Shown: positions 1 to 59,168 of the stretch, one piece after another | Position numbering within the stretch: the first letter of the stretch is position 1 | Layout of the letters: every line of letters begins with the position of its first letter | Assembly (NCBI GenBank): GCA_025055435.1 | Contig: JANWWN010000005.1 | Span: 25,587-84,754 of the forward strand | Origin: Cyclobacteriaceae bacterium | Lineage (GTDB): Bacteria; Bacteroidota; Bacteroidia; Cytophagales; Cyclobacteriaceae | Direction: 5' to 3' | DNA length: 59,168 nt | The notes under the pieces: model-generated | Told to the model about the DNA's origin: nothing | The model's input: only the letters and a program-made list of their open reading frames with translations | Databases searched by the model: none | Position numbers and translations under genes: made by a program

Positions 1-1472
1 ACCCTTCCATCCTGGAAGGTGAAAATGAATTGAACGATGAATCATTCTTTGGTTACCTGGTATTTGCATTTGTGTTGGGAATCGTATCGCTCATTACACC
101 GTGCGTATTTCCCATGGTGCCTATGACAGTTACATTCTTCCTGCGCGACAACCAGTCGCGCAGGCAGGGCATCCGCAACGCGCTGATTTTTGGAGCATCC
201 ATCATTACAATCTACACACTTGCCGGAACTTTGTTCGCAATTTTGCTTGGGGCCGAAGGCCTGAATGCGCTGGCTACACACTGGGCGCCCAATCTGTTTG
301 TGTTTGTAATTTTTGTTGTTTTCGCGCTTTCTTTTCTGGGCATGTTCGAAATCACAGCACCACATCAACTGGTTAACAAGGCCGACCAGCAGGCAGAAAA
401 GGGTGGTTTAATCGGTATTTTCTTCATGGCTGCTACGCTGGTGCTGGTTTCTTTTTCATGCACCATTCCGATAGTGGGTAACGTAGTGGTGCTGTCAGCC
501 GGAGGCCAGGTCATCAAGCCTGTTCTGGCCATGTTTTCCTACTCGCTGGCATTTGCCATACCTTTCACCTTGTTTGCCATATTTCCCGAATGGATGAAAG
601 GCTTACCCAAGTCGGGTGGATGGCTGAATGCGGTGAAGGTAACCTTGGGTTTTTTGGAGCTGGCGCTGGCACTCAAGTTTTTAAGCATTGCCGACCAGGC
701 TTATCATTGGGGAATTTTAGATCGCGATGTAAACATTGTATTGTGGATCGTGATCTTCGGATTATTGGGCCTTTACCTGTTGGGCAAAATCCGTCTTCCG
801 CACGACAGCCCGGTAGAGAAAATCTCCGTTCCCCGGCTGTTGCTGGCCATTACCGTATTTTCATTCGTGGTGTACCTGGTTCCGGGTTTGTGGGGTGCAC
901 CGCTCAAAGCGCTTGCCGGCTATCTGCCCCCGCAGCATACCCACGATTTCGACCTGGTTGCCATGACCCGTAATGCCCGGGAAAACGCGATATGCGATGA
1001 GCCGCGCTATGCAGAGTTCCTTCACCTGCCGCACGGACTCAAAGGATATTTTGATTACGCCCAGGCGCTGGCTTGTGCACGCGCACAGGACAAACCTCTT
1101 TTTATTGATTTTACCGGCCACGGGTGTACCAACTGCCGTGAAATGGAAGCTGTGGTATGGAGTGATCCGGCCGTACTGGAGCGCCTGAAAAACGACTTTG
1201 TAATAGTAGCACTGTATGTTGACGATAAAACCCTGTTACCGGAAAGCGAGTGGGTCACTTCAACCTATGACGGTAAAGTGAAAAAAACGCTGGGAAAGAA
1301 AAATGCCGACCTGCAGATAACCCGGCTAAACAACAATGCGCAACCTTTTTATGTACTGGTAGGCAAAGACGAGCGCGTGTTGGCATGGCCTTATGGATAC
1401 GACCGCAACGTGGAAAAATTTGTTGACTTCCTGGAACGCGGGAAAAAGAAGTATAAGGAGTTATACCAGTAA
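1..1472 (+). CDS. dsbD: Thiol:disulfide interchange protein DsbD, 5'-truncated by window edge
   Basis: Inner-membrane electron-transfer protein that passes reducing power from cytoplasmic thioredoxin to periplasmic substrates. The frame is open through base 1, so the TTG at base 30 is not a credible start and the N-terminal periplasmic domain lies outside the window. What remains is a polytopic DsbD membrane domain with its two redox cysteines in the LITPCVFPM and SFSCTIPIVG contexts (near the start and about 130 residues on). A C-terminal thioredoxin-like domain follows, with a CTNC active site in the GHGCTNCREME context. The order membrane domain then thioredoxin domain is typical of DsbD. 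The next gene on the same strand begins 99 bp downstream. Confidence 0.9.
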   Translation, partial: PSILEGENELNDESFFGYLVFAFVLGIVSLITPCVFPMVPMTVTFFLRDNQSRRQGIRNALIFGASIITIYTLAGTLFAILLGAEGLNALATHWAPNLFVFVIFVVFALSFLGMFEITAPHQLVNKADQQAEKGGLIGIFFMAATLVLVSFSCTIPIVGNVVVLSAGGQVIKPVLAMFSYSLAFAIPFTLFAIFPEWMKGLPKSGGWLNAVKVTLGFLELALALKFLSIADQAYHWGILDRDVNIVLWIVIFGLLGLYLLGKIRLPHDSPVEKISVPRLLLAITVFSFVVYLVPGLWGAPLKALAGYLPPQHTHDFDLVAMTRNARENAICDEPRYAEFLHLPHGLKGYFDYAQALACARAQDKPLFIDFTGHGCTNCREMEAVVWSDPAVLERLKNDFVIVALYVDDKTLLPESEWVTSTYDGKVKKTLGKKNADLQITRLNNNAQPFYVLVGKDERVLAWPYGYDRNVEKFVDFLERGKKKYKELYQ

Positions 1473-1571
1473 GCGGCCCTTCATAAGTGTTTCCTCTATT
1501 TCCTATATTTACGAGACCATTTTTTGCGGGCTCCGAATTTTTTTAACTGATTTGTCCGAACCTGGCGATTC

Positions 1572-2834
1572 ATGAAAAAACTGGTTTCAATATCAGCTAT
1601 TATTGTTGTTTTACTAACAGGTATTACCCTGCAAAAAGGTTATCGTAACGTCCGAATAGATTCAGATCGGTTTTCGGTTTCATTGCCTGCTAAGTCAAGT
1701 ACGATATTCGGTATTGAAACGGAAGGATACGTGGTAGTGGAGGATCGGGTTAAACGCAATCAGTTCCTGGCCGATATTCTCAGGCAGTATAATGTTCCAG
1801 CTCACCTTATCCGGCAGGTATCTGTTTTGCCCCGGCAAATTTTTGATGTGCGGAAAATAGTGCCTGACAAAAAGTTTACTCTGATTTGTCATAAAGATTC
1901 GCTGCGCATACCGGCAGCCATGGTATATGAGCCTAATCCAATTGATTATGTGATTTTCCGGTTTGGCGATTCGTTGTCGGTAGAAGTCTGTCAGCGCGAG
2001 GTTACAGTTAGCGAACGGGAGATAAGCGGAATTATTCAAACCTCCCTGTTTCAAACCATTGCTGAAATGGGCATATCGTACGAGCTAACCAACAAGGTAG
2101 TAGATATACTGGCCTGGCAGGTTGATTTTCAGCGCCTGAACCGCGGTGATGAAATCCGTATTATTTATGAAGAATTGCTGGCTGAAGGAAAACACATTGG
2201 CATTCGTAACATTAAGGGAATTTTCTTCAATTACGGAGGCAAGCCGGTTTATGCCATTCCTTTTGATCAGGGTAATGGTGTGGAGTATTTTGATGAAGAA
2301 GGCAACAGCTTGCGCAAGGCATTACTGAAATACCCCATTGAGTTTACCCGAATCAGTTCGCGCTACACCATGCGGCGTTTTCATCCGGTGCTGAAGGTTA
2401 ACCGTCCGCACCTGGGCACCGACTTTGCCGCTCCTGAAGGTACACCGGTGCGTTCAGCAGGTGATGGCGTGGTAGAGGAGGCAGGGTACACATCCAACAA
2501 TGGCAACTATGTAAAAATCCGGCACAACAGCACGTACACCACACAATACCTTCATTTATCCAAAATAGCTCCGGGTATTCATCGTGGTACGGTGGTGCGT
2601 CAGGGTCAATGGATCGGCAACGTGGGAAGCACAGGCCTTGCAACCGGTCCTCATCTGTGCTATCGGTTTTGGAAAAACGGAAAACAGGTGGATGCTTTGC
2701 AGGTTGATTTACCTTCGTCCGAGCCGGTGAAAGCCGAATTCAGGGAAGCATTTCATCATACAAAGGAAAAAATCATAAAACGGTTGAAAGCCATCCCCTC
2801 TGCTTCTCAAACGTATCTTGCTTCGGCTGGCTGA
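1572..2834 (+). CDS. M23 family metallopeptidase with Cys at a zinc-ligand position
   Basis: Predicted exported or membrane-anchored peptidoglycan endopeptidase of 420 residues. It starts with a Lys-Lys signal/anchor segment (residues 1-21). Residues 55-105 resemble the LysM-like OapA-type region common upstream of M23 domains, and the M23 domain covers about 262-375. Visible catalytic elements are H280 and D284 (PHLGTD), H328 (YLHLS) and H361 in GPHLCYRF. The usual final HxH motif reads H-L-C, so Cys363 replaces the third zinc-binding histidine. The family role is cleavage of peptide crosslinks in the wall. Whether this copy is active, binds zinc through Cys, or is a regulator is unknown. 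A normal HLH copy of the family lies at 45246. Confidence 0.85.
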   Translation: MKKLVSISAIIVVLLTGITLQKGYRNVRIDSDRFSVSLPAKSSTIFGIETEGYVVVEDRVKRNQFLADILRQYNVPAHLIRQVSVLPRQIFDVRKIVPDKKFTLICHKDSLRIPAAMVYEPNPIDYVIFRFGDSLSVEVCQREVTVSEREISGIIQTSLFQTIAEMGISYELTNKVVDILAWQVDFQRLNRGDEIRIIYEELLAEGKHIGIRNIKGIFFNYGGKPVYAIPFDQGNGVEYFDEEGNSLRKALLKYPIEFTRISSRYTMRRFHPVLKVNRPHLGTDFAAPEGTPVRSAGDGVVEEAGYTSNNGNYVKIRHNSTYTTQYLHLSKIAPGIHRGTVVRQGQWIGNVGSTGLATGPHLCYRFWKNGKQVDALQVDLPSSEPVKAEFREAFHHTKEKIIKRLKAIPSASQTYLASAG

Positions 2835-2897
2835 AAAGATAATCTGTTCGAAAACACTTTTGGCGTATACTTTGCGTATAATGCATACGTGAAAGGA

Positions 2898-5207
2898 ATG
2901 AGGAAGATTACCGTTGCTTTAACACTACTCCTCGGCCTGGGTCAGCTAAGCCATGCCCAAAAAGTGGGCTTGGTATTAAGTGGGGGTGCAGCTAAGGGGC
3001 TTGCTCATATAGGGGTGCTGAAAGCACTGGAAGAAAATGAAGTGCCGGTTGACTTTGTGGTCGGTACTTCAATGGGTGGAATCGTTGCGGGCTTTTATGC
3101 GGCAGGCTATTCGCCTGAGGAGATGGAAGCCATGGTTTTATCGGAGGATTTCCTTCGTTGGATTCGCGGTTTGCCGGAGCGGGGACATAACTATCACTAT
3201 TACCATACTAATGAAATACCCGGCTTTGTTAAGCTCAATCTTACACTCGATTCCGTCCGCACTTTTCAGTTTAATTCTTCGCTGGCCAGCGATGTTTCGC
3301 TCAATTATGCCTTAACCGAAAAACTGGCACAGGCTTCAGCGATTTGCCGTAATAATTTCGACAGCCTGTTGGTACCACTGCGGGTGGTGGCGGCAGATAT
3401 ATTTACACAAAGTCAGGTTATACTGAAATCCGGATTGCTAAGCGAAGCTTTACGGGCAACACAAACCGTTCCGCTTTTTTACTCACCAATTAAGGTGAAT
3501 AACCGCTATCTGTTTGATGGAGGTATTTACAATAATTTCCCGGTTGATGTGGCCTTGCGTGAGTTTTCTCCCGATGTGCTCATCGGCAGTAATGTATCGT
3601 CAAAAGTTTTTAAGGAATATCCCTACGATAAAGATGAACAACTTATCGGACGTTTTTTGATATATATGTTGTTAGATAATTCCGATCCGGAAGAGTTAAG
3701 CGAAAGTGGAATTTATATCGAGCCCGATATCCGTGGCTATACCGGATTTGAATTCGACAGAGCCCGTGCTCTGATTGATAGCGGATACCGGGCGACTCTC
3801 CGTTTGATTCCGGCCATTAAAGCCTGCGTTTCAGCCCGGCGTACCCGTGAGGAACTTAACCAAAAACGTGAAGCATTTCGGCAAAAAAACGTTCCCGATC
3901 GTTTTGGCGATTTGCGCTTTCGTTCATTCACCACCCGGCAGCAACGATACATTCGCAGGATATTTAACGATCCTCCCCGATCAGGCTATCATACATTTAA
4001 AAGCCAGAAAAGCGGTTACTTCAAACTGGTGACCGAACCTTTTTTTGCTAACGTGTTTCCATCCATTGTTTATGACTCAGCCGATTCGGCTTTTCATTTA
4101 ACATTAACCCGCAGACCACAGCGCAACTTTTCACTTTCATTTGGCGGGGTTGCTGCATCGCGGAACATCAGCAATATATACCTCGGAATCGATTATTACT
4201 ATTTCAGTAGGGCACTTACCCATGTTTACGGTTCCTTTCAAACCGGAAGCTTCTATCAGTCATTGTTGCTGAATGCAAGGGTTGATTATTCCCAGCTGGG
4301 TCGTTTTTATTTTCAACCGGAAGCAGTGTACAATAATTTTGATTATCTGGAGAACACGGAGTTACTCAAACGAACAAACCCAACGGTGCTGAAGCGGTTC
4401 GATCGGAGAATATCCCTGGCCGTAGGTTGGCCGGTGGGCAACAAATTCCGCTCACAGCTAAAAGTATCAGGTATCAGCAACTCCGATCGTTATTCCAACC
4501 GCAACCTGTTCGTCAGTCAGGATACGCTGGATGTGCTGCGCTTATCGGGCCTGCGGACGGATTTTTTATTAACCTCCAGTACGTTGGACAGGCCGCAATA
4601 CCCATCTGCCGGTCATTCATTCGAGCTGCAAATTTCCCGGTTTTCAGTTACCGAAAAGTATGAAGCGGGCAATACGGCACATCCCTCGCTAAGGGATTTG
4701 CCTGCACGTGAGCTGCAATGGTTCCGCCTGAAATGTGCAGTGGAACACTATGTCAACAAAGGCCGTTATCGCATCGGCTACTTTGCAGAGGCGGTGTTTT
4801 CCAATCAGCCAGTGTTCAGAAATTTTACCGGAACCCTCATCAACGCTCCTGCTTTCCTGCCGTTCCAGGACAGCCGGACGCTGATACTCGAAAATTTCCG
4901 TGCATTTAATTACACGGCAGTAGGTCTGCGGCAAATCTTCATCCTGCGTCCCAATATGCTTGATTTTCGCGTTAGTGCAGCCCTGTTCAAACCCTGGCAG
5001 ATAATCAGTCAGGGTCAGACACAGGATGTTGTGTTAATCCAAAAAGAAAATGCATTGTTCGCAGCAGCCTCGGCCGGTCCGGTTTATCATTCCCCGCTTG
5101 GACCTGTAAGCCTGAGCGTGAATTATTACGATGACAAGAAAAATGCGCTGGGGGTATTACTTCATGTGGGCTTTTTATTATTTAACCGACACTCGGTCGA
5201 TCAATAG
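2898..5207 (+). CDS. Patatin-like phospholipase with C-terminal outer-membrane barrel
   Basis: Predicted surface or outer-membrane lipid hydrolase. The ATG at 2898 gives a Sec signal peptide ending near SHAQ; a GTG at 2889 is also in frame but adds only three residues. The patatin domain follows immediately. It has the oxyanion loop SGGAAKGLAH, the nucleophile elbow GTSMGG (GxSxG) and the second catalytic residue in FDGGIYNN (DGG). The C-terminal half (about residue 400 on) is rich in alternating aromatic strands and resembles the BamA/Omp85-type surface antigen domain, the architecture of PlpD-like proteins (type Vd). The catalytic Ser-Asp dyad is intact, so an active lipase is likely. The substrate is unknown. 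Confidence 0.88.
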   Translation: MRKITVALTLLLGLGQLSHAQKVGLVLSGGAAKGLAHIGVLKALEENEVPVDFVVGTSMGGIVAGFYAAGYSPEEMEAMVLSEDFLRWIRGLPERGHNYHYYHTNEIPGFVKLNLTLDSVRTFQFNSSLASDVSLNYALTEKLAQASAICRNNFDSLLVPLRVVAADIFTQSQVILKSGLLSEALRATQTVPLFYSPIKVNNRYLFDGGIYNNFPVDVALREFSPDVLIGSNVSSKVFKEYPYDKDEQLIGRFLIYMLLDNSDPEELSESGIYIEPDIRGYTGFEFDRARALIDSGYRATLRLIPAIKACVSARRTREELNQKREAFRQKNVPDRFGDLRFRSFTTRQQRYIRRIFNDPPRSGYHTFKSQKSGYFKLVTEPFFANVFPSIVYDSADSAFHLTLTRRPQRNFSLSFGGVAASRNISNIYLGIDYYYFSRALTHVYGSFQTGSFYQSLLLNARVDYSQLGRFYFQPEAVYNNFDYLENTELLKRTNPTVLKRFDRRISLAVGWPVGNKFRSQLKVSGISNSDRYSNRNLFVSQDTLDVLRLSGLRTDFLLTSSTLDRPQYPSAGHSFELQISRFSVTEKYEAGNTAHPSLRDLPARELQWFRLKCAVEHYVNKGRYRIGYFAEAVFSNQPVFRNFTGTLINAPAFLPFQDSRTLILENFRAFNYTAVGLRQIFILRPNMLDFRVSAALFKPWQIISQGQTQDVVLIQKENALFAAASAGPVYHSPLGPVSLSVNYYDDKKNALGVLLHVGFLLFNRHSVDQ

Positions 5208-5297
5208 AGAAGAAACCCAATACGCTGAACACGGCCCTTTCTGCCTTTTTCGAAATTTTAATTATGTTTACCTGTCAAACAACCCTTTAAACTGTTC

Positions 5298-7328
5298 ATG
5301 TACCGTATTCTACTAACGTTAAGCGCGTTTAGCGTAGCTATTGAATTAAATGCCCAGGTAATTCAGTGGGCTTCCAAGGTTTTGCAGTTTTCCAGTGAAT
5401 TAACACCTGTTCAGTATTCAGCTAAACAGGCATTGGGTAAGCCCAATGTATTGCCGGCTGGAGGACAAAATCCCAATGCATGGGCGCCTGATCGTCCGAA
5501 CCGCAAAGAATTTCTGAAACTGGGCTTTGAAACACCCATGCACATCCGCCAGATTGCTGTAGCTGAGTCGCATAATCCCAGCGCACTTTTCAAAGTGTAT
5601 TTGTACGATGAGAACAACCGCGAATACGAAGTTCATACCCTTAATCCGCAGGCTGTCCCGTTAAAAGGTCGTATGCTCAATCTCTTTGTTGAGCGCACGC
5701 CCTATAAGGTAACAGCAGTTAAACTGGAGTTCGACGGAGCAGCCGTGCCTGATTACTACGGAATAGATGCCGTAGCCATAGCCGACTCCGACTATCCGGT
5801 TATTGCTTTTATACCGCAGCCTTCGCTGCTGGCTTCGGGAATAATAGTTGAACAACTGGACCAGAATGTTAACAGTGAATATTCTGAGGTTAACCCCTTG
5901 CTATCCCCTGATGGAAAAACACTTTATTTCAGCCGCCGGAATCATCCGCAAAATATCGGCGGGGTAAACGATAAGGAGGATATCTGGTATTCGGAACTCG
6001 GACCAGACGGTAAATGGCAGTTAGCAAAAAATATGGGTCCGGAATTTAACAATGAGTATCCCAACTTTATTAACACCATAACCTCCGTTACACCCGATGG
6101 AAAATCGGCCGTTATGTTGCTTGGAAACAAATACATGCCCAACGGAAAAATGCTGGCCGGCGTTTCCATCAGCACCAACGTAGGAGGCAATTGGAGTAAA
6201 CCCGTTCCCCTAAATATTACCAATGATTATAACTTTAATGAAAAGGCCAACTATTTTCTTACCAATAACCGTAAAACGTTGTTGATGTCGGTGGAGCGCG
6301 AAGATTCGCATGGCGACCGCGACTTGTATGTTTCCTTCATGAAGCCGGACAGTATATGGACCGAGCCGTTGAACCTGGGAAGCGTTGTGAATACTGCCGG
6401 AACGGAATCGGCACCTTTTCTGGCTGCCGATGACAAAACGTTGTACTTCTCGTCCAACGGATTCAGCGGCTACGGAGGCTCGGATATTTACGTAACACGC
6501 AGACTGGATGATACCTGGACCAACTGGTCAGAACCCGAAAACCTGGGTCCTGAAATCAACTCGCCACTTGAGGACATCTTCTTTAATATTCCTGCGGAAA
6601 GTGAATACGCATACTACTCGCGCGGTGTAACGGAAAACAACCTCGATATTTTCCGGGTCAAGTTGCCCATTTACAAAAGTCCGGAGCCATGGGTTACGGT
6701 TAAAGGCAAACTGGTGGATGCCGAGACGGGCAAACCCATTGGCGCAAAAATTATTTATGAACGCCTGCCGGATGGCACCGAAATGGGCATCGCACAGTCG
6801 GACCCGTTAACAGGTGAATATGAAATTAAATTACCGGCCGGCCACCTGTACGGCATTCGGGCAGAAGCAAAAGATCACATTTCTGAAAATCAGAATCTGG
6901 ATCTGCGCAACATAACATCCGATCAGGTTATTGCAAACAAAAACTTTAACCTGCAGCCCATCCGCGTTGCACGCATTGATGAAAATGTTTCAATTACCCT
7001 GAACAACATTTTCTTTGACTTTGACAGGGCTACGCTTCGCCCCGAGTCATTTCCCGAGCTCGACCGTCTGGTGAAAGTCATGCAGGAGCGCCCTTCCATG
7101 AAAGTGGAAATTGACGGTCATACCTGCGACATTGGCGAGGAGCAGTACAATCTTGGCTTATCGGAGCGCAGGGCGCGTTCGGTGCAGAAGTATTTAGTTC
7201 AAAAAGGGGTGGATGCCGCGCGTATTGATGTGAAATTCTTCGGAGAAACAAAACCTGCAGTGCCCAATACCAACCGCGAAACACGGAGGCAGAACCGCAG
7301 GGTGGAATTTAAAATCATATCACCATGA
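5298..7328 (+). CDS. OmpA-family protein with discoidin-like, PD40 propeller and Ig-like domains
   Basis: Exported 676-residue envelope protein. A short signal peptide ends at LNAQ. Residues about 20-165 look like a discoidin/galactose-binding-like beta sandwich (SAKQALGKPN, EFLKLGFETP and YYGIDAVAI are recognisable marks of such modules in Bacteroidota). PD40/WD40-like blades follow (SPDGKTLYFSRR, TPDGKSAVMLL, DDKTLYFSSNG with GGSDIYV), then a carboxypeptidase-regulatory-like domain (KGKLVDAETGKPI) and an OmpA C-terminal peptidoglycan-binding domain (FFDFDRATLRPES ... LSERRARSV). In the OmpA loop the usual GHTD is GHTC, followed by an Asp one residue later. The gene overlaps the next one by 4 bp (ATGA), so the two are probably translationally coupled. 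Such proteins often accompany PorP/SprF-type proteins, but none is adjacent here. Confidence 0.87.
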   Translation: MYRILLTLSAFSVAIELNAQVIQWASKVLQFSSELTPVQYSAKQALGKPNVLPAGGQNPNAWAPDRPNRKEFLKLGFETPMHIRQIAVAESHNPSALFKVYLYDENNREYEVHTLNPQAVPLKGRMLNLFVERTPYKVTAVKLEFDGAAVPDYYGIDAVAIADSDYPVIAFIPQPSLLASGIIVEQLDQNVNSEYSEVNPLLSPDGKTLYFSRRNHPQNIGGVNDKEDIWYSELGPDGKWQLAKNMGPEFNNEYPNFINTITSVTPDGKSAVMLLGNKYMPNGKMLAGVSISTNVGGNWSKPVPLNITNDYNFNEKANYFLTNNRKTLLMSVEREDSHGDRDLYVSFMKPDSIWTEPLNLGSVVNTAGTESAPFLAADDKTLYFSSNGFSGYGGSDIYVTRRLDDTWTNWSEPENLGPEINSPLEDIFFNIPAESEYAYYSRGVTENNLDIFRVKLPIYKSPEPWVTVKGKLVDAETGKPIGAKIIYERLPDGTEMGIAQSDPLTGEYEIKLPAGHLYGIRAEAKDHISENQNLDLRNITSDQVIANKNFNLQPIRVARIDENVSITLNNIFFDFDRATLRPESFPELDRLVKVMQERPSMKVEIDGHTCDIGEEQYNLGLSERRARSVQKYLVQKGVDAARIDVKFFGETKPAVPNTNRETRRQNRRVEFKIISP

Positions 7329-8026
7329 AACGGGCTTTATTCATATTCCTTTTGCTAAATGCATCGGGTTTGCCGGCACAAACCGAAACAATCCCCGTCA
7401 TAGTGGCCAGCGGCCGGATCTATAATTCCGAGACGAAGGAACCTGTTAACGCTAAGGTTGTTTATCAGAGTCTTCCCTACGGTAACCGCATGGGCATTAT
7501 CACCGGCGATTCTTTCAGCTTTCAGCTTTTTTATAACGAGCGCTATTCCATTACAGTTGAAGCGGTTGGGTATGCCTCAGCCAAATATCTGCTCGATCCG
7601 GCTGAGGCCGTTGACGGCAAACTGATTAAAGATATTGAGCTGCACCATACTACCGGAAACACCTCGCGCAGGCATGCTGTGGGTCAGGTGATGCGTCTGG
7701 ACAACCTGATTTTTGAGCAAGGCAAATCCAAGATTGATCCATCTTCTTTCGAGGAACTCGACCTGCTGGTAGCCATGATGAAAGAGCACAAATCCATGGT
7801 TATTCAGCTGGAGGGCCACACCGATTATCTGGGCGACCCGGAAAAAAATTTGAAACTGTCGGAGCAACGGGTGGAAAAGGTAAAAGAGTACCTCGTTTCA
7901 AAAGGCATTCACAAAAACCGAATTTTTACCAAAGCCTTTGGTGGTACCATGCCGCTTTCGCGTGATGATACACCGGAAGCACACCGTATGAACCGCAGGG
8001 TAGAAGTGCGTATTCTGCAAAACTGA
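7325..8026 (+). CDS. OmpA-family lipid/peptidoglycan-associated protein
   Basis: Small exported relative (233 residues) of the last two domains of the preceding gene. A signal peptide ends around LPAQ. A carboxypeptidase-regulatory-like domain follows (SGRIYNSETKEPVNAKVVY, close in wording to the KGKLVDAETGKPIGAKI segment next door), then an OmpA domain with GHTDYLGDPEKN, LSEQRVEKV and MNRRVEV. The peptidoglycan-binding Asp (GHTD) and Arg (SEQR) are present, unlike the GHTC of its neighbour. It starts inside the upstream stop codon (ATGA overlap), so the two are co-expressed. It probably arose by partial duplication of the upstream gene. Confidence 0.88.
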   Translation: MKRALFIFLLLNASGLPAQTETIPVIVASGRIYNSETKEPVNAKVVYQSLPYGNRMGIITGDSFSFQLFYNERYSITVEAVGYASAKYLLDPAEAVDGKLIKDIELHHTTGNTSRRHAVGQVMRLDNLIFEQGKSKIDPSSFEELDLLVAMMKEHKSMVIQLEGHTDYLGDPEKNLKLSEQRVEKVKEYLVSKGIHKNRIFTKAFGGTMPLSRDDTPEAHRMNRRVEVRILQN

Positions 8027-8027
8027 T

Positions 8028-8801
8028 TCAGGGAGCCGAGGAGGCCAATAATGGCGAACTCAGATTTCGAACAATCGCGAGCCTTTTTGTTAATTCAAAT
8101 TTAAGGACATCGCTTAACTCACTTTCACGGATGGAAAGCCAAAGCAGGTCGGCCAGCTCGTGTATGCGCGGTGAGTGATAGTAAACGGAAGCCTGCTGCA
8201 GCAGGTACACGCTTTGTTTCATGTCCTTACGGTTAAATGCATATACGGCCTGATTGTAAAAATCCAGTCCGCGCAGTCCGGTTAGCGAGGTTACATTGAA
8301 AATATCCTTTTTGAACAAATAGCCTGTATATCCGTTTTGTTGCGGAACGATTTTGCGGTAAGTCTCCAATCGTTGGCTTATGACTTTGTCCTTCCTTATA
8401 AGTCCATGCAACGGATCGGTCGTTTCTATTAACCATTCATTATCCTGAAGTTTAGCAATAATGAAAATATGGTAAGTGGTTTCAACAATTTGGTGACGGA
8501 TATTGAAATGATCCAGCAGCAGAGCAAAGGTGGTGGTGGCCGTAAGGCAGTTATAGTTACCGGTTGCGATGGTCTGATTGAAAGAAATTTCTTCAGTAAA
8601 GTCGTTCAGTATATGCCGGTGAACATAATGAAAGAGCTTTTTGACAAACAATGCATCGCTGGGGGTGTGGTTTCTGATCTGCTCCAGTGTCTTTACATGT
8701 GCAATCCAGGATTCAGGTAAAGCGGGCTGCGCCGGCTGAGCGAAGATCAGCGAAACTGCCAGCAGGTAAAGTCCACATATACCATAAGCTACCCGGAGCA
8801 T
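8028..8801 (-). CDS. Exported transglutaminase-fold protein, function unknown
   Basis: 257 residues with an N-terminal signal peptide (ends near IFAQPAQP). The centre carries a plausible papain/transglutaminase-like triad: Cys in GNYNCLTAT, His in TTYHIFIIA and Asp in WLIETTDP, in the order and spacing seen in transglutaminase-like cysteine proteases. The C-terminal third is helical and unrecognised. It could be a periplasmic protease, amidase or crosslinker. The sequence supports the fold but not the reaction. It converges with the OmpA gene, with one base between the two stop codons, and is divergent from the aldehyde dehydrogenase gene across a TTAACA-rich spacer. Confidence 0.65.
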   Translation of the reverse strand: MLRVAYGICGLYLLAVSLIFAQPAQPALPESWIAHVKTLEQIRNHTPSDALFVKKLFHYVHRHILNDFTEEISFNQTIATGNYNCLTATTTFALLLDHFNIRHQIVETTYHIFIIAKLQDNEWLIETTDPLHGLIRKDKVISQRLETYRKIVPQQNGYTGYLFKKDIFNVTSLTGLRGLDFYNQAVYAFNRKDMKQSVYLLQQASVYYHSPRIHELADLLWLSIRESELSDVLKFELTKRLAIVRNLSSPLLASSAP

Positions 8802-8916
8802 GGAGACATGTTAAGTTAATGTTAACAAATTTAACAAATATTTAACAAAACAATCCCTGACTTAACAATTTTTTAATATTGGGCAGCCCAGCACGAAATT
8901 TTCTATCTTTCAAACT
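8802..8916. promoter_or_regulatory. AT-rich divergent intergenic region with repeated TTAACA motifs
   Basis: Spacer between the divergently read transglutaminase-fold gene and the aldehyde dehydrogenase gene. It contains a cluster of TTAAC/TTAACAAA words (around 8819-8875, on the plus strand). Near the right end lies a possible promoter: TTG at 8879-8881 and, 22 bp on, TATCTTTC at 8904-8911, one base off the Bacteroidota -7 consensus TAnnTTTG. The latter is so close to the ATG at 8917 that the transcript would be almost leaderless. The motif cluster could be an operator or merely AT-rich composition. Confidence 0.3.
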
Positions 8917-10347
8917 ATGGAACCACCGACACTAACTGCTGCTCCACAGATTGATGAAGTTTTTTCGGCACAACGCATTCGTGCCCGTGCCATGCGCTCT
9001 GAGCCGGCAACCAGGCGTAAAAATCGCATCGGTAGCATAGGTAAATGGATTAAAGCAAACAGAACTGCCATCCATGAGTCGCTGTATGCCGATTTGCACA
9101 AGCCCTCAGCCGAGAGTGACGCAACGGAAATCATTCCGGCATTAACGGAGGTTCAGCATACGCTTGCTCATTTGGATGATTGGATGAAACCTCGGAAAGT
9201 CGATGCCCCGGTCACATTATTGGGCACCCGATCAGTTATTCAATATGAACCAAAAGGAGTTTGTTTGATTATTTCTCCCTGGAATTATCCGTTCAACCTC
9301 GCAGTGGGGCCCCTCATTTCTGCACTGGCAGCGGGTAACACCGCAATGGTTAAGCCTTCGGAATTTGCCCCGCATACGGCTTCGCTCATTCGCAGGATGG
9401 TAGAGGAGTTGTTTACACCGGATGAGGTAATGGTGTTTGAAGGTGGTCCGAATGTATCGCAAAAATTACTTTCGCTTCCGTTCGACCATATCTTTTTTAC
9501 GGGCAGTCCTGCTGTCGGAAAAATAGTAATGAAGGCTGCTGCCGAAAATCTGTCATCCGTCACGCTGGAACTTGGCGGCAAGTCGCCCGTTCTGGTTACG
9601 CCTTCCGCGCAGGTTTCCATGGCTGCAAGACGAATTGCCGTGGCCAAGTTTATCAACAACGGGCAAACTTGCCTGGCCCCCGATTATGTGCTGGTGCATC
9701 AATCTCTTTTCAGTTCGTTCATCGAAGCGCTCAAAAATGAAACCTTGCGATTGTTTACCGAAAACGGGAAAAGTCTGGAAGAATCACCACATTACGCGCG
9801 CATTGTAAATCAGCGCCATTTCCAAAGATTACAACACCTTATTGAAGATGCCGTTAACCGCGGTGCTGCTGCTGAATTAGCCGGCCCCATGAATGATGCC
9901 CGCAACTTCATGCATCCGTTCATACTTTCGAACGTTCCCGAAAACGCTTTGCTGATGCAGGAAGAAATATTCGGGCCCGTACTGCCGGTGCTTACCTATA
10001 ACAATCTGGAAGAAGCCTTGCAGCTTATTAACCAAAAGCCCAAACCACTGGCGTTGTATATTTTTGGTTCAGATAAAGCGGAGCACAACAAAATAATAGC
10101 TGAAACCTCATCAGGAGCAGTGTGCGTAAACGACTGTGCGATTCACTTTCTGCACATCAATTTGCCGTTTGGCGGGGTGAACCACAGCGGCATCGGTAAG
10201 GCACATGGTTTTTATGGATTTCAGGCTTTTTCTAATGAAAAACCGGTGCTGGTGCAGCGCAAAGGCCTTACCACAGTTTCTTTTTTCTATCCGCCCTATA
10301 CCCAAAAGGTTAAACAACTGACGAACTGGTTGATTAGGCTATTTTAA
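8917..10347 (+). CDS. Aldehyde dehydrogenase family protein (ALDH3-like)
   Basis: NAD(P)-dependent oxidation of an aldehyde to the acid, probably cytoplasmic. Of its 476 residues I see the PWNYPFN motif (121-127), KPSE (146-149), the cofactor loop FFTGSPAVGK (193-202), the general base E218 in LELGGKSP and the catalytic Cys252 in NNGQTCLAPDY. The total length and the C-terminal NDCAIHF/LPFGGVNHSGIGKAHG region fit the ALDH3/coniferyl-aldehyde-dehydrogenase branch, which oxidises medium or long-chain and aromatic aldehydes. The substrate is inferred only from the family. It appears monocistronic. Confidence 0.9.
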   Translation: MEPPTLTAAPQIDEVFSAQRIRARAMRSEPATRRKNRIGSIGKWIKANRTAIHESLYADLHKPSAESDATEIIPALTEVQHTLAHLDDWMKPRKVDAPVTLLGTRSVIQYEPKGVCLIISPWNYPFNLAVGPLISALAAGNTAMVKPSEFAPHTASLIRRMVEELFTPDEVMVFEGGPNVSQKLLSLPFDHIFFTGSPAVGKIVMKAAAENLSSVTLELGGKSPVLVTPSAQVSMAARRIAVAKFINNGQTCLAPDYVLVHQSLFSSFIEALKNETLRLFTENGKSLEESPHYARIVNQRHFQRLQHLIEDAVNRGAAAELAGPMNDARNFMHPFILSNVPENALLMQEEIFGPVLPVLTYNNLEEALQLINQKPKPLALYIFGSDKAEHNKIIAETSSGAVCVNDCAIHFLHINLPFGGVNHSGIGKAHGFYGFQAFSNEKPVLVQRKGLTTVSFFYPPYTQKVKQLTNWLIRLF

Positions 10348-10404
10348 TTTCCTGAATCATTGTAAACTGATAACACGCGGCCGGATTTTTGCGGCAGGCT
10401 TTTG

Positions 10405-10412
10405 TACCTTTG
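10405..10412 (+). promoter_or_regulatory. Bacteroidota -7 box (TACCTTTG) upstream of AsmA-like gene
   Basis: Exact match to TAnnTTTG ending 21 bp before the ATG at 10434. No TTG sits at the expected 17-23 bp distance upstream, so the -33 element is weak or missing. Its position favours the ATG at 10434 over the TTG at 10428. Confidence 0.4.
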
Positions 10413-10433
10413 TTAACATAAATCCTTTTGGCC

Positions 10434-13391
10434 ATGTTAAAGAAAATCGGAATCGGTTTGCTCGTTTTTGTGGTGGTGCTGCTGGCCGCTGCCTTCATTC
10501 TTCCCATCATCTTTAAAGATGAAATCAAGGCGGCCATTGACCGTGAACTCGCTAAATCGGTAAATGCGGATGTGGTGTTTGATGCCGATAAGTTTAAGCT
10601 AACATTGTTTAAAAACTTTCCTAAACTCACCGTTCAGCTCAGCGACTTTGGTGTAATTAACCGCGAGCCCTTCGCAGGCGAAGTATTATTTGCTGCCGAA
10701 CGGCTGGAGGTTGAAATAAATTTGAGAGATGTGCTGTTTGGAGAGCAGCTCCGGGTAAAAGGAATAACGCTGCTGCACCCGGTCATTAACATTAAGGTAT
10801 TGGAAGACGGCCGTGCCAACTACGACATCGCCATGCCATCGACCGACACAGTTACCACGGAAGAGGAACCCACAGCGTTTTCATTCGGCATCGACCACTG
10901 GCAGGTTATCGGGGGAGATATCGTTTACGATGATAAGTCCATCCCCTATTACATGGAGCTCCGCAATGTAAATCACCGCGGAAGCGGGGATTTTAATCAG
11001 GATGTATTCGATTTAAAAACCTACACGGTTGCCGATACCGTAAATGTTGGATACGGAGGGGCGATGTATCTGACCAACAAAAAAGCCGAAGTGGATGCCG
11101 TGCTTTCCATAAGCGAAGCCTATTCGAAATACACCTTTAAAGAAAATATTGCCCGTATCAACGACTTTACCATGAGTTTTGATGGCTGGCTGAAAATGAA
11201 TGAGGATAATTTTGATATGGATATAACCTTCAGCAGCCCTGAAAACACATTTAAAAGTTTGCTATCGCTGGTACCCGGTATGTACACCGATAATTTCAAA
11301 AATCTTCAAACCGATGGTGAACTTGCTTTTTCAGGTTATGTAAAAGGAAAATACAGTGAGAAGCAAATGCCGGCCTTCGGCCTGAACCTGAATGTTACGA
11401 ACGGGATGTTCCGTTATCCGGATTTACCCAAACCGGTATCGAATATTCAGCTCGATATGAAGTTGGAAAATACGGATGGCGTGATGGAGAATACCGTTGT
11501 GGATGTTAAAAAATTTCATCTCGATTTCGGTTCCAATCCGCTGGATGCACGCGCACTTATTACAAAAATCTATCCTACACAGGTTGATGCCTTTTTGAAA
11601 ACGCAACTTAACCTGGGAGAAATCAGCCAGATGTTCCCCGTTCAGGGACTGGAGCTAAAAGGAAATTACTCCGTATCGCTTACAGCCAAAGGCGTGTACG
11701 ACAGTCTGAAAAAAATTATCCCGGCCATTGATGTAGCCATGGCGTTAACAAATGGTTACGTAAAGTCATCGGAGTTCCCGCTGCCGCTTCAGGATATGCA
11801 GTTTAAAGCCAGTGTGAAAAATTCCTCCGGAAAAATGGCAGAAACCGTAATTGCCGTGAACGACTTTGCCATGGTGATGGATAATGAAAAGTTTACAGCC
11901 GATGTACTTATCCGCAACCTCGAAGACTACGCCTGGAACGTTAAAGCCAACGGTGGCATCGATTTGGAAAAGATGACGAAGATATTTCCGATAGAAGGGA
12001 TGTCGCTTTCCGGAAAAATCAAAGCAAACCTTCAAACAGAAGGCCGCATGTCGGATGTAACAGCACAGCGCTATGATAAACTGCCCACCAGCGGTAATGC
12101 CGTTCTTACTGCATTTAAATACACGGCCAAAGATCTGCCCTATGCAGTTACCATTTCTTCAGCCGAGCTATCGTTCGATCCAAAAAAAATGGAACTCAAA
12201 GAGCTGAAAGGCACAGTCGGGCGTAGCGATTTCAACGTGAGCGGAGTTGTGGCCAATTACATCGGTTATGTTTTCGGGCAGAATGAACTGCTCAAAGGCA
12301 CCATGAACTTTAACTCCGGCCTGCTGGATTTAAATGAGTTCATGACCGACAGCGGAACAGAAACAACTTCGACTGATACAGCCTCATATGGAGTAATACC
12401 CATTCCCAAAAACATCGATTTCCTGTTGCGTTCATCCATTCGCACAGTTAAGATGATGGACTACACAATCACCAATGCGTCAGGCGATATTGTGGTACGT
12501 GATGGCGTGGCCAATCTTAGCGGACTTTCATTTAATCTTCTGGGGGGTGCGTTCACGGTTAATGGCACGTATGATCCGCGCGATTTGCAGCATCCAAAAT
12601 ATGACTTTGCCTTGAAGATTGACGGACTATCCATCGCTCAGGCTGCTTCTTCATTTTCGATGGTTCGCACTTATGCACCGGTAGCCGGTATGGTAAACGG
12701 TAACTTTTCAACCGACTTTAAAATCAGCGGTGAACTTCTTCCCAACCTGATGCCCAATCTTAAAACCGTGAATGGCGAAGGTCTGGTAAAAATTGCACAA
12801 GCCGCTTTGCGTGAATCGAAACTGGTGGCAGGCATTACTTCGCTTACTAAACTGGATGATGCCAGTGAAGTTACCCTAAAGGATGTTATCATGTCAGCCT
12901 CTATAAAAGACGGCCGCCTGAGTGTAAAACCCTTTGATGTAAAATTCGGACAATACAAAACCACGGTTGCCGGCAGCACCGGTCTGGACGGATCCATTGC
13001 CTATAACCTGCGCATGGAAGTGCCGGCGGGTAAACTGGGTGCACAATACAATGCATTTATTAATCAATATACTGGCGGCAAAACCGATCCAAATGCCCCG
13101 GTGCCGCTGAATATTGCCTTGGGCGGAACCTTTGCCAGTCCGCAGCCTAAGCTGGTAATGACTGAGCAAAAGCAACAGGTACAACAGGCTGTTACCGAAG
13201 CGGTAAAACAGGAAGCTGAGAAAAAGGCCGGTGAATTGGTGTCGGGACTGCTGGGCGGAAAAACCAGTCAGCCCGCAAAAACCGATTCGGTAAAACGCGA
13301 CAGTGTGGCTAAGCCCGAAGATGTGAAAAAGAAAGCTGTAGATGAGGGAGTCAAGGCTATTCAAAATCTGCTGAAGAAAAAGAAAAACTGA
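10434..13391 (+). CDS. AsmA-family large envelope protein
   Basis: About 985 residues. It has an uncleaved N-terminal membrane segment (residues 5-25, very hydrophobic after MLKKIG) and then a long periplasmic beta-rich body. AsmA marks are the N-terminal ILPIIFKDEIKAAIDRELAKSVNADV region, repeated FSGYVKGKY/LKGNYSVSLTAKGVYD-type strand blocks, and the C-terminal AsmA_2-like region (TVNGEGLVKIAQAALRESKL, FDVKFGQYKTTVAGSTGLDGSI). The C terminus is a charged Lys-rich tail. The family is linked to outer-membrane biogenesis and lipid transport between membranes. The ATG at 10434 is preferred to an in-frame TTG at 10428. No partner gene is adjacent. Confidence 0.85.
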   Translation: MLKKIGIGLLVFVVVLLAAAFILPIIFKDEIKAAIDRELAKSVNADVVFDADKFKLTLFKNFPKLTVQLSDFGVINREPFAGEVLFAAERLEVEINLRDVLFGEQLRVKGITLLHPVINIKVLEDGRANYDIAMPSTDTVTTEEEPTAFSFGIDHWQVIGGDIVYDDKSIPYYMELRNVNHRGSGDFNQDVFDLKTYTVADTVNVGYGGAMYLTNKKAEVDAVLSISEAYSKYTFKENIARINDFTMSFDGWLKMNEDNFDMDITFSSPENTFKSLLSLVPGMYTDNFKNLQTDGELAFSGYVKGKYSEKQMPAFGLNLNVTNGMFRYPDLPKPVSNIQLDMKLENTDGVMENTVVDVKKFHLDFGSNPLDARALITKIYPTQVDAFLKTQLNLGEISQMFPVQGLELKGNYSVSLTAKGVYDSLKKIIPAIDVAMALTNGYVKSSEFPLPLQDMQFKASVKNSSGKMAETVIAVNDFAMVMDNEKFTADVLIRNLEDYAWNVKANGGIDLEKMTKIFPIEGMSLSGKIKANLQTEGRMSDVTAQRYDKLPTSGNAVLTAFKYTAKDLPYAVTISSAELSFDPKKMELKELKGTVGRSDFNVSGVVANYIGYVFGQNELLKGTMNFNSGLLDLNEFMTDSGTETTSTDTASYGVIPIPKNIDFLLRSSIRTVKMMDYTITNASGDIVVRDGVANLSGLSFNLLGGAFTVNGTYDPRDLQHPKYDFALKIDGLSIAQAASSFSMVRTYAPVAGMVNGNFSTDFKISGELLPNLMPNLKTVNGEGLVKIAQAALRESKLVAGITSLTKLDDASEVTLKDVIMSASIKDGRLSVKPFDVKFGQYKTTVAGSTGLDGSIAYNLRMEVPAGKLGAQYNAFINQYTGGKTDPNAPVPLNIALGGTFASPQPKLVMTEQKQQVQQAVTEAVKQEAEKKAGELVSGLLGGKTSQPAKTDSVKRDSVAKPEDVKKKAVDEGVKAIQNLLKKKKN

Positions 13392-13400
13392 AAAGTGAAC

Positions 13401-14117
13401 ATGAACGGGAAGTTCAAAATCAGGGGTTCCCGTGAGATGGTCCAGGTTGGAGGGGTGCTTTTTGTCATTACAGCATTGGTGCACCTTTCCTCCTGTTGTT
13501 TTCCGGATGAACGAGAAACTGCGTACCGATTGGAACCTTCACAAAAAAACCTGCTTCCCTATAATGATGGTCAGGCTCTCCGCTTCAGGAGTACGCTGGG
13601 TTTTGATTTTGATGTACGCGTCTCGCGTGAATTAACCAACCTGAATGTTCGTGTTAATGATTGCATGGAATGTTGTCCGATGAAGGAGAAACTTGAACTC
13701 GAAATCACTGCCTTCGATGCCGATACCATCTGGTTTCCCATACTTGTGGCTGTGCCTCTGAAATCCTTCACGGCCAAGGATCTGGGGCATCATCTGAAAG
13801 TTATTACAACGGCTGAATACCAGCAGGTTCAGCAGGGCATGGGTGATTATCTTCGTGTTGACGAAAGGCTTTCATTCGATGAAGCACGCAATCTGTTATG
13901 TGCGAACAGCTGGCGGGTAACCTGTCATGAAACGTATGACATCGGCGGGAATACCTATTCAGGAGTAACCGAAATTGAGCTTACCGATTATCAGGGTGCC
14001 GACCGGTTTTCTTTTTATTCCTGCTTCTTTAATCAAAGCGGACTCATCAGCATCAGGCGTACCCTATACATCAACGACAATCCTGCCGGCATGTATGAGT
14101 ATTATCAAATTAATTAG
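13401..14117 (+). CDS. Putative lipoprotein, unknown function
   Basis: About 238 residues with no family I recognise. The hydrophobic stretch VGGVLFVITALVHLSSC ends in a plausible lipobox Cys, directly followed by a second Cys. The start is uncertain: GTG 13395, ATG 13401 and ATG 13437 are all in frame, and the last gives the most compact signal peptide. A small cluster of cysteines follows (DCMECCPMKEK), and the remainder is mixed alpha/beta. It lies 9 bp downstream of the AsmA-like gene (measured to 13401), so it is probably in the same transcript. Confidence 0.6.
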   Translation: MNGKFKIRGSREMVQVGGVLFVITALVHLSSCCFPDERETAYRLEPSQKNLLPYNDGQALRFRSTLGFDFDVRVSRELTNLNVRVNDCMECCPMKEKLELEITAFDADTIWFPILVAVPLKSFTAKDLGHHLKVITTAEYQQVQQGMGDYLRVDERLSFDEARNLLCANSWRVTCHETYDIGGNTYSGVTEIELTDYQGADRFSFYSCFFNQSGLISIRRTLYINDNPAGMYEYYQIN

Positions 14118-14183
14118 CCTTACACCAACGGTTAGCCGGTTTAGCACCTCATCGCCTAAATTGCAGTAAATCCAATTTCAGTT

Positions 14184-15746
14184 ATGCGACAACTTTTACT
14201 GCTTTTGCTGTTTACCGGTTCAGCTTTGGCTCAGCCCGCCGATACCACACTGGTACCTAAGATAAAAGACGAGGGTTTAAACCGCTCGCAGGTTATGCAA
14301 ATTCTGCATATGCTTACCGATGTGCACGGACCGCGGCTTACCAATTCTCCGGGATATAAAAAGGCAGCTGAATATGCTAAAAAAACCATGGAATCATGGG
14401 GGCTGCAAAATGTACATTTCGATTACTGGGGTGAAGAGTTTGGCCGTGGCTGGCAGCTGAAGAAATTCAGTCTGGCGGCATTGTCACCCGTTTATTTTCC
14501 AGTGATAGCTTATCCAAAAGCCTGGTCACCGGGTATTAAGGGCACAGTTGCTGCTGAAGCGGTTTACCTGGATCTGAAAACGGAAAGCGACCTGGAGAAA
14601 TACCGCGGCAAGCTGAAGGGTAAGTTTGTGTTGTTCAGTCTGCCCACCCCGGTTAAACCCGGTTTCGAACCCGATGCTCGAAGACTGGATGAAAAAGATT
14701 TGCTGGAGCTGGCTAATTCTGGTCCGACTGAAGCCTTTACCGGCCGCAGGTTCCAGGCACCCACCGAACCGCAACGCCTGGCCTGGCTGAAATGGGATTT
14801 GTGTATAAAGGAAGGAGCACTGGCCATATTGGAAGCCAGTCCGAATTTCAGGCTTGAGGATGGTACGGTTATGGTTGCCGCAGCTACCGTGCCCTATCCG
14901 CCGGAAGTTCCGTTTGAACAACGACTGTCATCGCGCAGTGCGCAGGCACCTAAAATCTTACCGCAGGTTGTTATCGCGGCCGAGCATTACAACCGCATGG
15001 TGCGGCAGATACAGGACGGCCTTACCGTGCGACTGGAAATGGCACTCGAAACCGAATTCTTTCCGGCCGAACAGGGTTTTAATGTGATTGCCGAAATTCC
15101 CGGTACCGATTTAAAGGATGAAGTGGTGATGATTGGAGCACACCTGGATTCATGGCACAGCGGCACCGGCACGACCGATAATGGTTGCGGCTCAGCGGTT
15201 ATGATGGAAGCCATGCGCATACTGAAATCACTCGGGCAGCAACCGCGCAGAACAATCCGGATAGCGTTGTGGGGAGGCGAGGAACAGGGACTGCTCGGCT
15301 CGCGCGCTTATGTTAAACGCATTTTGGGAGAACGCCTGGACAAAACTTTTCCCTATGATTCCATTAAGCTTACGCCTGCCGGGGAAAAGTTTTCGGTTTA
15401 CTTCAATATGGATAACGGTTCGGGCAAATACCGGGGTGTGTACCTGCAAGGCAATGAAAATGCACGTCCTGTTTTTCGCGAATGGCTCAAACCTTTTGAA
15501 AAGTGGGGTGCTGCCACCTTAACCCTGCGCAATACCGGCGGAACCGACCACCTGTCGTTCGATGCCATCGGTTTACCGGGTTTTCAGTTTATACAGGATC
15601 CGATCGAATACGGCACCCGCACGCATCATACCAGCATGGATTTGTACGATAAGGCCGTGGAGGCCGACCTGAAACATAATGCCATCATCACCGCGGCCTT
15701 TGCCTGGTTTGCAGCCAATGCACCTGAAAAATTTCCGAGAAAATAA
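14184..15746 (+). CDS. Exported M28 family zinc peptidase
   Basis: Secreted aminopeptidase-type metalloenzyme of 520 residues. A signal peptide ends at ALAQ. A protease-associated-like insertion covers about 120-260, and the M28 catalytic domain about 295-515. Metal and catalytic residues that can be placed are H320 (GAHLDSW), D332 (TDNGCG), E366/E367 (WGGEEQG), D410 (FNMDNGSG) and a His in THHTSMD (481-482). All ligands of a two-zinc centre are present, so an active peptidase is likely. It follows the lipoprotein gene after 66 bp and precedes an exported RidA and a Tat-type PLP enzyme on the same strand, forming a run of exported enzymes. Confidence 0.9.
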   Translation: MRQLLLLLLFTGSALAQPADTTLVPKIKDEGLNRSQVMQILHMLTDVHGPRLTNSPGYKKAAEYAKKTMESWGLQNVHFDYWGEEFGRGWQLKKFSLAALSPVYFPVIAYPKAWSPGIKGTVAAEAVYLDLKTESDLEKYRGKLKGKFVLFSLPTPVKPGFEPDARRLDEKDLLELANSGPTEAFTGRRFQAPTEPQRLAWLKWDLCIKEGALAILEASPNFRLEDGTVMVAAATVPYPPEVPFEQRLSSRSAQAPKILPQVVIAAEHYNRMVRQIQDGLTVRLEMALETEFFPAEQGFNVIAEIPGTDLKDEVVMIGAHLDSWHSGTGTTDNGCGSAVMMEAMRILKSLGQQPRRTIRIALWGGEEQGLLGSRAYVKRILGERLDKTFPYDSIKLTPAGEKFSVYFNMDNGSGKYRGVYLQGNENARPVFREWLKPFEKWGAATLTLRNTGGTDHLSFDAIGLPGFQFIQDPIEYGTRTHHTSMDLYDKAVEADLKHNAIITAAFAWFAANAPEKFPRK

Positions 15747-15857
15747 GTAGCAAATTTCCTGTAAATGGAAGTTGTTAGTCAGGGACACAGGTAATTATGC
15801 TAAAGGTAGCCCGACTACCGGCAGGTATGATTATTTTTAAGGTAAATCTGATTAGTT

Positions 15858-16370
15858 ATGAGAACGTTGATTTACCTGGCATGCCTGCTGGTATTTTTTG
15901 TTTCCCAGGCGCAAGACCCCGAGGCTAAACTTAAGGAACTAAAGATTGAACTTTTTACTCCGGCTGCACCCATGGCAAACTATGTGCGGGCGGTACGTAC
16001 AGGCAACTTGTTGTTTCTGGCCGGTCACGGTCCCACCCGCGCAGATGGCACCAACATTCAGGGAAAAATCGGAAAGGATTTAACGGTTGAACAGGGTTAT
16101 ATGGCTGCACGGCAGGTGGGCATTGCCATGTTGTCCACCCTGAAAGCCGAGTTAGGCGACTTGAAGCGAGTGAAGCGCATTGTTAAAGTGCTGGGCATGG
16201 TAAACTGTACGGAAGGCTTTACCGACCAGCCGAAAGTAATGAACGGCTTTTCGGATTTGATGGTATCGGTTTTTGGCCCGGCCGGGATGCATGCACGATC
16301 GGCCGTGGGCATGCATGCGTTGCCATCGAATATTGCGGTTGAAGTCGAAATGATTGTGGAGATTGAGTAA
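15858..16370 (+). CDS. RidA/YjgF-family protein with Sec signal peptide
   Basis: 170 residues. The N terminus (MRTLIYLACLLVFFVSQAQ) is a classic cleavable signal peptide, so the enzyme should act outside the cytoplasm. The rest is a RidA fold: LLFLAGHGPTRADG, the helix around GYMAARQVGIAMLSTLK, and the C-terminal ARSAVGMHALPSNIAVEVEMIVEI, which contains the conserved Arg (ARS) and the usual C-terminal strand. Family members hydrolyse reactive enamine/imine products made by PLP enzymes. The gene directly downstream, 18 bp away, is an exported PLP enzyme, so the pair may work together. Confidence 0.85.
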   Translation: MRTLIYLACLLVFFVSQAQDPEAKLKELKIELFTPAAPMANYVRAVRTGNLLFLAGHGPTRADGTNIQGKIGKDLTVEQGYMAARQVGIAMLSTLKAELGDLKRVKRIVKVLGMVNCTEGFTDQPKVMNGFSDLMVSVFGPAGMHARSAVGMHALPSNIAVEVEMIVEIE

Positions 16371-16388
16371 CCACATGTAAGCCTTTTT

Positions 16389-17651
16389 ATGAACTCGCGC
16401 AGAAAAGTACTCCGGTCACTGGCAGCGGCATCGTTGTCGTTGCCGTGGCTATCGGCCATGGCGGGCACACAGTTGAAACTGCCGGCTGAAAATGACCCGA
16501 ATTACTGGGATAAAATCCGCGATGCCTTCATGCTGTCGAAGGAAAAGGTGTTTTTTAACACCGGAACGGTAGGGGCCATGCCAAAGATCGTGGTGCAGCG
16601 TGTGTTTGAACATTTTGAAAAGTTAGCCACCGATGTAGCAGACTGGGATTATAAATCCGATATCGGTTGGATTGGCGGGTACCATCCCCTACCTGACCTG
16701 CGAAAAAAAATCGCACAACTTATTCACGCCGATGCCGCCAGCATTGCGCTGACGGACAATGTTACATCGGCCATGAGTTACATCGCCATGGGCCTTAACC
16801 TGAAACCCGGAGATGAAGTATTAGCCAGCAACCAGGAACATGGGGGAGGAAGGAGCTCATGGATTGTACGGTCGAAGCGTGAAGGTATTTTGTATCGCGA
16901 GGTGGTTTTACCCAAACCCATTCGCAACAATGATGAAGTGTTGTCCATCATCCGTAAAGCCATACGGCCGGAAACCCGTGTGCTGATGTTATCGCACATC
17001 ATCACCGGAAGCGGTGCAATTCTTCCGGTCAGGGAAATCTGTGCCGAGGCAAGAGCCAAAGGCATACTTACTGTGCTGGACGGTGCGCAAACCATCGGGC
17101 AAATAAAAGTGGATATAGCCGAGATAGGATGCGATGCCTATGTAGGTTGTTTTCATAAATGGATAGGAGCTCCGCCCGGCACCGGTTTTATGTGGGTACG
17201 GCCGGATGTGCTGAAAACCCTGTGGACCAGCGTGAGCAGCTACCAGTGGGATAATCACGAAGATGAAGGCTTTCGGTTTACGCAACGCGGCACGGGCAAT
17301 TTTTCTATTCTGGCTGGTTTGGATGCCGCACTGGACTTTCACGCGGAAATCGGTCCGCAACGGGTGTATGACCGCATCAAATACCTTGGACAATATTTAC
17401 GCGATGGCCTGCGAAAGTTGCCGAAAGTAAAAATTTATTCACCGGTTGATGAAAAAATGTGTGCCGGCATTACGGTGTACAACGTAGCGGGCAGGACTGG
17501 CGCACAGTTGCAGGATGCCTTTTGGAACCTCGCCCGCATGCGGCCCCGGTCACAGGGTGACGAATTCGGTGTAAGGCATTGCACGCATATATACAATAGT
17601 CAGAAGGAGTTAGATAAAGCTTTGGAAATTGTAAAATCGCTGGCTGCTTAA
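16389..17651 (+). CDS. Class V aminotransferase-fold PLP enzyme with Tat signal
   Basis: 420 residues. A twin-arginine signal (SRRKVLR followed by AAASLSLPW and AMAG) predicts export of the folded, cofactor-loaded protein. The PLP domain has the cofactor Asp231 (VLDGAQTIG) and the Schiff-base Lys257 (GCFHKWIGAPPGTG), in the style of isopenicillin-N-epimerase/cysteine-desulfurase-like proteins. The reaction is unknown: epimerase, lyase and aminotransferase are all possible. It lies 18 bp after the exported RidA gene in the same direction, and its stop is 3 bp from the stop of the convergent PLP gene on the other strand. Confidence 0.85.
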   Translation: MNSRRKVLRSLAAASLSLPWLSAMAGTQLKLPAENDPNYWDKIRDAFMLSKEKVFFNTGTVGAMPKIVVQRVFEHFEKLATDVADWDYKSDIGWIGGYHPLPDLRKKIAQLIHADAASIALTDNVTSAMSYIAMGLNLKPGDEVLASNQEHGGGRSSWIVRSKREGILYREVVLPKPIRNNDEVLSIIRKAIRPETRVLMLSHIITGSGAILPVREICAEARAKGILTVLDGAQTIGQIKVDIAEIGCDAYVGCFHKWIGAPPGTGFMWVRPDVLKTLWTSVSSYQWDNHEDEGFRFTQRGTGNFSILAGLDAALDFHAEIGPQRVYDRIKYLGQYLRDGLRKLPKVKIYSPVDEKMCAGITVYNVAGRTGAQLQDAFWNLARMRPRSQGDEFGVRHCTHIYNSQKELDKALEIVKSLAA

Positions 17652-17654
17652 GAA

Positions 17655-18788
17655 TTACTTCAGTGCATTATCCAGATCCTTCATTAAATCATTCACATCC
17701 TCCACACCTGTTGATAAACGGAGGAGTTTGTCCGTAATGCCCGCTGCTTTCCGCTCATCAGATGTCAGCCTGCGGTGTGATGTTTTGTGTGGCTGGTTTA
17801 TCGTACTCTCTACACCGCCTAAGCTCACGGCCGGTTTGATTAATTCCAGCCGGTTAACAACACGGTCTGCGTCACCTTTTACATCAAAAGATAACATCCC
17901 TCCAAATCCGCTCATTTGATTTTTTGCTACCGCATGTCCGGGATGACTTTTTAAACCCGGGTAATAGACGCGGGCAATCTTTTTATGGGCTGATAGCCAT
18001 TCGGCCAGTTGTTGTGCGTTATCGTTTTGTTGGTGCACGCGCAAATACAAGGTTTTCAGACTTCGCTCAACCAGCCAGCATGTGTAGGCATCGGCATGCC
18101 CGCCAAAATGAATCGCGCTTTGCTTGATGATGTCAACAAATTTTTTCGATGACACAACAACACCGCACATCAGGTCGCTGTGCCCGCCTATGTACTTGGT
18201 ACCGCTGTGCAACACGATGTCAATACCCAGTTCGAGCGGATTTTGATTGACCGGTGAGGCAAAAGTGTTATCGATTAGGGTAATGAGTTTATGCCGGCGG
18301 GCAATTTTAACCACGGCAGGCAGGTCGGTAATCTTCAGCAACGGATTGGAAGGCGTTTCAACATACAGTATCCGGGTGTTTTTCTTAACGGCCTTTTCGA
18401 AGTTCGCAGGATGAGAAGCATCCACCAGCGTGTATTCAATGCCATATCGGTTTAACTCATTCAATACGGCGTGGTGGGTGCCGCCATATAAATCATTCTG
18501 AAAAACGGCGTGATCACCGGCGCGAAGCAGGGCCATCATGGAAGTGAAGATGGCAGCCATGCCCGAGCTGAAGGTAAGGGCATCTTCGCCTTTTTCGAGG
18601 GCAGCCATTTTTTCGGCCACGGCCCGGTGATTGGGTGTATTGAAATAACGGGGATAAAGGATGTTACCGGAACGATAGTCGTAGGCTGCAGAGGGGAACA
18701 GAGGTGTTACCGTTCCGCCAAACTGCGGATCGCCGGAGGAGCCGGCATGCACACTTAAGGTGCGGGGTTGCAGATGTTTTTTCTTCAT
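17655..18788 (-). CDS. Cys/Met-metabolism PLP enzyme (cystathionine gamma-synthase/lyase type)
   Basis: Cytoplasmic trans-sulfuration-type enzyme of 377 residues. Motifs are SSGMAAI (75-81), YGGTHH (101-106), the cofactor Asp173 in LIDNTFASP and the PLP-binding Lys198 in HSGTKYIGGHSD. The Arg-containing substrate region near the C terminus (SLGGVESTINQPHKTSH) is conserved. Cystathionine gamma-synthase, gamma- or beta-lyase and methionine gamma-lyase share these motifs and cannot be separated here. The start ATG at 18788 is followed by a short Lys-rich N terminus. Confidence 0.88.
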   Translation of the reverse strand: MKKKHLQPRTLSVHAGSSGDPQFGGTVTPLFPSAAYDYRSGNILYPRYFNTPNHRAVAEKMAALEKGEDALTFSSGMAAIFTSMMALLRAGDHAVFQNDLYGGTHHAVLNELNRYGIEYTLVDASHPANFEKAVKKNTRILYVETPSNPLLKITDLPAVVKIARRHKLITLIDNTFASPVNQNPLELGIDIVLHSGTKYIGGHSDLMCGVVVSSKKFVDIIKQSAIHFGGHADAYTCWLVERSLKTLYLRVHQQNDNAQQLAEWLSAHKKIARVYYPGLKSHPGHAVAKNQMSGFGGMLSFDVKGDADRVVNRLELIKPAVSLGGVESTINQPHKTSHRRLTSDERKAAGITDKLLRLSTGVEDVNDLMKDLDNALK

Positions 18789-18945
18789 GCGGACAAATTA
18801 ATCATTCTGTTAAGCCGTAGCCAGCTTATTTTTAAAAACCCGGGTGCACTGGTTAAATCAGCGTTACTTTTTCATTATCAGTCAGTTACATTCAACCTTT
18901 TATGCTTCGATGCGTTTATATTTACAGTACCAACCACTACGAACC

Positions 18946-19149
18946 ATGGCTTCAGCAATACAAAAGCTGCAGATTCTGGAATCGCTGAATGCATTGGATG
19001 CTTCGCAAACCGAAAAGGTATTGACGTACATCCGCAGCCTGACCAACGTGTCGCGCGATGATATGCGCTACAAGTTGTATAAGCGTGAAGCGATGAAAGA
19101 AATCCGCAAAGCCCTGCGAACCGATCGTTACCTGCGTTCCGGTAAGTAA
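18946..19149 (+). CDS. Small conserved-looking helical protein, unknown
   Basis: 67 residues from ATG 18946; the longer open frame upstream lacks coding character. The product is charged and helical (IQKLQILESLNALDASQTEKVL then DDMRYKLYKREAMKEIRKALR), without signal peptide. The first half resembles the short dimerising helices found in antitoxin-like or regulator-associated proteins, but no DNA-binding domain is visible and no toxin gene is adjacent. A TATATTTA (-7-like) sits at 18918, about 20 bp before the start. Function unknown. Confidence 0.55.
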   Translation: MASAIQKLQILESLNALDASQTEKVLTYIRSLTNVSRDDMRYKLYKREAMKEIRKALRTDRYLRSGK

Positions 19150-19210
19150 AGATTAGTTCGCAGCTGATGTTCCCGCTCAGTTTACCGTGAGCAGTGGTTT
19201 ACTATTCGCT

Positions 19211-20248
19211 TTAATGTGTGTTGATGTATTTTTCCCACTTATCCAATACAGCCTTAAAATCATCAGGCAAATCGGATTCAAAACGCAAGGTCTCGCTGGT
19301 TATCGGGTGAACAAACCCTAAAGTTTTGGCGTGAAGTGCCTGGCGCGGCATAATCTTGAAGCAGTTTTCAACGAATTGTCTGTATTTTGTAAACACCGTT
19401 CCTTTTAAAATTCTGTCGCCTCCGTAAGTTGCGTCATTAAACAAGGGATGACCGATGTACTTCATGTGGGCGCGTATCTGGTGGGTGCGTCCGGTTTCCA
19501 AACGGCATTCTACCAGTGAAACGTAGCGTAATGGTCTGATTATCCGGTAATGGGTAACAGCCCGTTTGCCCTGACTGGCATCGGGAAATGCAGTTATCAC
19601 CCTGCGATCGCCCGGGCTTCTTCCGATAAATACATCAATGGTGCCCTCCGGTGGAACAGGTTCGCCCCAAACCAGGGCCCAGTAAGTTCTTTCGATGGTA
19701 TGATGGAAAAACTGCGAGGCGAGTCCCTGCATGGCTTCCTCGGTTTTTGCTATCACCAACAGTCCGGATGTGTCCTTATCAATGCGATGTACAAGTCCGG
19801 GCTTTCCTTCATTACCCGGTAATTGCGGTAAATTTTGAAAATGCCATGCCAGGGCGTTAACCAATGTACCGGTCCAGTTCTGATAGGCCGGATGAACAAC
19901 CATACCGGCTGGCTTGTCAATCACCAGCAGGTGGTCGTCTTCATAAACGATAGTCAGGGGTATGTTTTCCGGAATAACTTCATTCAGGCGCGGCGTTTTG
20001 GGCAGCGACAAAACAATTTTATCCAGCGGATGCACCCGGTAATTGGCCTTAGCGGGCTTTTCATTAACCGTAACCAGGCCGGCATCGATGGCTTTCTGAA
20101 TTTTGGTGCGCGTAACGTTGGGCAACCGGTCGGTTAAAAACTTATCGAGTCGTATGAGGCTTTGCCCGGCATCGGCCGTAATTTGGTGATGCTCATAAAC
20201 CACATCATCATCTTCATCCGCAAAGAAATTTTCCGTCATACGCTGCAA
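19211..20248 (-). CDS. rluD: RluA-family 23S rRNA pseudouridine synthase (RluD-like)
   Basis: 345 residues. An S4 RNA-binding domain (about 30-85, RLDKFLTDRLPNVTRTKIQKAIDAGLVTVNEK) is followed by the catalytic domain with HRIDKDTSGLL (154-163), in which D157 is the nucleophile position. Conserved motifs LDKPAGMVVHP and GRTHQIRAHM are also present. S4 plus catalytic domain fits RluD, which modifies helix 69 of 23S rRNA; RluC is the alternative. The first four residues contain two Met codons (MQRM), so the start may be three codons later. Confidence 0.88.
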   Translation of the reverse strand: MQRMTENFFADEDDDVVYEHHQITADAGQSLIRLDKFLTDRLPNVTRTKIQKAIDAGLVTVNEKPAKANYRVHPLDKIVLSLPKTPRLNEVIPENIPLTIVYEDDHLLVIDKPAGMVVHPAYQNWTGTLVNALAWHFQNLPQLPGNEGKPGLVHRIDKDTSGLLVIAKTEEAMQGLASQFFHHTIERTYWALVWGEPVPPEGTIDVFIGRSPGDRRVITAFPDASQGKRAVTHYRIIRPLRYVSLVECRLETGRTHQIRAHMKYIGHPLFNDATYGGDRILKGTVFTKYRQFVENCFKIMPRQALHAKTLGFVHPITSETLRFESDLPDDFKAVLDKWEKYINTH

Positions 20249-20327
20249 ACCTACTAAACCGGATACGAATTCCTTAACGGGTTAGAATCCGGAAATGCAA
20301 AATTCTATATTCGCGTTTTCAGTTGGG

Positions 20328-21251
20328 ATGAGAAATATTGGTTTGTTTTTTCTTGTTCTGTTGTTGAATTGTTCATTGCAGAACAACACTGAGCCGGTTA
20401 CCACAAACTTTTTTGACAAGGGATTTCCCGTTGCGACCTTATCCGACCCTGTTTTAAACGAGGTATCCGGAATAGCCGCAAGCCGCAAACATGCTGGTAT
20501 GATCTGGACGCATAACGACAGTGGGGATAAGGCTCGCCTGTTTTTACTGGATACGGCTGCGCAAACGCGCATGGTGGTCTATCTGCGCGGAGCGTACAAT
20601 CGCGATTGGGAAGATATGGCTATCGGGCCGGGCCCCGATTCAACCCGTCAATACGTTTACGTGGGTGAAATCGGAGATAATCTGGCAGTGTACCGCACCA
20701 AGGTGATTTATCGGTTTCCGGAACCGGATTTTACCGAAGGGCAAGTCACCATCGCGCAATTTGATTCCATTCGCTTTGTTTACCCGGATGGCAGGCGCGA
20801 TGCTGAAACCCTGATGGTTGATCCGCTTACGCGGGATATTTACATCCTGTCGAAGCGCGAGAAGAACTTACATCTGTACCGCCTTGCCTATCCGCAATCG
20901 GTTACCGATGTGATTACGGCCGAACTGCTGTCGGACAACCTGACCTTCAACGGGCTGGGCGAAGCAAAGGGCTATGATCTTAGATATTATAACCAGGTAA
21001 CAGGCGGGGATATTTCAGCGGATGGCAGGGAAATACTAATTAAGGATTACAGCTCGGTGTATTATTGGATCAGAAAACCGAATCAGACCGTAGAAGAAGT
21101 GCTCACAAAAAAACCTTATCTGTTACCTTATAAGCCTGAGCCGCGCGGTGAGGCTATCGCATTTGCCGCTGATGGAAGCGGATACTTTACGCTGAGCGAA
21201 GCGGTTGACGGAACAATGCCGTATTTATTTTTCTACAAACGAAAAAACTAA
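20328..21251 (+). CDS. Putative lipoprotein with beta-propeller-like body
   Basis: About 307 residues from ATG 20328, which gives a compact lipoprotein signal (MRNIGLFFLVLLLNC); an earlier ATG at 20295 adds 11 residues. The body repeats propeller-like blades (VSGIAASRKHAGMIWTHNDSG, WEDMAIGPGPDS, YVGEIGDN, DAETLMVDPLTRDIYILSKRE, GGDISADGREILIKDYSS, GEAIAFAADGSGYFTLSE). It resembles Bacteroidota SdiA/phytase-type propeller lipoproteins in general shape, but I cannot assign a family or substrate. It diverges from the RluD-like gene. Confidence 0.6.
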   Translation: MRNIGLFFLVLLLNCSLQNNTEPVTTNFFDKGFPVATLSDPVLNEVSGIAASRKHAGMIWTHNDSGDKARLFLLDTAAQTRMVVYLRGAYNRDWEDMAIGPGPDSTRQYVYVGEIGDNLAVYRTKVIYRFPEPDFTEGQVTIAQFDSIRFVYPDGRRDAETLMVDPLTRDIYILSKREKNLHLYRLAYPQSVTDVITAELLSDNLTFNGLGEAKGYDLRYYNQVTGGDISADGREILIKDYSSVYYWIRKPNQTVEEVLTKKPYLLPYKPEPRGEAIAFAADGSGYFTLSEAVDGTMPYLFFYKRKN

Positions 21252-21253
21252 GG

Positions 21254-21574
21254 CTACTCAATTCGTACAGCTGTGCCGCAGGCTGTTACCATCAGCATAC
21301 CATTGCCTGAGCCTAACGTTTCATAATCCAGGTCAACTCCAATAACGGCATTGGCTCCTTTAGCTTTGGCCTGCTGAATCATCTCTTCAATGGCGCTTTC
21401 TTTGGCTTCTTTCAATACGCGCTCATAGGCCCCGCTACGGCCACCCACAATATCGGTGATGCTGGCGAAAAAGTCTTTAATAAGATTTGCACCAATGATG
21501 GTTTCGCCCGAAACCAGACCGTAGTATTGAACGATACGCTTTCCTTCCAGGATGTTTGTGGTGGTTACCAGCAT
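21254..21574 (-). CDS. YbjQ/UPF0145 family protein
   Basis: 106 residues from the ATG at 21574 ([14 protein letters not shown]); the open frame extends further upstream but lacks family similarity there. Typical marks are [34 protein letters not shown] and [16 protein letters not shown]. The family forms pentameric rings and is often annotated as a heavy-metal-binding domain, but no function is established. The stop lies 2 bp from that of the convergent propeller lipoprotein. Confidence 0.85.
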
Positions 21575-21638
21575 AGCTCTGAAAAAGGGTTTTGTGAGCC
21601 TAAACGCTTTCCGGGTAAACTGAGTTGCGTGCCGGCAG

Positions 21639-21669
21639 AAAAAAAGCATCCCGTTGTAAGCGGGATGCT
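21639..21669 (-). terminator. Rho-independent terminator of gdhA
   Basis: On the minus strand a perfect 9-bp stem (21661-21669 with 21645-21653, AGCATCCCG and its complement) with a 7-nt loop is followed by a run of seven T. It lies about 28 bp after the gdhA stop. Confidence 0.85.
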
Positions 21670-21696
21670 CGTGGTTTAGGTTTAAGGAAGGTGAAA

Positions 21697-23049
21697 TCAA
21701 ATAACGCCTTGAGCTTTCATGGCGTTGGCTACTTTAAGGAAGCCGGCAATGTTGGCGCCAACCAGGTAGTTACCCGGTTTGCCGTATTCGTTGGCCACGG
21801 CCAGGCAGGTGTCGTGAATGTTTTTCATGATGCTTTGCAGTTTATTGTCCACTTCTTCGCGGGTCCAGTTCGAGCCCATGTAGTTCTGGGTCATTTCTAA
21901 ACCCGAAGTGGCCACACCGCCTGCATTGGAAGCCTTACCCGGTGAGTACATGATGCCGTTATCAATCAGGATATTGATGCCCTCGATGGTTACGGGCATG
22001 TTGGCACCTTCGCCCACCAGCTTAATACCGTTTTTAACCAGGTTGGCCGCATCTTTTCCGTTGATTTCATTTTGTGTGGCGCATGGAAAGGCACAGTCGG
22101 CCTTGATGTTCCACATCGGGTTGTGGTCAGCCTTTGGATCGATTTCCTGGTACACCACGCCTTTGAATTTTTCTGCATATTCTTTTATCCGGCCGCGCCT
22201 GTTGTTTTTCAGGTCTTTCAGGAACTCCAGCTTATCTTTGGTAATACCCGCCTCATCGATAATGAAGCCGTTGGAGTCGGAGGCCGTTATTACCTTTCCG
22301 CCTAGTTTATTGATTTTTTCGATGGCATATTGAGCCACATTGCCCGACCCCGATACCAGGCAGGTTTTTCCTTTGATGGAGTCACCTTTGGTGTGGAGCA
22401 TGTTTTCGGCAAAGTAAATCAGGCCGTAACCGGTGGCTTCGGTGCGGATTAAACTACCGCCCCAACCAATGCCTTTTCCGGTAAACACGCCGGTAAACTC
22501 ATTTTTTATCTTTTTATATGCACCGAACATGTAACCAATCTCCCTTCCGCCAACGCCGATATCACCTGCCGGCACATCCAGCCGGTGACCAATGTGGCGG
22601 GTAAGCTCGCTCATAAAGGCCTGGCAGAATTTCATGATTTCGTTTTCGCTTTTTCCTTTCGGGTCGAAATCGGAGCCGCCTTTACCACCGCCCATGGGTA
22701 TGCCGGTGAGGGCATTTTTAAAAATCTGCTCAAAAGCCAGAAACTTCAGCACACTTACATTTACCGAGGGATGGAAGCGAATACCGCCTTTGTACGGGCC
22801 AATTGCGCTGTTCATCTGAACGCGGTAGCCGCGGTTAATCTGCACTTCGCCTTTATCATCCAGCCAGGTAACGCGGAAGGAAATCAGTCGCTCCGGTTCC
22901 AGCATGCGTTCCAGAATTTTAAGTCTGCGGAACTCAGGGTGTCTGTCAAGAGCGGGTAATACGGAGATAATTACTTCTTCGGCAGCCTGTATAAACTCGG
23001 GTTCGTTGGGGTTGCGTTGCTTAACGGCATCAAGTATATCGGAGTGCAT
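21697..23049 (-). CDS. gdhA: Glutamate dehydrogenase (hexameric, NADP-type)
   Basis: 450 residues, the normal length for the hexameric bacterial enzyme that interconverts 2-oxoglutarate plus ammonia and glutamate. Visible motifs are [11 protein letters not shown], the glycine-rich catalytic segment [17 protein letters not shown] with the active-site Lys, [20 protein letters not shown], the nucleotide-binding [11 protein letters not shown] and the [13 protein letters not shown] tail region. Length and motifs favour the NADP-dependent biosynthetic form, but coenzyme choice is inferred. A clear terminator follows. Confidence 0.93.
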
Positions 23050-23141
23050 AGGATGAAATTTGCGCCAATTTAGAAGAAGTAGCCGTAATGCAAACGTTTT
23101 AAGTGGCTTTTGCAGATGATATTTATCTGCTTTATTTCGGA

Positions 23142-24032
23142 ATGGAAAAATATCAGAATCCGGATACTCCGATGTTCTCGCGCATTATTTCCGGTGTATG
23201 GCGATGGGGCAAACTTCCGGCTGCATCATGGCGAAATCTGATTAGCAGGGCAATAGACTGTGGCATTACAACATTCGACCACGCAGATATTTACGGTGAT
23301 TACGGATGTGAAGCCCGTTTTGGAGAAGTGCTCAGGGAGCAACCTGCGCTTCGCAATAAAATACAACTGGTAACCAAGTGCGGCATTAAGCTGGTGTCAC
23401 CGGCCCGACCGGAGCATCGCATTAAACATTACGACACCTCGGCCAAACATATCGTTAGTTCGGTCGAAAACTCACTCCGACAGCTGGCAACGGATTATGT
23501 TGATTTGCTTTTGTTGCATCGACCTGACCCGTTAATGAATCCTGAAGAAGTAGCCGGGGCTTTCGCCCAACTTAAACGCCAGGGCAAGGTTCTGCACTTC
23601 GGTGTTTCAAACTTTTCGGCTGCTCAGCTTGAAATGCTCCAGTCGTATCTGGATGTGCCGCTCATAACCAATCAAATCGAGCTTTCCCTGTTTCGTCATC
23701 ACGCGTTATTTGACGGGTCGGTGGATGTCCTGATGAAACGTCGCCTGTTTGTTATGGCCTGGTCGCCTTTGGGTGGAGGTAAGTTTTTTACTTCACCTGA
23801 AACGGTAAAGACAACAGCCGACATGCTGCACGGGCTTTCGGAAAAATATCAATGCACGGAAAGTCAGTTGTTACTGGCCTGGCTGCTGTGCCATCCTGCA
23901 CCAGTTTATCCGATCGTTGGAACAACTCAGCCTGAACGTCTGGCCGAAGCAGGCGGGGCACTGGCAGTACAATTGGACCGGCAGGACTGGTTTGCGATGC
24001 TTAAGGCGGTTACGGGAAAAGATGTGCCATGA
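23142..24032 (+). CDS. Aldo/keto reductase (YdhF-like)
   Basis: About 296 residues from ATG 23142; a GTG at 23103 would add 13 atypical residues. It has the TIM-barrel AKR layout: the Asp-Tyr pair in TTFDHADIYGDYG, the Lys in LVTKCGIKL and the His in LLLLHRPDPLMNPEEVA, then VLHFGVSNFS and the C-terminal GTTQPERLAEA cofactor loop. The LLHRPDPLM segment fits the YdhF oxidoreductase branch. NADPH-dependent carbonyl reduction is expected, substrate unknown. Confidence 0.87.
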   Translation: MEKYQNPDTPMFSRIISGVWRWGKLPAASWRNLISRAIDCGITTFDHADIYGDYGCEARFGEVLREQPALRNKIQLVTKCGIKLVSPARPEHRIKHYDTSAKHIVSSVENSLRQLATDYVDLLLLHRPDPLMNPEEVAGAFAQLKRQGKVLHFGVSNFSAAQLEMLQSYLDVPLITNQIELSLFRHHALFDGSVDVLMKRRLFVMAWSPLGGGKFFTSPETVKTTADMLHGLSEKYQCTESQLLLAWLLCHPAPVYPIVGTTQPERLAEAGGALAVQLDRQDWFAMLKAVTGKDVP

Positions 24033-24292
24033 ACGCCTGAACGGACTATTGAAATTCTTTCGCACATAAAAAGTGAATGACCGCGTGAGGAAAAATCGCT
24101 TTACGAACGATTGCGGTTAAGGATTACACAGTTGAGGCAAAAACCAAAGCACCGCAGGTTTTATCCTTCAAGTTGAAGATTTATTCCTAAAGAAAAGTCA
24201 CATCTGCCGGTTTTTCAGCAGTTTACTGAACTTTTCAATTTTGTTTGTCCGGTAAAAACGGGCCAATCATTTTTGCAAATTGTTATACCTAC
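24033..24292. other. Intergenic region before uvrA
   Basis: 260 bp without a credible gene. I see no tRNA or terminator. The only supported element is the candidate uvrA promoter at its right end. Confidence 0.4.
24245..24275 (+). promoter_or_regulatory. Candidate uvrA promoter
   Basis: TTG at 24245-24247 and CATTTTTG at 24268-24275, spaced 20 bp, match the Bacteroidota TTG-N17-23-TAnnTTTG pattern with one mismatch. A start about 7 bp on would give a short leader before the ATG at 24293, which argues against the in-frame TTG at 24245 as a translation start. Confidence 0.4.
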
Positions 24293-27148
24293 ATGCCTGC
24301 AGTTTCCCGTAAAAAGCAAAAACCGATTACCGACTCCACCGGATGGACTTCGGTTGAGGTGATTGGCGCACGTGAGCATAACCTGAAGAACATCTCGGTT
24401 TCTTTTCCACGCGACCAACTGGTCGTTATTACGGGCATCAGCGGAAGCGGCAAATCGTCACTGGCTTTCGATACCATACATGCCGAAGGGCAGCGCAGAT
24501 ACATGGAAAGTTTCTCGGCTTACGCGCGTGGTTTTATTGGCAACCTGGAGCGTCCGGATGTGGACAAAATAAACGGTTTGAGTCCGGTAATCGCCATCGA
24601 ACAAAAAACCACTTCGCGTAACCCGCGCTCTACGGTTGGCACCGTTACCGAGATCTATGATTTCTTCCGGCTGCTTTTTGCGCGTGCTTCCGAAGCATAC
24701 TCGTACCTGACCGGAGAAAAAATGACGCGGCAGTCGGAAGAACAGATTGTTGATTCACTGTTAACTCTTCACACAGGTAAAAAACTTACGTTGCTGGCTC
24801 CGGTGGTAAAAGGGCGCAAAGGGCATTATCGGGAATTATTTCAGCAAATTCGCAAGCAGGGTTTTGCCAAAGTTCGGGTTGACGGACAGGTTCAGGACCT
24901 GACTCCTAAGATGCAGGTTGACCGCTATAAAATCCATGATATTGAAATTGTAATCGATCGGATTGTAGCCGATCCCAAAGACCGGGCACGCATCGGGCAG
25001 TCGGTTAACCGTGCATTGAAAGAAGGGAAAGGAATTCTTCAGGTACTGGATGAATCAAACAACCTGTATTATTTTTCAAAGTTTCTGATGGATGCCAAAA
25101 CGGGTTTGTCGTATGATGAGCCCGCGCCCAACACTTTTTCATTTAATTCGCCTTACGGTGCCTGCCCGGTATGCAACGGATTGGGTGAAATTCAGGAAAT
25201 CACTGAAGAATCGGTTATACCCGATAAAAATCTCAGCATCAGCCGGGGCGGGATTTTGCCGTTGGGCGAGTACCGCGATATCTGGATCTTTAAAAAGATT
25301 GAAGCCATACTGAAGCGATACAACTGCACCCTATCCACCCCCATCAAAAACATTCCGGCTGAGGTCTTGAAAATTTTATTATATGGCGATGATGTGCCGG
25401 TTGCCGTACCATCGGTAAAATATCCGGGTACCGAATGGAATACGCGCTTTGAGGGCATTGTTAACTTTTTGGAAAAGCAACGCGAAGAAGGCTCGGAAAA
25501 TGTAAAGCAGTGGGTGGAAGATTTTACCATAACACGCACCTGTCCGGAGTGTAAGGGTGCGCGCCTGAAAAAAGAATCACTTCATTTTCGCATTGACGGT
25601 AAAAACATTGCCGAACTGGCCGAAATGGATATTCGCCAGCTCACTGCATGGATGGAAAACCTGGAAGACCGCCTTTCGGAGAAACAGCGCATTATAGCAG
25701 CCGAGGTACTAAAAGAAATACGCAAGCGCACAGGTTTTCTGCTCGATGTAGGCCTGGACTATCTCCATTTGAACCGGCCCATCAAAACACTGAGCGGTGG
25801 CGAAGCGCAACGCATCAGGCTGGCCACTCAAATCGGCACACAACTTACCGGTGTCATGTACATTTTAGATGAGCCCAGCATCGGTCTGCATGCCCGCGAC
25901 AACACCCGGCTTATTCAATCGCTAAAATCATTGCGCGATTTAGGTAATACCGTGTTAGTAGTTGAGCACGACAAGGAAATGATGCTGGAGGCCGACTACC
26001 TGCTGGATATTGGCCCCGGTGCCGGTCGTCATGGCGGGACGGTGGTGGCGCAGGGCGAGCCGGAAAACTTCCTGAAGCAGAACAGCCCCACAGCCCTGTA
26101 TTTAAAGGGCGAACGAAAAATTCCGTACCCAAAAGCCCGGCGGACAGGCACGGGGAAAAAACTGGTGCTGCTTGGAGCAACGGGTCATAACCTGAAAAAT
26201 GTTGATATAGAGATACCGTTAGGTACGTTTGTTTGTGTTACCGGCGTATCGGGCAGCGGAAAATCAACCCTCATTCACGATACCCTCTTTCCGGTGCTGA
26301 TGCAACATTTTTACAATTCACGAACTGAAGCACTACCATATAAAAAAATTACCGGCCTTGAACATCTGGACAAGGTCATCGAAGTCGATCAATCACCTAT
26401 TGGTCGAACCCCGCGTTCCAATCCTGCTACCTACACCGGGGTATTTACCGATATACGCGACCTGTTCGCCCAGCTTCCCGAGGCCAAAGTGCGTGGGTAC
26501 AAACCAGGAAGGTTTTCGTTCAACGTAAAAGGCGGACGGTGCGAGACCTGTCAGGGCGGTGGCCTTCGGGTTATTGAGATGGAATTTTTACCCGATGTGC
26601 ATGTATTGTGCGAAACCTGTAAGGGCAGGCGATACAACCGCGAAACATTGGAAGTACGCTACAAAGGAAAATCCATAGCCGATGTACTGAATATGACCGT
26701 TGAGGAAGCGGTTGTTTTTTTTGAAAATCATCCGCGTATTGTACGAAAAATAAAAACCCTTGATGATGTGGGTCTGGGATATATTTCGCTTGGACAGCAT
26801 GCCACTACTTTGTCAGGTGGCGAAGCACAACGCGTAAAGCTGGCAACCGAGCTGGCCAAACGCGACACCGGTAAAACCATGTACATCTTTGATGAGCCTA
26901 CTACCGGATTACACTTTCAGGATATTGAGCACCTGCTTAACGTTTTGCAAAAACTTGTGGATAAGGGAAATACCGTGTTGGTTATTGAACACAATATGGA
27001 TGTGATTAAAGCAGCCGACTTTATCATTGACCTGGGTCCTGAGGGAGGTGAGCGGGGCGGCACGATTGTGGCTACCGGTACACCCGAAGAAGTGGCAGCT
27101 AATCCACACAGCTATACCGGACAATACCTGCTAAAGGAATTATCCTGA
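24293..27148 (+). CDS. uvrA: Excinuclease ABC subunit UvrA
   Basis: DNA-damage recognition ATPase of nucleotide excision repair, 951 residues from ATG 24293. Two ABC modules are complete: Walker [15 protein letters not shown] and [14 protein letters not shown], two LSGGEAQR signatures, Walker [13 protein letters not shown] and [12 protein letters not shown]. Three Cys-rich zinc elements are visible ([25 protein letters not shown] paired with CETCKGRR). The UvrB-interaction region follows the first Walker A. uvrC lies 11 kb away on the other strand, and uvrB is not in the window. Confidence 0.97.
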
Positions 27149-27168
27149 TTTTTACTTACTTGCCTGCC

Positions 27169-27423
27169 ATGTTACTCAATGCACACAAGCGCCAGTACGT
27201 ATTTGGCTCACTCTTTATTTTATTCGGAATTTACCAGCTTTATACGAATGATTATCTGGAGTTCGGACTTTATGTGTCGGCCGGCCTGGCATTTATCGGC
27301 AATGCGCTCATAGCCGAGCCATCGCTTGCTGCCCATCGCAGATGGCTCATTGCAGCCGACTGGTTTTTTATCATCCTTGCATCGCTGTTGTTTCTCTATC
27401 TTATCCGTTACCGGTTTTTTTAA
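27169..27423 (+). CDS. Small membrane protein, unknown
   Basis: 84 residues from ATG 27169 (a TTG at 27160 is also in frame). Three hydrophobic segments are visible: FGSLFILFGIYQLY, FGLYVSAGLAFIGNALI and WLIAADWFFIILASLLFLYLI. No family recognised. It lies 20 bp after uvrA on the same strand and may be co-transcribed. Confidence 0.6.
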   Translation: MLLNAHKRQYVFGSLFILFGIYQLYTNDYLEFGLYVSAGLAFIGNALIAEPSLAAHRRWLIAADWFFIILASLLFLYLIRYRFF

Positions 27424-27460
27424 GGTAAAAGCCGGCTTTGCTGCGCCGCTTGCGTAAATC

Positions 27461-27492
27461 TTGAAAGCCCGATAAGGTTTTCCGTAATTTTG
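27461..27492 (+). promoter_or_regulatory. Promoter of the LytS/LytTR pair
   Basis: TTG at 27461-27463 and TAATTTTG at 27485-27492 with 21 bp between them, an exact TTG-N17-23-TAnnTTTG match. It places transcription start just before the ATG at 27505 and makes the in-frame TTG at 27490 (inside the -7 box) an unlikely start. Confidence 0.6.
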
Positions 27493-27504
27493 CATATCGG
27501 GGGA

Positions 27505-28551
27505 ATGATAGAATACAAGGAAAGGCTGTATTGGATTTTGCAGATCAGCGTGTGGTCAATCTACGCGTTGCTGCAAAGTGCGGTCTTCAGCATCATGGCG
27601 TCCGACCTGAGCTGGTCAAGGATCGTGTTTTTTGTTGCCGAGGCCCTCATCTGTTTTTTGGTTACCCACGTTTTCCGGTTATTCATTAAAAAATGGCGCT
27701 GGCTCAGCCTTCCGTTGCCGAAGGTGGTGCCAAGGGTCATGCTGAGTGTTATTTTCATGGGGCTGGTAGTGTATTTTTTGCGCGTGCCGGTAAGCTACGC
27801 ACTGTCGCTGCAGGTGGTGGAAAAGGACGCCTTTCAGATAGAGCAGATAATCGGTTACTCTGCATTTTACATTTTCCTGTTGTTCCTTTGGTCGGTGTTT
27901 TATTTTACCTACCATTATATCGAGCGATATAACAAGTCGCTGCGGTATGAGGCCTCGCGAATTGAAAGTGAACTCAGCAACCTGAAAGCTCAACTTAACC
28001 CCCATTTTATTTTTAATGCGCTGAACAGCATACGGGCCTTGGTAGATGAGAATCCGGAGAAAGCCAAACTGGCCATTACACAATTGTCCAATATTCTGCG
28101 AAATTCACTTTCGTTTGGTAAGAAAGGACTTACGCGCTTCGATGAAGAACTGAATATTGTGAAGGATTACCTGGGGCTGGAAAGCATACGGTTTGAGGAA
28201 AGATTAAAAACGGAGTTTGATATTCATCCGGATTCAGGACGTTTTCTGGTCCCGCCCTTTATGATACAAACGCTGGTAGAGAACGGTGTAAAGCACGGCG
28301 TATCGAAGTTAAAAGAAGGCGGATTGATCCAATTGCGCACAACGGTAACCGACAATCGCCTGAAGATTCAAATCCGCAACAGCGGTCATTTGGTAAACGG
28401 CATGCGCAAAAGTGATTCCGGGGTAGGATTACGGAACACCATTAAACGCCTGCGTCTTTTGTATGGAGACGAAGCTTCTTTCAGCATCGTAAACGAAAAT
28501 TCTAATTTTGTCAAAACGGAAATTATAATACCACAAACTGCACAACGATGA
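27505..28551 (+). CDS. LytS-type sensor histidine kinase
   Basis: 348 residues from ATG 27505. Four hydrophobic segments occupy the N-terminal 135 residues, followed by a short coiled linker and the His_kinase domain with LNPHFIFNALNSIRALV, in which H167 is the phospho-acceptor. The ATP-binding N box is VENGVKHGVSKL and the G box SGVGLRNTIKRL. No extracellular sensor domain is visible, so the signal is probably read within the membrane. It overlaps the response-regulator gene by 4 bp, so the two form a translationally coupled two-component system. Confidence 0.92.
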   Translation: MIEYKERLYWILQISVWSIYALLQSAVFSIMASDLSWSRIVFFVAEALICFLVTHVFRLFIKKWRWLSLPLPKVVPRVMLSVIFMGLVVYFLRVPVSYALSLQVVEKDAFQIEQIIGYSAFYIFLLFLWSVFYFTYHYIERYNKSLRYEASRIESELSNLKAQLNPHFIFNALNSIRALVDENPEKAKLAITQLSNILRNSLSFGKKGLTRFDEELNIVKDYLGLESIRFEERLKTEFDIHPDSGRFLVPPFMIQTLVENGVKHGVSKLKEGGLIQLRTTVTDNRLKIQIRNSGHLVNGMRKSDSGVGLRNTIKRLRLLYGDEASFSIVNENSNFVKTEIIIPQTAQR

Positions 28552-29273
28552 AAGCGCTATTAGTTGATGATGAACGCCTGGCCAGAAAGGAATTGCTGAA
28601 ATTACTCGAAGCACATCCGGTGATTGAAGTGGTGGGTGAAGCAGCCAATGCCGAAGAGGCTTTGCGCATGATTAATGAGTTGAATCCGGATTTACTGTTC
28701 CTGGATATTCAGATGCCGGATAAAACCGGTTTCCAGCTGCTGGAAGAACTCGATTCGGTACCCATGGTTATTTTCACCACGGCCTATGATGAGTTTGCAC
28801 TTAAAGCCTTCGAAGTAAACGCACTGGATTATCTGCTTAAACCCATACAACCCGAGCGCCTGGCCGATGCGGTTGCCAAAGTCATGGAAAAGGAGCGCAG
28901 CCGTCAGGCAGTGGCACAGGGCACCGGAGTAAAGAAACTCGGACTGAACGATCAGGTCTTTGTGAAAGATGGTGACCGCTGCTGGTTTGTAAGCCTGGCA
29001 AACATCCGCCTGTTCGAATCGGATGGTAATTATATAAAGGTGTACTTTGACGGCAACCGACCCATGATTCATAAATCCCTGAATGCACTCGATGAAAAAC
29101 TTGATGAGCGTGCGTTTTTCAGGGCCAGCCGCAAGCACATTATCAACCTGAGCTGGGTTGAAGGCATCGAACCCTGGTTTAACGGAGGCCTGATGGTTAA
29201 ACTGCGCGGAGGCGATAAGGTGGAAGTAAGCCGCAGACAGGCTGCACGGTTTAAGGAAATGATGAGCTTGTAA
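28548..29273 (+). CDS. LytR/AlgR-type response regulator with LytTR DNA-binding domain
   Basis: 241 residues. The receiver domain has D7/D8, phospho-acceptor D53 (FLDIQMPD), T77 and K98 (LLKPI). The C-terminal LytTR domain (about 135-240) shows VKDGDRCWFVSLANIRLFESDGNYIKVYF, RASRKHIINLSWVEGI and EVSRRQAARFKEMM. Partner of the preceding kinase by ATGA overlap. Targets cannot be read from the window. It converges with the TerB-like gene. Confidence 0.93.
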   Translation: MKALLVDDERLARKELLKLLEAHPVIEVVGEAANAEEALRMINELNPDLLFLDIQMPDKTGFQLLEELDSVPMVIFTTAYDEFALKAFEVNALDYLLKPIQPERLADAVAKVMEKERSRQAVAQGTGVKKLGLNDQVFVKDGDRCWFVSLANIRLFESDGNYIKVYFDGNRPMIHKSLNALDEKLDERAFFRASRKHIINLSWVEGIEPWFNGGLMVKLRGGDKVEVSRRQAARFKEMMSL

Positions 29274-29279
29274 GGGCGC

Positions 29280-29651
29280 TTAGCCAATCATCAGTTCTAC
29301 CAGTTCGCGTTCCACGTTCCAGTCTTTTGCCAGCTTAAGCATGGCGGTGGCTTCCATTTCGGTAACGTAACCCTTCAGGTTATTGGCCTGCCACACCATG
29401 TTGATTAGCTCCACTCTTTTTTCTTTCGGGTAGTCGGCTATGATGTTGTTCAGATAGTCACGGGCGCGCTCAAAAGCAGTAATGTAGTCTTGCGCGATAA
29501 ACTCACTGGCCCATTTGTATTCTTCAGCGGCATCCAGTTCGGCAGCGGTCTTTTCCAGGTCTTTCCGCTCCTCTTCGTCCACCCCGTGGTAATGGAATAT
29601 CACACTTTTCAGCAGCATGTACACGCGCTTTTCTTCCGGAGTTTTGGACAT
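29280..29651 (-). CDS. TerB-like small helical protein
   Basis: 123 residues, all-helical and acidic, no signal peptide. The pattern of helices and the closing segment EATAMLKLAKDWNVERELVELMIG resemble the TerB/DjlA-N fold, but the metal-binding Asp/Glu signature is not convincing. It lies between the LytTR regulator (convergent) and hemW (same strand, 61 bp upstream). Function unknown. Confidence 0.5.
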   Translation of the reverse strand: MSKTPEEKRVYMLLKSVIFHYHGVDEEERKDLEKTAAELDAAEEYKWASEFIAQDYITAFERARDYLNNIIADYPKEKRVELINMVWQANNLKGYVTEMEATAMLKLAKDWNVERELVELMIG

Positions 29652-29712
29652 GGGCCAACGCTTAATATTAAAGCAAAATAGAAAATCTTTTCACTCCGTC
29701 GCAAACCTAAAG

Positions 29713-30849
29713 TTATTCACGGGTATCGAGGAATAAATCAGCAGCCAGACGGTCGGCCAGCAATTTGCCCTGGCGGGTCAGTATCAAACGGGAATCATCA
29801 ACGGTTAACAGTCCGAGCGATTGCCAGTTACGAATAAGTTGTTGTTGTGCAGGTGAGAAATGGAAATCATAATTCTTCTGCAGGAACTTTGTGTCAAGGC
29901 CGGTGTCGGTACGCAGTGAAGTCATGATGTATTCGTTAATACGGTTTTCCCGCGACAGCTTTTCAACGGTAGCCGGTATAACACCCTGATTGACATTTTT
30001 CACATAGAGATGGTTATTGCTAATGTTGGCCTGTCGGCTTATTCCGTCAAAAGAATGAGCGCCCGGGCCAATACCCAGGTAAGGGACCTGTTTCCAGTAG
30101 TTGCTGTTGTGCCGGGACAGAAAGCCGGGGCGCGCATAGTTCGAGATCTCGTAATGCCGGTAGCCGGCTGCCGTCAGCTTATCGGAAACCATCTGAAATA
30201 GTGCTGCACCCAGTTCTTCAGCAACCGGCTGAAGTTTTCCTTTTTTAAACCAGTTACCGAAAACCGTGCGTTCTTCAATTGTTAAAGCATATGCCGAAAT
30301 GTGTTCCGGATTTAACGATAATACCTGCTGTAAGTCGTCATCAACCATTTGTAGTGTTTGTCCGGGAATACCGAAAATTAAGTCGAGATTGATATTATTA
30401 AAACCATGTGATCGCGCAAGCCGGAACGTATCAACTGCCTGACTGCCGGAGTGGGATCGATTAAGATACCTGAGCAAATCTTCATTGAAGGTTTGTATTC
30501 CAATACTCAGGCGGTTTATACCCAAATCGCGGAAGGTCAAAAGCGAATCCTCCGACAGGTCATCCGGATTGGCTTCCAGGGTGATCTCACATGATGATGA
30601 AACGATAAAATTTTTATCAATGGTGTTAAGCAAAAATTCCAGATGCGAAGGCTTAAGCAGTGAAGGTGTGCCGCCACCGATATAAATGGTTTCAATCGCT
30701 TCACCGGGCAGATAATTTCTGCGCAGTTCAATTTCCCTGACCATGGCATGCACCACCTCGCTTTCGTTCTGCCGGTTGGTGGAAAAATGAAAATCACAAT
30801 AATGACAGGCTTTACGGCAAAATGGAATATGAAGATAAATGCCGGCCAT
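29713..30849 (-). CDS. hemW: Radical SAM heme chaperone HemW
   Basis: 378 residues. The N terminus MAGIYLHIPFCRKACHYCDF carries the radical-SAM CxxxCxxC (C11, C15, C18). GGGTPSLL, EANPDD, the RLSIGIQTFNEDLLRYLNR block and GIPGQT are typical of HemW rather than HemN, and the HemN C-terminal region follows. HemW binds and delivers heme; older annotations call it oxygen-independent coproporphyrinogen oxidase. hemD lies 1.1 kb away on the other strand. Confidence 0.92.
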   Translation of the reverse strand: MAGIYLHIPFCRKACHYCDFHFSTNRQNESEVVHAMVREIELRRNYLPGEAIETIYIGGGTPSLLKPSHLEFLLNTIDKNFIVSSSCEITLEANPDDLSEDSLLTFRDLGINRLSIGIQTFNEDLLRYLNRSHSGSQAVDTFRLARSHGFNNINLDLIFGIPGQTLQMVDDDLQQVLSLNPEHISAYALTIEERTVFGNWFKKGKLQPVAEELGAALFQMVSDKLTAAGYRHYEISNYARPGFLSRHNSNYWKQVPYLGIGPGAHSFDGISRQANISNNHLYVKNVNQGVIPATVEKLSRENRINEYIMTSLRTDTGLDTKFLQKNYDFHFSPAQQQLIRNWQSLGLLTVDDSRLILTRQGKLLADRLAADLFLDTRE

Positions 30850-30900
30850 AGCTTACTGCTGTGCAAAGCTACGCGATTGTTTATTTTTGAGCCGTTCATG

Positions 30901-31953
30901 ATGCGCCTTATCCTACTTCTTGCATGGTTGGTTTTGTCTGCACCTTCCCGTTCCCAGAGCTGGTTTATCAAGTCAGATTTAACGGATAGCCTCAAACTAT
31001 ATCAATCCGGGAAATGGGTTGCAGCTGATGAGCAGGAAACAAAATCCGCTTGGCTTCTATTATCTGCAAACCGGTATCGCGGTGATTATCTTTTTATCCG
31101 GAATAATGAACCCTTCCATGTTTTTGCAGAGGGTAAATTGCTGGCCAGTGAAAAAAAACAGGTGCAGTGGCCAGTTGACAGTCTGGCGGCTCTTTTTAAC
31201 AAAAACATAATTCGCATAAATGTATATTGTTCACAAGGCATTCAGTCCGGATTAAGAGCGTATGTTGCTACGTTGTTGCCGGTACCGGCTGAAGTAAACC
31301 TGAATTACAGATTGGTCGAATTCTACCGTGACTTTCTGCTGCTTGCTCTGTTGATTGCGTGTATGTTATTGCTGGTAATGCTGAAGGTTAACAAATTGCT
31401 TGTATTGAGCTATCTGGATATTCGTGCTTTACTTTCGATCAGGGAGAGTGAAGATCGCCCGATGTATAACCGGGTAACCAATACTACAAATATTTTGTTG
31501 TTGCTTTTGGTTGGATTTATTTTTTCCGTGCTGCAAATTCATCCAGGTGAAGAAACAAATTTTTCCAAACTGTGGTATATGAGTTTTATCGTTACGATAA
31601 CAACAAGCGCAGTCCTTGCAGCAAAAGGTGTAGTTATATTTATATTCTCCTCCATATTTCGGATCCAATCCTTAAAAGGTTTGCAGTATGTCGGTTTCCT
31701 CAGGTTTCTGCTTGTATGTGGCTTGGTTATTCTGGCTATTCAGGCCGGGAGGGCTTTTATATTCCCTTCACTTTCGCTTAACCTTGTGATGAACCGCTGG
31801 TTAATTTGGATTGTCGGCCTGACGTGGCTGGTCCTGATTGGTGGTAAGCTCAGGTTTCAAACACGCTTCAGTCCGATTCATTTATTTTCGTACCTTTGTG
31901 CCACAGAAATCGGCCCCTTACTGTTAACGGCAACAACAATTTGGAAAGTTTGA
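30901..31953 (+). CDS. DUF4271 membrane protein
   Basis: About 350 residues from the ATG at 30901 (another ATG immediately before), giving a signal peptide ending near SRSQ. The open frame continues upstream, but that part overlaps hemW on the other strand. The mature N-terminal domain (about 130 residues) is soluble, followed by about six to seven membrane segments and the closing region RFQTRFSPIHLFSYLCATEIGPLLL typical of DUF4271. In Bacteroidota this family commonly sits directly before hemD and the gliding genes, as here. Role unknown, though the synteny suggests a link to T9SS/gliding or to heme. Confidence 0.75.
   Translation: MRLILLLAWLVLSAPSRSQSWFIKSDLTDSLKLYQSGKWVAADEQETKSAWLLLSANRYRGDYLFIRNNEPFHVFAEGKLLASEKKQVQWPVDSLAALFNKNIIRINVYCSQGIQSGLRAYVATLLPVPAEVNLNYRLVEFYRDFLLLALLIACMLLLVMLKVNKLLVLSYLDIRALLSIRESEDRPMYNRVTNTTNILLLLLVGFIFSVLQIHPGEETNFSKLWYMSFIVTITTSAVLAAKGVVIFIFSSIFRIQSLKGLQYVGFLRFLLVCGLVILAIQAGRAFIFPSLSLNLVMNRWLIWIVGLTWLVLIGGKLRFQTRFSPIHLFSYLCATEIGPLLLTATTIWKV
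31891..31898 (+). promoter_or_regulatory. -7 box (TACCTTTG) for hemD inside DUF4271
   Basis: Exact TAnnTTTG inside the 3' end of the DUF4271 gene, 72 bp before the hemD ATG. No clear TTG partner is visible upstream at the expected distance. Confidence 0.35.
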
Positions 31954-31970
31954 ACCCGTCAGGAGTTGCT

Positions 31971-32747
31971 ATGAGCGATAAAGTGAATGACCGGATGCGC
32001 AAGGTCAGGAGCATTCTGGTCACGCAGGAAGCACCGACCGATCCCAATTCACCTTATTACAAGTTAGCCGAAAAGTACAACCTGAAGATTGATTTCAGGC
32101 CCTTCATTCAGGTTGAGCCGCTTTCCGTTAAAGAGTTTCGTAAGCAGAAAATTGATATCCTCGCGCACACCGCAGTAATCTTTACCAGCCGGAATGCGGT
32201 GGATCATTTTTTCCATATCTGCCGGGAATTGAAAATCGAAATGCCACCGGAAATGAAGTATTTCTGCATTTCCGATCAAACTTCAAATTACCTGCAGAAA
32301 TATATCGTTATCCGGAAGCGTAAAATATTTACCGGACTTAAAACGGTGGAAGACCTTTTTGAAATACTGAAAAAACATAAAAACGAAAAGTTCCTGTTTC
32401 CGTGCTCCGATATCCGCAAGAATGATATTCCCGACTTCCTGCGTCAAAACGGCTTCAACTTTACTGAAGCCGTAATGTATCAGACTGTAGCCAGTGACTT
32501 ATCTGACCTGAAAAACGTGTATTACGATATCCTGGCATTTTTCAGTCCTTCCGGCATCACCTCATTACTGACCAACTTCCCCGACTTCAAACAAAATAAT
32601 ACCCGCATAGCGGCCTTTGGCTCAGCGACCGCGAAAGCAGTTCGTGACGCGGGGTTAATTTTGGATATTGAAGCGCCCCAGCCCAATGCCCCTTCTATGA
32701 CCGGAGCTATTGAACTGTATATTAAGCAGGTTAACGGAAATAAATAA
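31971..32747 (+). CDS. hemD: Uroporphyrinogen-III synthase
   Basis: 258 residues from ATG 31971, which is preceded by AGGAG at 31961-31965. The sequence is divergent, as HemD always is, but shows the two-lobed pattern: VRSILVTQEAP..., AVIFTSRNAVDHFF, KYFCISDQTSNYLQKY in lobe one, then EAVMYQTVAS, DILAFFSPSGITSLL, RIAAFGSATAKAVRDAGL in lobe two. It closes the D ring in tetrapyrrole synthesis. The order DUF4271-hemD-porP-gldKLMN is a recurrent Bacteroidota arrangement. Confidence 0.85.
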   Translation: MSDKVNDRMRKVRSILVTQEAPTDPNSPYYKLAEKYNLKIDFRPFIQVEPLSVKEFRKQKIDILAHTAVIFTSRNAVDHFFHICRELKIEMPPEMKYFCISDQTSNYLQKYIVIRKRKIFTGLKTVEDLFEILKKHKNEKFLFPCSDIRKNDIPDFLRQNGFNFTEAVMYQTVASDLSDLKNVYYDILAFFSPSGITSLLTNFPDFKQNNTRIAAFGSATAKAVRDAGLILDIEAPQPNAPSMTGAIELYIKQVNGNK

Positions 32748-32808
32748 CCGCCTCATTCTTTGAATTTTACGAACAGACCTTTTTTATTACACTTTAATTA
32801 CATGCAGG

Positions 32809-32840
32809 TTGAAAGTCTGATAAAAAAAACTTTACTTTAG
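32809..32840 (+). promoter_or_regulatory. Candidate promoter of the porP/sprF-like gene
   Basis: TTG at 32809-32811, 21 bp spacer, then TACTTTAG at 32833-32840, one mismatch from TAnnTTTG. The ATG lies 20 bp downstream of the box. Confidence 0.45.
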
Positions 32841-32860
32841 ACCTAACTTTTTGAAGTCGG

Positions 32861-33841
32861 ATGGTACGAAGCGCTGTCAGCGTATTTTTTGCCTTGTTTC
32901 TGGTGCTAGCCGGATTGACCGCCACAGCCCAGCAGGATGCGCATTTTACCCAGTACATGTTTAATACGGTTTATCTTACGCCGGCAGCTGCAGGTGCCAG
33001 CGGTGTAACCGAAGCCACCGCGATTCACCGCAGTCAATGGCTGGGCTATGAGTCATCGTTTAATGATGGTAATGCACCCACCAGTCAGCTGATTTCTTTC
33101 AGTGCGCCCATTCACCGGCTTAAAAGCGGCTTTGCTACATATATATTAAATGACAAACTCGGACCGCAAAATAACCTTGAAGTACAGGCCATGTATGCCT
33201 ATCACCTGGGCATCAGGGAAAATAAACTTAGTCTCGGCATCAAGCTGGGTATGTATTCCCAGACATTGGACTTTAACAAATATCGGTTAATTCAGCCCAA
33301 CGATCCTCTTTTGATTGACCCCAATACAGGACAGATCCGAACCGGAAAAGAATCACAGATACGCCCCGATTTAGGAATCGGTATCATGTACCGAACGGAA
33401 AAATATTATGCAGCCATTGGGTTCAACCACCTGCTTAAATCTGAATTTGACTTCGGAGTCAGCCAGCGAAATGCATTGGCCAATCACATGAACTTTACGG
33501 CCGGCTATTTTTATGATGTGAATTTTGACCTTCAAATTAATCCGACCATCCTGGTAAAAACCGATTTTAACGAATTTTCAATGGACCTTGGTGTTTTAGC
33601 TACCTTGCGCAATACCATGTGGGGAGGTTTATCGTTTCGTTCGGGAGAGGCAGCCAATTTATTGTTAGGGTATAGCTTCCTGAAGGATAAATCCCTGCGA
33701 CTGGGTTATTCGATTGATGTAGTGGTGAAGGACAGGGCAGCTAAAGAAAATTTTTCGCATGAAATATTACTTACCTATCAGTTGCCGGTAAGTGTAGGTG
33801 TCGGAAAAAAAATCGTCCGGACACCCCGATACAGGCACTGA
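32861..33841 (+). CDS. PorP/SprF family type IX secretion membrane protein
   Basis: 326-residue outer-membrane beta-barrel. A signal peptide ends at ATAQQ. The family hallmark QDAHFTQYMFNTVYLTPAAAG follows at once, then LGIRENKLSLGIKLG, RPDLGIGIMYRTEKYYAAIGFNHLL and a terminal barrel strand region. PorP/SprF proteins support secretion or surface anchoring of T9SS cargo such as the SprB adhesin. The gldK gene starts 124 bp downstream on the same strand. Confidence 0.9.
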   Translation: MVRSAVSVFFALFLVLAGLTATAQQDAHFTQYMFNTVYLTPAAAGASGVTEATAIHRSQWLGYESSFNDGNAPTSQLISFSAPIHRLKSGFATYILNDKLGPQNNLEVQAMYAYHLGIRENKLSLGIKLGMYSQTLDFNKYRLIQPNDPLLIDPNTGQIRTGKESQIRPDLGIGIMYRTEKYYAAIGFNHLLKSEFDFGVSQRNALANHMNFTAGYFYDVNFDLQINPTILVKTDFNEFSMDLGVLATLRNTMWGGLSFRSGEAANLLLGYSFLKDKSLRLGYSIDVVVKDRAAKENFSHEILLTYQLPVSVGVGKKIVRTPRYRH

Positions 33842-33964
33842 ACGGACTAAAATTTTGGATTTAAAAGTATTTTATTCAATTTGGTAAACATTTCTTGCCT
33901 GAATTGTCGCTTTAAGCGGTATTTTCGGCACTTTAAAACTTAGAGAAAAGCAGATAAAATCGAT

Positions 33965-35053
33965 ATGAACAAACCATCCGTTCTTTCAAAAATACTGCTG
34001 CTTGCAGTTGGCTTGGCTTGCGCAGCGTGCGGACTATTGGGCATCGGAGGAGGTAAAGGTGGTGATCAGGGACAGCTCATTGGGGTACCCGGTCGTCATG
34101 GCTGGGTTATGACACAACCGTTTGGTATGGTTCCTATTCCGGCCGGAACGTTTCACATGGGGCAGGCTGATGAAGACCCCGCTTCCACGCAGATTAACTT
34201 TAACAAACAGGTAACCATCGGTTCATTCTTTATGGATGACACCGAAATCACCAACAATGAATATCGTCAATTCACTAATTTTTATCTGGTTGATAACGGC
34301 AGCATTGAAGGATTGCCAACCGTAGATCCGCAAACCTTCAAACAAAAATATTATCCGGATACCACAGCCTGGGTGCGCGATTTTGCCCACCACATGGGCG
34401 ATCCGATTCAGGATTACTACTACTGGCATCCGGGTTATGATGACTACCCTGTGGTAGGCGTGAATTGGGATGCGGCCATGTTTTTCTGTGCATGGCGCAC
34501 AGCATACTGGAATGACTATCGCAAGAGCGTGGGTGAGCCGCCCATGCCTAACTTTCGTCTCCCTTCCGAAGCTGAGTGGGAGTACGCTGCCCGTGGCGGC
34601 CGCGACATTGCCAAATATCCCTGGGGTAACCCGTATATCCGCAACTCCAAAGGATGTATGCTGGCTAACTTCAAACCGGGCCGCGGAAACTTTTATGATG
34701 ATGGTTTTGCCTACACTTCCCCGGTAATGTCGTACTTCCCCAATGATTATGGTTTATACGATATGGCCGGTAACGTTTCGGAGTGGTGTCTCGATGATTT
34801 TAACCCGGCTTCGGTACCCACAGTGTGGGATTTGAACCCGCAGTATATCGATCCACGAACCAATCCGGAAAGTTCCAAGTTCGACCCTAAGATTGCACCT
34901 AAAAAAGTGGTTCGCGGTGGTTCCTGGAAGGACGTAGCTTACTATCTGGAAACCGGTACACGCACTTATGAGTTTAAAGACTCCTCCCGCGCTTACATTG
35001 GTTTCCGGTGTGCACTTACCCACCTGGGTCGTTCCAGTGGGCGTGAATTTTAA
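33965..35053 (+). CDS. gldK: GldK, T9SS/gliding lipoprotein with formylglycine-enzyme fold
   Basis: 362 residues. A lipoprotein signal with candidate lipobox Cys in LACAAC precedes a SUMF1/FGE-sulfatase-like domain: GMVPIPAGTFHMGQAD, DDTEITNNEYRQF, PVVGVNWDAAMFFCAWR, RLPSEAEWEYAARGG, YDMAGNVSEWCLDDF, KVVRGGSWKD and GFRCAL. GldK forms an outer-membrane-associated ring with GldN. It is chosen over its paralogue GldJ because gldL, gldM and gldN follow directly. The formylglycine-generating catalytic cysteines are not expected to matter in this family. Confidence 0.93.
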   Translation: MNKPSVLSKILLLAVGLACAACGLLGIGGGKGGDQGQLIGVPGRHGWVMTQPFGMVPIPAGTFHMGQADEDPASTQINFNKQVTIGSFFMDDTEITNNEYRQFTNFYLVDNGSIEGLPTVDPQTFKQKYYPDTTAWVRDFAHHMGDPIQDYYYWHPGYDDYPVVGVNWDAAMFFCAWRTAYWNDYRKSVGEPPMPNFRLPSEAEWEYAARGGRDIAKYPWGNPYIRNSKGCMLANFKPGRGNFYDDGFAYTSPVMSYFPNDYGLYDMAGNVSEWCLDDFNPASVPTVWDLNPQYIDPRTNPESSKFDPKIAPKKVVRGGSWKDVAYYLETGTRTYEFKDSSRAYIGFRCALTHLGRSSGREF

Positions 35054-35127
35054 TGGTAATCAAACTCTACTTATATTTAATTCAAAAACACTTTAAACCA
35101 GACTTTCAACCTTAAACCCATACAACA

Positions 35128-35949
35128 ATGAGCAAGAAAAAAGGCGGATTCCTCGAACTTCTCTTCAAAACCATTATGCCCAAAGTTTACGGTATTGGTG
35201 CGGCAGTCGTAATCATTGGGGCATTGTTTAAAATTCTTCACCTGCAGGGCGCTGACCAGATGCTGATGGTGGGCCTTACCACAGAAGCCATCATCTTCTT
35301 CTTAAGTGCATTTGAGCCTCCCGCAAAAGAAGTGGATTGGTCTAAAGTTTATCCCGAACTGGCCGAAGACTACGAGCCATCGGTAACGTCTCCCACAGTA
35401 CGCAAGGCCGGAGGTAAGGAGGAGTCGCCTTTGTTAAAGATTGATGAAATGCTGAAGCAGGCAAAGGTAGATCAAAACCTGCTCGATAACCTGGGCAAAG
35501 GATTAATGAACCTGGCGGAATCCGCCAAACAGATGAACAACCTGGCCAATGCGGCAGTAGCAACCAACGAATATGCAACCAACGTTAAGGCTGCTTCGAA
35601 GGCACTGGCCGAAATGAATGCATCTTATAAGACAGCCATCGAGGCCGTAAGTGCCATGGCCACTGCTTCAAAAGATGCCGGTGAATACCATGCACAGGTA
35701 CAAAAAGTTACCAAGAATCTTGCTGCACTGAATTCAGTATATGAAATGGAACTGAAAGATGCAGACAGCCATGTTAAAAACATGAATAAGTTTTATGACA
35801 GCCTCACCGGTGCCATGCAGGGACTGAGCAAAGTAGGAGAAAACACAGCTAAGTTTACTACTGAGCTGGCTAAACTTACCGACAACCTTACTGCCCTTAA
35901 TAAAGTTTACGGCAGTATGCTGACTGCCATGAAGGGTGGCGGACAATAA
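35128..35949 (+). CDS. gldL: GldL, T9SS motor inner-membrane protein
   Basis: 273 residues. Two N-terminal membrane helices (VYGIGAAVVIIGALFKILHL and MLMVGLTTEAIIFFLSAF) are followed by the conserved EPPAKEVDWSKVYPEL and a long helical, coiled cytoplasmic part (about 100-273) rich in Ala/Asn/Lys. GldL with GldM forms the proton-driven motor that powers T9SS and gliding; the polar residues within the helices act in proton coupling. It lies 74 bp after gldK and 52 bp before gldM. Confidence 0.95.
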   Translation: MSKKKGGFLELLFKTIMPKVYGIGAAVVIIGALFKILHLQGADQMLMVGLTTEAIIFFLSAFEPPAKEVDWSKVYPELAEDYEPSVTSPTVRKAGGKEESPLLKIDEMLKQAKVDQNLLDNLGKGLMNLAESAKQMNNLANAAVATNEYATNVKAASKALAEMNASYKTAIEAVSAMATASKDAGEYHAQVQKVTKNLAALNSVYEMELKDADSHVKNMNKFYDSLTGAMQGLSKVGENTAKFTTELAKLTDNLTALNKVYGSMLTAMKGGGQ

Positions 35950-36001
35950 CGAGGTAAACGGGTTTAAGAAAAAAGTTGTGTAACAATTAATTAACAAGCC
36001 A

Positions 36002-37591
36002 ATGGCAGGTAAAAAAGAAACCCCGCGGCAGAAGATGATCGGTATGATGTACCTGGTATTAACGGCCCTTCTGGCCCTTCAGGTAAGTAATGCCGTGTTG
36101 GAGAAATTCGCCATCATCAACGGAACACTCGAACAACTGATTAAGGAAACAACCGAAAACAACCAACAGCAGTTGGATAAAATTATAGAGGAGGGCGGAA
36201 AAAGTCAGGTTGAAAAAATAAAAAGCGCTGTTGAACGTGCTAAAAAAGTTCGTGAACTGACTGCGGCAACCGTTGCTGAAATTGAGAAGCTGAAGAAAAA
36301 AATGCTCGAGGTTTCCGGCTCCGACCGCGTGGATGAAAAAATCATCAATAACCATGGCTCCCAGGTTGCCACGATGATGATTGATAAGAATTCGCCTTAC
36401 GGTAAAAACTTTGAAAAGACACTCAACGACTATGTTAAGGAATTAAACAGCCTTACCGGTATGTCGTTTACCACATTGGCCAGGGCTCCGAAAGACATCC
36501 CTGAATTTGCCAACGACCCCGATCATGTGCGCAAGGATTTTCTGACTTTTACGTTTGAAAATACACCTGTAATTGCCGCACTCGCTTCGGTTACTCAAAT
36601 ACAATCCGAAGTGCTCGAATATGAATCTCAGGCTTTGCGTAAGCTGGCAGAAGAAGCCGGTGCTGCAACAGTACGCTTTGAAACCATTATTCCTATGGTT
36701 CGCCCTAAATCCGCCATTGTAGCTGCGGGCGCTTCATACGAAGCCGACATGTTTATATCTGCTTCTTCTTCTGCTTTAAGCCCTGAATTTTATTACAACG
36801 GTAATCCGCTGAATGTGGAAGTTGATCCGGCTACCGGAATCAAGATGGGTAAAATCAAATTTACCGCACGCGGAGGTAACTACGATGCCAAAGGACAGTC
36901 GAAGCAAACCTTTACAGCCGAAATCAAACTAAATGATCAGGTTTATAAGCAAACCATTGAGTACATCGTAGCAAAGCCGACTATCCGTGTAACCACAGGC
37001 GTTGCACCAACGCTTTACATGGGATGCGGTAACCTGGTTAACATTGAAGTTCCGGCCCTCGGAAATGATTACAATCCTTCTTTTTCGGCCCAAGGTGCAG
37101 AAATTATAAAAGGGCAGAAAACCGGCCAGGTTACCATTATACCCAATCAACGTAAGGTGGTGGTGTCGGTTAATAATGCGGGTACCTTTATTGGTAATGA
37201 AGAGTTTATGGTGAAGCCGGTGCCACGCCCGCGGATAGTTGCCAAAGACAACAATGGCCGCGACATTGACCTGAAGAACGGTATCAAAGCAGGTAGTATT
37301 GCCGGACTGCGGGTAAATGCTGAAGCCGAAGAAAACTTCAAAAACGAAGTACCGCAGGATGCGAACTACCGCATACGAAATATGTCGGTTATTTTGGCCC
37401 GCGGAACACAGCGTGTACAGGAGATGACGGTTAACAGCGAATTGGTTGATTTAACCGCATGGCGTGCATTAATGCGCCCGGGTGACCGGATTATTGTAGA
37501 ACCAAAAACTGTAGTACGGATGACCTATAAAGGTACTCCCGAATCGGTAACCATGACACCAAGCGATTTGATTAACATACCTGTTCAATAG
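36002..37591 (+). CDS. gldM: GldM, T9SS motor and periplasmic shaft
   Basis: 529 residues. The typical start MAGKKETPRQKMIGMMYLVLTALLALQVS combines a short cytoplasmic tail and one membrane helix. A helical first periplasmic domain (about 40-210, with the conserved NNHGSQVATMMIDKNSPYG) and three beta-sandwich domains follow (KSAIVAAGASYEADMFISA; PTIRVTTGVAPTLYMGCGNLVNIEVP; PRPRIVAKDNNG to the end). The dimeric GldM rod transmits motor torque to the GldK/GldN ring. gldN begins one base after its stop. Confidence 0.96.
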   Translation: MAGKKETPRQKMIGMMYLVLTALLALQVSNAVLEKFAIINGTLEQLIKETTENNQQQLDKIIEEGGKSQVEKIKSAVERAKKVRELTAATVAEIEKLKKKMLEVSGSDRVDEKIINNHGSQVATMMIDKNSPYGKNFEKTLNDYVKELNSLTGMSFTTLARAPKDIPEFANDPDHVRKDFLTFTFENTPVIAALASVTQIQSEVLEYESQALRKLAEEAGAATVRFETIIPMVRPKSAIVAAGASYEADMFISASSSALSPEFYYNGNPLNVEVDPATGIKMGKIKFTARGGNYDAKGQSKQTFTAEIKLNDQVYKQTIEYIVAKPTIRVTTGVAPTLYMGCGNLVNIEVPALGNDYNPSFSAQGAEIIKGQKTGQVTIIPNQRKVVVSVNNAGTFIGNEEFMVKPVPRPRIVAKDNNGRDIDLKNGIKAGSIAGLRVNAEAEENFKNEVPQDANYRIRNMSVILARGTQRVQEMTVNSELVDLTAWRALMRPGDRIIVEPKTVVRMTYKGTPESVTMTPSDLINIPVQ

Positions 37592-37592
37592 T

Positions 37593-38498
37593 ATGAAACA
37601 AACAGCATGTTTTGCAGTTGGATTGGTCCTGCTGTGTAGCGCAAACGTGTGGGCGCAGCCTGAACTGCCGCAGTACAATCCGAACTCCATAAACCCGATA
37701 CCTCGCTACGAGCAGTTATACAAATTACGGGTATGGCGGAAAATTGATTTGCGCGAAAAGCAGAACAAAGGATTCTTTTCCAATAACGGAGAAATCACCA
37801 AGCTCATTATTGATGCGGTACGCTCCGGAGAGATCCCTAATGTGTATAACAGTGATTCGCTGACTACGCTGATGTCGCGGGCTGACTTTGAAGATAAGAT
37901 GACCATAACTAAAGGACAGATTCTTCCGGCCTGGGATCCCGCAGCTACTTATTATATCGGTGATGCCATTTCGTTTAACGGTAAAAATTATGAATCAACC
38001 ATTGATAACAACCGCGGCATTAATCCAGCCAATCCGCCTGCCGGTGAGTGGCAACCTTCGCAACAGGGAAAGGCCATTACGGTTTTGCCGCGCGATGTGT
38101 ACATGCTCACGCTGGTTGAGGATGTGATTTTTGACCGGCGCAGGTCGAGGCTGTATTATGACATACAGGCCATTGAAATGCAGGCCTTCGACCAGAATAC
38201 CGGTACGTTCAAATCACTGGGTTGGTTTAAATACAAGGACCTTGAAAAAGTTTTCCGGAATAATCCCGCAAAGGCCGTGTGGTTCAATCGCCAGAATACG
38301 GCCGAGAATAAAAACTTCGCTGATGCTTTCCTGCTTCGTTTGTTCCGCGGGGTAATTCATAAAATTGAGAACCCGGATGATGAAACCATCGAAGATACTT
38401 ATCGCAATAACGGTCGCCCGTATCACGAAAGCGTATGGGCACGCGAATGGGCCGAAATGATGCTCATGGAAAAAGAGCATAACCTCTGGGAGTTCTGA
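37593..38498 (+). CDS. gldN: GldN, T9SS ring protein with an inserted CBM5/12-like module
   Basis: 301 residues, exported (signal ends at VWAQ). GldN hallmarks are YKLRVWRKIDLREKQNKGFF, EITKLIIDAVRSGEIPNVYN, VYMLTLVEDVIFDRRRSRLYYDIQAIEM, and SLGWFKYKDLEKVF with MAEMM-like VWAREWAEMMLMEKEHNLWEF at the C terminus. Residues about 112-156 are unusual: AWDPAATYYIGDAISFNGKNYES ending in EWQPS reproduces the W...Y..GD.V...G..Y...W pattern of carbohydrate-binding CBM5/12 modules, and sits between two normal GldN segments. The operon ends with a strong terminator just downstream. Confidence 0.93.
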   Translation: MKQTACFAVGLVLLCSANVWAQPELPQYNPNSINPIPRYEQLYKLRVWRKIDLREKQNKGFFSNNGEITKLIIDAVRSGEIPNVYNSDSLTTLMSRADFEDKMTITKGQILPAWDPAATYYIGDAISFNGKNYESTIDNNRGINPANPPAGEWQPSQQGKAITVLPRDVYMLTLVEDVIFDRRRSRLYYDIQAIEMQAFDQNTGTFKSLGWFKYKDLEKVFRNNPAKAVWFNRQNTAENKNFADAFLLRLFRGVIHKIENPDDETIEDTYRNNGRPYHESVWAREWAEMMLMEKEHNLWEF

Positions 38499-38516
38499 AA
38501 ACTTCTCACCGGCATA

Positions 38517-40325
38517 TCAGCCTTCCGCTCTGTGGAAGGCTTTTTTTATTTCCTCAATTACCAGTCTTGCTTTTTGTTTTCCAATTAATGCCGCAAGACG
38601 CTCTTCTCCGGCTTGGGCTATTTTGCTGATGGTTTTGAAATTTTCGCGCAGCTTTTTGATGGTTATTTCTCCCAAGCCAGGAATGTTGTCCAGCAAACTG
38701 GTTATTGAGGTTGACTTTCGTTTCGCCCGATGATAGTTAAGGGCGAACCGATGGGCTTCATCGCGTATTTGCTGGATGAGTTGGAGCGCCGGTGATTTTT
38801 TACTGATGTGAAGCGGATATGGATCACCGGGCCTGTAAATTTCTTCCAACCGTTTTGCGATACCTATAACAGGTAGTTGGTTGATGCGCAGTTCAGTTAG
38901 TGCAGACATGGCACTGGAAAGCTGGCCCTTTCCTCCATCGATAATGATTAAATCCGGAAGTTTTTCGTTTTCATCCAAAATTCGCTTGTAACGCCGGTAA
39001 ACAACTTCCTTCATGGAGGCAAAGTCATCGGGACCCTGAACGGTCTTAATGGCAAAACGCCGGTAATTTTTTTTATCCGGTTTGCCGTTTACAAACCGTA
39101 CCATGGCCGCTACCGGATTGCTGCCCAGCAGGTTGCTGTTATCGAAACACTCCATGATAATTGGTGGTGTGGGCAGTGTCAGACTTTTTTGCAAGGCGAT
39201 AACGCGCGGGTTCGGTCGCATTTTGGTTTCTGCGCGCAACAGTTCGCGCTGCTGCTTTAGTTCCAGGGCATTTTTCAGGGAAAGATCTACCAGTTTTTTC
39301 CTGTCACCGGCTTTTGGTACGGTATTTTTCAGGTTTTCATCCAAAAGCTTGATCGGAAGATTACTGATTACCTCCGTATTCGGACTTTGGGTTTGCAGGC
39401 GGAATTCAACCAAAGCCATGCTTGCTAAGTCTTCAACCGGCTCCTCAAGTTTTTTTTGAATCTCCAGGGTTTGGGAGAAAACGATGGCGCCCTCTTTTAC
39501 CTGCATAAAGTTAACATACGCATAGGCAGAGCCGTCCAGAACAGTCAGTACGTCAATGTCCGATAGGTTCCTGTTTACCACCACCGAACGCGCCTGGAAT
39601 TTATCTAGCAACTCGATTTTCTCTTTGTAATACTGTGCTTTTTCAAAGGCCAGCGCTGCCGATGCGTTTTCCATTTCTTGCTGAAAATGCTGTCGCACTA
39701 CGCTTAAATTTCCTTTCAGTACCTGTCTGGCCAGGCTGATGTCGTGGTTATAGGCTTCTTCGGTTTGCCGTCCTTCGCACGGACCTTTGCAGTTTCCGAT
39801 GTGGTATTCCAGGCACACTTTGAATTTTCCGGCACGGATGTTTTCTTCACTTAAGGGTAATGTGCAGGTGCGTATGGTATAGAGCCTGCGAATTAAATCT
39901 AACACGGTTTTCAGGGCACTAACGCTTGAATAGGGCCCAAAGTATTCACCTGCCTGGCGGTCGTATTTTCGGGTATAAAGAATGCGCGGAAACCGTTCGT
40001 TCGTAATACAGAGATACGGGTAGGTTTTGTCGTCTCTTAATAAAATGTTGTAGCGTGGCTGATGCTCTTTGATGAGGTTATTTTCCAGAAGCAGGGCATC
40101 AAATTCGGAGGCCGAAACCGTGAATTCAACCCGGGCCGTTTCGCTAACCATTTGTCGGGTTTTTCGGTTCAGTGTTTTGCTGTTACCAAAATATGTTGCT
40201 ACCCGCTTTTTTAAACTTCGGGCTTTACCCACATAAAGCAACTGGCCATCTTTATTATAGAACCGATAAACACCCGGAGAATCGGGAAGCAGCCGTACCT
40301 GGTTAATCAGCTCATCCGGTTTCAT
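38517..40325 (-). CDS. uvrC: Excinuclease ABC subunit UvrC
   Basis: 602 residues, a normal length. An N-terminal GIY-YIG nuclease (PGVYRFYNKDGQLLYVGKARSLKKRVATYF) is followed by the Cys-containing linker (CLEYHIGNCKGPCEGR), the UVR domain (FQQEMENASAALAFEKAQYYKEKIELL), the RNase H-like second nuclease (IIMECFDNSNLLGSNPVAAMVRFVNGKPDKKNYRRF with PDLIIIDGGKGQL) and a C-terminal helix-hairpin-helix pair. It makes the two incisions in excision repair after UvrAB loading. Its 3' end overlaps the gldN terminator, and it lies 5 bp downstream of the PBP1A gene in the same direction. Confidence 0.96.
   Translation of the reverse strand: MKPDELINQVRLLPDSPGVYRFYNKDGQLLYVGKARSLKKRVATYFGNSKTLNRKTRQMVSETARVEFTVSASEFDALLLENNLIKEHQPRYNILLRDDKTYPYLCITNERFPRILYTRKYDRQAGEYFGPYSSVSALKTVLDLIRRLYTIRTCTLPLSEENIRAGKFKVCLEYHIGNCKGPCEGRQTEEAYNHDISLARQVLKGNLSVVRQHFQQEMENASAALAFEKAQYYKEKIELLDKFQARSVVVNRNLSDIDVLTVLDGSAYAYVNFMQVKEGAIVFSQTLEIQKKLEEPVEDLASMALVEFRLQTQSPNTEVISNLPIKLLDENLKNTVPKAGDRKKLVDLSLKNALELKQQRELLRAETKMRPNPRVIALQKSLTLPTPPIIMECFDNSNLLGSNPVAAMVRFVNGKPDKKNYRRFAIKTVQGPDDFASMKEVVYRRYKRILDENEKLPDLIIIDGGKGQLSSAMSALTELRINQLPVIGIAKRLEEIYRPGDPYPLHISKKSPALQLIQQIRDEAHRFALNYHRAKRKSTSITSLLDNIPGLGEITIKKLRENFKTISKIAQAGEERLAALIGKQKARLVIEEIKKAFHRAEG
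38519..38547 (+). terminator. Rho-independent terminator of gldKLMN
   Basis: 8-bp perfect stem AGCCTTCC (38519-38526) with GGAAGGCT (38534-38541), 7-nt loop, then a T run through 38547. It overlaps the last codons and stop codon (38517-38519) of uvrC on the other strand. Confidence 0.8.
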
Positions 40326-40330
40326 GGAAT

Positions 40331-42655
40331 TTAATGGAAATCATCCCATGGCTTTTCTTCAACATGAAGAGAGTCGGAAGGTACTTTGTACCGGTCGCAA
40401 TCCAAGGTAACATCCAGTCCGGTTATGGGTTGGCGGAACCGCCCTTTTTTGTATTCAATAAGCGGGTCCTGATAGACTTTTCGCATGAATTTTTCCCATA
40501 TTGGCCGTGCGGTGCGGCTTCCCTGTCCCATGTCCCAGCTTCGGAAGTGAATGCTCCTTTCGTCACCACCAACCCATACACCGGTCACGAGGTTGTGCGT
40601 GACGCCCACATACCAGCCGTCGGATGCGTTGTTGGTGGTGCCGGTTTTACCTCCGATTTCGTTTTCTTCTTTCAGGTCGCGGCCAATGCCTCCCGATGTA
40701 CCTCCGGATTCCTCTACGCCTCCGCGCAGCATGTACACCATTTTGTAAGCAGTTTGCTGGCTGATGGCTTCGCGTGTTTTGGGCACAAAGTTTTCAATAA
40801 CGTTGCCGTTTTTATCTTCAATGCGCGTGATGTAATAAGGCTCGGTGTAGATGCCCAGGTTTACAAATGTGCAATATGCACCGGTGAGTTCGTACAACGA
40901 AACATCGCTTACACCGAGGCACAAGGATGGCACAGGGTCGAGTGGGCTCTGAATGCCGACCCGGTGAGCAAATTCAACTACATTTTTTTCACCTACCCGT
41001 TGTAAAACCTGAGCGGTGATGGAGTTAATGGAACGCGCCATGGCCTGACGAAGATTCATTTTTTCGCCTGAGCCATACTTGCCATCGGAGTTGGGAGGAT
41101 ACCACGTTCCGCCGGGAACCGTGAAGCTTGGAGAAATGTCGTACATCTCGTAGCACGGATGATAGCCATACTCTAAGGCAGCTCCATACACAAAAGGTTT
41201 GAAAGTAGATCCCGGTTGTCTTTTTCCCTGACGTACATGGTCGTATTTAAAATATTTGTGATTGATGCCGCCTACCCAGGCACGGATGGCACCGGTGTTG
41301 GCATCGATGGCAATGAGGCCGGTATGCAAAAAACGCTTGTAATAGTTTAGCGAATCCATGGAGCTGAACAGCGTGTCGCGCTCACCGTTCCAGGTAAAGA
41401 TGCGCATGGGTTTTTTCTGGTTTAACTTAATCCAAACCGAATCCGACTTTTCACCATACCGGGCAACCAGGTTTTTGTAGGTATCGGTTTGTTTTATGCG
41501 CGACTGAAGAAAGCCCTTAATCTCTTTAAAATCGTCATCAATCCACGGATTTTTTCCTTTCCAGTGTTCATCAAACAGTTTTTGAAGTACCTTCATGTGT
41601 TCGGCAACAGCCTGCTCGGCATATTGCTGCATCCGGCTGTCAATGGTGGTATAAATTTTCAGGCCCGATTCCCAGAGATCATATCCGTTTTCCTTGCACC
41701 AGGCCATCAGGTCGTTACGAATAACATTGCGAAAGTAAGGGGCCAGTCCTTCGTTCTGGTTTTGAACGCGGTAGTTTAATTCGATAGGCAGTTTGCTGAT
41801 CGAATCGTATTGTTGCCGGGTGATGTAATCGTGCCGGTATAATTTATACAGTACTTCATTTCGTTTGCGCAAAGCATTTTCTGGATTATGAACCGGACTG
41901 AATCGCGTAATGGCCTGCAGCATGCCTACCAGTACTGCCGACTCCTGAATATTAAGGCTGTCGGGTGATTTATTAAAATACGTTTCGGCTGCCACCTGAA
42001 TACCGTATGCATTGCTGCCGAACTCGGCCGTGTTGAGGTACATGGCAATGATCTCTTCTTTTGTAAAGTTTTTTTCCAGGTGGTAGGAGATAATCCACTC
42101 TTTGGTCTTTTGTATGATGCGTTTCGGGTATCGTCCCAGCTTTGCCAGCTTGCCGTCCAGATTCAAATCCGGATTCATGGTGTACAGGTTTTTGGCCAAC
42201 TGCTGTGTTATGGTACTTCCGCCACCTTGCGGATTGAAGGTAAGTAATCCCCAAATCACGCGCAGGTAGGCAATGAAGTCCATGCCGGAATGCTGATAAA
42301 ACCGGTGGTCTTCCGATAATAACAAGGTGTTTACAAGAGCGGGCGACAGTTTATCGTAGGTAACCTGACTTCGGTTATACCGGAAATAGCGGCCCAGGGA
42401 AACGCCGTCAGCGGAAATCAGCTCGGATGAAAGATCGTTTTCCGGATTTTCGATGGCCTTCAGGCTGGGCATGCCGCCGTACAAACCGAACAAATCGATG
42501 CTCACCGTGTAGATGTACAGCGGAAAAAGCAGGATGAAGCAAAAGAAAAGTATCCAGACGGCTTTAACCATGGGTTTTAACCATGGCCATTCTGAAAGCA
42601 TAAACTTACGGAGAATCGGTTCGATAGACTTTCGTAAAGAATTCCAGGTACTCAT
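40331..42655 (-). CDS. Class A penicillin-binding protein (PBP1A-type)
   Basis: Bifunctional peptidoglycan synthase, about 774 residues from ATG 42655. An ATG at 42601 would avoid the 50-bp overlap with the upstream gene and still keep the membrane anchor, so the start is unsettled. One membrane helix (about 31-51) precedes the glycosyltransferase domain with catalytic Glu115 in LSEDHRFYQHSGMDF and GGGSTITQQLAKNLY. The transpeptidase domain has S483-x-x-K486 (PGSTFKPF), the SIN motif (MARSINSITAQ) and KTGT (IGGKTGTTNNASDGWYVG). All catalytic residues are intact. Confidence 0.93.
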   Translation of the reverse strand: MSTWNSLRKSIEPILRKFMLSEWPWLKPMVKAVWILFFCFILLFPLYIYTVSIDLFGLYGGMPSLKAIENPENDLSSELISADGVSLGRYFRYNRSQVTYDKLSPALVNTLLLSEDHRFYQHSGMDFIAYLRVIWGLLTFNPQGGGSTITQQLAKNLYTMNPDLNLDGKLAKLGRYPKRIIQKTKEWIISYHLEKNFTKEEIIAMYLNTAEFGSNAYGIQVAAETYFNKSPDSLNIQESAVLVGMLQAITRFSPVHNPENALRKRNEVLYKLYRHDYITRQQYDSISKLPIELNYRVQNQNEGLAPYFRNVIRNDLMAWCKENGYDLWESGLKIYTTIDSRMQQYAEQAVAEHMKVLQKLFDEHWKGKNPWIDDDFKEIKGFLQSRIKQTDTYKNLVARYGEKSDSVWIKLNQKKPMRIFTWNGERDTLFSSMDSLNYYKRFLHTGLIAIDANTGAIRAWVGGINHKYFKYDHVRQGKRQPGSTFKPFVYGAALEYGYHPCYEMYDISPSFTVPGGTWYPPNSDGKYGSGEKMNLRQAMARSINSITAQVLQRVGEKNVVEFAHRVGIQSPLDPVPSLCLGVSDVSLYELTGAYCTFVNLGIYTEPYYITRIEDKNGNVIENFVPKTREAISQQTAYKMVYMLRGGVEESGGTSGGIGRDLKEENEIGGKTGTTNNASDGWYVGVTHNLVTGVWVGGDERSIHFRSWDMGQGSRTARPIWEKFMRKVYQDPLIEYKKGRFRQPITGLDVTLDCDRYKVPSDSLHVEEKPWDDFH

Positions 42656-45158
42656 GGAGTTTTTGTGTGCGGTACAGCGTATTAAAATTTCCTTTCGAAA
42701 TAACAAAGGTATTGAATTTGCGATTCTTTAAATCCGCTAAGGCGGCCAGTTTGGCGGCAATCAACCGATAGTATTCAATGGCCGTGCTTACACGAGGCAA
42801 ATCCGACACCAGAATCAAAACCTGTGAACCATTTAGTTCGGTGCGGCTTACTTTTAACTGAAGGTCGCGAAAGTTTGTCCGGTTAAAATCATTTAAGAAG
42901 GCAGTGACCGGGGATTCCAGATTTTCGGAAGGGTCAAATGAAAAAACGAAATAATGCGGTTCCTCAATCTGCCGGGTGTAAACCGGCTTATCGGGTTCCT
43001 TATTTTTATTTGACGCTTTCAGTGCTTCCTGTAACGACTTGGCAAGTTCTACTAATTCGGCATTTTCGTTTTGACGGATAAAGTCATCCAGTTTTGCTGC
43101 ATATGTTTCTTTATCGCCGGCTTTGGCAGTTATCAGTATGTCGAGCATAAGGAGATAGGGCGTAAAGGGGGTTTCTTCCATGCCTCGCGCCTCTTCCAGA
43201 ACGCGCCTTGCCTCAGTAAGGTGGTTGTTCTGAAAATGGAAATATGCCTGCTGATATAAAAGTTTCTGTTTGTTTTGTGTTTGCTCGTTTTCGGCCAGGT
43301 AGTTGGGGTTTTGTATCAGTTTGTTAAAGGTTGATTCAGGGTGTTTTTGGTTAAGTTGTAAGGCATAGTTTTGTGCGGTTACTTCATCGGTTTGCTTCAA
43401 TATCAGGAATAGTTTGTACAAAACTTCCGGTTCATATTCGGAATCGGGAAAACGCTTCAGCAGGGTTTGATAGGTGAGAACCGCATTTTTGGTTTCACCG
43501 AGTTTAAAGTAGTAGATGTCCCCCAGTGCAAATAATGATGTTTCAATTTTTTTCAATGCTTCGGCTTTTTGCTGAGGCGAATAGGGTATCTGCCCAAGCA
43601 GGCCTTTGAAGGCTTCAGTAGCTTTATCGGTCGTGGAGGGTGCTTCAGGTTTTGATTCAGTATCGGAGGGGGCAGAAGCCACAGACTGATCCGTACTGAT
43701 TACAGTTCGAGCACTTCTGCGCCAGTTATCTTCCAAAGGAAATTTTCCCCATACCCGGACAAATTCAACACGTCCGGTTGCCAGTGTAGATTGGTTGGAG
43801 AAATACCAGCCTGAGGCGGTTGCTGAAACTTCCTGTTGCACCACAGCATCGGATGTATTGGTGTTAACACGCTGTTCTCTTTTTCGCTTCACAGAGACTG
43901 GTTTTTCGGATGATGATATTTTATCGACTACCAGTTTGCGGATAGTTGCCGTATCCATTTTGGAAAGAGTCAGCAGACTGTCATTCCATTTGATGTTTTT
44001 GTAATGTTTTACAAATTCATTCAATACCTCCTGACGTTGTTTTATCCCGGCATAACCGGGTCGGGAAGGGGGCATGGTGCGCACGGCGCTGTCGTAATAT
44101 GCTTGTGCCATTTCGAAATTCCGCAGGGAATCGTAGTAAACATGGCCTAAACGAAAGTAAGCATCGCCTTTCACCAGGTTATTATTTCCGATGCGCAGGG
44201 CTTTGTTGTAGTAGCCGATGGCTTCGGTAAGATTACCCTGCTTTTCTTCAAACACACCCATCTCATAATAGATTTTATCTTTAAAGTCCCGGTTTTTACT
44301 GTCGGTCAGCAGTTTTTTAAAAGATTTTCGTGCATGGGCAACATCCCTGCTGCGCGATATTTCGGCAACCTGTGCCATGTACAACCGTGCGTAAAAATCA
44401 ACTTCGTATTCCGGATGTGTACTGATGGCTTCTCTGTAAAAGTTATAGGCCTCCGATTCGAAACCAAGATGCTGATAGACCTGTCCCATGATGAAGTAAA
44501 TTCTTCCCGGACGATCCTTTCGTGTTAACAGCGATTCTGCCTCAGTTAAAGCGCGGATCATGCCATCATAATTATTGCGCACCTGATAATAGTAGGCCTT
44601 ATTCAATAAAAAGCTTTTACGGTTACTGCGATTCAACCTTTCTTTCAGCAGGTAAGCTATCACCGCTTCGGCGTTGTTGTACTCCTTATGTTCGGTATAG
44701 GTGCGAAGTAACCAGATGAGTGCGGCATGTCGCATGTTGACATCTTTGGTGACCTTATCATTGTTCACATATTTGAAAGTCTGAATGGCATTGCCCCAGT
44801 CAAAACTGTATAACCTCGCTTTTCCAACAAGGAGGTATGCATCATCCAGCCATTTGCTGCCCGGGTGGCGTTGAATAGAAATGGATGCCATTTTGATAGC
44901 TTCCTGTATATCCTTATCGTAGGCTTTGGCTTTAAGTGAGTCCAGGCGCGGGAACAGCCACAGAATCTGGTTATAGTCGTCCTGATGATTTAGACGGATG
45001 ATTTTTTCGATGCGGTTAATTTCTTCTCTGGCGTAGAAATAGCCGTTATAGTGTGCCGTTGTATTGTGAAAAACCCTACCGGTCCACGTTTCGGGTGTGC
45101 AGGATAAAAACCCTGCTGTAAAAAGGAGCAATCCGGCAAATAAAACTAAACGAAGCAT
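42606..45158 (-). CDS. PorW/SprE-like TPR lipoprotein (probable T9SS component)
   Basis: 850 residues. The lipoprotein signal ends in FLSC. The mature start (TPETWTGRVFHNTTAHYNGYFYAREEINRIEK) and the following arrays of TPR helices (for example RIYFIMGQVYQHLGFESEAYNFYREAI, DFKDKIYYEMGVFEEKQGNLTEAIGYYNKALRIG, NAVLTYQTLLKRFPDSEYEPEVLYKLFLILK) match the general layout of PorW/SprE, an outer-membrane lipoprotein needed for T9SS. A low-complexity Ser/Thr/Ala region separates two TPR blocks, and the last 150 residues form a separate compact domain. I judge the family from architecture and N-terminal wording; another BamD/TPR lipoprotein remains possible. It overlaps the PBP1A gene by up to 50 bp. 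Confidence 0.7.
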   Translation of the reverse strand: MLRLVLFAGLLLFTAGFLSCTPETWTGRVFHNTTAHYNGYFYAREEINRIEKIIRLNHQDDYNQILWLFPRLDSLKAKAYDKDIQEAIKMASISIQRHPGSKWLDDAYLLVGKARLYSFDWGNAIQTFKYVNNDKVTKDVNMRHAALIWLLRTYTEHKEYNNAEAVIAYLLKERLNRSNRKSFLLNKAYYYQVRNNYDGMIRALTEAESLLTRKDRPGRIYFIMGQVYQHLGFESEAYNFYREAISTHPEYEVDFYARLYMAQVAEISRSRDVAHARKSFKKLLTDSKNRDFKDKIYYEMGVFEEKQGNLTEAIGYYNKALRIGNNNLVKGDAYFRLGHVYYDSLRNFEMAQAYYDSAVRTMPPSRPGYAGIKQRQEVLNEFVKHYKNIKWNDSLLTLSKMDTATIRKLVVDKISSSEKPVSVKRKREQRVNTNTSDAVVQQEVSATASGWYFSNQSTLATGRVEFVRVWGKFPLEDNWRRSARTVISTDQSVASAPSDTESKPEAPSTTDKATEAFKGLLGQIPYSPQQKAEALKKIETSLFALGDIYYFKLGETKNAVLTYQTLLKRFPDSEYEPEVLYKLFLILKQTDEVTAQNYALQLNQKHPESTFNKLIQNPNYLAENEQTQNKQKLLYQQAYFHFQNNHLTEARRVLEEARGMEETPFTPYLLMLDILITAKAGDKETYAAKLDDFIRQNENAELVELAKSLQEALKASNKNKEPDKPVYTRQIEEPHYFVFSFDPSENLESPVTAFLNDFNRTNFRDLQLKVSRTELNGSQVLILVSDLPRVSTAIEYYRLIAAKLAALADLKNRKFNTFVISKGNFNTLYRTQKLHEYLEFFTKVYRTDSP

Positions 45159-45220
45159 GGCACCAGGCGCCTAAGAAACGCAAAAAACCGCTTTTTCATA
45201 TCCATTTCCTCGGGAATATC

Positions 45221-45228
45221 TACCTTTG
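45221..45228 (+). promoter_or_regulatory. -7 box (TACCTTTG) upstream of M23-bactofilin-atpZ
   Basis: Exact TAnnTTTG, 17 bp before the start codon at 45246. The -33 TTG is not evident at the standard distance. It probably drives the following set of four closely spaced genes. Confidence 0.45.
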
Positions 45229-45245
45229 CCGGTTAATCCGGAAAA

Positions 45246-46106
45246 TTGAAGACCAAACGCACTTTATCGAACTGGCTAACCAACCGATACCAGCTGGTTA
45301 TACGCAACGAAGAAAACTTTGCGGAAAAAACCAGCCTTAGTTTTACCTATGCCAAGGTAATAGTGGTATTGAGCGTGGTGTTTATAGTGCTTTTTGTTGC
45401 CAGCCTGTATTTGTCGCAAACCCTGCTGGCACGCTGGTTCGACCCGCGCTTTGAACAGATGATGGTGCGGCAGGAGTTACTGACTCTGGTTGACAAAGTG
45501 GATTCGCTTGCGCTCGAGGTTGACCGTAAAGAGCAGTTCATTCAGAATATGCAGCGTGTGCTGCGCGGTGACACCAGCGCATTTACCGATCCGGTTAAGC
45601 TGCGTACCGGTCCGGCCGTGGCCGTTAAACCGGAAGGACTTCAACTGGCCCCTTCCGATTCGCAATTTCGAAAGGACTTTGAGCGATCCGACCTGGCTTT
45701 AATTACGTTGACCAGCTCGCGCTATCGCGAATTGCAGGAGACTTTCTTCTTTACGCCTATAAACGGTTTTATTTCCGATCGTTTCGATATTAAGAAAGGA
45801 CATTACGGAGTGGATATCGTAGCCAAAAGCAATGAGCCGGTTAAAAACATTGCCGATGGCATGGTGGTGTTTGCCTCGTGGACGCAGGATGCCGGTTACG
45901 TCATGATGATTCAACACAAGGGTAACCTTATTTCCGTTTATAAGCACAACGCAGAATTGTATAAAAAAGTAGGTACATTTGTTTACGCAGGCGAAATCAT
46001 CGCTATAGTTGGCAACAGCGGCGAGCTTACCAATGGCCCGCACCTTCACTTCGAACTGTGGTACAACGGTAACCCGCTTAATCCCGAAGAGTTTGTTACG
46101 TTTTAA
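45246..46106 (+). CDS. M23 family peptidoglycan metallopeptidase, membrane-anchored
   Basis: 286 residues, probably starting at TTG 45246 (no ATG nearby fits). A basic cytoplasmic tail and one membrane helix (about 36-58) precede a coiled region (66-105) and an M23 domain. Zinc and catalytic residues are complete: H186 and D190 (GHYGVDI), H234 (VYKHN), H266 and H268 (GPHLHFELWYNG). The bactofilin gene follows after 17 bp. M23-bactofilin pairs are widespread and the two proteins are thought to act together in cell-shape control, the bactofilin scaffold localising the endopeptidase. Confidence 0.9.
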   Translation: MKTKRTLSNWLTNRYQLVIRNEENFAEKTSLSFTYAKVIVVLSVVFIVLFVASLYLSQTLLARWFDPRFEQMMVRQELLTLVDKVDSLALEVDRKEQFIQNMQRVLRGDTSAFTDPVKLRTGPAVAVKPEGLQLAPSDSQFRKDFERSDLALITLTSSRYRELQETFFFTPINGFISDRFDIKKGHYGVDIVAKSNEPVKNIADGMVVFASWTQDAGYVMMIQHKGNLISVYKHNAELYKKVGTFVYAGEIIAIVGNSGELTNGPHLHFELWYNGNPLNPEEFVTF

Positions 46107-46123
46107 CTGTTAACAGAAAAATT

Positions 46124-46561
46124 ATGTTTTCGAGCAAAGAAGAAAAACGCGTAGCTGAAGAAATCACCAACTCCAGCAACACCATTGGCAAAGGAACCTT
46201 TCTGGAAGGCAACATTGAAACCTATGGCAATATCAGGGTAGAAGGCAAAGTACATGGCAACATCAAATCCAAATCGAAAGTTGCTTTGGGTAGTGCTTCG
46301 CATGTGCATGGCAATATCACTGCACAAAATGCAGACATCGAAGGCGAAGTGAAAGGCAAACTGGAAATCAGTGAGTTGCTGGTGCTGAAATCAACGGCTG
46401 TAATTAATGGTGATATTGTTACCGGTAAACTGGTGGTGGAGCCGGGAGCGGTGTTTAACGGTACCTGCCGTATGGGAGCTGCCGTGAAAGAAATTAAGAT
46501 TGGAGAAAGCAATGGGCACGGAACCCGCACCTACGGAGCCGAGCAGGCCAAAACCGTTTAA
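46124..46561 (+). CDS. Bactofilin (polymer-forming cytoskeletal protein)
   Basis: 145 residues. A short N-terminal tail leads into the right-handed beta-helix repeat of bactofilins, with hexapeptide-like rungs: NTIGKGTFLEGNIETYGNIRVEGKVHGNIKSKSKVALG, SHVHGNITAQNADIEGEVKGKLEISE and STAVINGDIVTGKLVVEPGAVFNGTCRMG. It self-assembles into filaments without nucleotide. Paired with the upstream M23 peptidase. Its 3' end overlaps the atpZ start by 50 bp. Confidence 0.93.
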   Translation: MFSSKEEKRVAEEITNSSNTIGKGTFLEGNIETYGNIRVEGKVHGNIKSKSKVALGSASHVHGNITAQNADIEGEVKGKLEISELLVLKSTAVINGDIVTGKLVVEPGAVFNGTCRMGAAVKEIKIGESNGHGTRTYGAEQAKTV

Positions 46562-46742
46562 TGCCTATTTAAAATACAGCACGTTGGCCATTCAGCTGCT
46601 GGCAACCCTTGCCTTATTCGGGTGGCTGGGGTATAAGCTGGACCGTTATCTGAATATTACTTTTCCGCTCTTTATGATGCTCTTCGGGTTGCTGGCCTTT
46701 GCCGGCATGATGTATCAGCTTTACCGATCACTCAACAGATGA
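46512..46742 (+). CDS. atpZ: AtpZ/AtpI-type F-ATPase accessory membrane protein
   Basis: 76 residues from ATG 46512, inside the end of the bactofilin gene; a TTG at 46500 is also in frame. A Pro-rich start (TEPAPTEPSRPKPF) and two membrane helices (LAIQLLATLALFGWLGYKLD, FMMLFGLLAFAGMMYQLYRSL) with the conserved G-x-LD-x-x-L pattern mark AtpZ. Such proteins help c-ring assembly and normally head the atp operon. The downstream gene overlaps by 4 bp, but no atpB follows. Confidence 0.8.
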   Translation: MGTEPAPTEPSRPKPFNAYLKYSTLAIQLLATLALFGWLGYKLDRYLNITFPLFMMLFGLLAFAGMMYQLYRSLNR

Positions 46743-47110
46743 ACTACCGGTATGTTTTTTTTCTGTTTGCCTTGCTGGCTGTGGCAGGTGCTGCCTGGTT
46801 TGCGGTTGAATACAGTGTTGTGCCCAGGCCTTCGTATTTTAAAATTATCACAGCATACCTGTTCCTTATCATGGCAGTTTGGGTTAACAGCCTGATACGG
46901 GTACGACAAAAACAACCCGAACGGTTTGTGGTTTTTTTTCTGGGCACCCTGGTCATCAAGCTGCTGGCACACCTTGGTTTTCTGTTGGTGCTGGCCTTGT
47001 CTGATAGCAGTACCCTGTTTGAAGATGTAGTTTATTTTATTGTCCTCTATCTGATTTATACCCTGATGAGTATCAGCTTATTATACAGATTTGTTCAGAA
47101 AAAATTTTGA
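46739..47110 (+). CDS. Small four-helix membrane protein of the atp leader region
   Basis: 123 residues, ATGA overlap with atpZ. Four hydrophobic segments: YVFFLFALLAVAGAAWFAVEY, IITAYLFLIMAVWVNSLI, VVFFLGTLVIKLLAHLGFLLVLAL and VVYFIVLYLIYTLMSISLLY. The size, position after atpZ and helix pattern resemble the AtpI-like/unknown gene that often lies between atpZ and atpB in Bacteroidota. atpB and the other F-ATPase genes are absent from the rest of the window. Confidence 0.65.
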   Translation: MNYRYVFFLFALLAVAGAAWFAVEYSVVPRPSYFKIITAYLFLIMAVWVNSLIRVRQKQPERFVVFFLGTLVIKLLAHLGFLLVLALSDSSTLFEDVVYFIVLYLIYTLMSISLLYRFVQKKF

Positions 47111-47140
47111 AATTCCTTTTTTTTATTGTTCATTTTAAAG

Positions 47141-48193
47141 GTGAAACCAGGTATTCATTTTGCGGCCACCTTTCTTTTGATTCTTTGCGGTTGTGGTAAA
47201 AAGGAAAAGCTTAATGAGCCCGATCCGCAGAATTTACGCAAGGAAATTCCGCCAACCGAGGTGATGACAGTTGCAGCGGCAAGGAAACCATTTGAATACC
47301 TCATTCAGGCAGCCGCTAAAATTGAATCGGCCAGCGAAGTGCAGATAAAATTTAAAAGGCAGGGCACCGTAAAGGAAGTGCGGGTGCGTAACGGCCAAAT
47401 TGTTAAGAAAGGAGATATTCTTGCCGTACTGGATTACGAACGCCAGGAATTGCAGTTGCAGAAAGCCCGGCTTGCATACGAAGAAAAACTGCTGGTTTTC
47501 CGCGACCAGATGCTGAGCTATCAGGGGTCTGATTCGGTGCGACAAAAACGGGCCGAAGCCGCTATTCGCATTAGCAGCGGACTGGCATCGGCCGAAACAG
47601 CTTTGCGCGAGGCCGAACTGGAATATCAGTTTACGTTTGTCCGGGCTGAGATAAGCGGTGTGGTTTCCGACATACAGGTAAAGCCGGGTAACCCGGTTTC
47701 GGATGGGCAGGTTTTTTGTCGCCTGCACAATCCGAATGAAATGCTGGCCATAGCCGAGGTGCTGGAGAGCGATGCAAGTTACCTGCGCTCGGGTATTTCT
47801 GCAGTTGTAAGACCGGCCGGAGGCGATAAAGATATTACGGGCCTGGTCACCGAACTTAATCCTCGGGTGGATGAGAAAACGGGTATGGTAAAGGTAAGCA
47901 TCCGGTTACCCAATAACACCGGTTTACTGCCAGGTATGCGTGCTCAGGCCATAATAAAAATACCCGGGAACCGGCACATTGTTGTACCTAAGGAGGCAGT
48001 GGTAATGCGCTCAGGCCGGCCGGTTGTGTTTACGGCTGAAGAGGGTTTGGCGAAATGGAATTACGTAGTTACGGGCCGCGAAAACGGGCGGGAAATTGAA
48101 ATTCTTGAAGGTCTGAAAGAAGGCCAAAGGGTAATCATTTCCAACAACCTGCAACTGGCACACGATGCACCTGTAGTTGAAAAAAATTATTAA
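47141..48193 (+). CDS. RND efflux periplasmic adaptor (HlyD/MFP family) lipoprotein
   Basis: About 350 residues from GTG 47141, which gives a compact lipoprotein signal (FAATFLLILCGC); a TTG at 47126 is the alternative. Family marks are the split biotinyl-lipoyl halves (VQIKFKRQGTVKEVRVRNGQIVKKGDILAVLD and FTFVRAEISGVVSDIQVKPGNPVSDGQVFCRL), a short coiled hairpin between them, and the beta-barrel end VVPKEAVVMRSGRPVVFTAEEG. Adaptors join an RND pump to a TolC channel. The candidate partners at 50810 and 55609 are on the opposite strand and separated by propeller genes, so the pairing is inferred from proximity only. It begins 30 bp after the ATP-synthase leader gene. Confidence 0.88.
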   Translation: MKPGIHFAATFLLILCGCGKKEKLNEPDPQNLRKEIPPTEVMTVAAARKPFEYLIQAAAKIESASEVQIKFKRQGTVKEVRVRNGQIVKKGDILAVLDYERQELQLQKARLAYEEKLLVFRDQMLSYQGSDSVRQKRAEAAIRISSGLASAETALREAELEYQFTFVRAEISGVVSDIQVKPGNPVSDGQVFCRLHNPNEMLAIAEVLESDASYLRSGISAVVRPAGGDKDITGLVTELNPRVDEKTGMVKVSIRLPNNTGLLPGMRAQAIIKIPGNRHIVVPKEAVVMRSGRPVVFTAEEGLAKWNYVVTGRENGREIEILEGLKEGQRVIISNNLQLAHDAPVVEKNY

Positions 48194-48458
48194 AAAAACT
48201 CGACAAAGCGGAACTAAATGCTAAGCCATATGAAAATTTAAATACTGTGAATGTTAAAAAAAATTTTTTAAGGGATTGTTAATATTTATGATGCTGGGAC
48301 TTCTCAGTGGAGTAAAGCATGGAGGGGTCGGGCCCTTTAGGCAAATGTGGAGCCTTGGTTGCAACTGGGCACGAAAATCCTACGCACACGTGCATATATC
48401 ATTTTTTTAAATGCGAATGTCAAAGAAAAGTTGGACCATTTGGTAGATGTAGTGCATT
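48194..48458. other. Intergenic region after the adaptor gene
   Basis: Apart from the Cys-rich short ORF it holds an A8T6 self-complementary tract near 48253-48272 and AT-rich DNA. I see no clear promoter or terminator. The composition shifts from moderate GC to AT-rich here. Confidence 0.35.
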
Positions 48459-48498
48459 ATGGATAGGCTACATCGAAGGAATGTTAGCTGCCGACTAG
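48319..48498 (+). other. Short Cys-rich ORF (59 codons), possible remnant of a secreted-peptide gene
   Basis: An ATG-started frame between a TAA at 48313 and a TAG at 48496 encodes a peptide with five cysteines (contexts LGKCGAL, HTCIYH, FKCECQRK and GRCSALW). It lacks a signal peptide and no in-frame extension supplies one. Its end overlaps the start of the DUF4221-like gene by 40 bp, the same peptide-then-propeller overlap seen at 54407 and 57662. It may be a decayed or frameshifted cassette peptide, or chance. No copy of the 245-bp leader is visible upstream. Confidence 0.3.
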
Positions 48499-49688
48499 GA
48501 GGAACTCCGAAGCACCTTCATAAGTTTCTCTTAATAATTGCACTGTTTTCACTTTTAGTTGCTTGTAAAGAAAAAGAAATTACACCTGAGTGTTCTGATT
48601 TTACAGAGGGAGCTACTTTAATCGTCCAGGATACAATCTCAATTTCGATTCCGAGCACTGGTTTCCCTACCTATACCCAGTTATTTCTATATAAGGACAG
48701 TTTATTATATTGTTTGAAATTAGGAACCGAGAAACTGGATATTTACAATATTTTTCAAAATGCATATGTAAAAAGCATTTCGTTGGACCCTAACTTCGTT
48801 CAGAATTTAGGAGCTTTCTTTGTCCATACTACCGATAGTATTTTTATTACTCAGGAATTAACCTATGTGTTGTTGATTAATGATCGTGGAGAAATAGTGG
48901 ATAGATATGATTTGGGCCATGCACCGTTAAGTTGGACTGGTTCTTTTGATGTTCCGGAATACTTTTTCTTTGCCGGGTCTCAAGCAGGTCTTTACTATAA
49001 TTCCAAAAGAAAAGATTTAGTGGTTACACTGACGAGTCCTGAAATCTGGTATTATGAAAACCGATCTTCATTTGGTTTGCATGGAACCTATAATATTTTG
49101 ACAAAAACTTGGAAATGTGTATTCGGTCTCTTACCGGGAGTTTATGCCCGACAAAATGTTGCGTATCCTTTTATACTATCTAATCCTTATTGCTTAAGCA
49201 TAGGTGATACCAGTTATGTTTCCTTCCCTATGGATCATAATTTATATGTTTATAATAATCAGTCAGGCGATTTATTAAAAGTTGTATGTGGTGCCGCTCG
49301 TAATTTTCAAATTGCTGAACCATTTCCTTACAGCGAACTAGATGATTTAGAACGTCAGCGTAATTTTCTTATGACAAACGGATGGTATGGCGCTTTGCAA
49401 TATCATCGAGGAGTAAAATTGTTTTCCAGAACACTTGTCAGGAATTCACAAGATGTAAATAATGAAAGGGAAACTGCTGTTATATTCTTTAACCAGAATC
49501 TAAAACGGATAGGTGAGTATGTTTTCCGAAAATCAGGACCTTTTCAGGGAGTAGGCGGAGATGGATATTCTGTGGGTTTTCCAACGGCATCCGGCTTCTA
49601 TGGGTCTTTAAAAAGCAAATTCCATAAAAGTGATGATGAACTGAGGTATTCCATAAAATTCCTTATTAGAAAGAGCCATGAGAACTAA
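48459..49688 (+). CDS. DUF4221-like propeller lipoprotein
   Basis: 409 residues. From ATG 48459 the protein has a long basic n-region and then a lipoprotein signal (FLLIIALFSLLVAC). AGGAGG at 48496-48501 lies inside this n-region without a standard start codon beyond it. The body is made of repeated strand pairs (YTQLFLYKDSLLYCLKLGTEKLDIYNIFQNAYVKSISLD, SIFITQELTYVLLINDRGEIVDRYDLG, GDTSYVSFPMDHNLYVYNNQSGDLLKVV). This layout resembles DUF4221 and related propeller lipoproteins of Bacteroidota. Codon use is AT-richer than in the neighbouring core genes. It overlaps the following gene by 11 bp, so the two are co-expressed. Confidence 0.6.
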   Translation: MDRLHRRNVSCRLGGTPKHLHKFLLIIALFSLLVACKEKEITPECSDFTEGATLIVQDTISISIPSTGFPTYTQLFLYKDSLLYCLKLGTEKLDIYNIFQNAYVKSISLDPNFVQNLGAFFVHTTDSIFITQELTYVLLINDRGEIVDRYDLGHAPLSWTGSFDVPEYFFFAGSQAGLYYNSKRKDLVVTLTSPEIWYYENRSSFGLHGTYNILTKTWKCVFGLLPGVYARQNVAYPFILSNPYCLSIGDTSYVSFPMDHNLYVYNNQSGDLLKVVCGAARNFQIAEPFPYSELDDLERQRNFLMTNGWYGALQYHRGVKLFSRTLVRNSQDVNNERETAVIFFNQNLKRIGEYVFRKSGPFQGVGGDGYSVGFPTASGFYGSLKSKFHKSDDELRYSIKFLIRKSHEN

Positions 49689-50796
49689 GTTAGTATTTTT
49701 ATTAAATGGTCTAATAATTTTCATGCCGCTAGCAGGCCAGGATTCGCTGGAATACTTCAGCATAAAAAATGTCTTTTTTTGTAACAGCTATTACCCGGTC
49801 AGTAAATTGTGGTTATTAAACGAGGGCTCCGCCTTAGGGGCACGCAGGTTTGACAACACGAACGGAAAGCATATTCGAGACATCGTGCTTATCGGTAAGG
49901 ACGGGCTGGTTAAAGATTCTTTATCTTTAATAAAAAAGTTTAGAACACTTGATTATTTTTTTCAGCAGATTGAGTGGATCTCTGTTGAGTCAGAAGACAG
50001 AGCATATATCCATAGTGGGAAAACACTAGTACCTGTTGCAATTAAGTCACAAAAAATTATTTTGGAAGACACAACCATATACACCAAAAGAAGTAGTGTT
50101 TTGCGTAATTTATACAATAAAAACCCTGATTTATTATACAGTTACATTTTAATGCATAATAATCTGTTAATAGGATACGATCGGGAAAAGCTAGTTGTTA
50201 ATAAAGATTTGCAGCGTTCAAAAATACAAGATAACAAGAACTTCCCTTATTATTGGATTGTTGACTTATCGGATACTAATTATAAAAAAGTTTATATAAA
50301 CCATCATGAGTCAAAGCCAATCACAAACTCGTTGTATTGGGATATCAAAGACTGGGATCAGACCTGGTCACGCATTGATGTATTCTCCCGCTATGTAACT
50401 ATTCACCATAACAGGATTTATTTTAGCGTTCCAAGAGCAAATAAATGTTACGTTTACGATATCGATAAAAGAACTGTTTCAAGTATACCCTATCCGGCTG
50501 TGAGCAAAAGCGAAAGTTGTCATTATTATTTCGACCCGATTACGAAACGGGAATTCGTTGTAAAGAAAAGTTCAGAGTTCAGGTATTTAATTTACGTCTA
50601 TAACGATAATCATAATAAAGTTTACCTGATAAAGGAAGTAAATCATAGACCATTTGCCATCATCAATTATAAGGTTCACCTGATCCGGGAAGAGAAAGAG
50701 GGACGGAATACATTCCTATGTCACTACCTTGTGCCACTAAAAAAATCCGATGAGGATGATTTAACCATATTGGATGAAATATCTGTAAAGCAATAG
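49678..50796 (+). CDS. Exported protein of unknown family, probably beta-propeller
   Basis: 372 residues with a signal peptide (ends near PLAGQ) but no lipobox. Family not recognised. Repeated strand-rich stretches (KHIRDIVLIGKDGLVKDSLSLI, YVTIHHNRIYFSVPRANKCYVYDIDKRTVSSIPYP, YLIYVYNDNHNKVYLIKEV) fit a propeller, like the gene before it, with which it overlaps by 11 bp. It is Lys/Asn/Tyr-rich and AT-rich. Its stop is 14 bp from that of the convergent RND gene, so it fills the gap between adaptor and pump. Confidence 0.6.
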   Translation: MRTKLVFLLNGLIIFMPLAGQDSLEYFSIKNVFFCNSYYPVSKLWLLNEGSALGARRFDNTNGKHIRDIVLIGKDGLVKDSLSLIKKFRTLDYFFQQIEWISVESEDRAYIHSGKTLVPVAIKSQKIILEDTTIYTKRSSVLRNLYNKNPDLLYSYILMHNNLLIGYDREKLVVNKDLQRSKIQDNKNFPYYWIVDLSDTNYKKVYINHHESKPITNSLYWDIKDWDQTWSRIDVFSRYVTIHHNRIYFSVPRANKCYVYDIDKRTVSSIPYPAVSKSESCHYYFDPITKREFVVKKSSEFRYLIYVYNDNHNKVYLIKEVNHRPFAIINYKVHLIREEKEGRNTFLCHYLVPLKKSDEDDLTILDEISVKQ

Positions 50797-50809
50797 ATTT
50801 CGTACTTTT

Positions 50810-53800
50810 TTAGCTGCGTTTAATAAAAGCATAATACAATAAAGGCACAAAATACAAAGCGGTAAAAGTGGCGGCAATCAGTCCGCCAATGGTGGTAATA
50901 GCTACGGGCCTTTGTAAATCGGCACCGAGTCCGCTGCTGAAAACCAAGGGTGTAACAGCCAGTACGTTGGTGCAGGTATTCATAACAATGGCTTTAAGCC
51001 GGTCGTGCCCGGCCTGCTTAATGGCCTGCTCAAGAGGCAGGTTTTCGCGCAACCGGTTAATACGGTCAATTTTAAGAATGGCATCGTTATCTAATATACC
51101 CAATACCACCACCAAACCAATACCCGACATGATGTTAAGCGTGCCGCCGGATAACCATAACAACAACAAACTCCCGGCAAATCCAAGCGGCAGGCTCATC
51201 ATAACCAGTACCGGCTGCCGGAAGGATTCAAACTCGGCCGTAAGGATAAAATAAACCAGCATAACGGAAACCATCAGAATAAGCACAAGCCTTTGCAGGG
51301 CCTGCCGGTCGTCAAACCATTTACCGGTAAAGTCGGCCATCAGACCCAAACTGGTGCTTAGCCTGTTGAAGAATTTTCGTATTTCCGGTTCATCAGTTAC
51401 TGCAGGTTCTAACGATTGATACATGCCTGAGGCATCGGCTGTGACGGCTTTTGGCATCAACATGTATTTTACCTGCAGGAACTCGCTCACCGGGTACAAC
51501 ATACCGTTCTCCGATCTTACCAGCGTGTTTCTTATGACCGTTGCAAAGTCATCCTGTTTGCCGGTAAGTACAACGCGTGTCAGTTTACCATAATCGGTTA
51601 AGTCGGTAATCCGGTAACTACTCAGTTTCATCTGCAGCGCTTCAGTTACTTTTTCAAATGAAAGGTTGTATTGCTTCAGCTTGATGATGTCGGGAACAAG
51701 CACCACACCCGTTTCGGTTTCAAAGCCTTTTCCTAAGGTAATATCCCAACGGGCGGATGCCTGTTCAAGTAAAATAATCTTCAGTGAGTCCGGAATGAGC
51801 TGTGATGACTGTGGCATGCGAAAACGTACTTCGTATTCCGGTTGCCTGCTGATAAACAATTGCTCGAATGCATTTGGTGCATCGCTAATGGTGATGCGCG
51901 ATTCCGGAAAACGTTGTTTAAAAACTTGTTTTATTTCATCAAGTCCTTCGGCACGTGTACGGCTGTTCGCGTATTTCAGATACAGCAGGGTCTGACGCGT
52001 GGTGTAAACTTCCTTATCCACAATAAACTGGCGGTGTCCTACTTCTGCTTCACTTTGAACAGGTTTGTTGGCAAGTATTTCGAGCAGTTCGGTTGTTCGC
52101 GCCTTATTTTGATGGGCATCAACAGGTACATTCCAGTCAATTTCAATAAGGGCTTCAGTCCGTTCAATTTCCGGAAAGCCGGTTTTAGGAAGAAGAAAGA
52201 GCATCGTTACCGTTAACGGAATAAGGCAACACATTACTATCAATGCAGGTTTTCGGTATCTCCATATCCAAGAAAAACTGCGGCTATACAGGGAATGCAA
52301 TACCAGAAAAAAGCGGCTGTCCTGCTGTGCCGGATATGCTTCGTTACCATACAGTTGCCGGTAAATAAGGGGTACAAGAATAAATGTACAGGCCAGCGAA
52401 ACGGAGAGAATGGCAAAAACCGAGAGAGCCTGGTCGTAAAACAAGGCCCCGGTTATACCGCTCATAAAGATAAGCGGAACAAATACAGCCAGGTTGGTCA
52501 TGGCCGAACTTACAAGTGGTATGATTACTTCCGTGGTTCCCTTTACACATGCATCGGTAAGCGCCATACCGTTTTTACGGTTCAGGCTAATCTGATCCAC
52601 TACAACGATGGAATTATCCACCAGCATGCCCAGGCCCAGTGCAAGGCCACTGAGCGAAACGATGTTAAGGGAAATATTGAACAAATAAAGCACGGCAAAC
52701 GACAACAACAGAGATACGGGCAGCACAACACCCATGATTAACGGCTCGCGCCAGTTACCCATAAATGCAAACAACACCGCAAAAGCAAATAAGCCACCAA
52801 ACACCAGCGCCTGCGTAAGGTTGTCAATGCTCAGGGTGAGCAACTCCGACTGGTCTTGCGAGGTAAAAAACCGGAGTTGGGGATAATCTTTTCTAAACTG
52901 CTCAACAGCCTGTTCAATGCGCGGCATCAGGTTGGTCATGCGGGCCTGAGCCTGCTTATGAACTGCCATAACGATACTCTCTCTTCCGTTGTACAGGTGG
53001 AAACCCTGCGGTGTTGCCGTTGTCAGACCAACAGTGGCCAGGGTGCTTAGCGGGAGTGTGATAGTTGTGTCGGGCAGTTGTACGGGCAGCTGCCTGAGGT
53101 GGTCGGCGTTATACAGCGGAGAGGAGATGCGCAGCAGGTAACGATAGTTGCCATCGCGTACGGATACAGAGGCCGGCTGCAGATTGGCCTGTCGGATGAC
53201 CTGGGTCAGCGCTTCTTCTGTAAGGCCCAGTGAGTGTAAAATTTCCTGTCGGGGTGTAATGGTTATTACTTCGTTTTGTAAGCCGTTCAGATCAACTAAA
53301 CCAGTGCCTTCCAGTTGTTCGAGGCGCTTTTTAAGGGTAAATACAGCCAATTCCGACACTGCAGGGAGGTCGGAAGGGTCAGAGGGTACAACCTGAATGC
53401 GGATTACGGGAATATCGGAAAGGCCGGCCCGCATCACCAGAGGGCGTTCGAGGTTACGTGGCAACAGGGGCGTGAGGCGGTCAATTTTTTCGTTAACTTC
53501 AATATAGGCCAGTTGCATGTTGGTGCCATGCTCAAAGCGCAGGTGGACAACACCGGTTTCAGTATAAGCCGTGCTTTCGGCATGTCGTAGTCCGTTCACT
53601 GAAAGCATGGTTTCGCGAATGGGCTTCAGTATGTTTTGTTCTATTTCAAGAGGAGGGCTGTTTGGATAGTTTACTGAAATGGTTATGAGCGGTACATCCT
53701 GTTCGGGCAGCAGCGAAACGGGCAGACGCAGAAAGGCCAATATGCTGAGTCCGGCCAGTGTAATAAATGTTACCGATACGGCAACAGGGCGATGAAGCAG

Positions 53801-53812
53801 ATAGCGCAGCAC
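50810..53812 (-). CDS. RND superfamily efflux permease (AcrB-like)
   Basis: 1000 residues with the RND plan: a first helix (MLRYLLHRPVAVSVTFITLAGLSIL), a large periplasmic porter loop, helices 2-6 with SLSGLALGLGMLVDNSIVVVDQISL, a second loop after LYSRSFSWIWRYRKPALIV, and a final helix bundle with GGTLNIMSGIGLVVVLGILDNDAILKIDRINRL. In helix 4 the usual Asp-Asp proton-relay pair reads Asp-Asn (VDNS), a variant common in many heavy-duty RND subfamilies. It is slightly shorter than AcrB (about 1050). Substrate unknown. TolC-like and adaptor genes are 1.8 kb and 2.6 kb away, separated by plus-strand propeller genes. Confidence 0.92.
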   Translation of the reverse strand: MLRYLLHRPVAVSVTFITLAGLSILAFLRLPVSLLPEQDVPLITISVNYPNSPPLEIEQNILKPIRETMLSVNGLRHAESTAYTETGVVHLRFEHGTNMQLAYIEVNEKIDRLTPLLPRNLERPLVMRAGLSDIPVIRIQVVPSDPSDLPAVSELAVFTLKKRLEQLEGTGLVDLNGLQNEVITITPRQEILHSLGLTEEALTQVIRQANLQPASVSVRDGNYRYLLRISSPLYNADHLRQLPVQLPDTTITLPLSTLATVGLTTATPQGFHLYNGRESIVMAVHKQAQARMTNLMPRIEQAVEQFRKDYPQLRFFTSQDQSELLTLSIDNLTQALVFGGLFAFAVLFAFMGNWREPLIMGVVLPVSLLLSFAVLYLFNISLNIVSLSGLALGLGMLVDNSIVVVDQISLNRKNGMALTDACVKGTTEVIIPLVSSAMTNLAVFVPLIFMSGITGALFYDQALSVFAILSVSLACTFILVPLIYRQLYGNEAYPAQQDSRFFLVLHSLYSRSFSWIWRYRKPALIVMCCLIPLTVTMLFLLPKTGFPEIERTEALIEIDWNVPVDAHQNKARTTELLEILANKPVQSEAEVGHRQFIVDKEVYTTRQTLLYLKYANSRTRAEGLDEIKQVFKQRFPESRITISDAPNAFEQLFISRQPEYEVRFRMPQSSQLIPDSLKIILLEQASARWDITLGKGFETETGVVLVPDIIKLKQYNLSFEKVTEALQMKLSSYRITDLTDYGKLTRVVLTGKQDDFATVIRNTLVRSENGMLYPVSEFLQVKYMLMPKAVTADASGMYQSLEPAVTDEPEIRKFFNRLSTSLGLMADFTGKWFDDRQALQRLVLILMVSVMLVYFILTAEFESFRQPVLVMMSLPLGFAGSLLLLWLSGGTLNIMSGIGLVVVLGILDNDAILKIDRINRLRENLPLEQAIKQAGHDRLKAIVMNTCTNVLAVTPLVFSSGLGADLQRPVAITTIGGLIAATFTALYFVPLLYYAFIKRS

Positions 53813-54012
53813 AGGACAATTTATTGTTTATCGGTTTGGAATTTCAGCAGACAAAATACGAAAACTGCCGTTTTCACTTTTTGAAATTAAGAGAAACATG
53901 GAGAAAGTGAAAAATTCACCGGATGGATGTAAGTTTTTGACTGATTTTGTAACATTTTTAATATATGTGTGTGTGTGTGTGAAACCTCTCCTATGCCCTG
54001 AAAACGCAGAAA

Positions 54013-54028
54013 GTTAACCCGGGTTAAC
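54013..54028. promoter_or_regulatory. 16-bp palindrome in leader copy 1 (candidate operator)
   Basis: GTTAACCCGGGTTAAC, perfectly self-complementary, kept in copy 3 (59057-59072) and with one change in copy 2 (57295-57310). A site for a dimeric regulator is a reasonable reading; none is encoded nearby. Confidence 0.5.
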
Positions 54029-54119
54029 GAATAAACACCATGTAAGAAAATGATGCAGATTGATTTGTAAAATTTACAACAGGTTATTTATTTCGAATCA
54101 ACATTCACCTTTATACAGA

Positions 54120-54153
54120 TCACCCGCCGGTCGTCCGGAGGGACAGCGGGTGA
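54120..54153 (+). promoter_or_regulatory. Conserved leader hairpin (candidate 5' UTR RNA element)
   Basis: 8-bp perfect stem TCACCCGC/GCGGGTGA with an 18-nt loop, 42 bp upstream of peptide 1. The equivalent in copy 2 (57402-57435) keeps pairing through a G-U change. It may control translation of the peptide gene. Confidence 0.5.
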
Positions 54154-54194
54154 ACTGCTCCGGAGGGGTGGGTGGAAAATTAAAAGATGATGTT

Positions 54195-54410
54195 ATGAAA
54201 ACCATTATCACGGTAACAATGGCATATTTACTATTCTTTGCATGGAATACACTGAAAGCACAGGTATCGCGATGTGAAGATCGGCCGAATGTTCAGAACA
54301 ATGGCTGGTGCCTGCCCGCGCCTAATGGCGGACAATACTGCGCTTCAGCGGGGTGTAACTGTACTTGTGACGGGACTTACTGGGAATGGGGTGGAGGACC
54401 CTTTCAATGA
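54195..54410 (+). CDS. Small exported Cys-rich peptide (cassette peptide 1)
   Basis: 71 residues. A signal peptide (MKTIITVTMAYLLFFAWNTL) ends at KAQ, leaving a mature peptide of about 48 residues. It has six cysteines (27, 39, 49, 54, 56, 58), including CASAGCNCTC, and a Gly/Trp-rich end (WEWGGG). The stop TGA overlaps the ATG of the propeller lipoprotein (ATGA at 54407), so the two are translationally coupled. The composition suggests a disulfide-bonded secreted peptide. No known family assigned; it is comparable in size and layout to the small secreted peptides found beside 6-bladed propeller genes in Bacteroidota (NVEALA-like), but without the NVEALA motif. Confidence 0.7.
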   Translation: MKTIITVTMAYLLFFAWNTLKAQVSRCEDRPNVQNNGWCLPAPNGGQYCASAGCNCTCDGTYWEWGGGPFQ

Positions 54411-55600
54411 ATTTCAGAAAATTCCTTTTTTTTCTTTTGATTGTTAGTAAAATGTTTGCCTGCGGTGAGTTAAAAGAAACTGCCGCAGGCAAATTTTTAC
54501 CAACCCTAACACTGGAGTTTGTTGAATGGGATACCATTCCGTTGGAAAATGAGACCAGGATTGAAGGAACAGATTTTTATTTTCATCAGCAGGATCAATC
54601 GGGTTACCTCTTTTTACATACCAGTTCTTCATTTACCCGAATTGATATGTATAACTTTTCTGAAAAAAAATTTCTGAAAAGAATTCATCTTTCGAAAGAC
54701 GGCCCTAACGGGCTCGGAACGCCTCCGTCAGGCCTGCTTGTAAAATCACCCGATACCTTATATCTCTTTTTTAACCTGGGCCAAAGACTTGTGAGTATAA
54801 ATGGAGATGGTGAGATAATCGAAAATTTTGGGTCCATCCGCAAAATGTATGAGGAAGAAAAATATCCATATGTTGAAGTTTCCGCTGTGCAACCGGCTAT
54901 TATTCAAGACGATATAATACGCTTTTGCACTTATCAGGCTGAAGGCCTGCACGAATATGGAGGGGGTCTTTATGATTTAACGGACAGAAGATTCAGCTAC
55001 TTTAAAAGGCTTCCGTACATTTATCAGGAAGGCTGGTGGGCTGGTGTTGTATATGATCGTTATTATCATACCTTAAATTATAAACAAGGTATTTATGCAT
55101 GGAGTTATGGTAATGACCATTTTATATACACAAAATCAAAAGAAGGAGAGAGAAAATATTTTGCGGCGAGTAAGTTTTTAGCTGACAGGTTAAAACCGTA
55201 TAAAAAGGAAAAAGGGAACTTCATGCAGGAAGAACTGAATTTGTATCGTCATGCGGCACTACAGGGAGGCTATTCAGCGATTAAATATGATTCATGGCAA
55301 AAATTCTACTATCGTTTTGTGATTTATCCGGTACCTTCAAACGAGTACAGAAGCCCATCCGACACCTGGAAGAAAATGGGTATAATCATACTTGACGAAA
55401 ATTTTAATTACAGAGGTGAGTTTTTAATTCCGGAGAGATTTTCCTGGTACCAATCGTTCATTGGCCCGGAAGGAATTTATTTTTTGGACCGATTATCCTT
55501 AACGAAGTCTGAAAATGAAGCTGTATTTGCCTGCTTTAAAGTAAAAAATCAACTCCCGGAAGGCACAAACCAATCACCGGATTGTACAGTTAAAAATTAA
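54407..55600 (+). CDS. DUF4221-like propeller lipoprotein, coupled to peptide 1
   Basis: 397 residues from ATG 54407, which overlaps the peptide stop and gives a clean lipoprotein signal (FLFFLLIVSKMFAC); an ATG at 54386 adds seven residues. The body has blades such as FYFHQQDQSGYLFLHTSSSFTRIDMYNFSEKKFLKRIHLSKDGPNGLG, LYLFFNLGQRLVSINGDGEIIENFG, DDIIRFCTYQAEGL and MGIIILDENFNYRGEFLIPERF. The phrase KDGPNG after a strand repeat is typical of DUF4221. Probably anchored in the outer membrane and facing the periplasm or surface. The stop is 9 bp from that of the convergent TolC-like gene. Confidence 0.72.
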   Translation: MNFRKFLFFLLIVSKMFACGELKETAAGKFLPTLTLEFVEWDTIPLENETRIEGTDFYFHQQDQSGYLFLHTSSSFTRIDMYNFSEKKFLKRIHLSKDGPNGLGTPPSGLLVKSPDTLYLFFNLGQRLVSINGDGEIIENFGSIRKMYEEEKYPYVEVSAVQPAIIQDDIIRFCTYQAEGLHEYGGGLYDLTDRRFSYFKRLPYIYQEGWWAGVVYDRYYHTLNYKQGIYAWSYGNDHFIYTKSKEGERKYFAASKFLADRLKPYKKEKGNFMQEELNLYRHAALQGGYSAIKYDSWQKFYYRFVIYPVPSNEYRSPSDTWKKMGIIILDENFNYRGEFLIPERFSWYQSFIGPEGIYFLDRLSLTKSENEAVFACFKVKNQLPEGTNQSPDCTVKN

Positions 55601-55608
55601 GCCAACGT

Positions 55609-57063
55609 TTATTTACTCAGCAGCGGCTTACCTTCCGAAAAATCATACAACGTAAGTCTTCGCAGGTCGAAGTAAGCCGCCCAAAAACTGCGCAGGGCCT
55701 GCACATAACTGCGCACGGCGTTATCTTTTTCATTCAGCGCCTGGGTAAATTCAGTAAGCGTAAGCTTATCCTGACGGTAGCGTTCCTGGGCAGCCATAAA
55801 ACGTTCCTGCGCCACAACAGCGGCTCTGCGCGAAAGACTGACCTGATATTGCAATGCGGTAAGTTGATTAACGAGCGTGATGATTTCCTGTTCGAACTTG
55901 ATTTCATCCAGTTCAATAAGATATTCGGTAAGTTGTTTGCCGGCCAGCGCTGTTTGTACCTGGGCTTTGTTGCGGCCCCAGTCAATAACCGGGATACTGA
56001 AGCCTATGTTGATACGCTGCTGACTGAGCGGGTTGGCATACAACTGGTTAAAACGATCGTCACTGCCGGTAAGGCCAAAAGATGCCGATAAGGTAATCTG
56101 GTTTCGCTGGGCACGCGCCTGAGCTACATCGCGTTCGGCTTCCAGGCGCCTGCGCTCAAAAGCAATGAAGTCGGCGCGGTTCTGACGGGCCAGCATCAGG
56201 GCCTGATTCACTTCCACTTGTAGTTTGGGAAGTTCTTCCGGAAGAATCAATACGAAAGCAGAAGTATCGGGCATGCCGATGAAGAGGCGTAACTGGACGC
56301 GGGCATTTTCCAGGCCAATGCGCGAAGTAGCAGCTTCCTGCTGCGCTTTAATATATTGAAGTTCCGATTGCAGGAGCTGGTCTTTGTTTATGGTTCCCAG
56401 GTCGAACCTGCGCCGGGCGATGCGGAAGGTGGTGTCGGTGGCACCCAGATTAAACCGGGCAAGTTCAACGTTGCTTTGGAAGTCCAGCATATTAAAATAG
56501 TAATCAACAAGCTGGCGGGCAACGTACTCGGTTTCCTGTACATATTCTCGTTTTGACTCCTCATAGCGCAGTGGTTCGGTAAGGCGGTCCCAGCGCAGCC
56601 GGTTGAAACCAAACAGAGGCTGCTGATAGCTGATGTTAACCGCTGTTCCGCTCCATTGGCTGAAGTCAATAAGATAATCCTGGAACCAGTTGAGGTTGGA
56701 ATTCAGCGAAATTTTACCGCCGGTCCACATGAGTGGTTGCTCCAGGCTGAGGTTCACAAAAGGGTTGGTACGCTGGCGTTCCTGATAAATGAGCGAGCCA
56801 TCGTCCAGCAGGTTCTGGATGTAGTCCCTGTTAAAGTCGGGCAGGCTACCGCCAAGCTGAATCTGCGGGTTGTAGTTGGAGCGGAAGGTGCGGTACTGCC
56901 AGTAGCGGTTTTCTTTGCGGGTTTCCGCTATGCGCGCCGCAGCCGACTGCCTGCGGGCGATGTTAAGGATTTCGGCAAGGGTGTATTGCTTGCTTTGGGC
57001 ATACACGTGGCCTGCGGTGTAGGCCAGGGCACTGGTGAGGAAGAGGGTTAGTAACCTTATCAT
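55609..57063 (-). CDS. TolC-family outer-membrane efflux protein
   Basis: 484 residues. A signal peptide ends at VYAQ. Two OEP repeats follow with long helices: YTLAEILNIARRQSAAARIAETRKENRYWQYRTF near the start and RREAERDVAQARAQRNQITLSASFGLTG, NIGFSIPVIDWGRNKAQVQTA, ITLVNQLTALQYQVSLSRRAAVVAQERFMAAQERYRQDKLTLTEFTQALNEKD in the second half. It forms a trimeric channel. It is the likely exit partner of the RND pump 1.8 kb downstream on the same strand, from which it is separated by cassette 1 on the opposite strand. Confidence 0.9.
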   Translation of the reverse strand: MIRLLTLFLTSALAYTAGHVYAQSKQYTLAEILNIARRQSAAARIAETRKENRYWQYRTFRSNYNPQIQLGGSLPDFNRDYIQNLLDDGSLIYQERQRTNPFVNLSLEQPLMWTGGKISLNSNLNWFQDYLIDFSQWSGTAVNISYQQPLFGFNRLRWDRLTEPLRYEESKREYVQETEYVARQLVDYYFNMLDFQSNVELARFNLGATDTTFRIARRRFDLGTINKDQLLQSELQYIKAQQEAATSRIGLENARVQLRLFIGMPDTSAFVLILPEELPKLQVEVNQALMLARQNRADFIAFERRRLEAERDVAQARAQRNQITLSASFGLTGSDDRFNQLYANPLSQQRINIGFSIPVIDWGRNKAQVQTALAGKQLTEYLIELDEIKFEQEIITLVNQLTALQYQVSLSRRAAVVAQERFMAAQERYRQDKLTLTEFTQALNEKDNAVRSYVQALRSFWAAYFDLRRLTLYDFSEGKPLLSK

Positions 57064-57217
57064 GGTGAATGAATTTTCAGGTAAAAAAGAATAAGTAGTT
57101 TTTAACGGAAGGGAAAAATAAAAAATTATAAGAGCTTACTGAAATGACGGCCTGATGCGAGCTGAATATGAATGGCGCCTGCGGATGTTTCAGGGGGTAA
57201 GAAAAAATTTGCGGTAC

Positions 57218-57460
57218 GATGTAAGATTTTGATTGTTTTTGTAACATTTTTAGTGTGTGTGTGAAACCTCTCAGATGCCCTGAAAGCGAAGAAAGTTAAT
57301 CCGGGTTAACGAATATACACCATGTAATAAAATGATGCAGATTGATTTGTAAAATTCCTAACAGGTTATTTACTTCGAATCAACATTCACCTTTATACAG
57401 ATCACCTGCCGGTCGTCAGAAGGGACAGCGGGTGAACTGTTCCGGAGGGGTGGGTGGAAA
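57218..57460 (+). repeat. Leader repeat copy 2 (about 243 bp)
   Basis: Same landmarks as copy 1 in the same order. The TG tract is shorter (five repeats). The palindrome has one change (GTTAATCCGGGTTAAC, 57295-57310). The hairpin stem 57402-57409 with 57428-57435 carries a C-to-T change that turns a C-G pair into U-G and keeps pairing, and the loop is again 18 nt. Peptide gene 2 starts 17 bp after it. The remaining 150 bp of the intergenic region toward the TolC-like gene is not repeated and should hold that gene's promoter. Confidence 0.9.
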
Positions 57461-57477
57461 CAGAATAAAATTTTACT

Positions 57478-57675
57478 ATGCAAATTAAATTTCTGATTAG
57501 ATGTATATTGGTTATTTTGCTAATGGGTTTAACAACCTACATAGTGCCCATGGAAATCAAGGCTCAGCAAAATGATAAAGGCACCTTAATGGGTAATCCT
57601 GAAGGAACAGCCTTTTGTTGTGCAAGTGGAACCAATAGCTGCAGTGCAGCGAAATGTGGAAATGACAATCCTTAG
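57478..57675 (+). CDS. Small exported Cys-rich peptide (cassette peptide 2)
   Basis: 65 residues. A hydrophobic signal (IRCILVILLMGLTTYIVPM) ends at KAQ, leaving about 35 residues with four cysteines (47, 48, 55, 60) in the context FCCASGTNSCSAAKC. The CAS(x)G..C core resembles CASAGCNC of peptide 1, although the rest differs. The start lies 17 bp after leader copy 2. The propeller gene starts inside it at 57662 (14-bp overlap). Probably a disulfide-bonded secreted peptide, family not recognised. Confidence 0.68.
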   Translation: MQIKFLIRCILVILLMGLTTYIVPMEIKAQQNDKGTLMGNPEGTAFCCASGTNSCSAAKCGNDNP

Positions 57676-58873
57676 ATTTTCGGAAAGGATAGCTCTGTCT
57701 GGAGCTATCCTTTCATTTATATGTTTATTAGTGCTATGCATTTCCTGCAATAGGAATGAGAAGGCAGTTGCCTATGAACTGAAAAAAATTCATGTACCTG
57801 AAAAAGTAACGCCTTCAGTCAAACTCTCTTCATGGGCACATGAAATAGTGATTCTTCCTTTGCAGACCACACCATCCAGCTTAATTGATAACGTTGGAAG
57901 GATAGTGACTACGGATAATTACATTTTGATATCCGGTAGTAGTATATGGTTATTTGATAAATCAGGTAATTTTTTGAGAACGATTGGAAAAAGAGGCGAG
58001 GGACCCGGAGAATATGCATCGGTTTACGATGTAATTATGAATGAAGATGAACGAATCGTGGAGGTATTGGACCGGGACCGACAAAAGGTTTTAACATACA
58101 CAATGGATGGTTCATTTGTTGGCAGCTGGTCAGCGGAAATATATTCACTTTCTTTTACGAAATTATCAGGGAATTACTATTTCTACGGCGGAAGTGAGTT
58201 TAATGAGGACTCTTACCATAGGATCTATATTAAAAAAGATGGTAGAACAATCGGGCGACTCCTTCCTTTCAATCCGGTGCAAAGCAAATTTCTGCATCTG
58301 CGAGAAACTAATAATTTTAATCTTCTTGGTGATACGTTGGTCTTTATGTATTCATTTTCCGATACAGTTTATACCCTGCGAAATAATCAGGCGTATCCCC
58401 GATATTTCATTAGTTATGGTAAGTACCAATTACCTGCAGCCTTGCTTCAACGCGACTACGACAACATTGCCGAGTGCTTAATGGAATTGCGCAAAACCAA
58501 CTATGCGTTTCTTGTTACACGCTACTCGGAAAACACCCGCCATATTTATTTTTCCTTCGAAAGAGGGGGTAAGCGCTATCAGTATATCTATGATAAAAAT
58601 AATAACAGAGGGCTTGTTTTTGAGCATACTGAAGATGATATGCTACTTCATACCCGGCGATTACCCATGACGATAAGGTCTGTTTATAAGGATTATTTGG
58701 TTTCAGTAATGGATGCGGGCAATTTCAGACAGAAGATGGATTCGTTGAAATGGAATGCTATCAACTATCGGCAGTCCGTAAAAAAGTATCCGGTCTTAGA
58801 AAAATTGTCGGATGAATTAGAAGATTCCGATAATCCGGTTTTGCTTTTTATCAAGCCTGCAATAAAGGATTAG
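57662..58873 (+). CDS. 6-bladed beta-propeller lipoprotein, coupled to peptide 2
   Basis: 403 residues from ATG 57662; the frame is open from 57620, but that part overlaps the peptide. A lipoprotein signal (LSGAILSFICLLVLCISC) is followed by SSWAHEIVILPLQTTPSSLI, DNYILISGSSIWLFDKSGNFLRTIGKRGEGPGEYASVYDVIMNEDERIVEVLDRDRQKVLTY and further strand repeats. IGKRGEGPGEY is a signature of the Bacteroidota 6-bladed propeller family (DUF5128-like). Thus the two cassettes share leader and peptide type but carry propellers of different subfamilies. Ligand unknown. Confidence 0.8.
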   Translation: MTILRFSERIALSGAILSFICLLVLCISCNRNEKAVAYELKKIHVPEKVTPSVKLSSWAHEIVILPLQTTPSSLIDNVGRIVTTDNYILISGSSIWLFDKSGNFLRTIGKRGEGPGEYASVYDVIMNEDERIVEVLDRDRQKVLTYTMDGSFVGSWSAEIYSLSFTKLSGNYYFYGGSEFNEDSYHRIYIKKDGRTIGRLLPFNPVQSKFLHLRETNNFNLLGDTLVFMYSFSDTVYTLRNNQAYPRYFISYGKYQLPAALLQRDYDNIAECLMELRKTNYAFLVTRYSENTRHIYFSFERGGKRYQYIYDKNNNRGLVFEHTEDDMLLHTRRLPMTIRSVYKDYLVSVMDAGNFRQKMDSLKWNAINYRQSVKKYPVLEKLSDELEDSDNPVLLFIKPAIKD

Positions 58874-58979
58874 ATCTTCTATTGATTGACCGTAATGAGA
58901 ATGGACGGTTGTTCATAACGGTATAATCACTGCCTTTAGTGTTACAGGATAAATTCAGGCTGAAAAAATTTAACAACCC

Positions 58980-59168
58980 GATGTAAGATTTTGATTGATT
59001 TTGTAACATTTTTAGTGTGTGTGTGAAACCGCTCAGATACCCTGAAAACAAAGAAAGTTAACCCGGGTTAACGAATAAACACCATGTAAGAAAAAAGTGC
59101 AGATTGATTTGTAAAATTTCTAACAGGTTATTTACTTCGGATCAACATTCACCTTTATACAGTTCACC
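58980..59168 (+). repeat. Leader repeat copy 3, cut by window edge
   Basis: Same order of landmarks as copies 1 and 2 up to the first hairpin arm, where the window ends. The TG tract has five repeats as in copy 2, and the palindrome is perfect (59057-59072). Its presence predicts a third peptide-propeller cassette just outside the window. The 107 bp between the propeller stop and the repeat contain nothing I recognise. Confidence 0.85.

What the first reader, a model, noticed from the sequence alone, without database searches (positions are those of the whole stretch)
53926..59168. Repeated-leader cassettes: secreted Cys-rich peptide overlapping a propeller lipoprotein
Three nearly identical leaders of about 245 bp (53926, 57218, 58980). 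Two are followed, each after 17 bp, by a tiny exported Cys-rich peptide gene (six and four mature cysteines) that overlaps a propeller lipoprotein gene by 4 or 14 bp. The third leader is at the edge. Leaders are conserved while the coding parts diverge, even to different propeller subfamilies (DUF4221-like versus 6-bladed/DUF5128-like). This is what a modular family of peptide plus cognate lipoprotein, under common control, would look like. Possible roles are signal and receptor, bacteriocin and immunity, or surface adhesion and sensing. I do not know a described system with this exact leader.
Basis: partly seen in the sequence, partly recalled or inferred. Interest (0 to 1): 0.82.

Follow-up and report, generated by a model that had tools for sequence, protein, structure and literature searches.

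The report
Paired exported peptide and propeller cassettes
This bacterium carries a set of swappable two-gene cassettes, each coding a small exported cysteine-rich peptide and a matching propeller-shaped lipoprotein behind the same control region, lodged inside an efflux-pump gene cluster; relatives carry the same kind of cassette, and what it does has not been tested.

Summary
The leader has 8 matches in the genome. A covariance model of its 3' part finds 19 copies in 4 of 17 genus genomes (18 of them built the model); all 19 precede a propeller gene, 17 with an intact peptide gene between. The leader holds a palindrome (6 genomic sites, all in leaders), a promoter-like pair, usually a TG tract, and a covarying 5'-UTR RNA without Rfam match. 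After the peptide gene comes a strong hairpin in 29 of 33 cassettes examined, then a propeller (DUF4221, DUF5128 or TolB_like). The cassette-2 peptide type is under purifying selection; peptide and propeller similarity correlate by Pearson, not Spearman.

The leader was not seen outside the genus; the module is wider: Algoriphagus and Cognataquiflexum have it, and NVEALA peptides precede DUF4221 in a distant genome. Many relatives add a thioredoxin-like lipoprotein, three species a small HTH gene. In six species, two of them in other genera, cassettes sit inside or beside an MFP/RND pump locus.

Best reading (0.42): exported disulfide peptide effector with a cognate binding or immunity lipoprotein; signalling is the main rival. 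Function is inferred, not shown.

The parts
53926..54177 (+). Leader 1: TG tract (53966-53981), palindrome GTTAACCCGGGTTAAC (54013-54028), promoter-like TTTG ... TTATTTCG, structured 5' UTR
54098..54178 (+). 5'-UTR RNA element of leader 1 (three stacked helices)
   Evidence: MFE -36.2 kcal/mol, z -3.38; covariation
54195..54410 (+). Peptide gene 1: 71 aa, Sec-type N-terminus ending KAQ, six mature Cys
   Evidence: no Pfam or NCBIfam family
54407..55600 (+). Propeller lipoprotein 1 (DUF4221), 397 aa; overlaps peptide 1 by 4 nt
   Evidence: PF13970 E 1.3e-23 for the ORF from 54386; PDB 3s9j E 8.1e-21
54451..54497 (+). Hairpin after peptide gene 1, inside the lipobox region of propeller 1
   Evidence: 17-nt arms, 0 of 100 shuffles as good
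57218..57460 (+). Leader 2 (palindrome with one change, TG tract 57253-57262, promoter-like pair, 5'-UTR RNA)
57380..57460 (+). 5'-UTR RNA element of leader 2
   Evidence: MFE -35.6 kcal/mol, z -4.25
57478..57675 (+). Peptide gene 2: 65 aa, four mature Cys, core DKGTLMGNPEGTAFCCASGTNSCSAAKC
   Evidence: type conserved in G014, G016, Algoriphagus, Cognataquiflexum
57662..58873 (+). Propeller lipoprotein 2 (DUF5128), 403 aa; overlaps peptide 2 by 14 nt
   Evidence: PF17170 E 5e-45 for the ORF from 57620; model pLDDT 77, nearest PDB 4raa
57683..57714 (+). Hairpin after peptide gene 2, inside the propeller coding sequence
   Evidence: 14-nt arms, 0 of 100 shuffles as good
58980..59168 (+). Leader 3, cut by the contig end
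   Evidence: 93% identity over 189 nt; last 118 nt identical to copy A on C26
47126..48193 (+). HlyD/CusB-type membrane-fusion lipoprotein of the RND pump
   Evidence: PF16576 E 5.3e-18 for residues from 47150
48459..49688 (+). Propeller-like lipoprotein without a peptide gene in front
   Evidence: BLAST to G016 cassette propeller a, E 7e-8; no Pfam propeller family
50810..53812 (-). RND permease 1, divergent from leader 1
   Evidence: PF00873 E 2e-158
55609..57063 (-). TolC-type outer-membrane efflux protein, between cassettes 1 and 2
   Evidence: PF02321 E 8.5e-37

Best explanation
Each cassette codes an exported, disulfide-rich peptide effector (bacteriocin-like) and its cognate propeller lipoprotein, which binds that peptide and protects the producer or holds the peptide at the envelope. 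Shown by sequence: repeated leader, palindrome found only in leaders, conserved 5'-UTR RNA, peptide gene, hairpin, propeller gene, similarity of partners going together, purifying selection on one peptide type, thioredoxin-like lipoprotein in many relatives, residence in an MFP/RND pump locus in six species. Inferred: a regulator binds the palindrome and switches the array together; the hairpin lets the peptide be made in excess over the lipoprotein; Sec exports the peptide to the periplasm; a thiol oxidoreductase (cassette-borne in relatives, from elsewhere here) oxidises it; the resident tripartite RND pump carries it out, as MacAB is linked to secretion of E. coli heat-stable enterotoxin II; the propeller gives immunity.
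For: Patchy arrays (leader in 4 of 17 genus genomes) with a near-identical duplicate (propellers G13b/G13f 99%) and very variable peptides. Pairing: Pearson 0.795 over 35 pairs, 0 of 5000 permutations; 0.458 over 30 after dropping 5 close relatives, 0 of 5000. Retained partners: of 19 leader copies none lacks a propeller, while 2 have a damaged peptide gene (G13c without ATG, G13h truncated), and propeller-like genes without a peptide gene exist (48459-49688 in the window, remnant cassette E on C26), the asymmetry expected of immunity genes. Hairpin after the peptide stop in 29 of 33 examined. Thioredoxin-like lipoprotein with invariant CxxC in the 9 aligned, nearest structures thioredoxin-fold; bacteroidetocin loci also carry a thiol oxidoreductase (PMC6671954, passages). 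Pump linkage: G000, G013, G016, G002 of this genus and G049, G135 of two other genera. Cleavage before Gln in W1, W2, A, G13b, G13f fits the Bacteroidetes Q-rule (PMC10653852, abstract start in a listing).
Against: No expression, killing or binding data. Spearman correlation of partner similarity is not significant (319 and 3195 of 5000 permutations reach it), probably because most peptide pairs are unalignable. One wholly decayed copy in G013 has lost the propeller too. In the 8-kb Algoriphagus stretches no pump gene was recognised, but only same-strand ORFs were read; none was seen in the G182 and G534 stretches, and G014 keeps a cassette beside only a broken TolC gene, so the pump is not obligatory. 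No thioredoxin-like gene was recognised in the window cassettes. RND1 is in 70 of 196 family genomes; in 27 of 30 loci shown an MFP-like ORF lies directly upstream (by eye), so the pump has a life of its own. Purifying selection fits signalling as well as attack, and the young duplicate pair G13b/G13f shows only nonsynonymous differences (3 nt). Terminator-like hairpins are common after bacterial genes; no other-gene control was run.
Confidence: 0.42

Rival explanations
1. Peptide signal and receptor: the exported peptide is a strain-specific signal read by its cognate surface propeller, and the array sets kin recognition or density sensing.
For: Cognate pairing, purifying selection on mature peptide 2, common operator and leader, small HTH_11 regulator gene in front of cassettes in G002, G016 and G049 (Pfam for G002 and G016).
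Against: No transducer (histidine kinase, TonB receptor with anti-sigma factor) was recognised by eye next to a cassette; the HTH gene was not found in G000, G013 or G014.
Confidence: 0.22
2. Envelope or redox accessory of the RND pump: the Cys-rich peptide and propeller sense or buffer a thiol-active or metal substrate of the pump.
For: Cassettes inside or beside pump loci in six species; Cys-rich peptides; thioredoxin-like third gene.
Against: Peptide sequences and Cys number (2-7 in total) vary widely for one substrate; other cassettes showed no pump gene nearby.
Confidence: 0.15
3. The leader is a recombination or mobility site, such as an integron attC-like folded single strand, and the cassettes are cargo.
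For: Leaders are more alike within than between genomes (means 0.93, 0.91, 0.80 against 0.67-0.72); TolC-end fragments lie before leaders A and B; strong fold.
Against: The fold lies 3' of a promoter-like pair directly before the peptide start codon, was seen at the 5' end of cassettes only, and covaries as helices; gene conversion explains homogeneity. No integrase search was run.
Confidence: 0.06
4. The leader encodes a conserved leader peptide instead of a structured RNA.
For: An ORF runs through leader 1 in frame with peptide 1 (54060-54410).
Against: In leader 2 the corresponding ORF ends at 57488 in another frame than the peptide; copies differ by one-nt indels, and changes follow base pairing.
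Confidence: 0.03

Closest known systems
NVEALA peptides (Pfam PF14055)
   Same: Small exported peptides with variable Cys-rich C-termini, directly before a DUF4221 or other propeller lipoprotein in G534.
   Different: Window peptides do not match PF14055 (listing up to E 10); they have a plain Sec-type signal and no NVEALA pro-region.
DUF4221 (PF13970), DUF5128 (PF17170), TolB_like (PF15869) propeller lipoproteins
   Same: Cassette partners belong to these three families; solved relatives 3s9j and 4raa.
   Different: The entries name no function; the recurrent link to Cys peptides, thioredoxin-like proteins and RND loci is what is added here.
Bacteroidetocins (class II-like bacteriocins of Bacteroidetes)
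   Same: Small Cys-bearing exported peptides; thiol oxidoreductase in the locus (PMC6671954, passages).
   Different: Bacteroidetocins A and B have a 15-residue leader ending in double glycine and a peptidase-containing ABC transporter; here a Sec-type signal, a propeller partner and an RND pump.
[quoted passage not shown]
   Same: A small exported peptide whose secretion is linked to a tripartite pump (PMC7403778, passages; that the peptide is Sec-exported and disulfide-bonded is recalled).
   Different: MacB is an ABC protein; the pump here is RND-type, and its role in peptide export is inference.

Membership tests
NVEALA (PF14055) | Match to the PF14055 profile | tested here: not met
   No PF14055 match listed at E up to 10 (filters drop most above 0.1) for the 2 window peptides and 16 other peptides outside G534; 2 of 2 G534 peptides scanned match, 2.8e-14 and 1.2e-12
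NVEALA (PF14055) | Adjacent to a propeller lipoprotein (a feature seen here, not a Pfam criterion) | tested here: met
DUF4221 (PF13970) | Score above Pfam cut-off 23.4 | tested here: met
   Propeller 1: 84.6 bits
DUF5128 6-bladed propeller (PF17170) | Score above Pfam cut-off 22.9 | tested here: met
   Propeller 2: 154.5 bits; propeller-type matches of its model
Bacteroidetocin / class II bacteriocin | Short double-glycine leader | tested here: not met
   Sec-type N-termini by reading the translations; no signal-peptide predictor was available
Bacteroidetocin / class II bacteriocin | Peptidase-domain (C39) ABC transporter in the locus | tested here: inconclusive
   None recognised by eye among window and C26 ORFs of 90 aa or more; not scanned by profile
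Bacteroidetocin / class II bacteriocin | Kills related bacteria | not testable with these tools
   needs an overlay assay
Tripartite RND efflux pump | MFP, RND permease and TolC-type protein encoded together | tested here: met
   PF16576, PF00873, PF02321
Known riboswitch or other Rfam family | Rfam match at or near gathering score | tested here: not met
   cmscan of 46000-59168 at E up to 5: three matches, none in a leader
Integron gene cassette | attC sites and an integron integrase | not tested
   No integrase search was made

The most novel reading that the evidence does not exclude
A Bacteroidota-wide modular system for exported disulfide peptides: hypervariable Sec-exported peptides (NVEALA peptides among them), each recognised by a dedicated propeller lipoprotein, oxidised by a cassette-borne thioredoxin-like lipoprotein and extruded by a resident tripartite RND pump, with array-wide control in this genus through a new 5'-UTR RNA, a dedicated palindromic operator and a length-variable TG tract that makes the array phase-variable.
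Probability: 0.2. Interest if true: 0.9.

Novelty: new variant of a known kind. Interest (0 to 1): 0.7.

Why it matters
It joins several families of unknown function (NVEALA peptides, DUF4221, DUF5128, TolB_like) into one testable module with a predicted partner for each peptide, and ties that module to an RND pump locus; a natural peptide substrate for such a pump would be notable. The leader adds an RNA element without an Rfam match and a palindrome found only in these leaders, so the array may be addressed through one regulator. If the peptides are antagonistic, this is a large unmined source of Gram-negative bacteriocins with their immunity partners already identified; if they are signals, it gives ligand-receptor pairs. 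Both can be decided by simple experiments, for instance on named Algoriphagus strains that carry the module.

Tried and rejected
Rfam: three matches at E 0.7-1.6, none in a leader. Pfam and NCBIfam on peptides: only sub-threshold matches (best DUF6520, E 0.03, for a G013 peptide). PADLOC: nothing for peptides, propellers or the thioredoxin-like protein; weak matches for the HTH protein. PLSDB plasmids: no match. Literature: NVEALA 0 papers, DUF4221 0, BF3164 one, listing only; listings (15 of 17 shown; 10 of 48 shown) named nothing of this kind by title and abstract start; PMC10352776 was searched for five terms and held none. All cover open-licence PMC texts only. TolC as marker of the locus: in 11 of 12 loci read from other genomes of the genus the match lies beside a MacB-like gene (by eye; the twelfth begins near the contig start), so it looks like a paralogue.

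Rows left out of counts: the G068 leader match; remnant leader E (50 nt), the cut leader 3 and the decayed G013 copy (L025 rc 7284) are not among the 19 model hits. 18 of the 19 built the model, so only the G014 copy is an independent find. The model search scored 150 of 580-1153 candidates per genus genome and 23 per family genome under stricter filters (G013 is not among the matches of that sample), so copies may be missed. The hairpin test used 33 cassettes; G13x, G16d, Alg66 and Alg68 were not included. G13h's partner (325-aa ORF) was recognised by phmmer, not scanned with Pfam; G13f was not scanned but is 99% identical to G13b. In one search the iterative step failed (the inner script could not load NumPy), so its propeller set is one phmmer pass seeded with 26 proteins; one seed (49678-50796) matches no other propeller and was counted by my own seeding. 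Its 33 of 42 against 3 of 113 other ORFs is biased, because regions were chosen through leader, peptide or DUF4221 hits; one of the 3 precedes a propeller (Pfam), and one G534 peptide 167 nt from its propeller was missed by the distance rule. A less biased figure is my reading: 7 of 17 DUF4221 genes outside the own genome have an exported Cys peptide gene directly upstream; 10 do not, 4 of these in one tandem cluster.
Full report
WHAT IS THERE. The window is the right end of contig C56 of a 2.79-Mb, 100-contig genome, 97% complete. The three leaders are real. Leader 2 has 8 matches in the own genome, itself included: 3 in the window and 5 on contig C26. On C26 four are followed by a small exported Cys peptide gene and a propeller gene; the fifth is a 50-nt remnant before a propeller-like gene without a peptide gene and without a Pfam match. 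The last 118 nt of the window are identical to copy A on C26, and the two contig ends share a junction at 94.7% over 264 nt, so the assembly broke in this repeat and cassette 3 is lost.

ANATOMY OF THE LEADER. From 5' to 3': (i) a TG tract of 3 to 13 units, present in 15 of 21 leaders examined; each TG/CA run of 5 units or more in the window and in C26 lies in a leader (5 of 5); (ii) in this genome a palindrome, GTTAACCCGGGTTAAC; with one mismatch allowed it has 6 sites in the whole genome, all in leaders, against 0 for the reversed control pattern; (iii) a Bacteroidota-like promoter pair, TTTG then TTACTTCG (the consensus is recalled), found by script in 15 of the 21 and not in three G013 and all three G016 copies; (iv) a structured 5' UTR. 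Alignment A1 of 18 copies (6 G000, 9 G013, 3 G016) gives three stacked helices. For the structure I named after that prediction, 94.2% of cells pair, 26 cells have a change on both sides (shuffles 10.7, SD 2.5; 0 of 500 reach it) and the covariation score is 0.282 (0.177, SD 0.012; 0 of 500); sliding the partners by 1-3 columns gives at most 0.117. The number of pairs with a double change, 6, and of further pair types, 19, are not exceptional (71 and 135 of 500). The copies are few lineages, so these are few events. Of six single copies folded, four beat shuffles (z -2.68 to -4.25) and two do not (z -1.66 and -0.70).

WHERE THE LEADER OCCURS. Model R1 finds 19 copies in 4 of 17 genus genomes (G000 6, G013 9, G016 3, G014 1); 18 of these built the model. 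It finds none outside the genus in a sample of 196 family genomes. All 19 are followed by a propeller gene; 17 have an intact exported Cys peptide gene between. The two exceptions, G13c (no ATG) and G13h (truncated), keep the propeller. One further, decayed G013 copy that the model does not find has neither gene intact. Leaders are more alike within a genome (means 0.93, 0.91, 0.80) than between genomes (0.67-0.72), even for the peptide type shared by cassette 2 and G016 (leaders 0.70), so leaders seem homogenised while cassette types are older.

THE PEPTIDES. In the leader-bearing cassettes they are 62-73 aa with a hydrophobic N-terminus; W1, W2, A, G13b and G13f have A before Q at the likely cleavage site, as the Bacteroidetes Q-rule states (abstract start of PMC10653852 in a listing). 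Cassette-2 peptide has relatives in G014 and G016 with a conserved mature part and a diverged signal part, and in Algoriphagus, Cognataquiflexum and ACE_BAC7 (9 stretches, 8 genomes, by an exact motif pattern). dN/dS of the mature part is 0.15 (W2-G016) and 0.08 (G014-G016) with dS near 2, and dS is saturated for W2-G014; so this ORF type is real and under purifying selection. The young duplicates G13b and G13f differ by 3 nt, all nonsynonymous, which says nothing for constraint. Cassette-1 peptide resembles those beside G13x and G13c.

THE PARTNERS. Of 20 further propellers scanned, 19 match DUF4221, DUF5128 or TolB_like above the Pfam cut-off; remnant cassette E does not. The window propellers match DUF4221 and DUF5128, those of G014 and G016b DUF5128. 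Propeller 1 is related to PDB 3s9j; the model of propeller 2 (pLDDT 77) is closest to 4raa of Bacteroides fragilis. Peptide and propeller similarity go together by Pearson: 0.795 over 35 pairs, 0.458 over 30 after removing 5 close relatives, 0 of 5000 permutations each; Spearman is 0.083 and -0.026, not significant. In the thinned set the eight most similar peptide pairs all have propellers in the upper 14% of pairs; from the ninth on the link fades.

A HAIRPIN BETWEEN THE TWO GENES. In 29 of 33 cassettes examined a hairpin in the 90 nt from the peptide stop is matched by at most 5 of 100 shuffles (28 by at most 1); G13a, G002b, G135a and G534a fail. In both window cassettes it lies inside the propeller coding sequence. 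Partial termination or 3'-end protection, with peptide in excess, is the simple reading (inference).

THE WIDER MODULE. Of the 9 Algoriphagus, Cognataquiflexum and ACE_BAC7 stretches, 8 show the propeller after the peptide (the ninth runs off the piece) and 6 show a thioredoxin-like lipoprotein third. That protein has an invariant CxxC in the 9 aligned; its model (pLDDT 73) finds almost only thioredoxin-fold proteins among the 50 listed, with modest TM-scores near 0.4 and one match at E below 0.001. DUF4221 is found in 9 of 149 class genomes; by my reading, 7 of 17 matches outside the own genome have an exported Cys peptide gene directly upstream. In G534 this peptide is a true NVEALA protein (E 2.8e-14), so NVEALA peptides and the window peptides hold the same place before the same kind of propeller, although the window peptides do not match the NVEALA profile.

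THE PUMP LOCUS. In the window the cassettes lie on the + strand among an MFP, an RND permease and a TolC gene; on C26 a second RND permease lies among the cassettes. G013 and G016 have cassettes among RND genes too. G002, where the model finds no leader, has two [HTH, peptide, propeller, thioredoxin-like] cassettes between its two RND genes. G049, another genus, has HTH, two peptide-propeller pairs and a thioredoxin-like gene between MFP and RND1. G135, a third genus, has two cassettes beside the MFP-RND1 genes. RND1 itself is in 70 of 196 family genomes; in 27 of 30 loci shown an MFP-like ORF lies directly upstream (by eye; flanks of 1.5 kb only). So the pump is older, and cassettes settled there more than once or were often lost. 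This is linkage, not proof of export.

HOW IT MOST LIKELY WORKS. I commit to an exported disulfide peptide effector with a cognate binding or immunity lipoprotein, made in excess over its partner and switched as an array, with the pump as probable exit (0.42). The best support is the pairing, the patchy turnover, and the fact that propellers outlive their peptides in the leader copies and not the reverse. The main rival is peptide-receptor signalling (0.22). Anatomy, pairing and context are shown; secretion, oxidation, export by the pump, immunity and regulation are inferred.

NOVELTY. The protein families exist as names; the module as such was not found in the searches made (open-licence PMC texts, listings). 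The leader RNA has no Rfam match and was seen only in this genus. I call it a new variant of a known kind (peptide plus cognate partner), with a bolder case stated separately.

Noticed in passing
window 53966-53981, 57253-57262, 59015-59024; C26 copies: TG tracts of variable length (3-13 units over the copies that have one) occur, at 5 units or more, only in leaders in the window and C26; a possible phase-variable element.
   Followed up: partly
L010 rc 1-100 and about 2100-2150 (C26): Fragments of the TolC 3' end lie before leaders A and B, so cassettes were duplicated together with a piece of TolC.
   Followed up: partly
L165, L167, L168 (G011, G004, G009): Small proteins similar to the cassette HTH regulator lie directly beside ABC exporter or C39-like genes, hinting at a shared regulator type for secreted peptides; names read by eye.
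   Followed up: partly
L067 619-2784 (Algoriphagus hitonicola): A protein that looks like a peptidase-domain (C39) ABC exporter is encoded about 0.7 kb upstream of a cassette-2-type peptide gene.
   Followed up: no
window 33965-38498: Four consecutive genes look like gldK-gldN of the type IX secretion/gliding machinery (recalled by eye, not scanned).
   Followed up: no
L010 rc 9557-12171 (C26): Between cassettes C and D lie two proteins of about 240 aa without a convincing Pfam family and a 377-aa lipoprotein with weak WD40-type matches.
   Followed up: partly
G016 cassette a (L026) and G013 copy h (L025): These leaders carry another palindrome (AGTGCAA-N5-TTGCACT) in place of the G000 one, suggesting a different regulator per lineage.
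   Followed up: no
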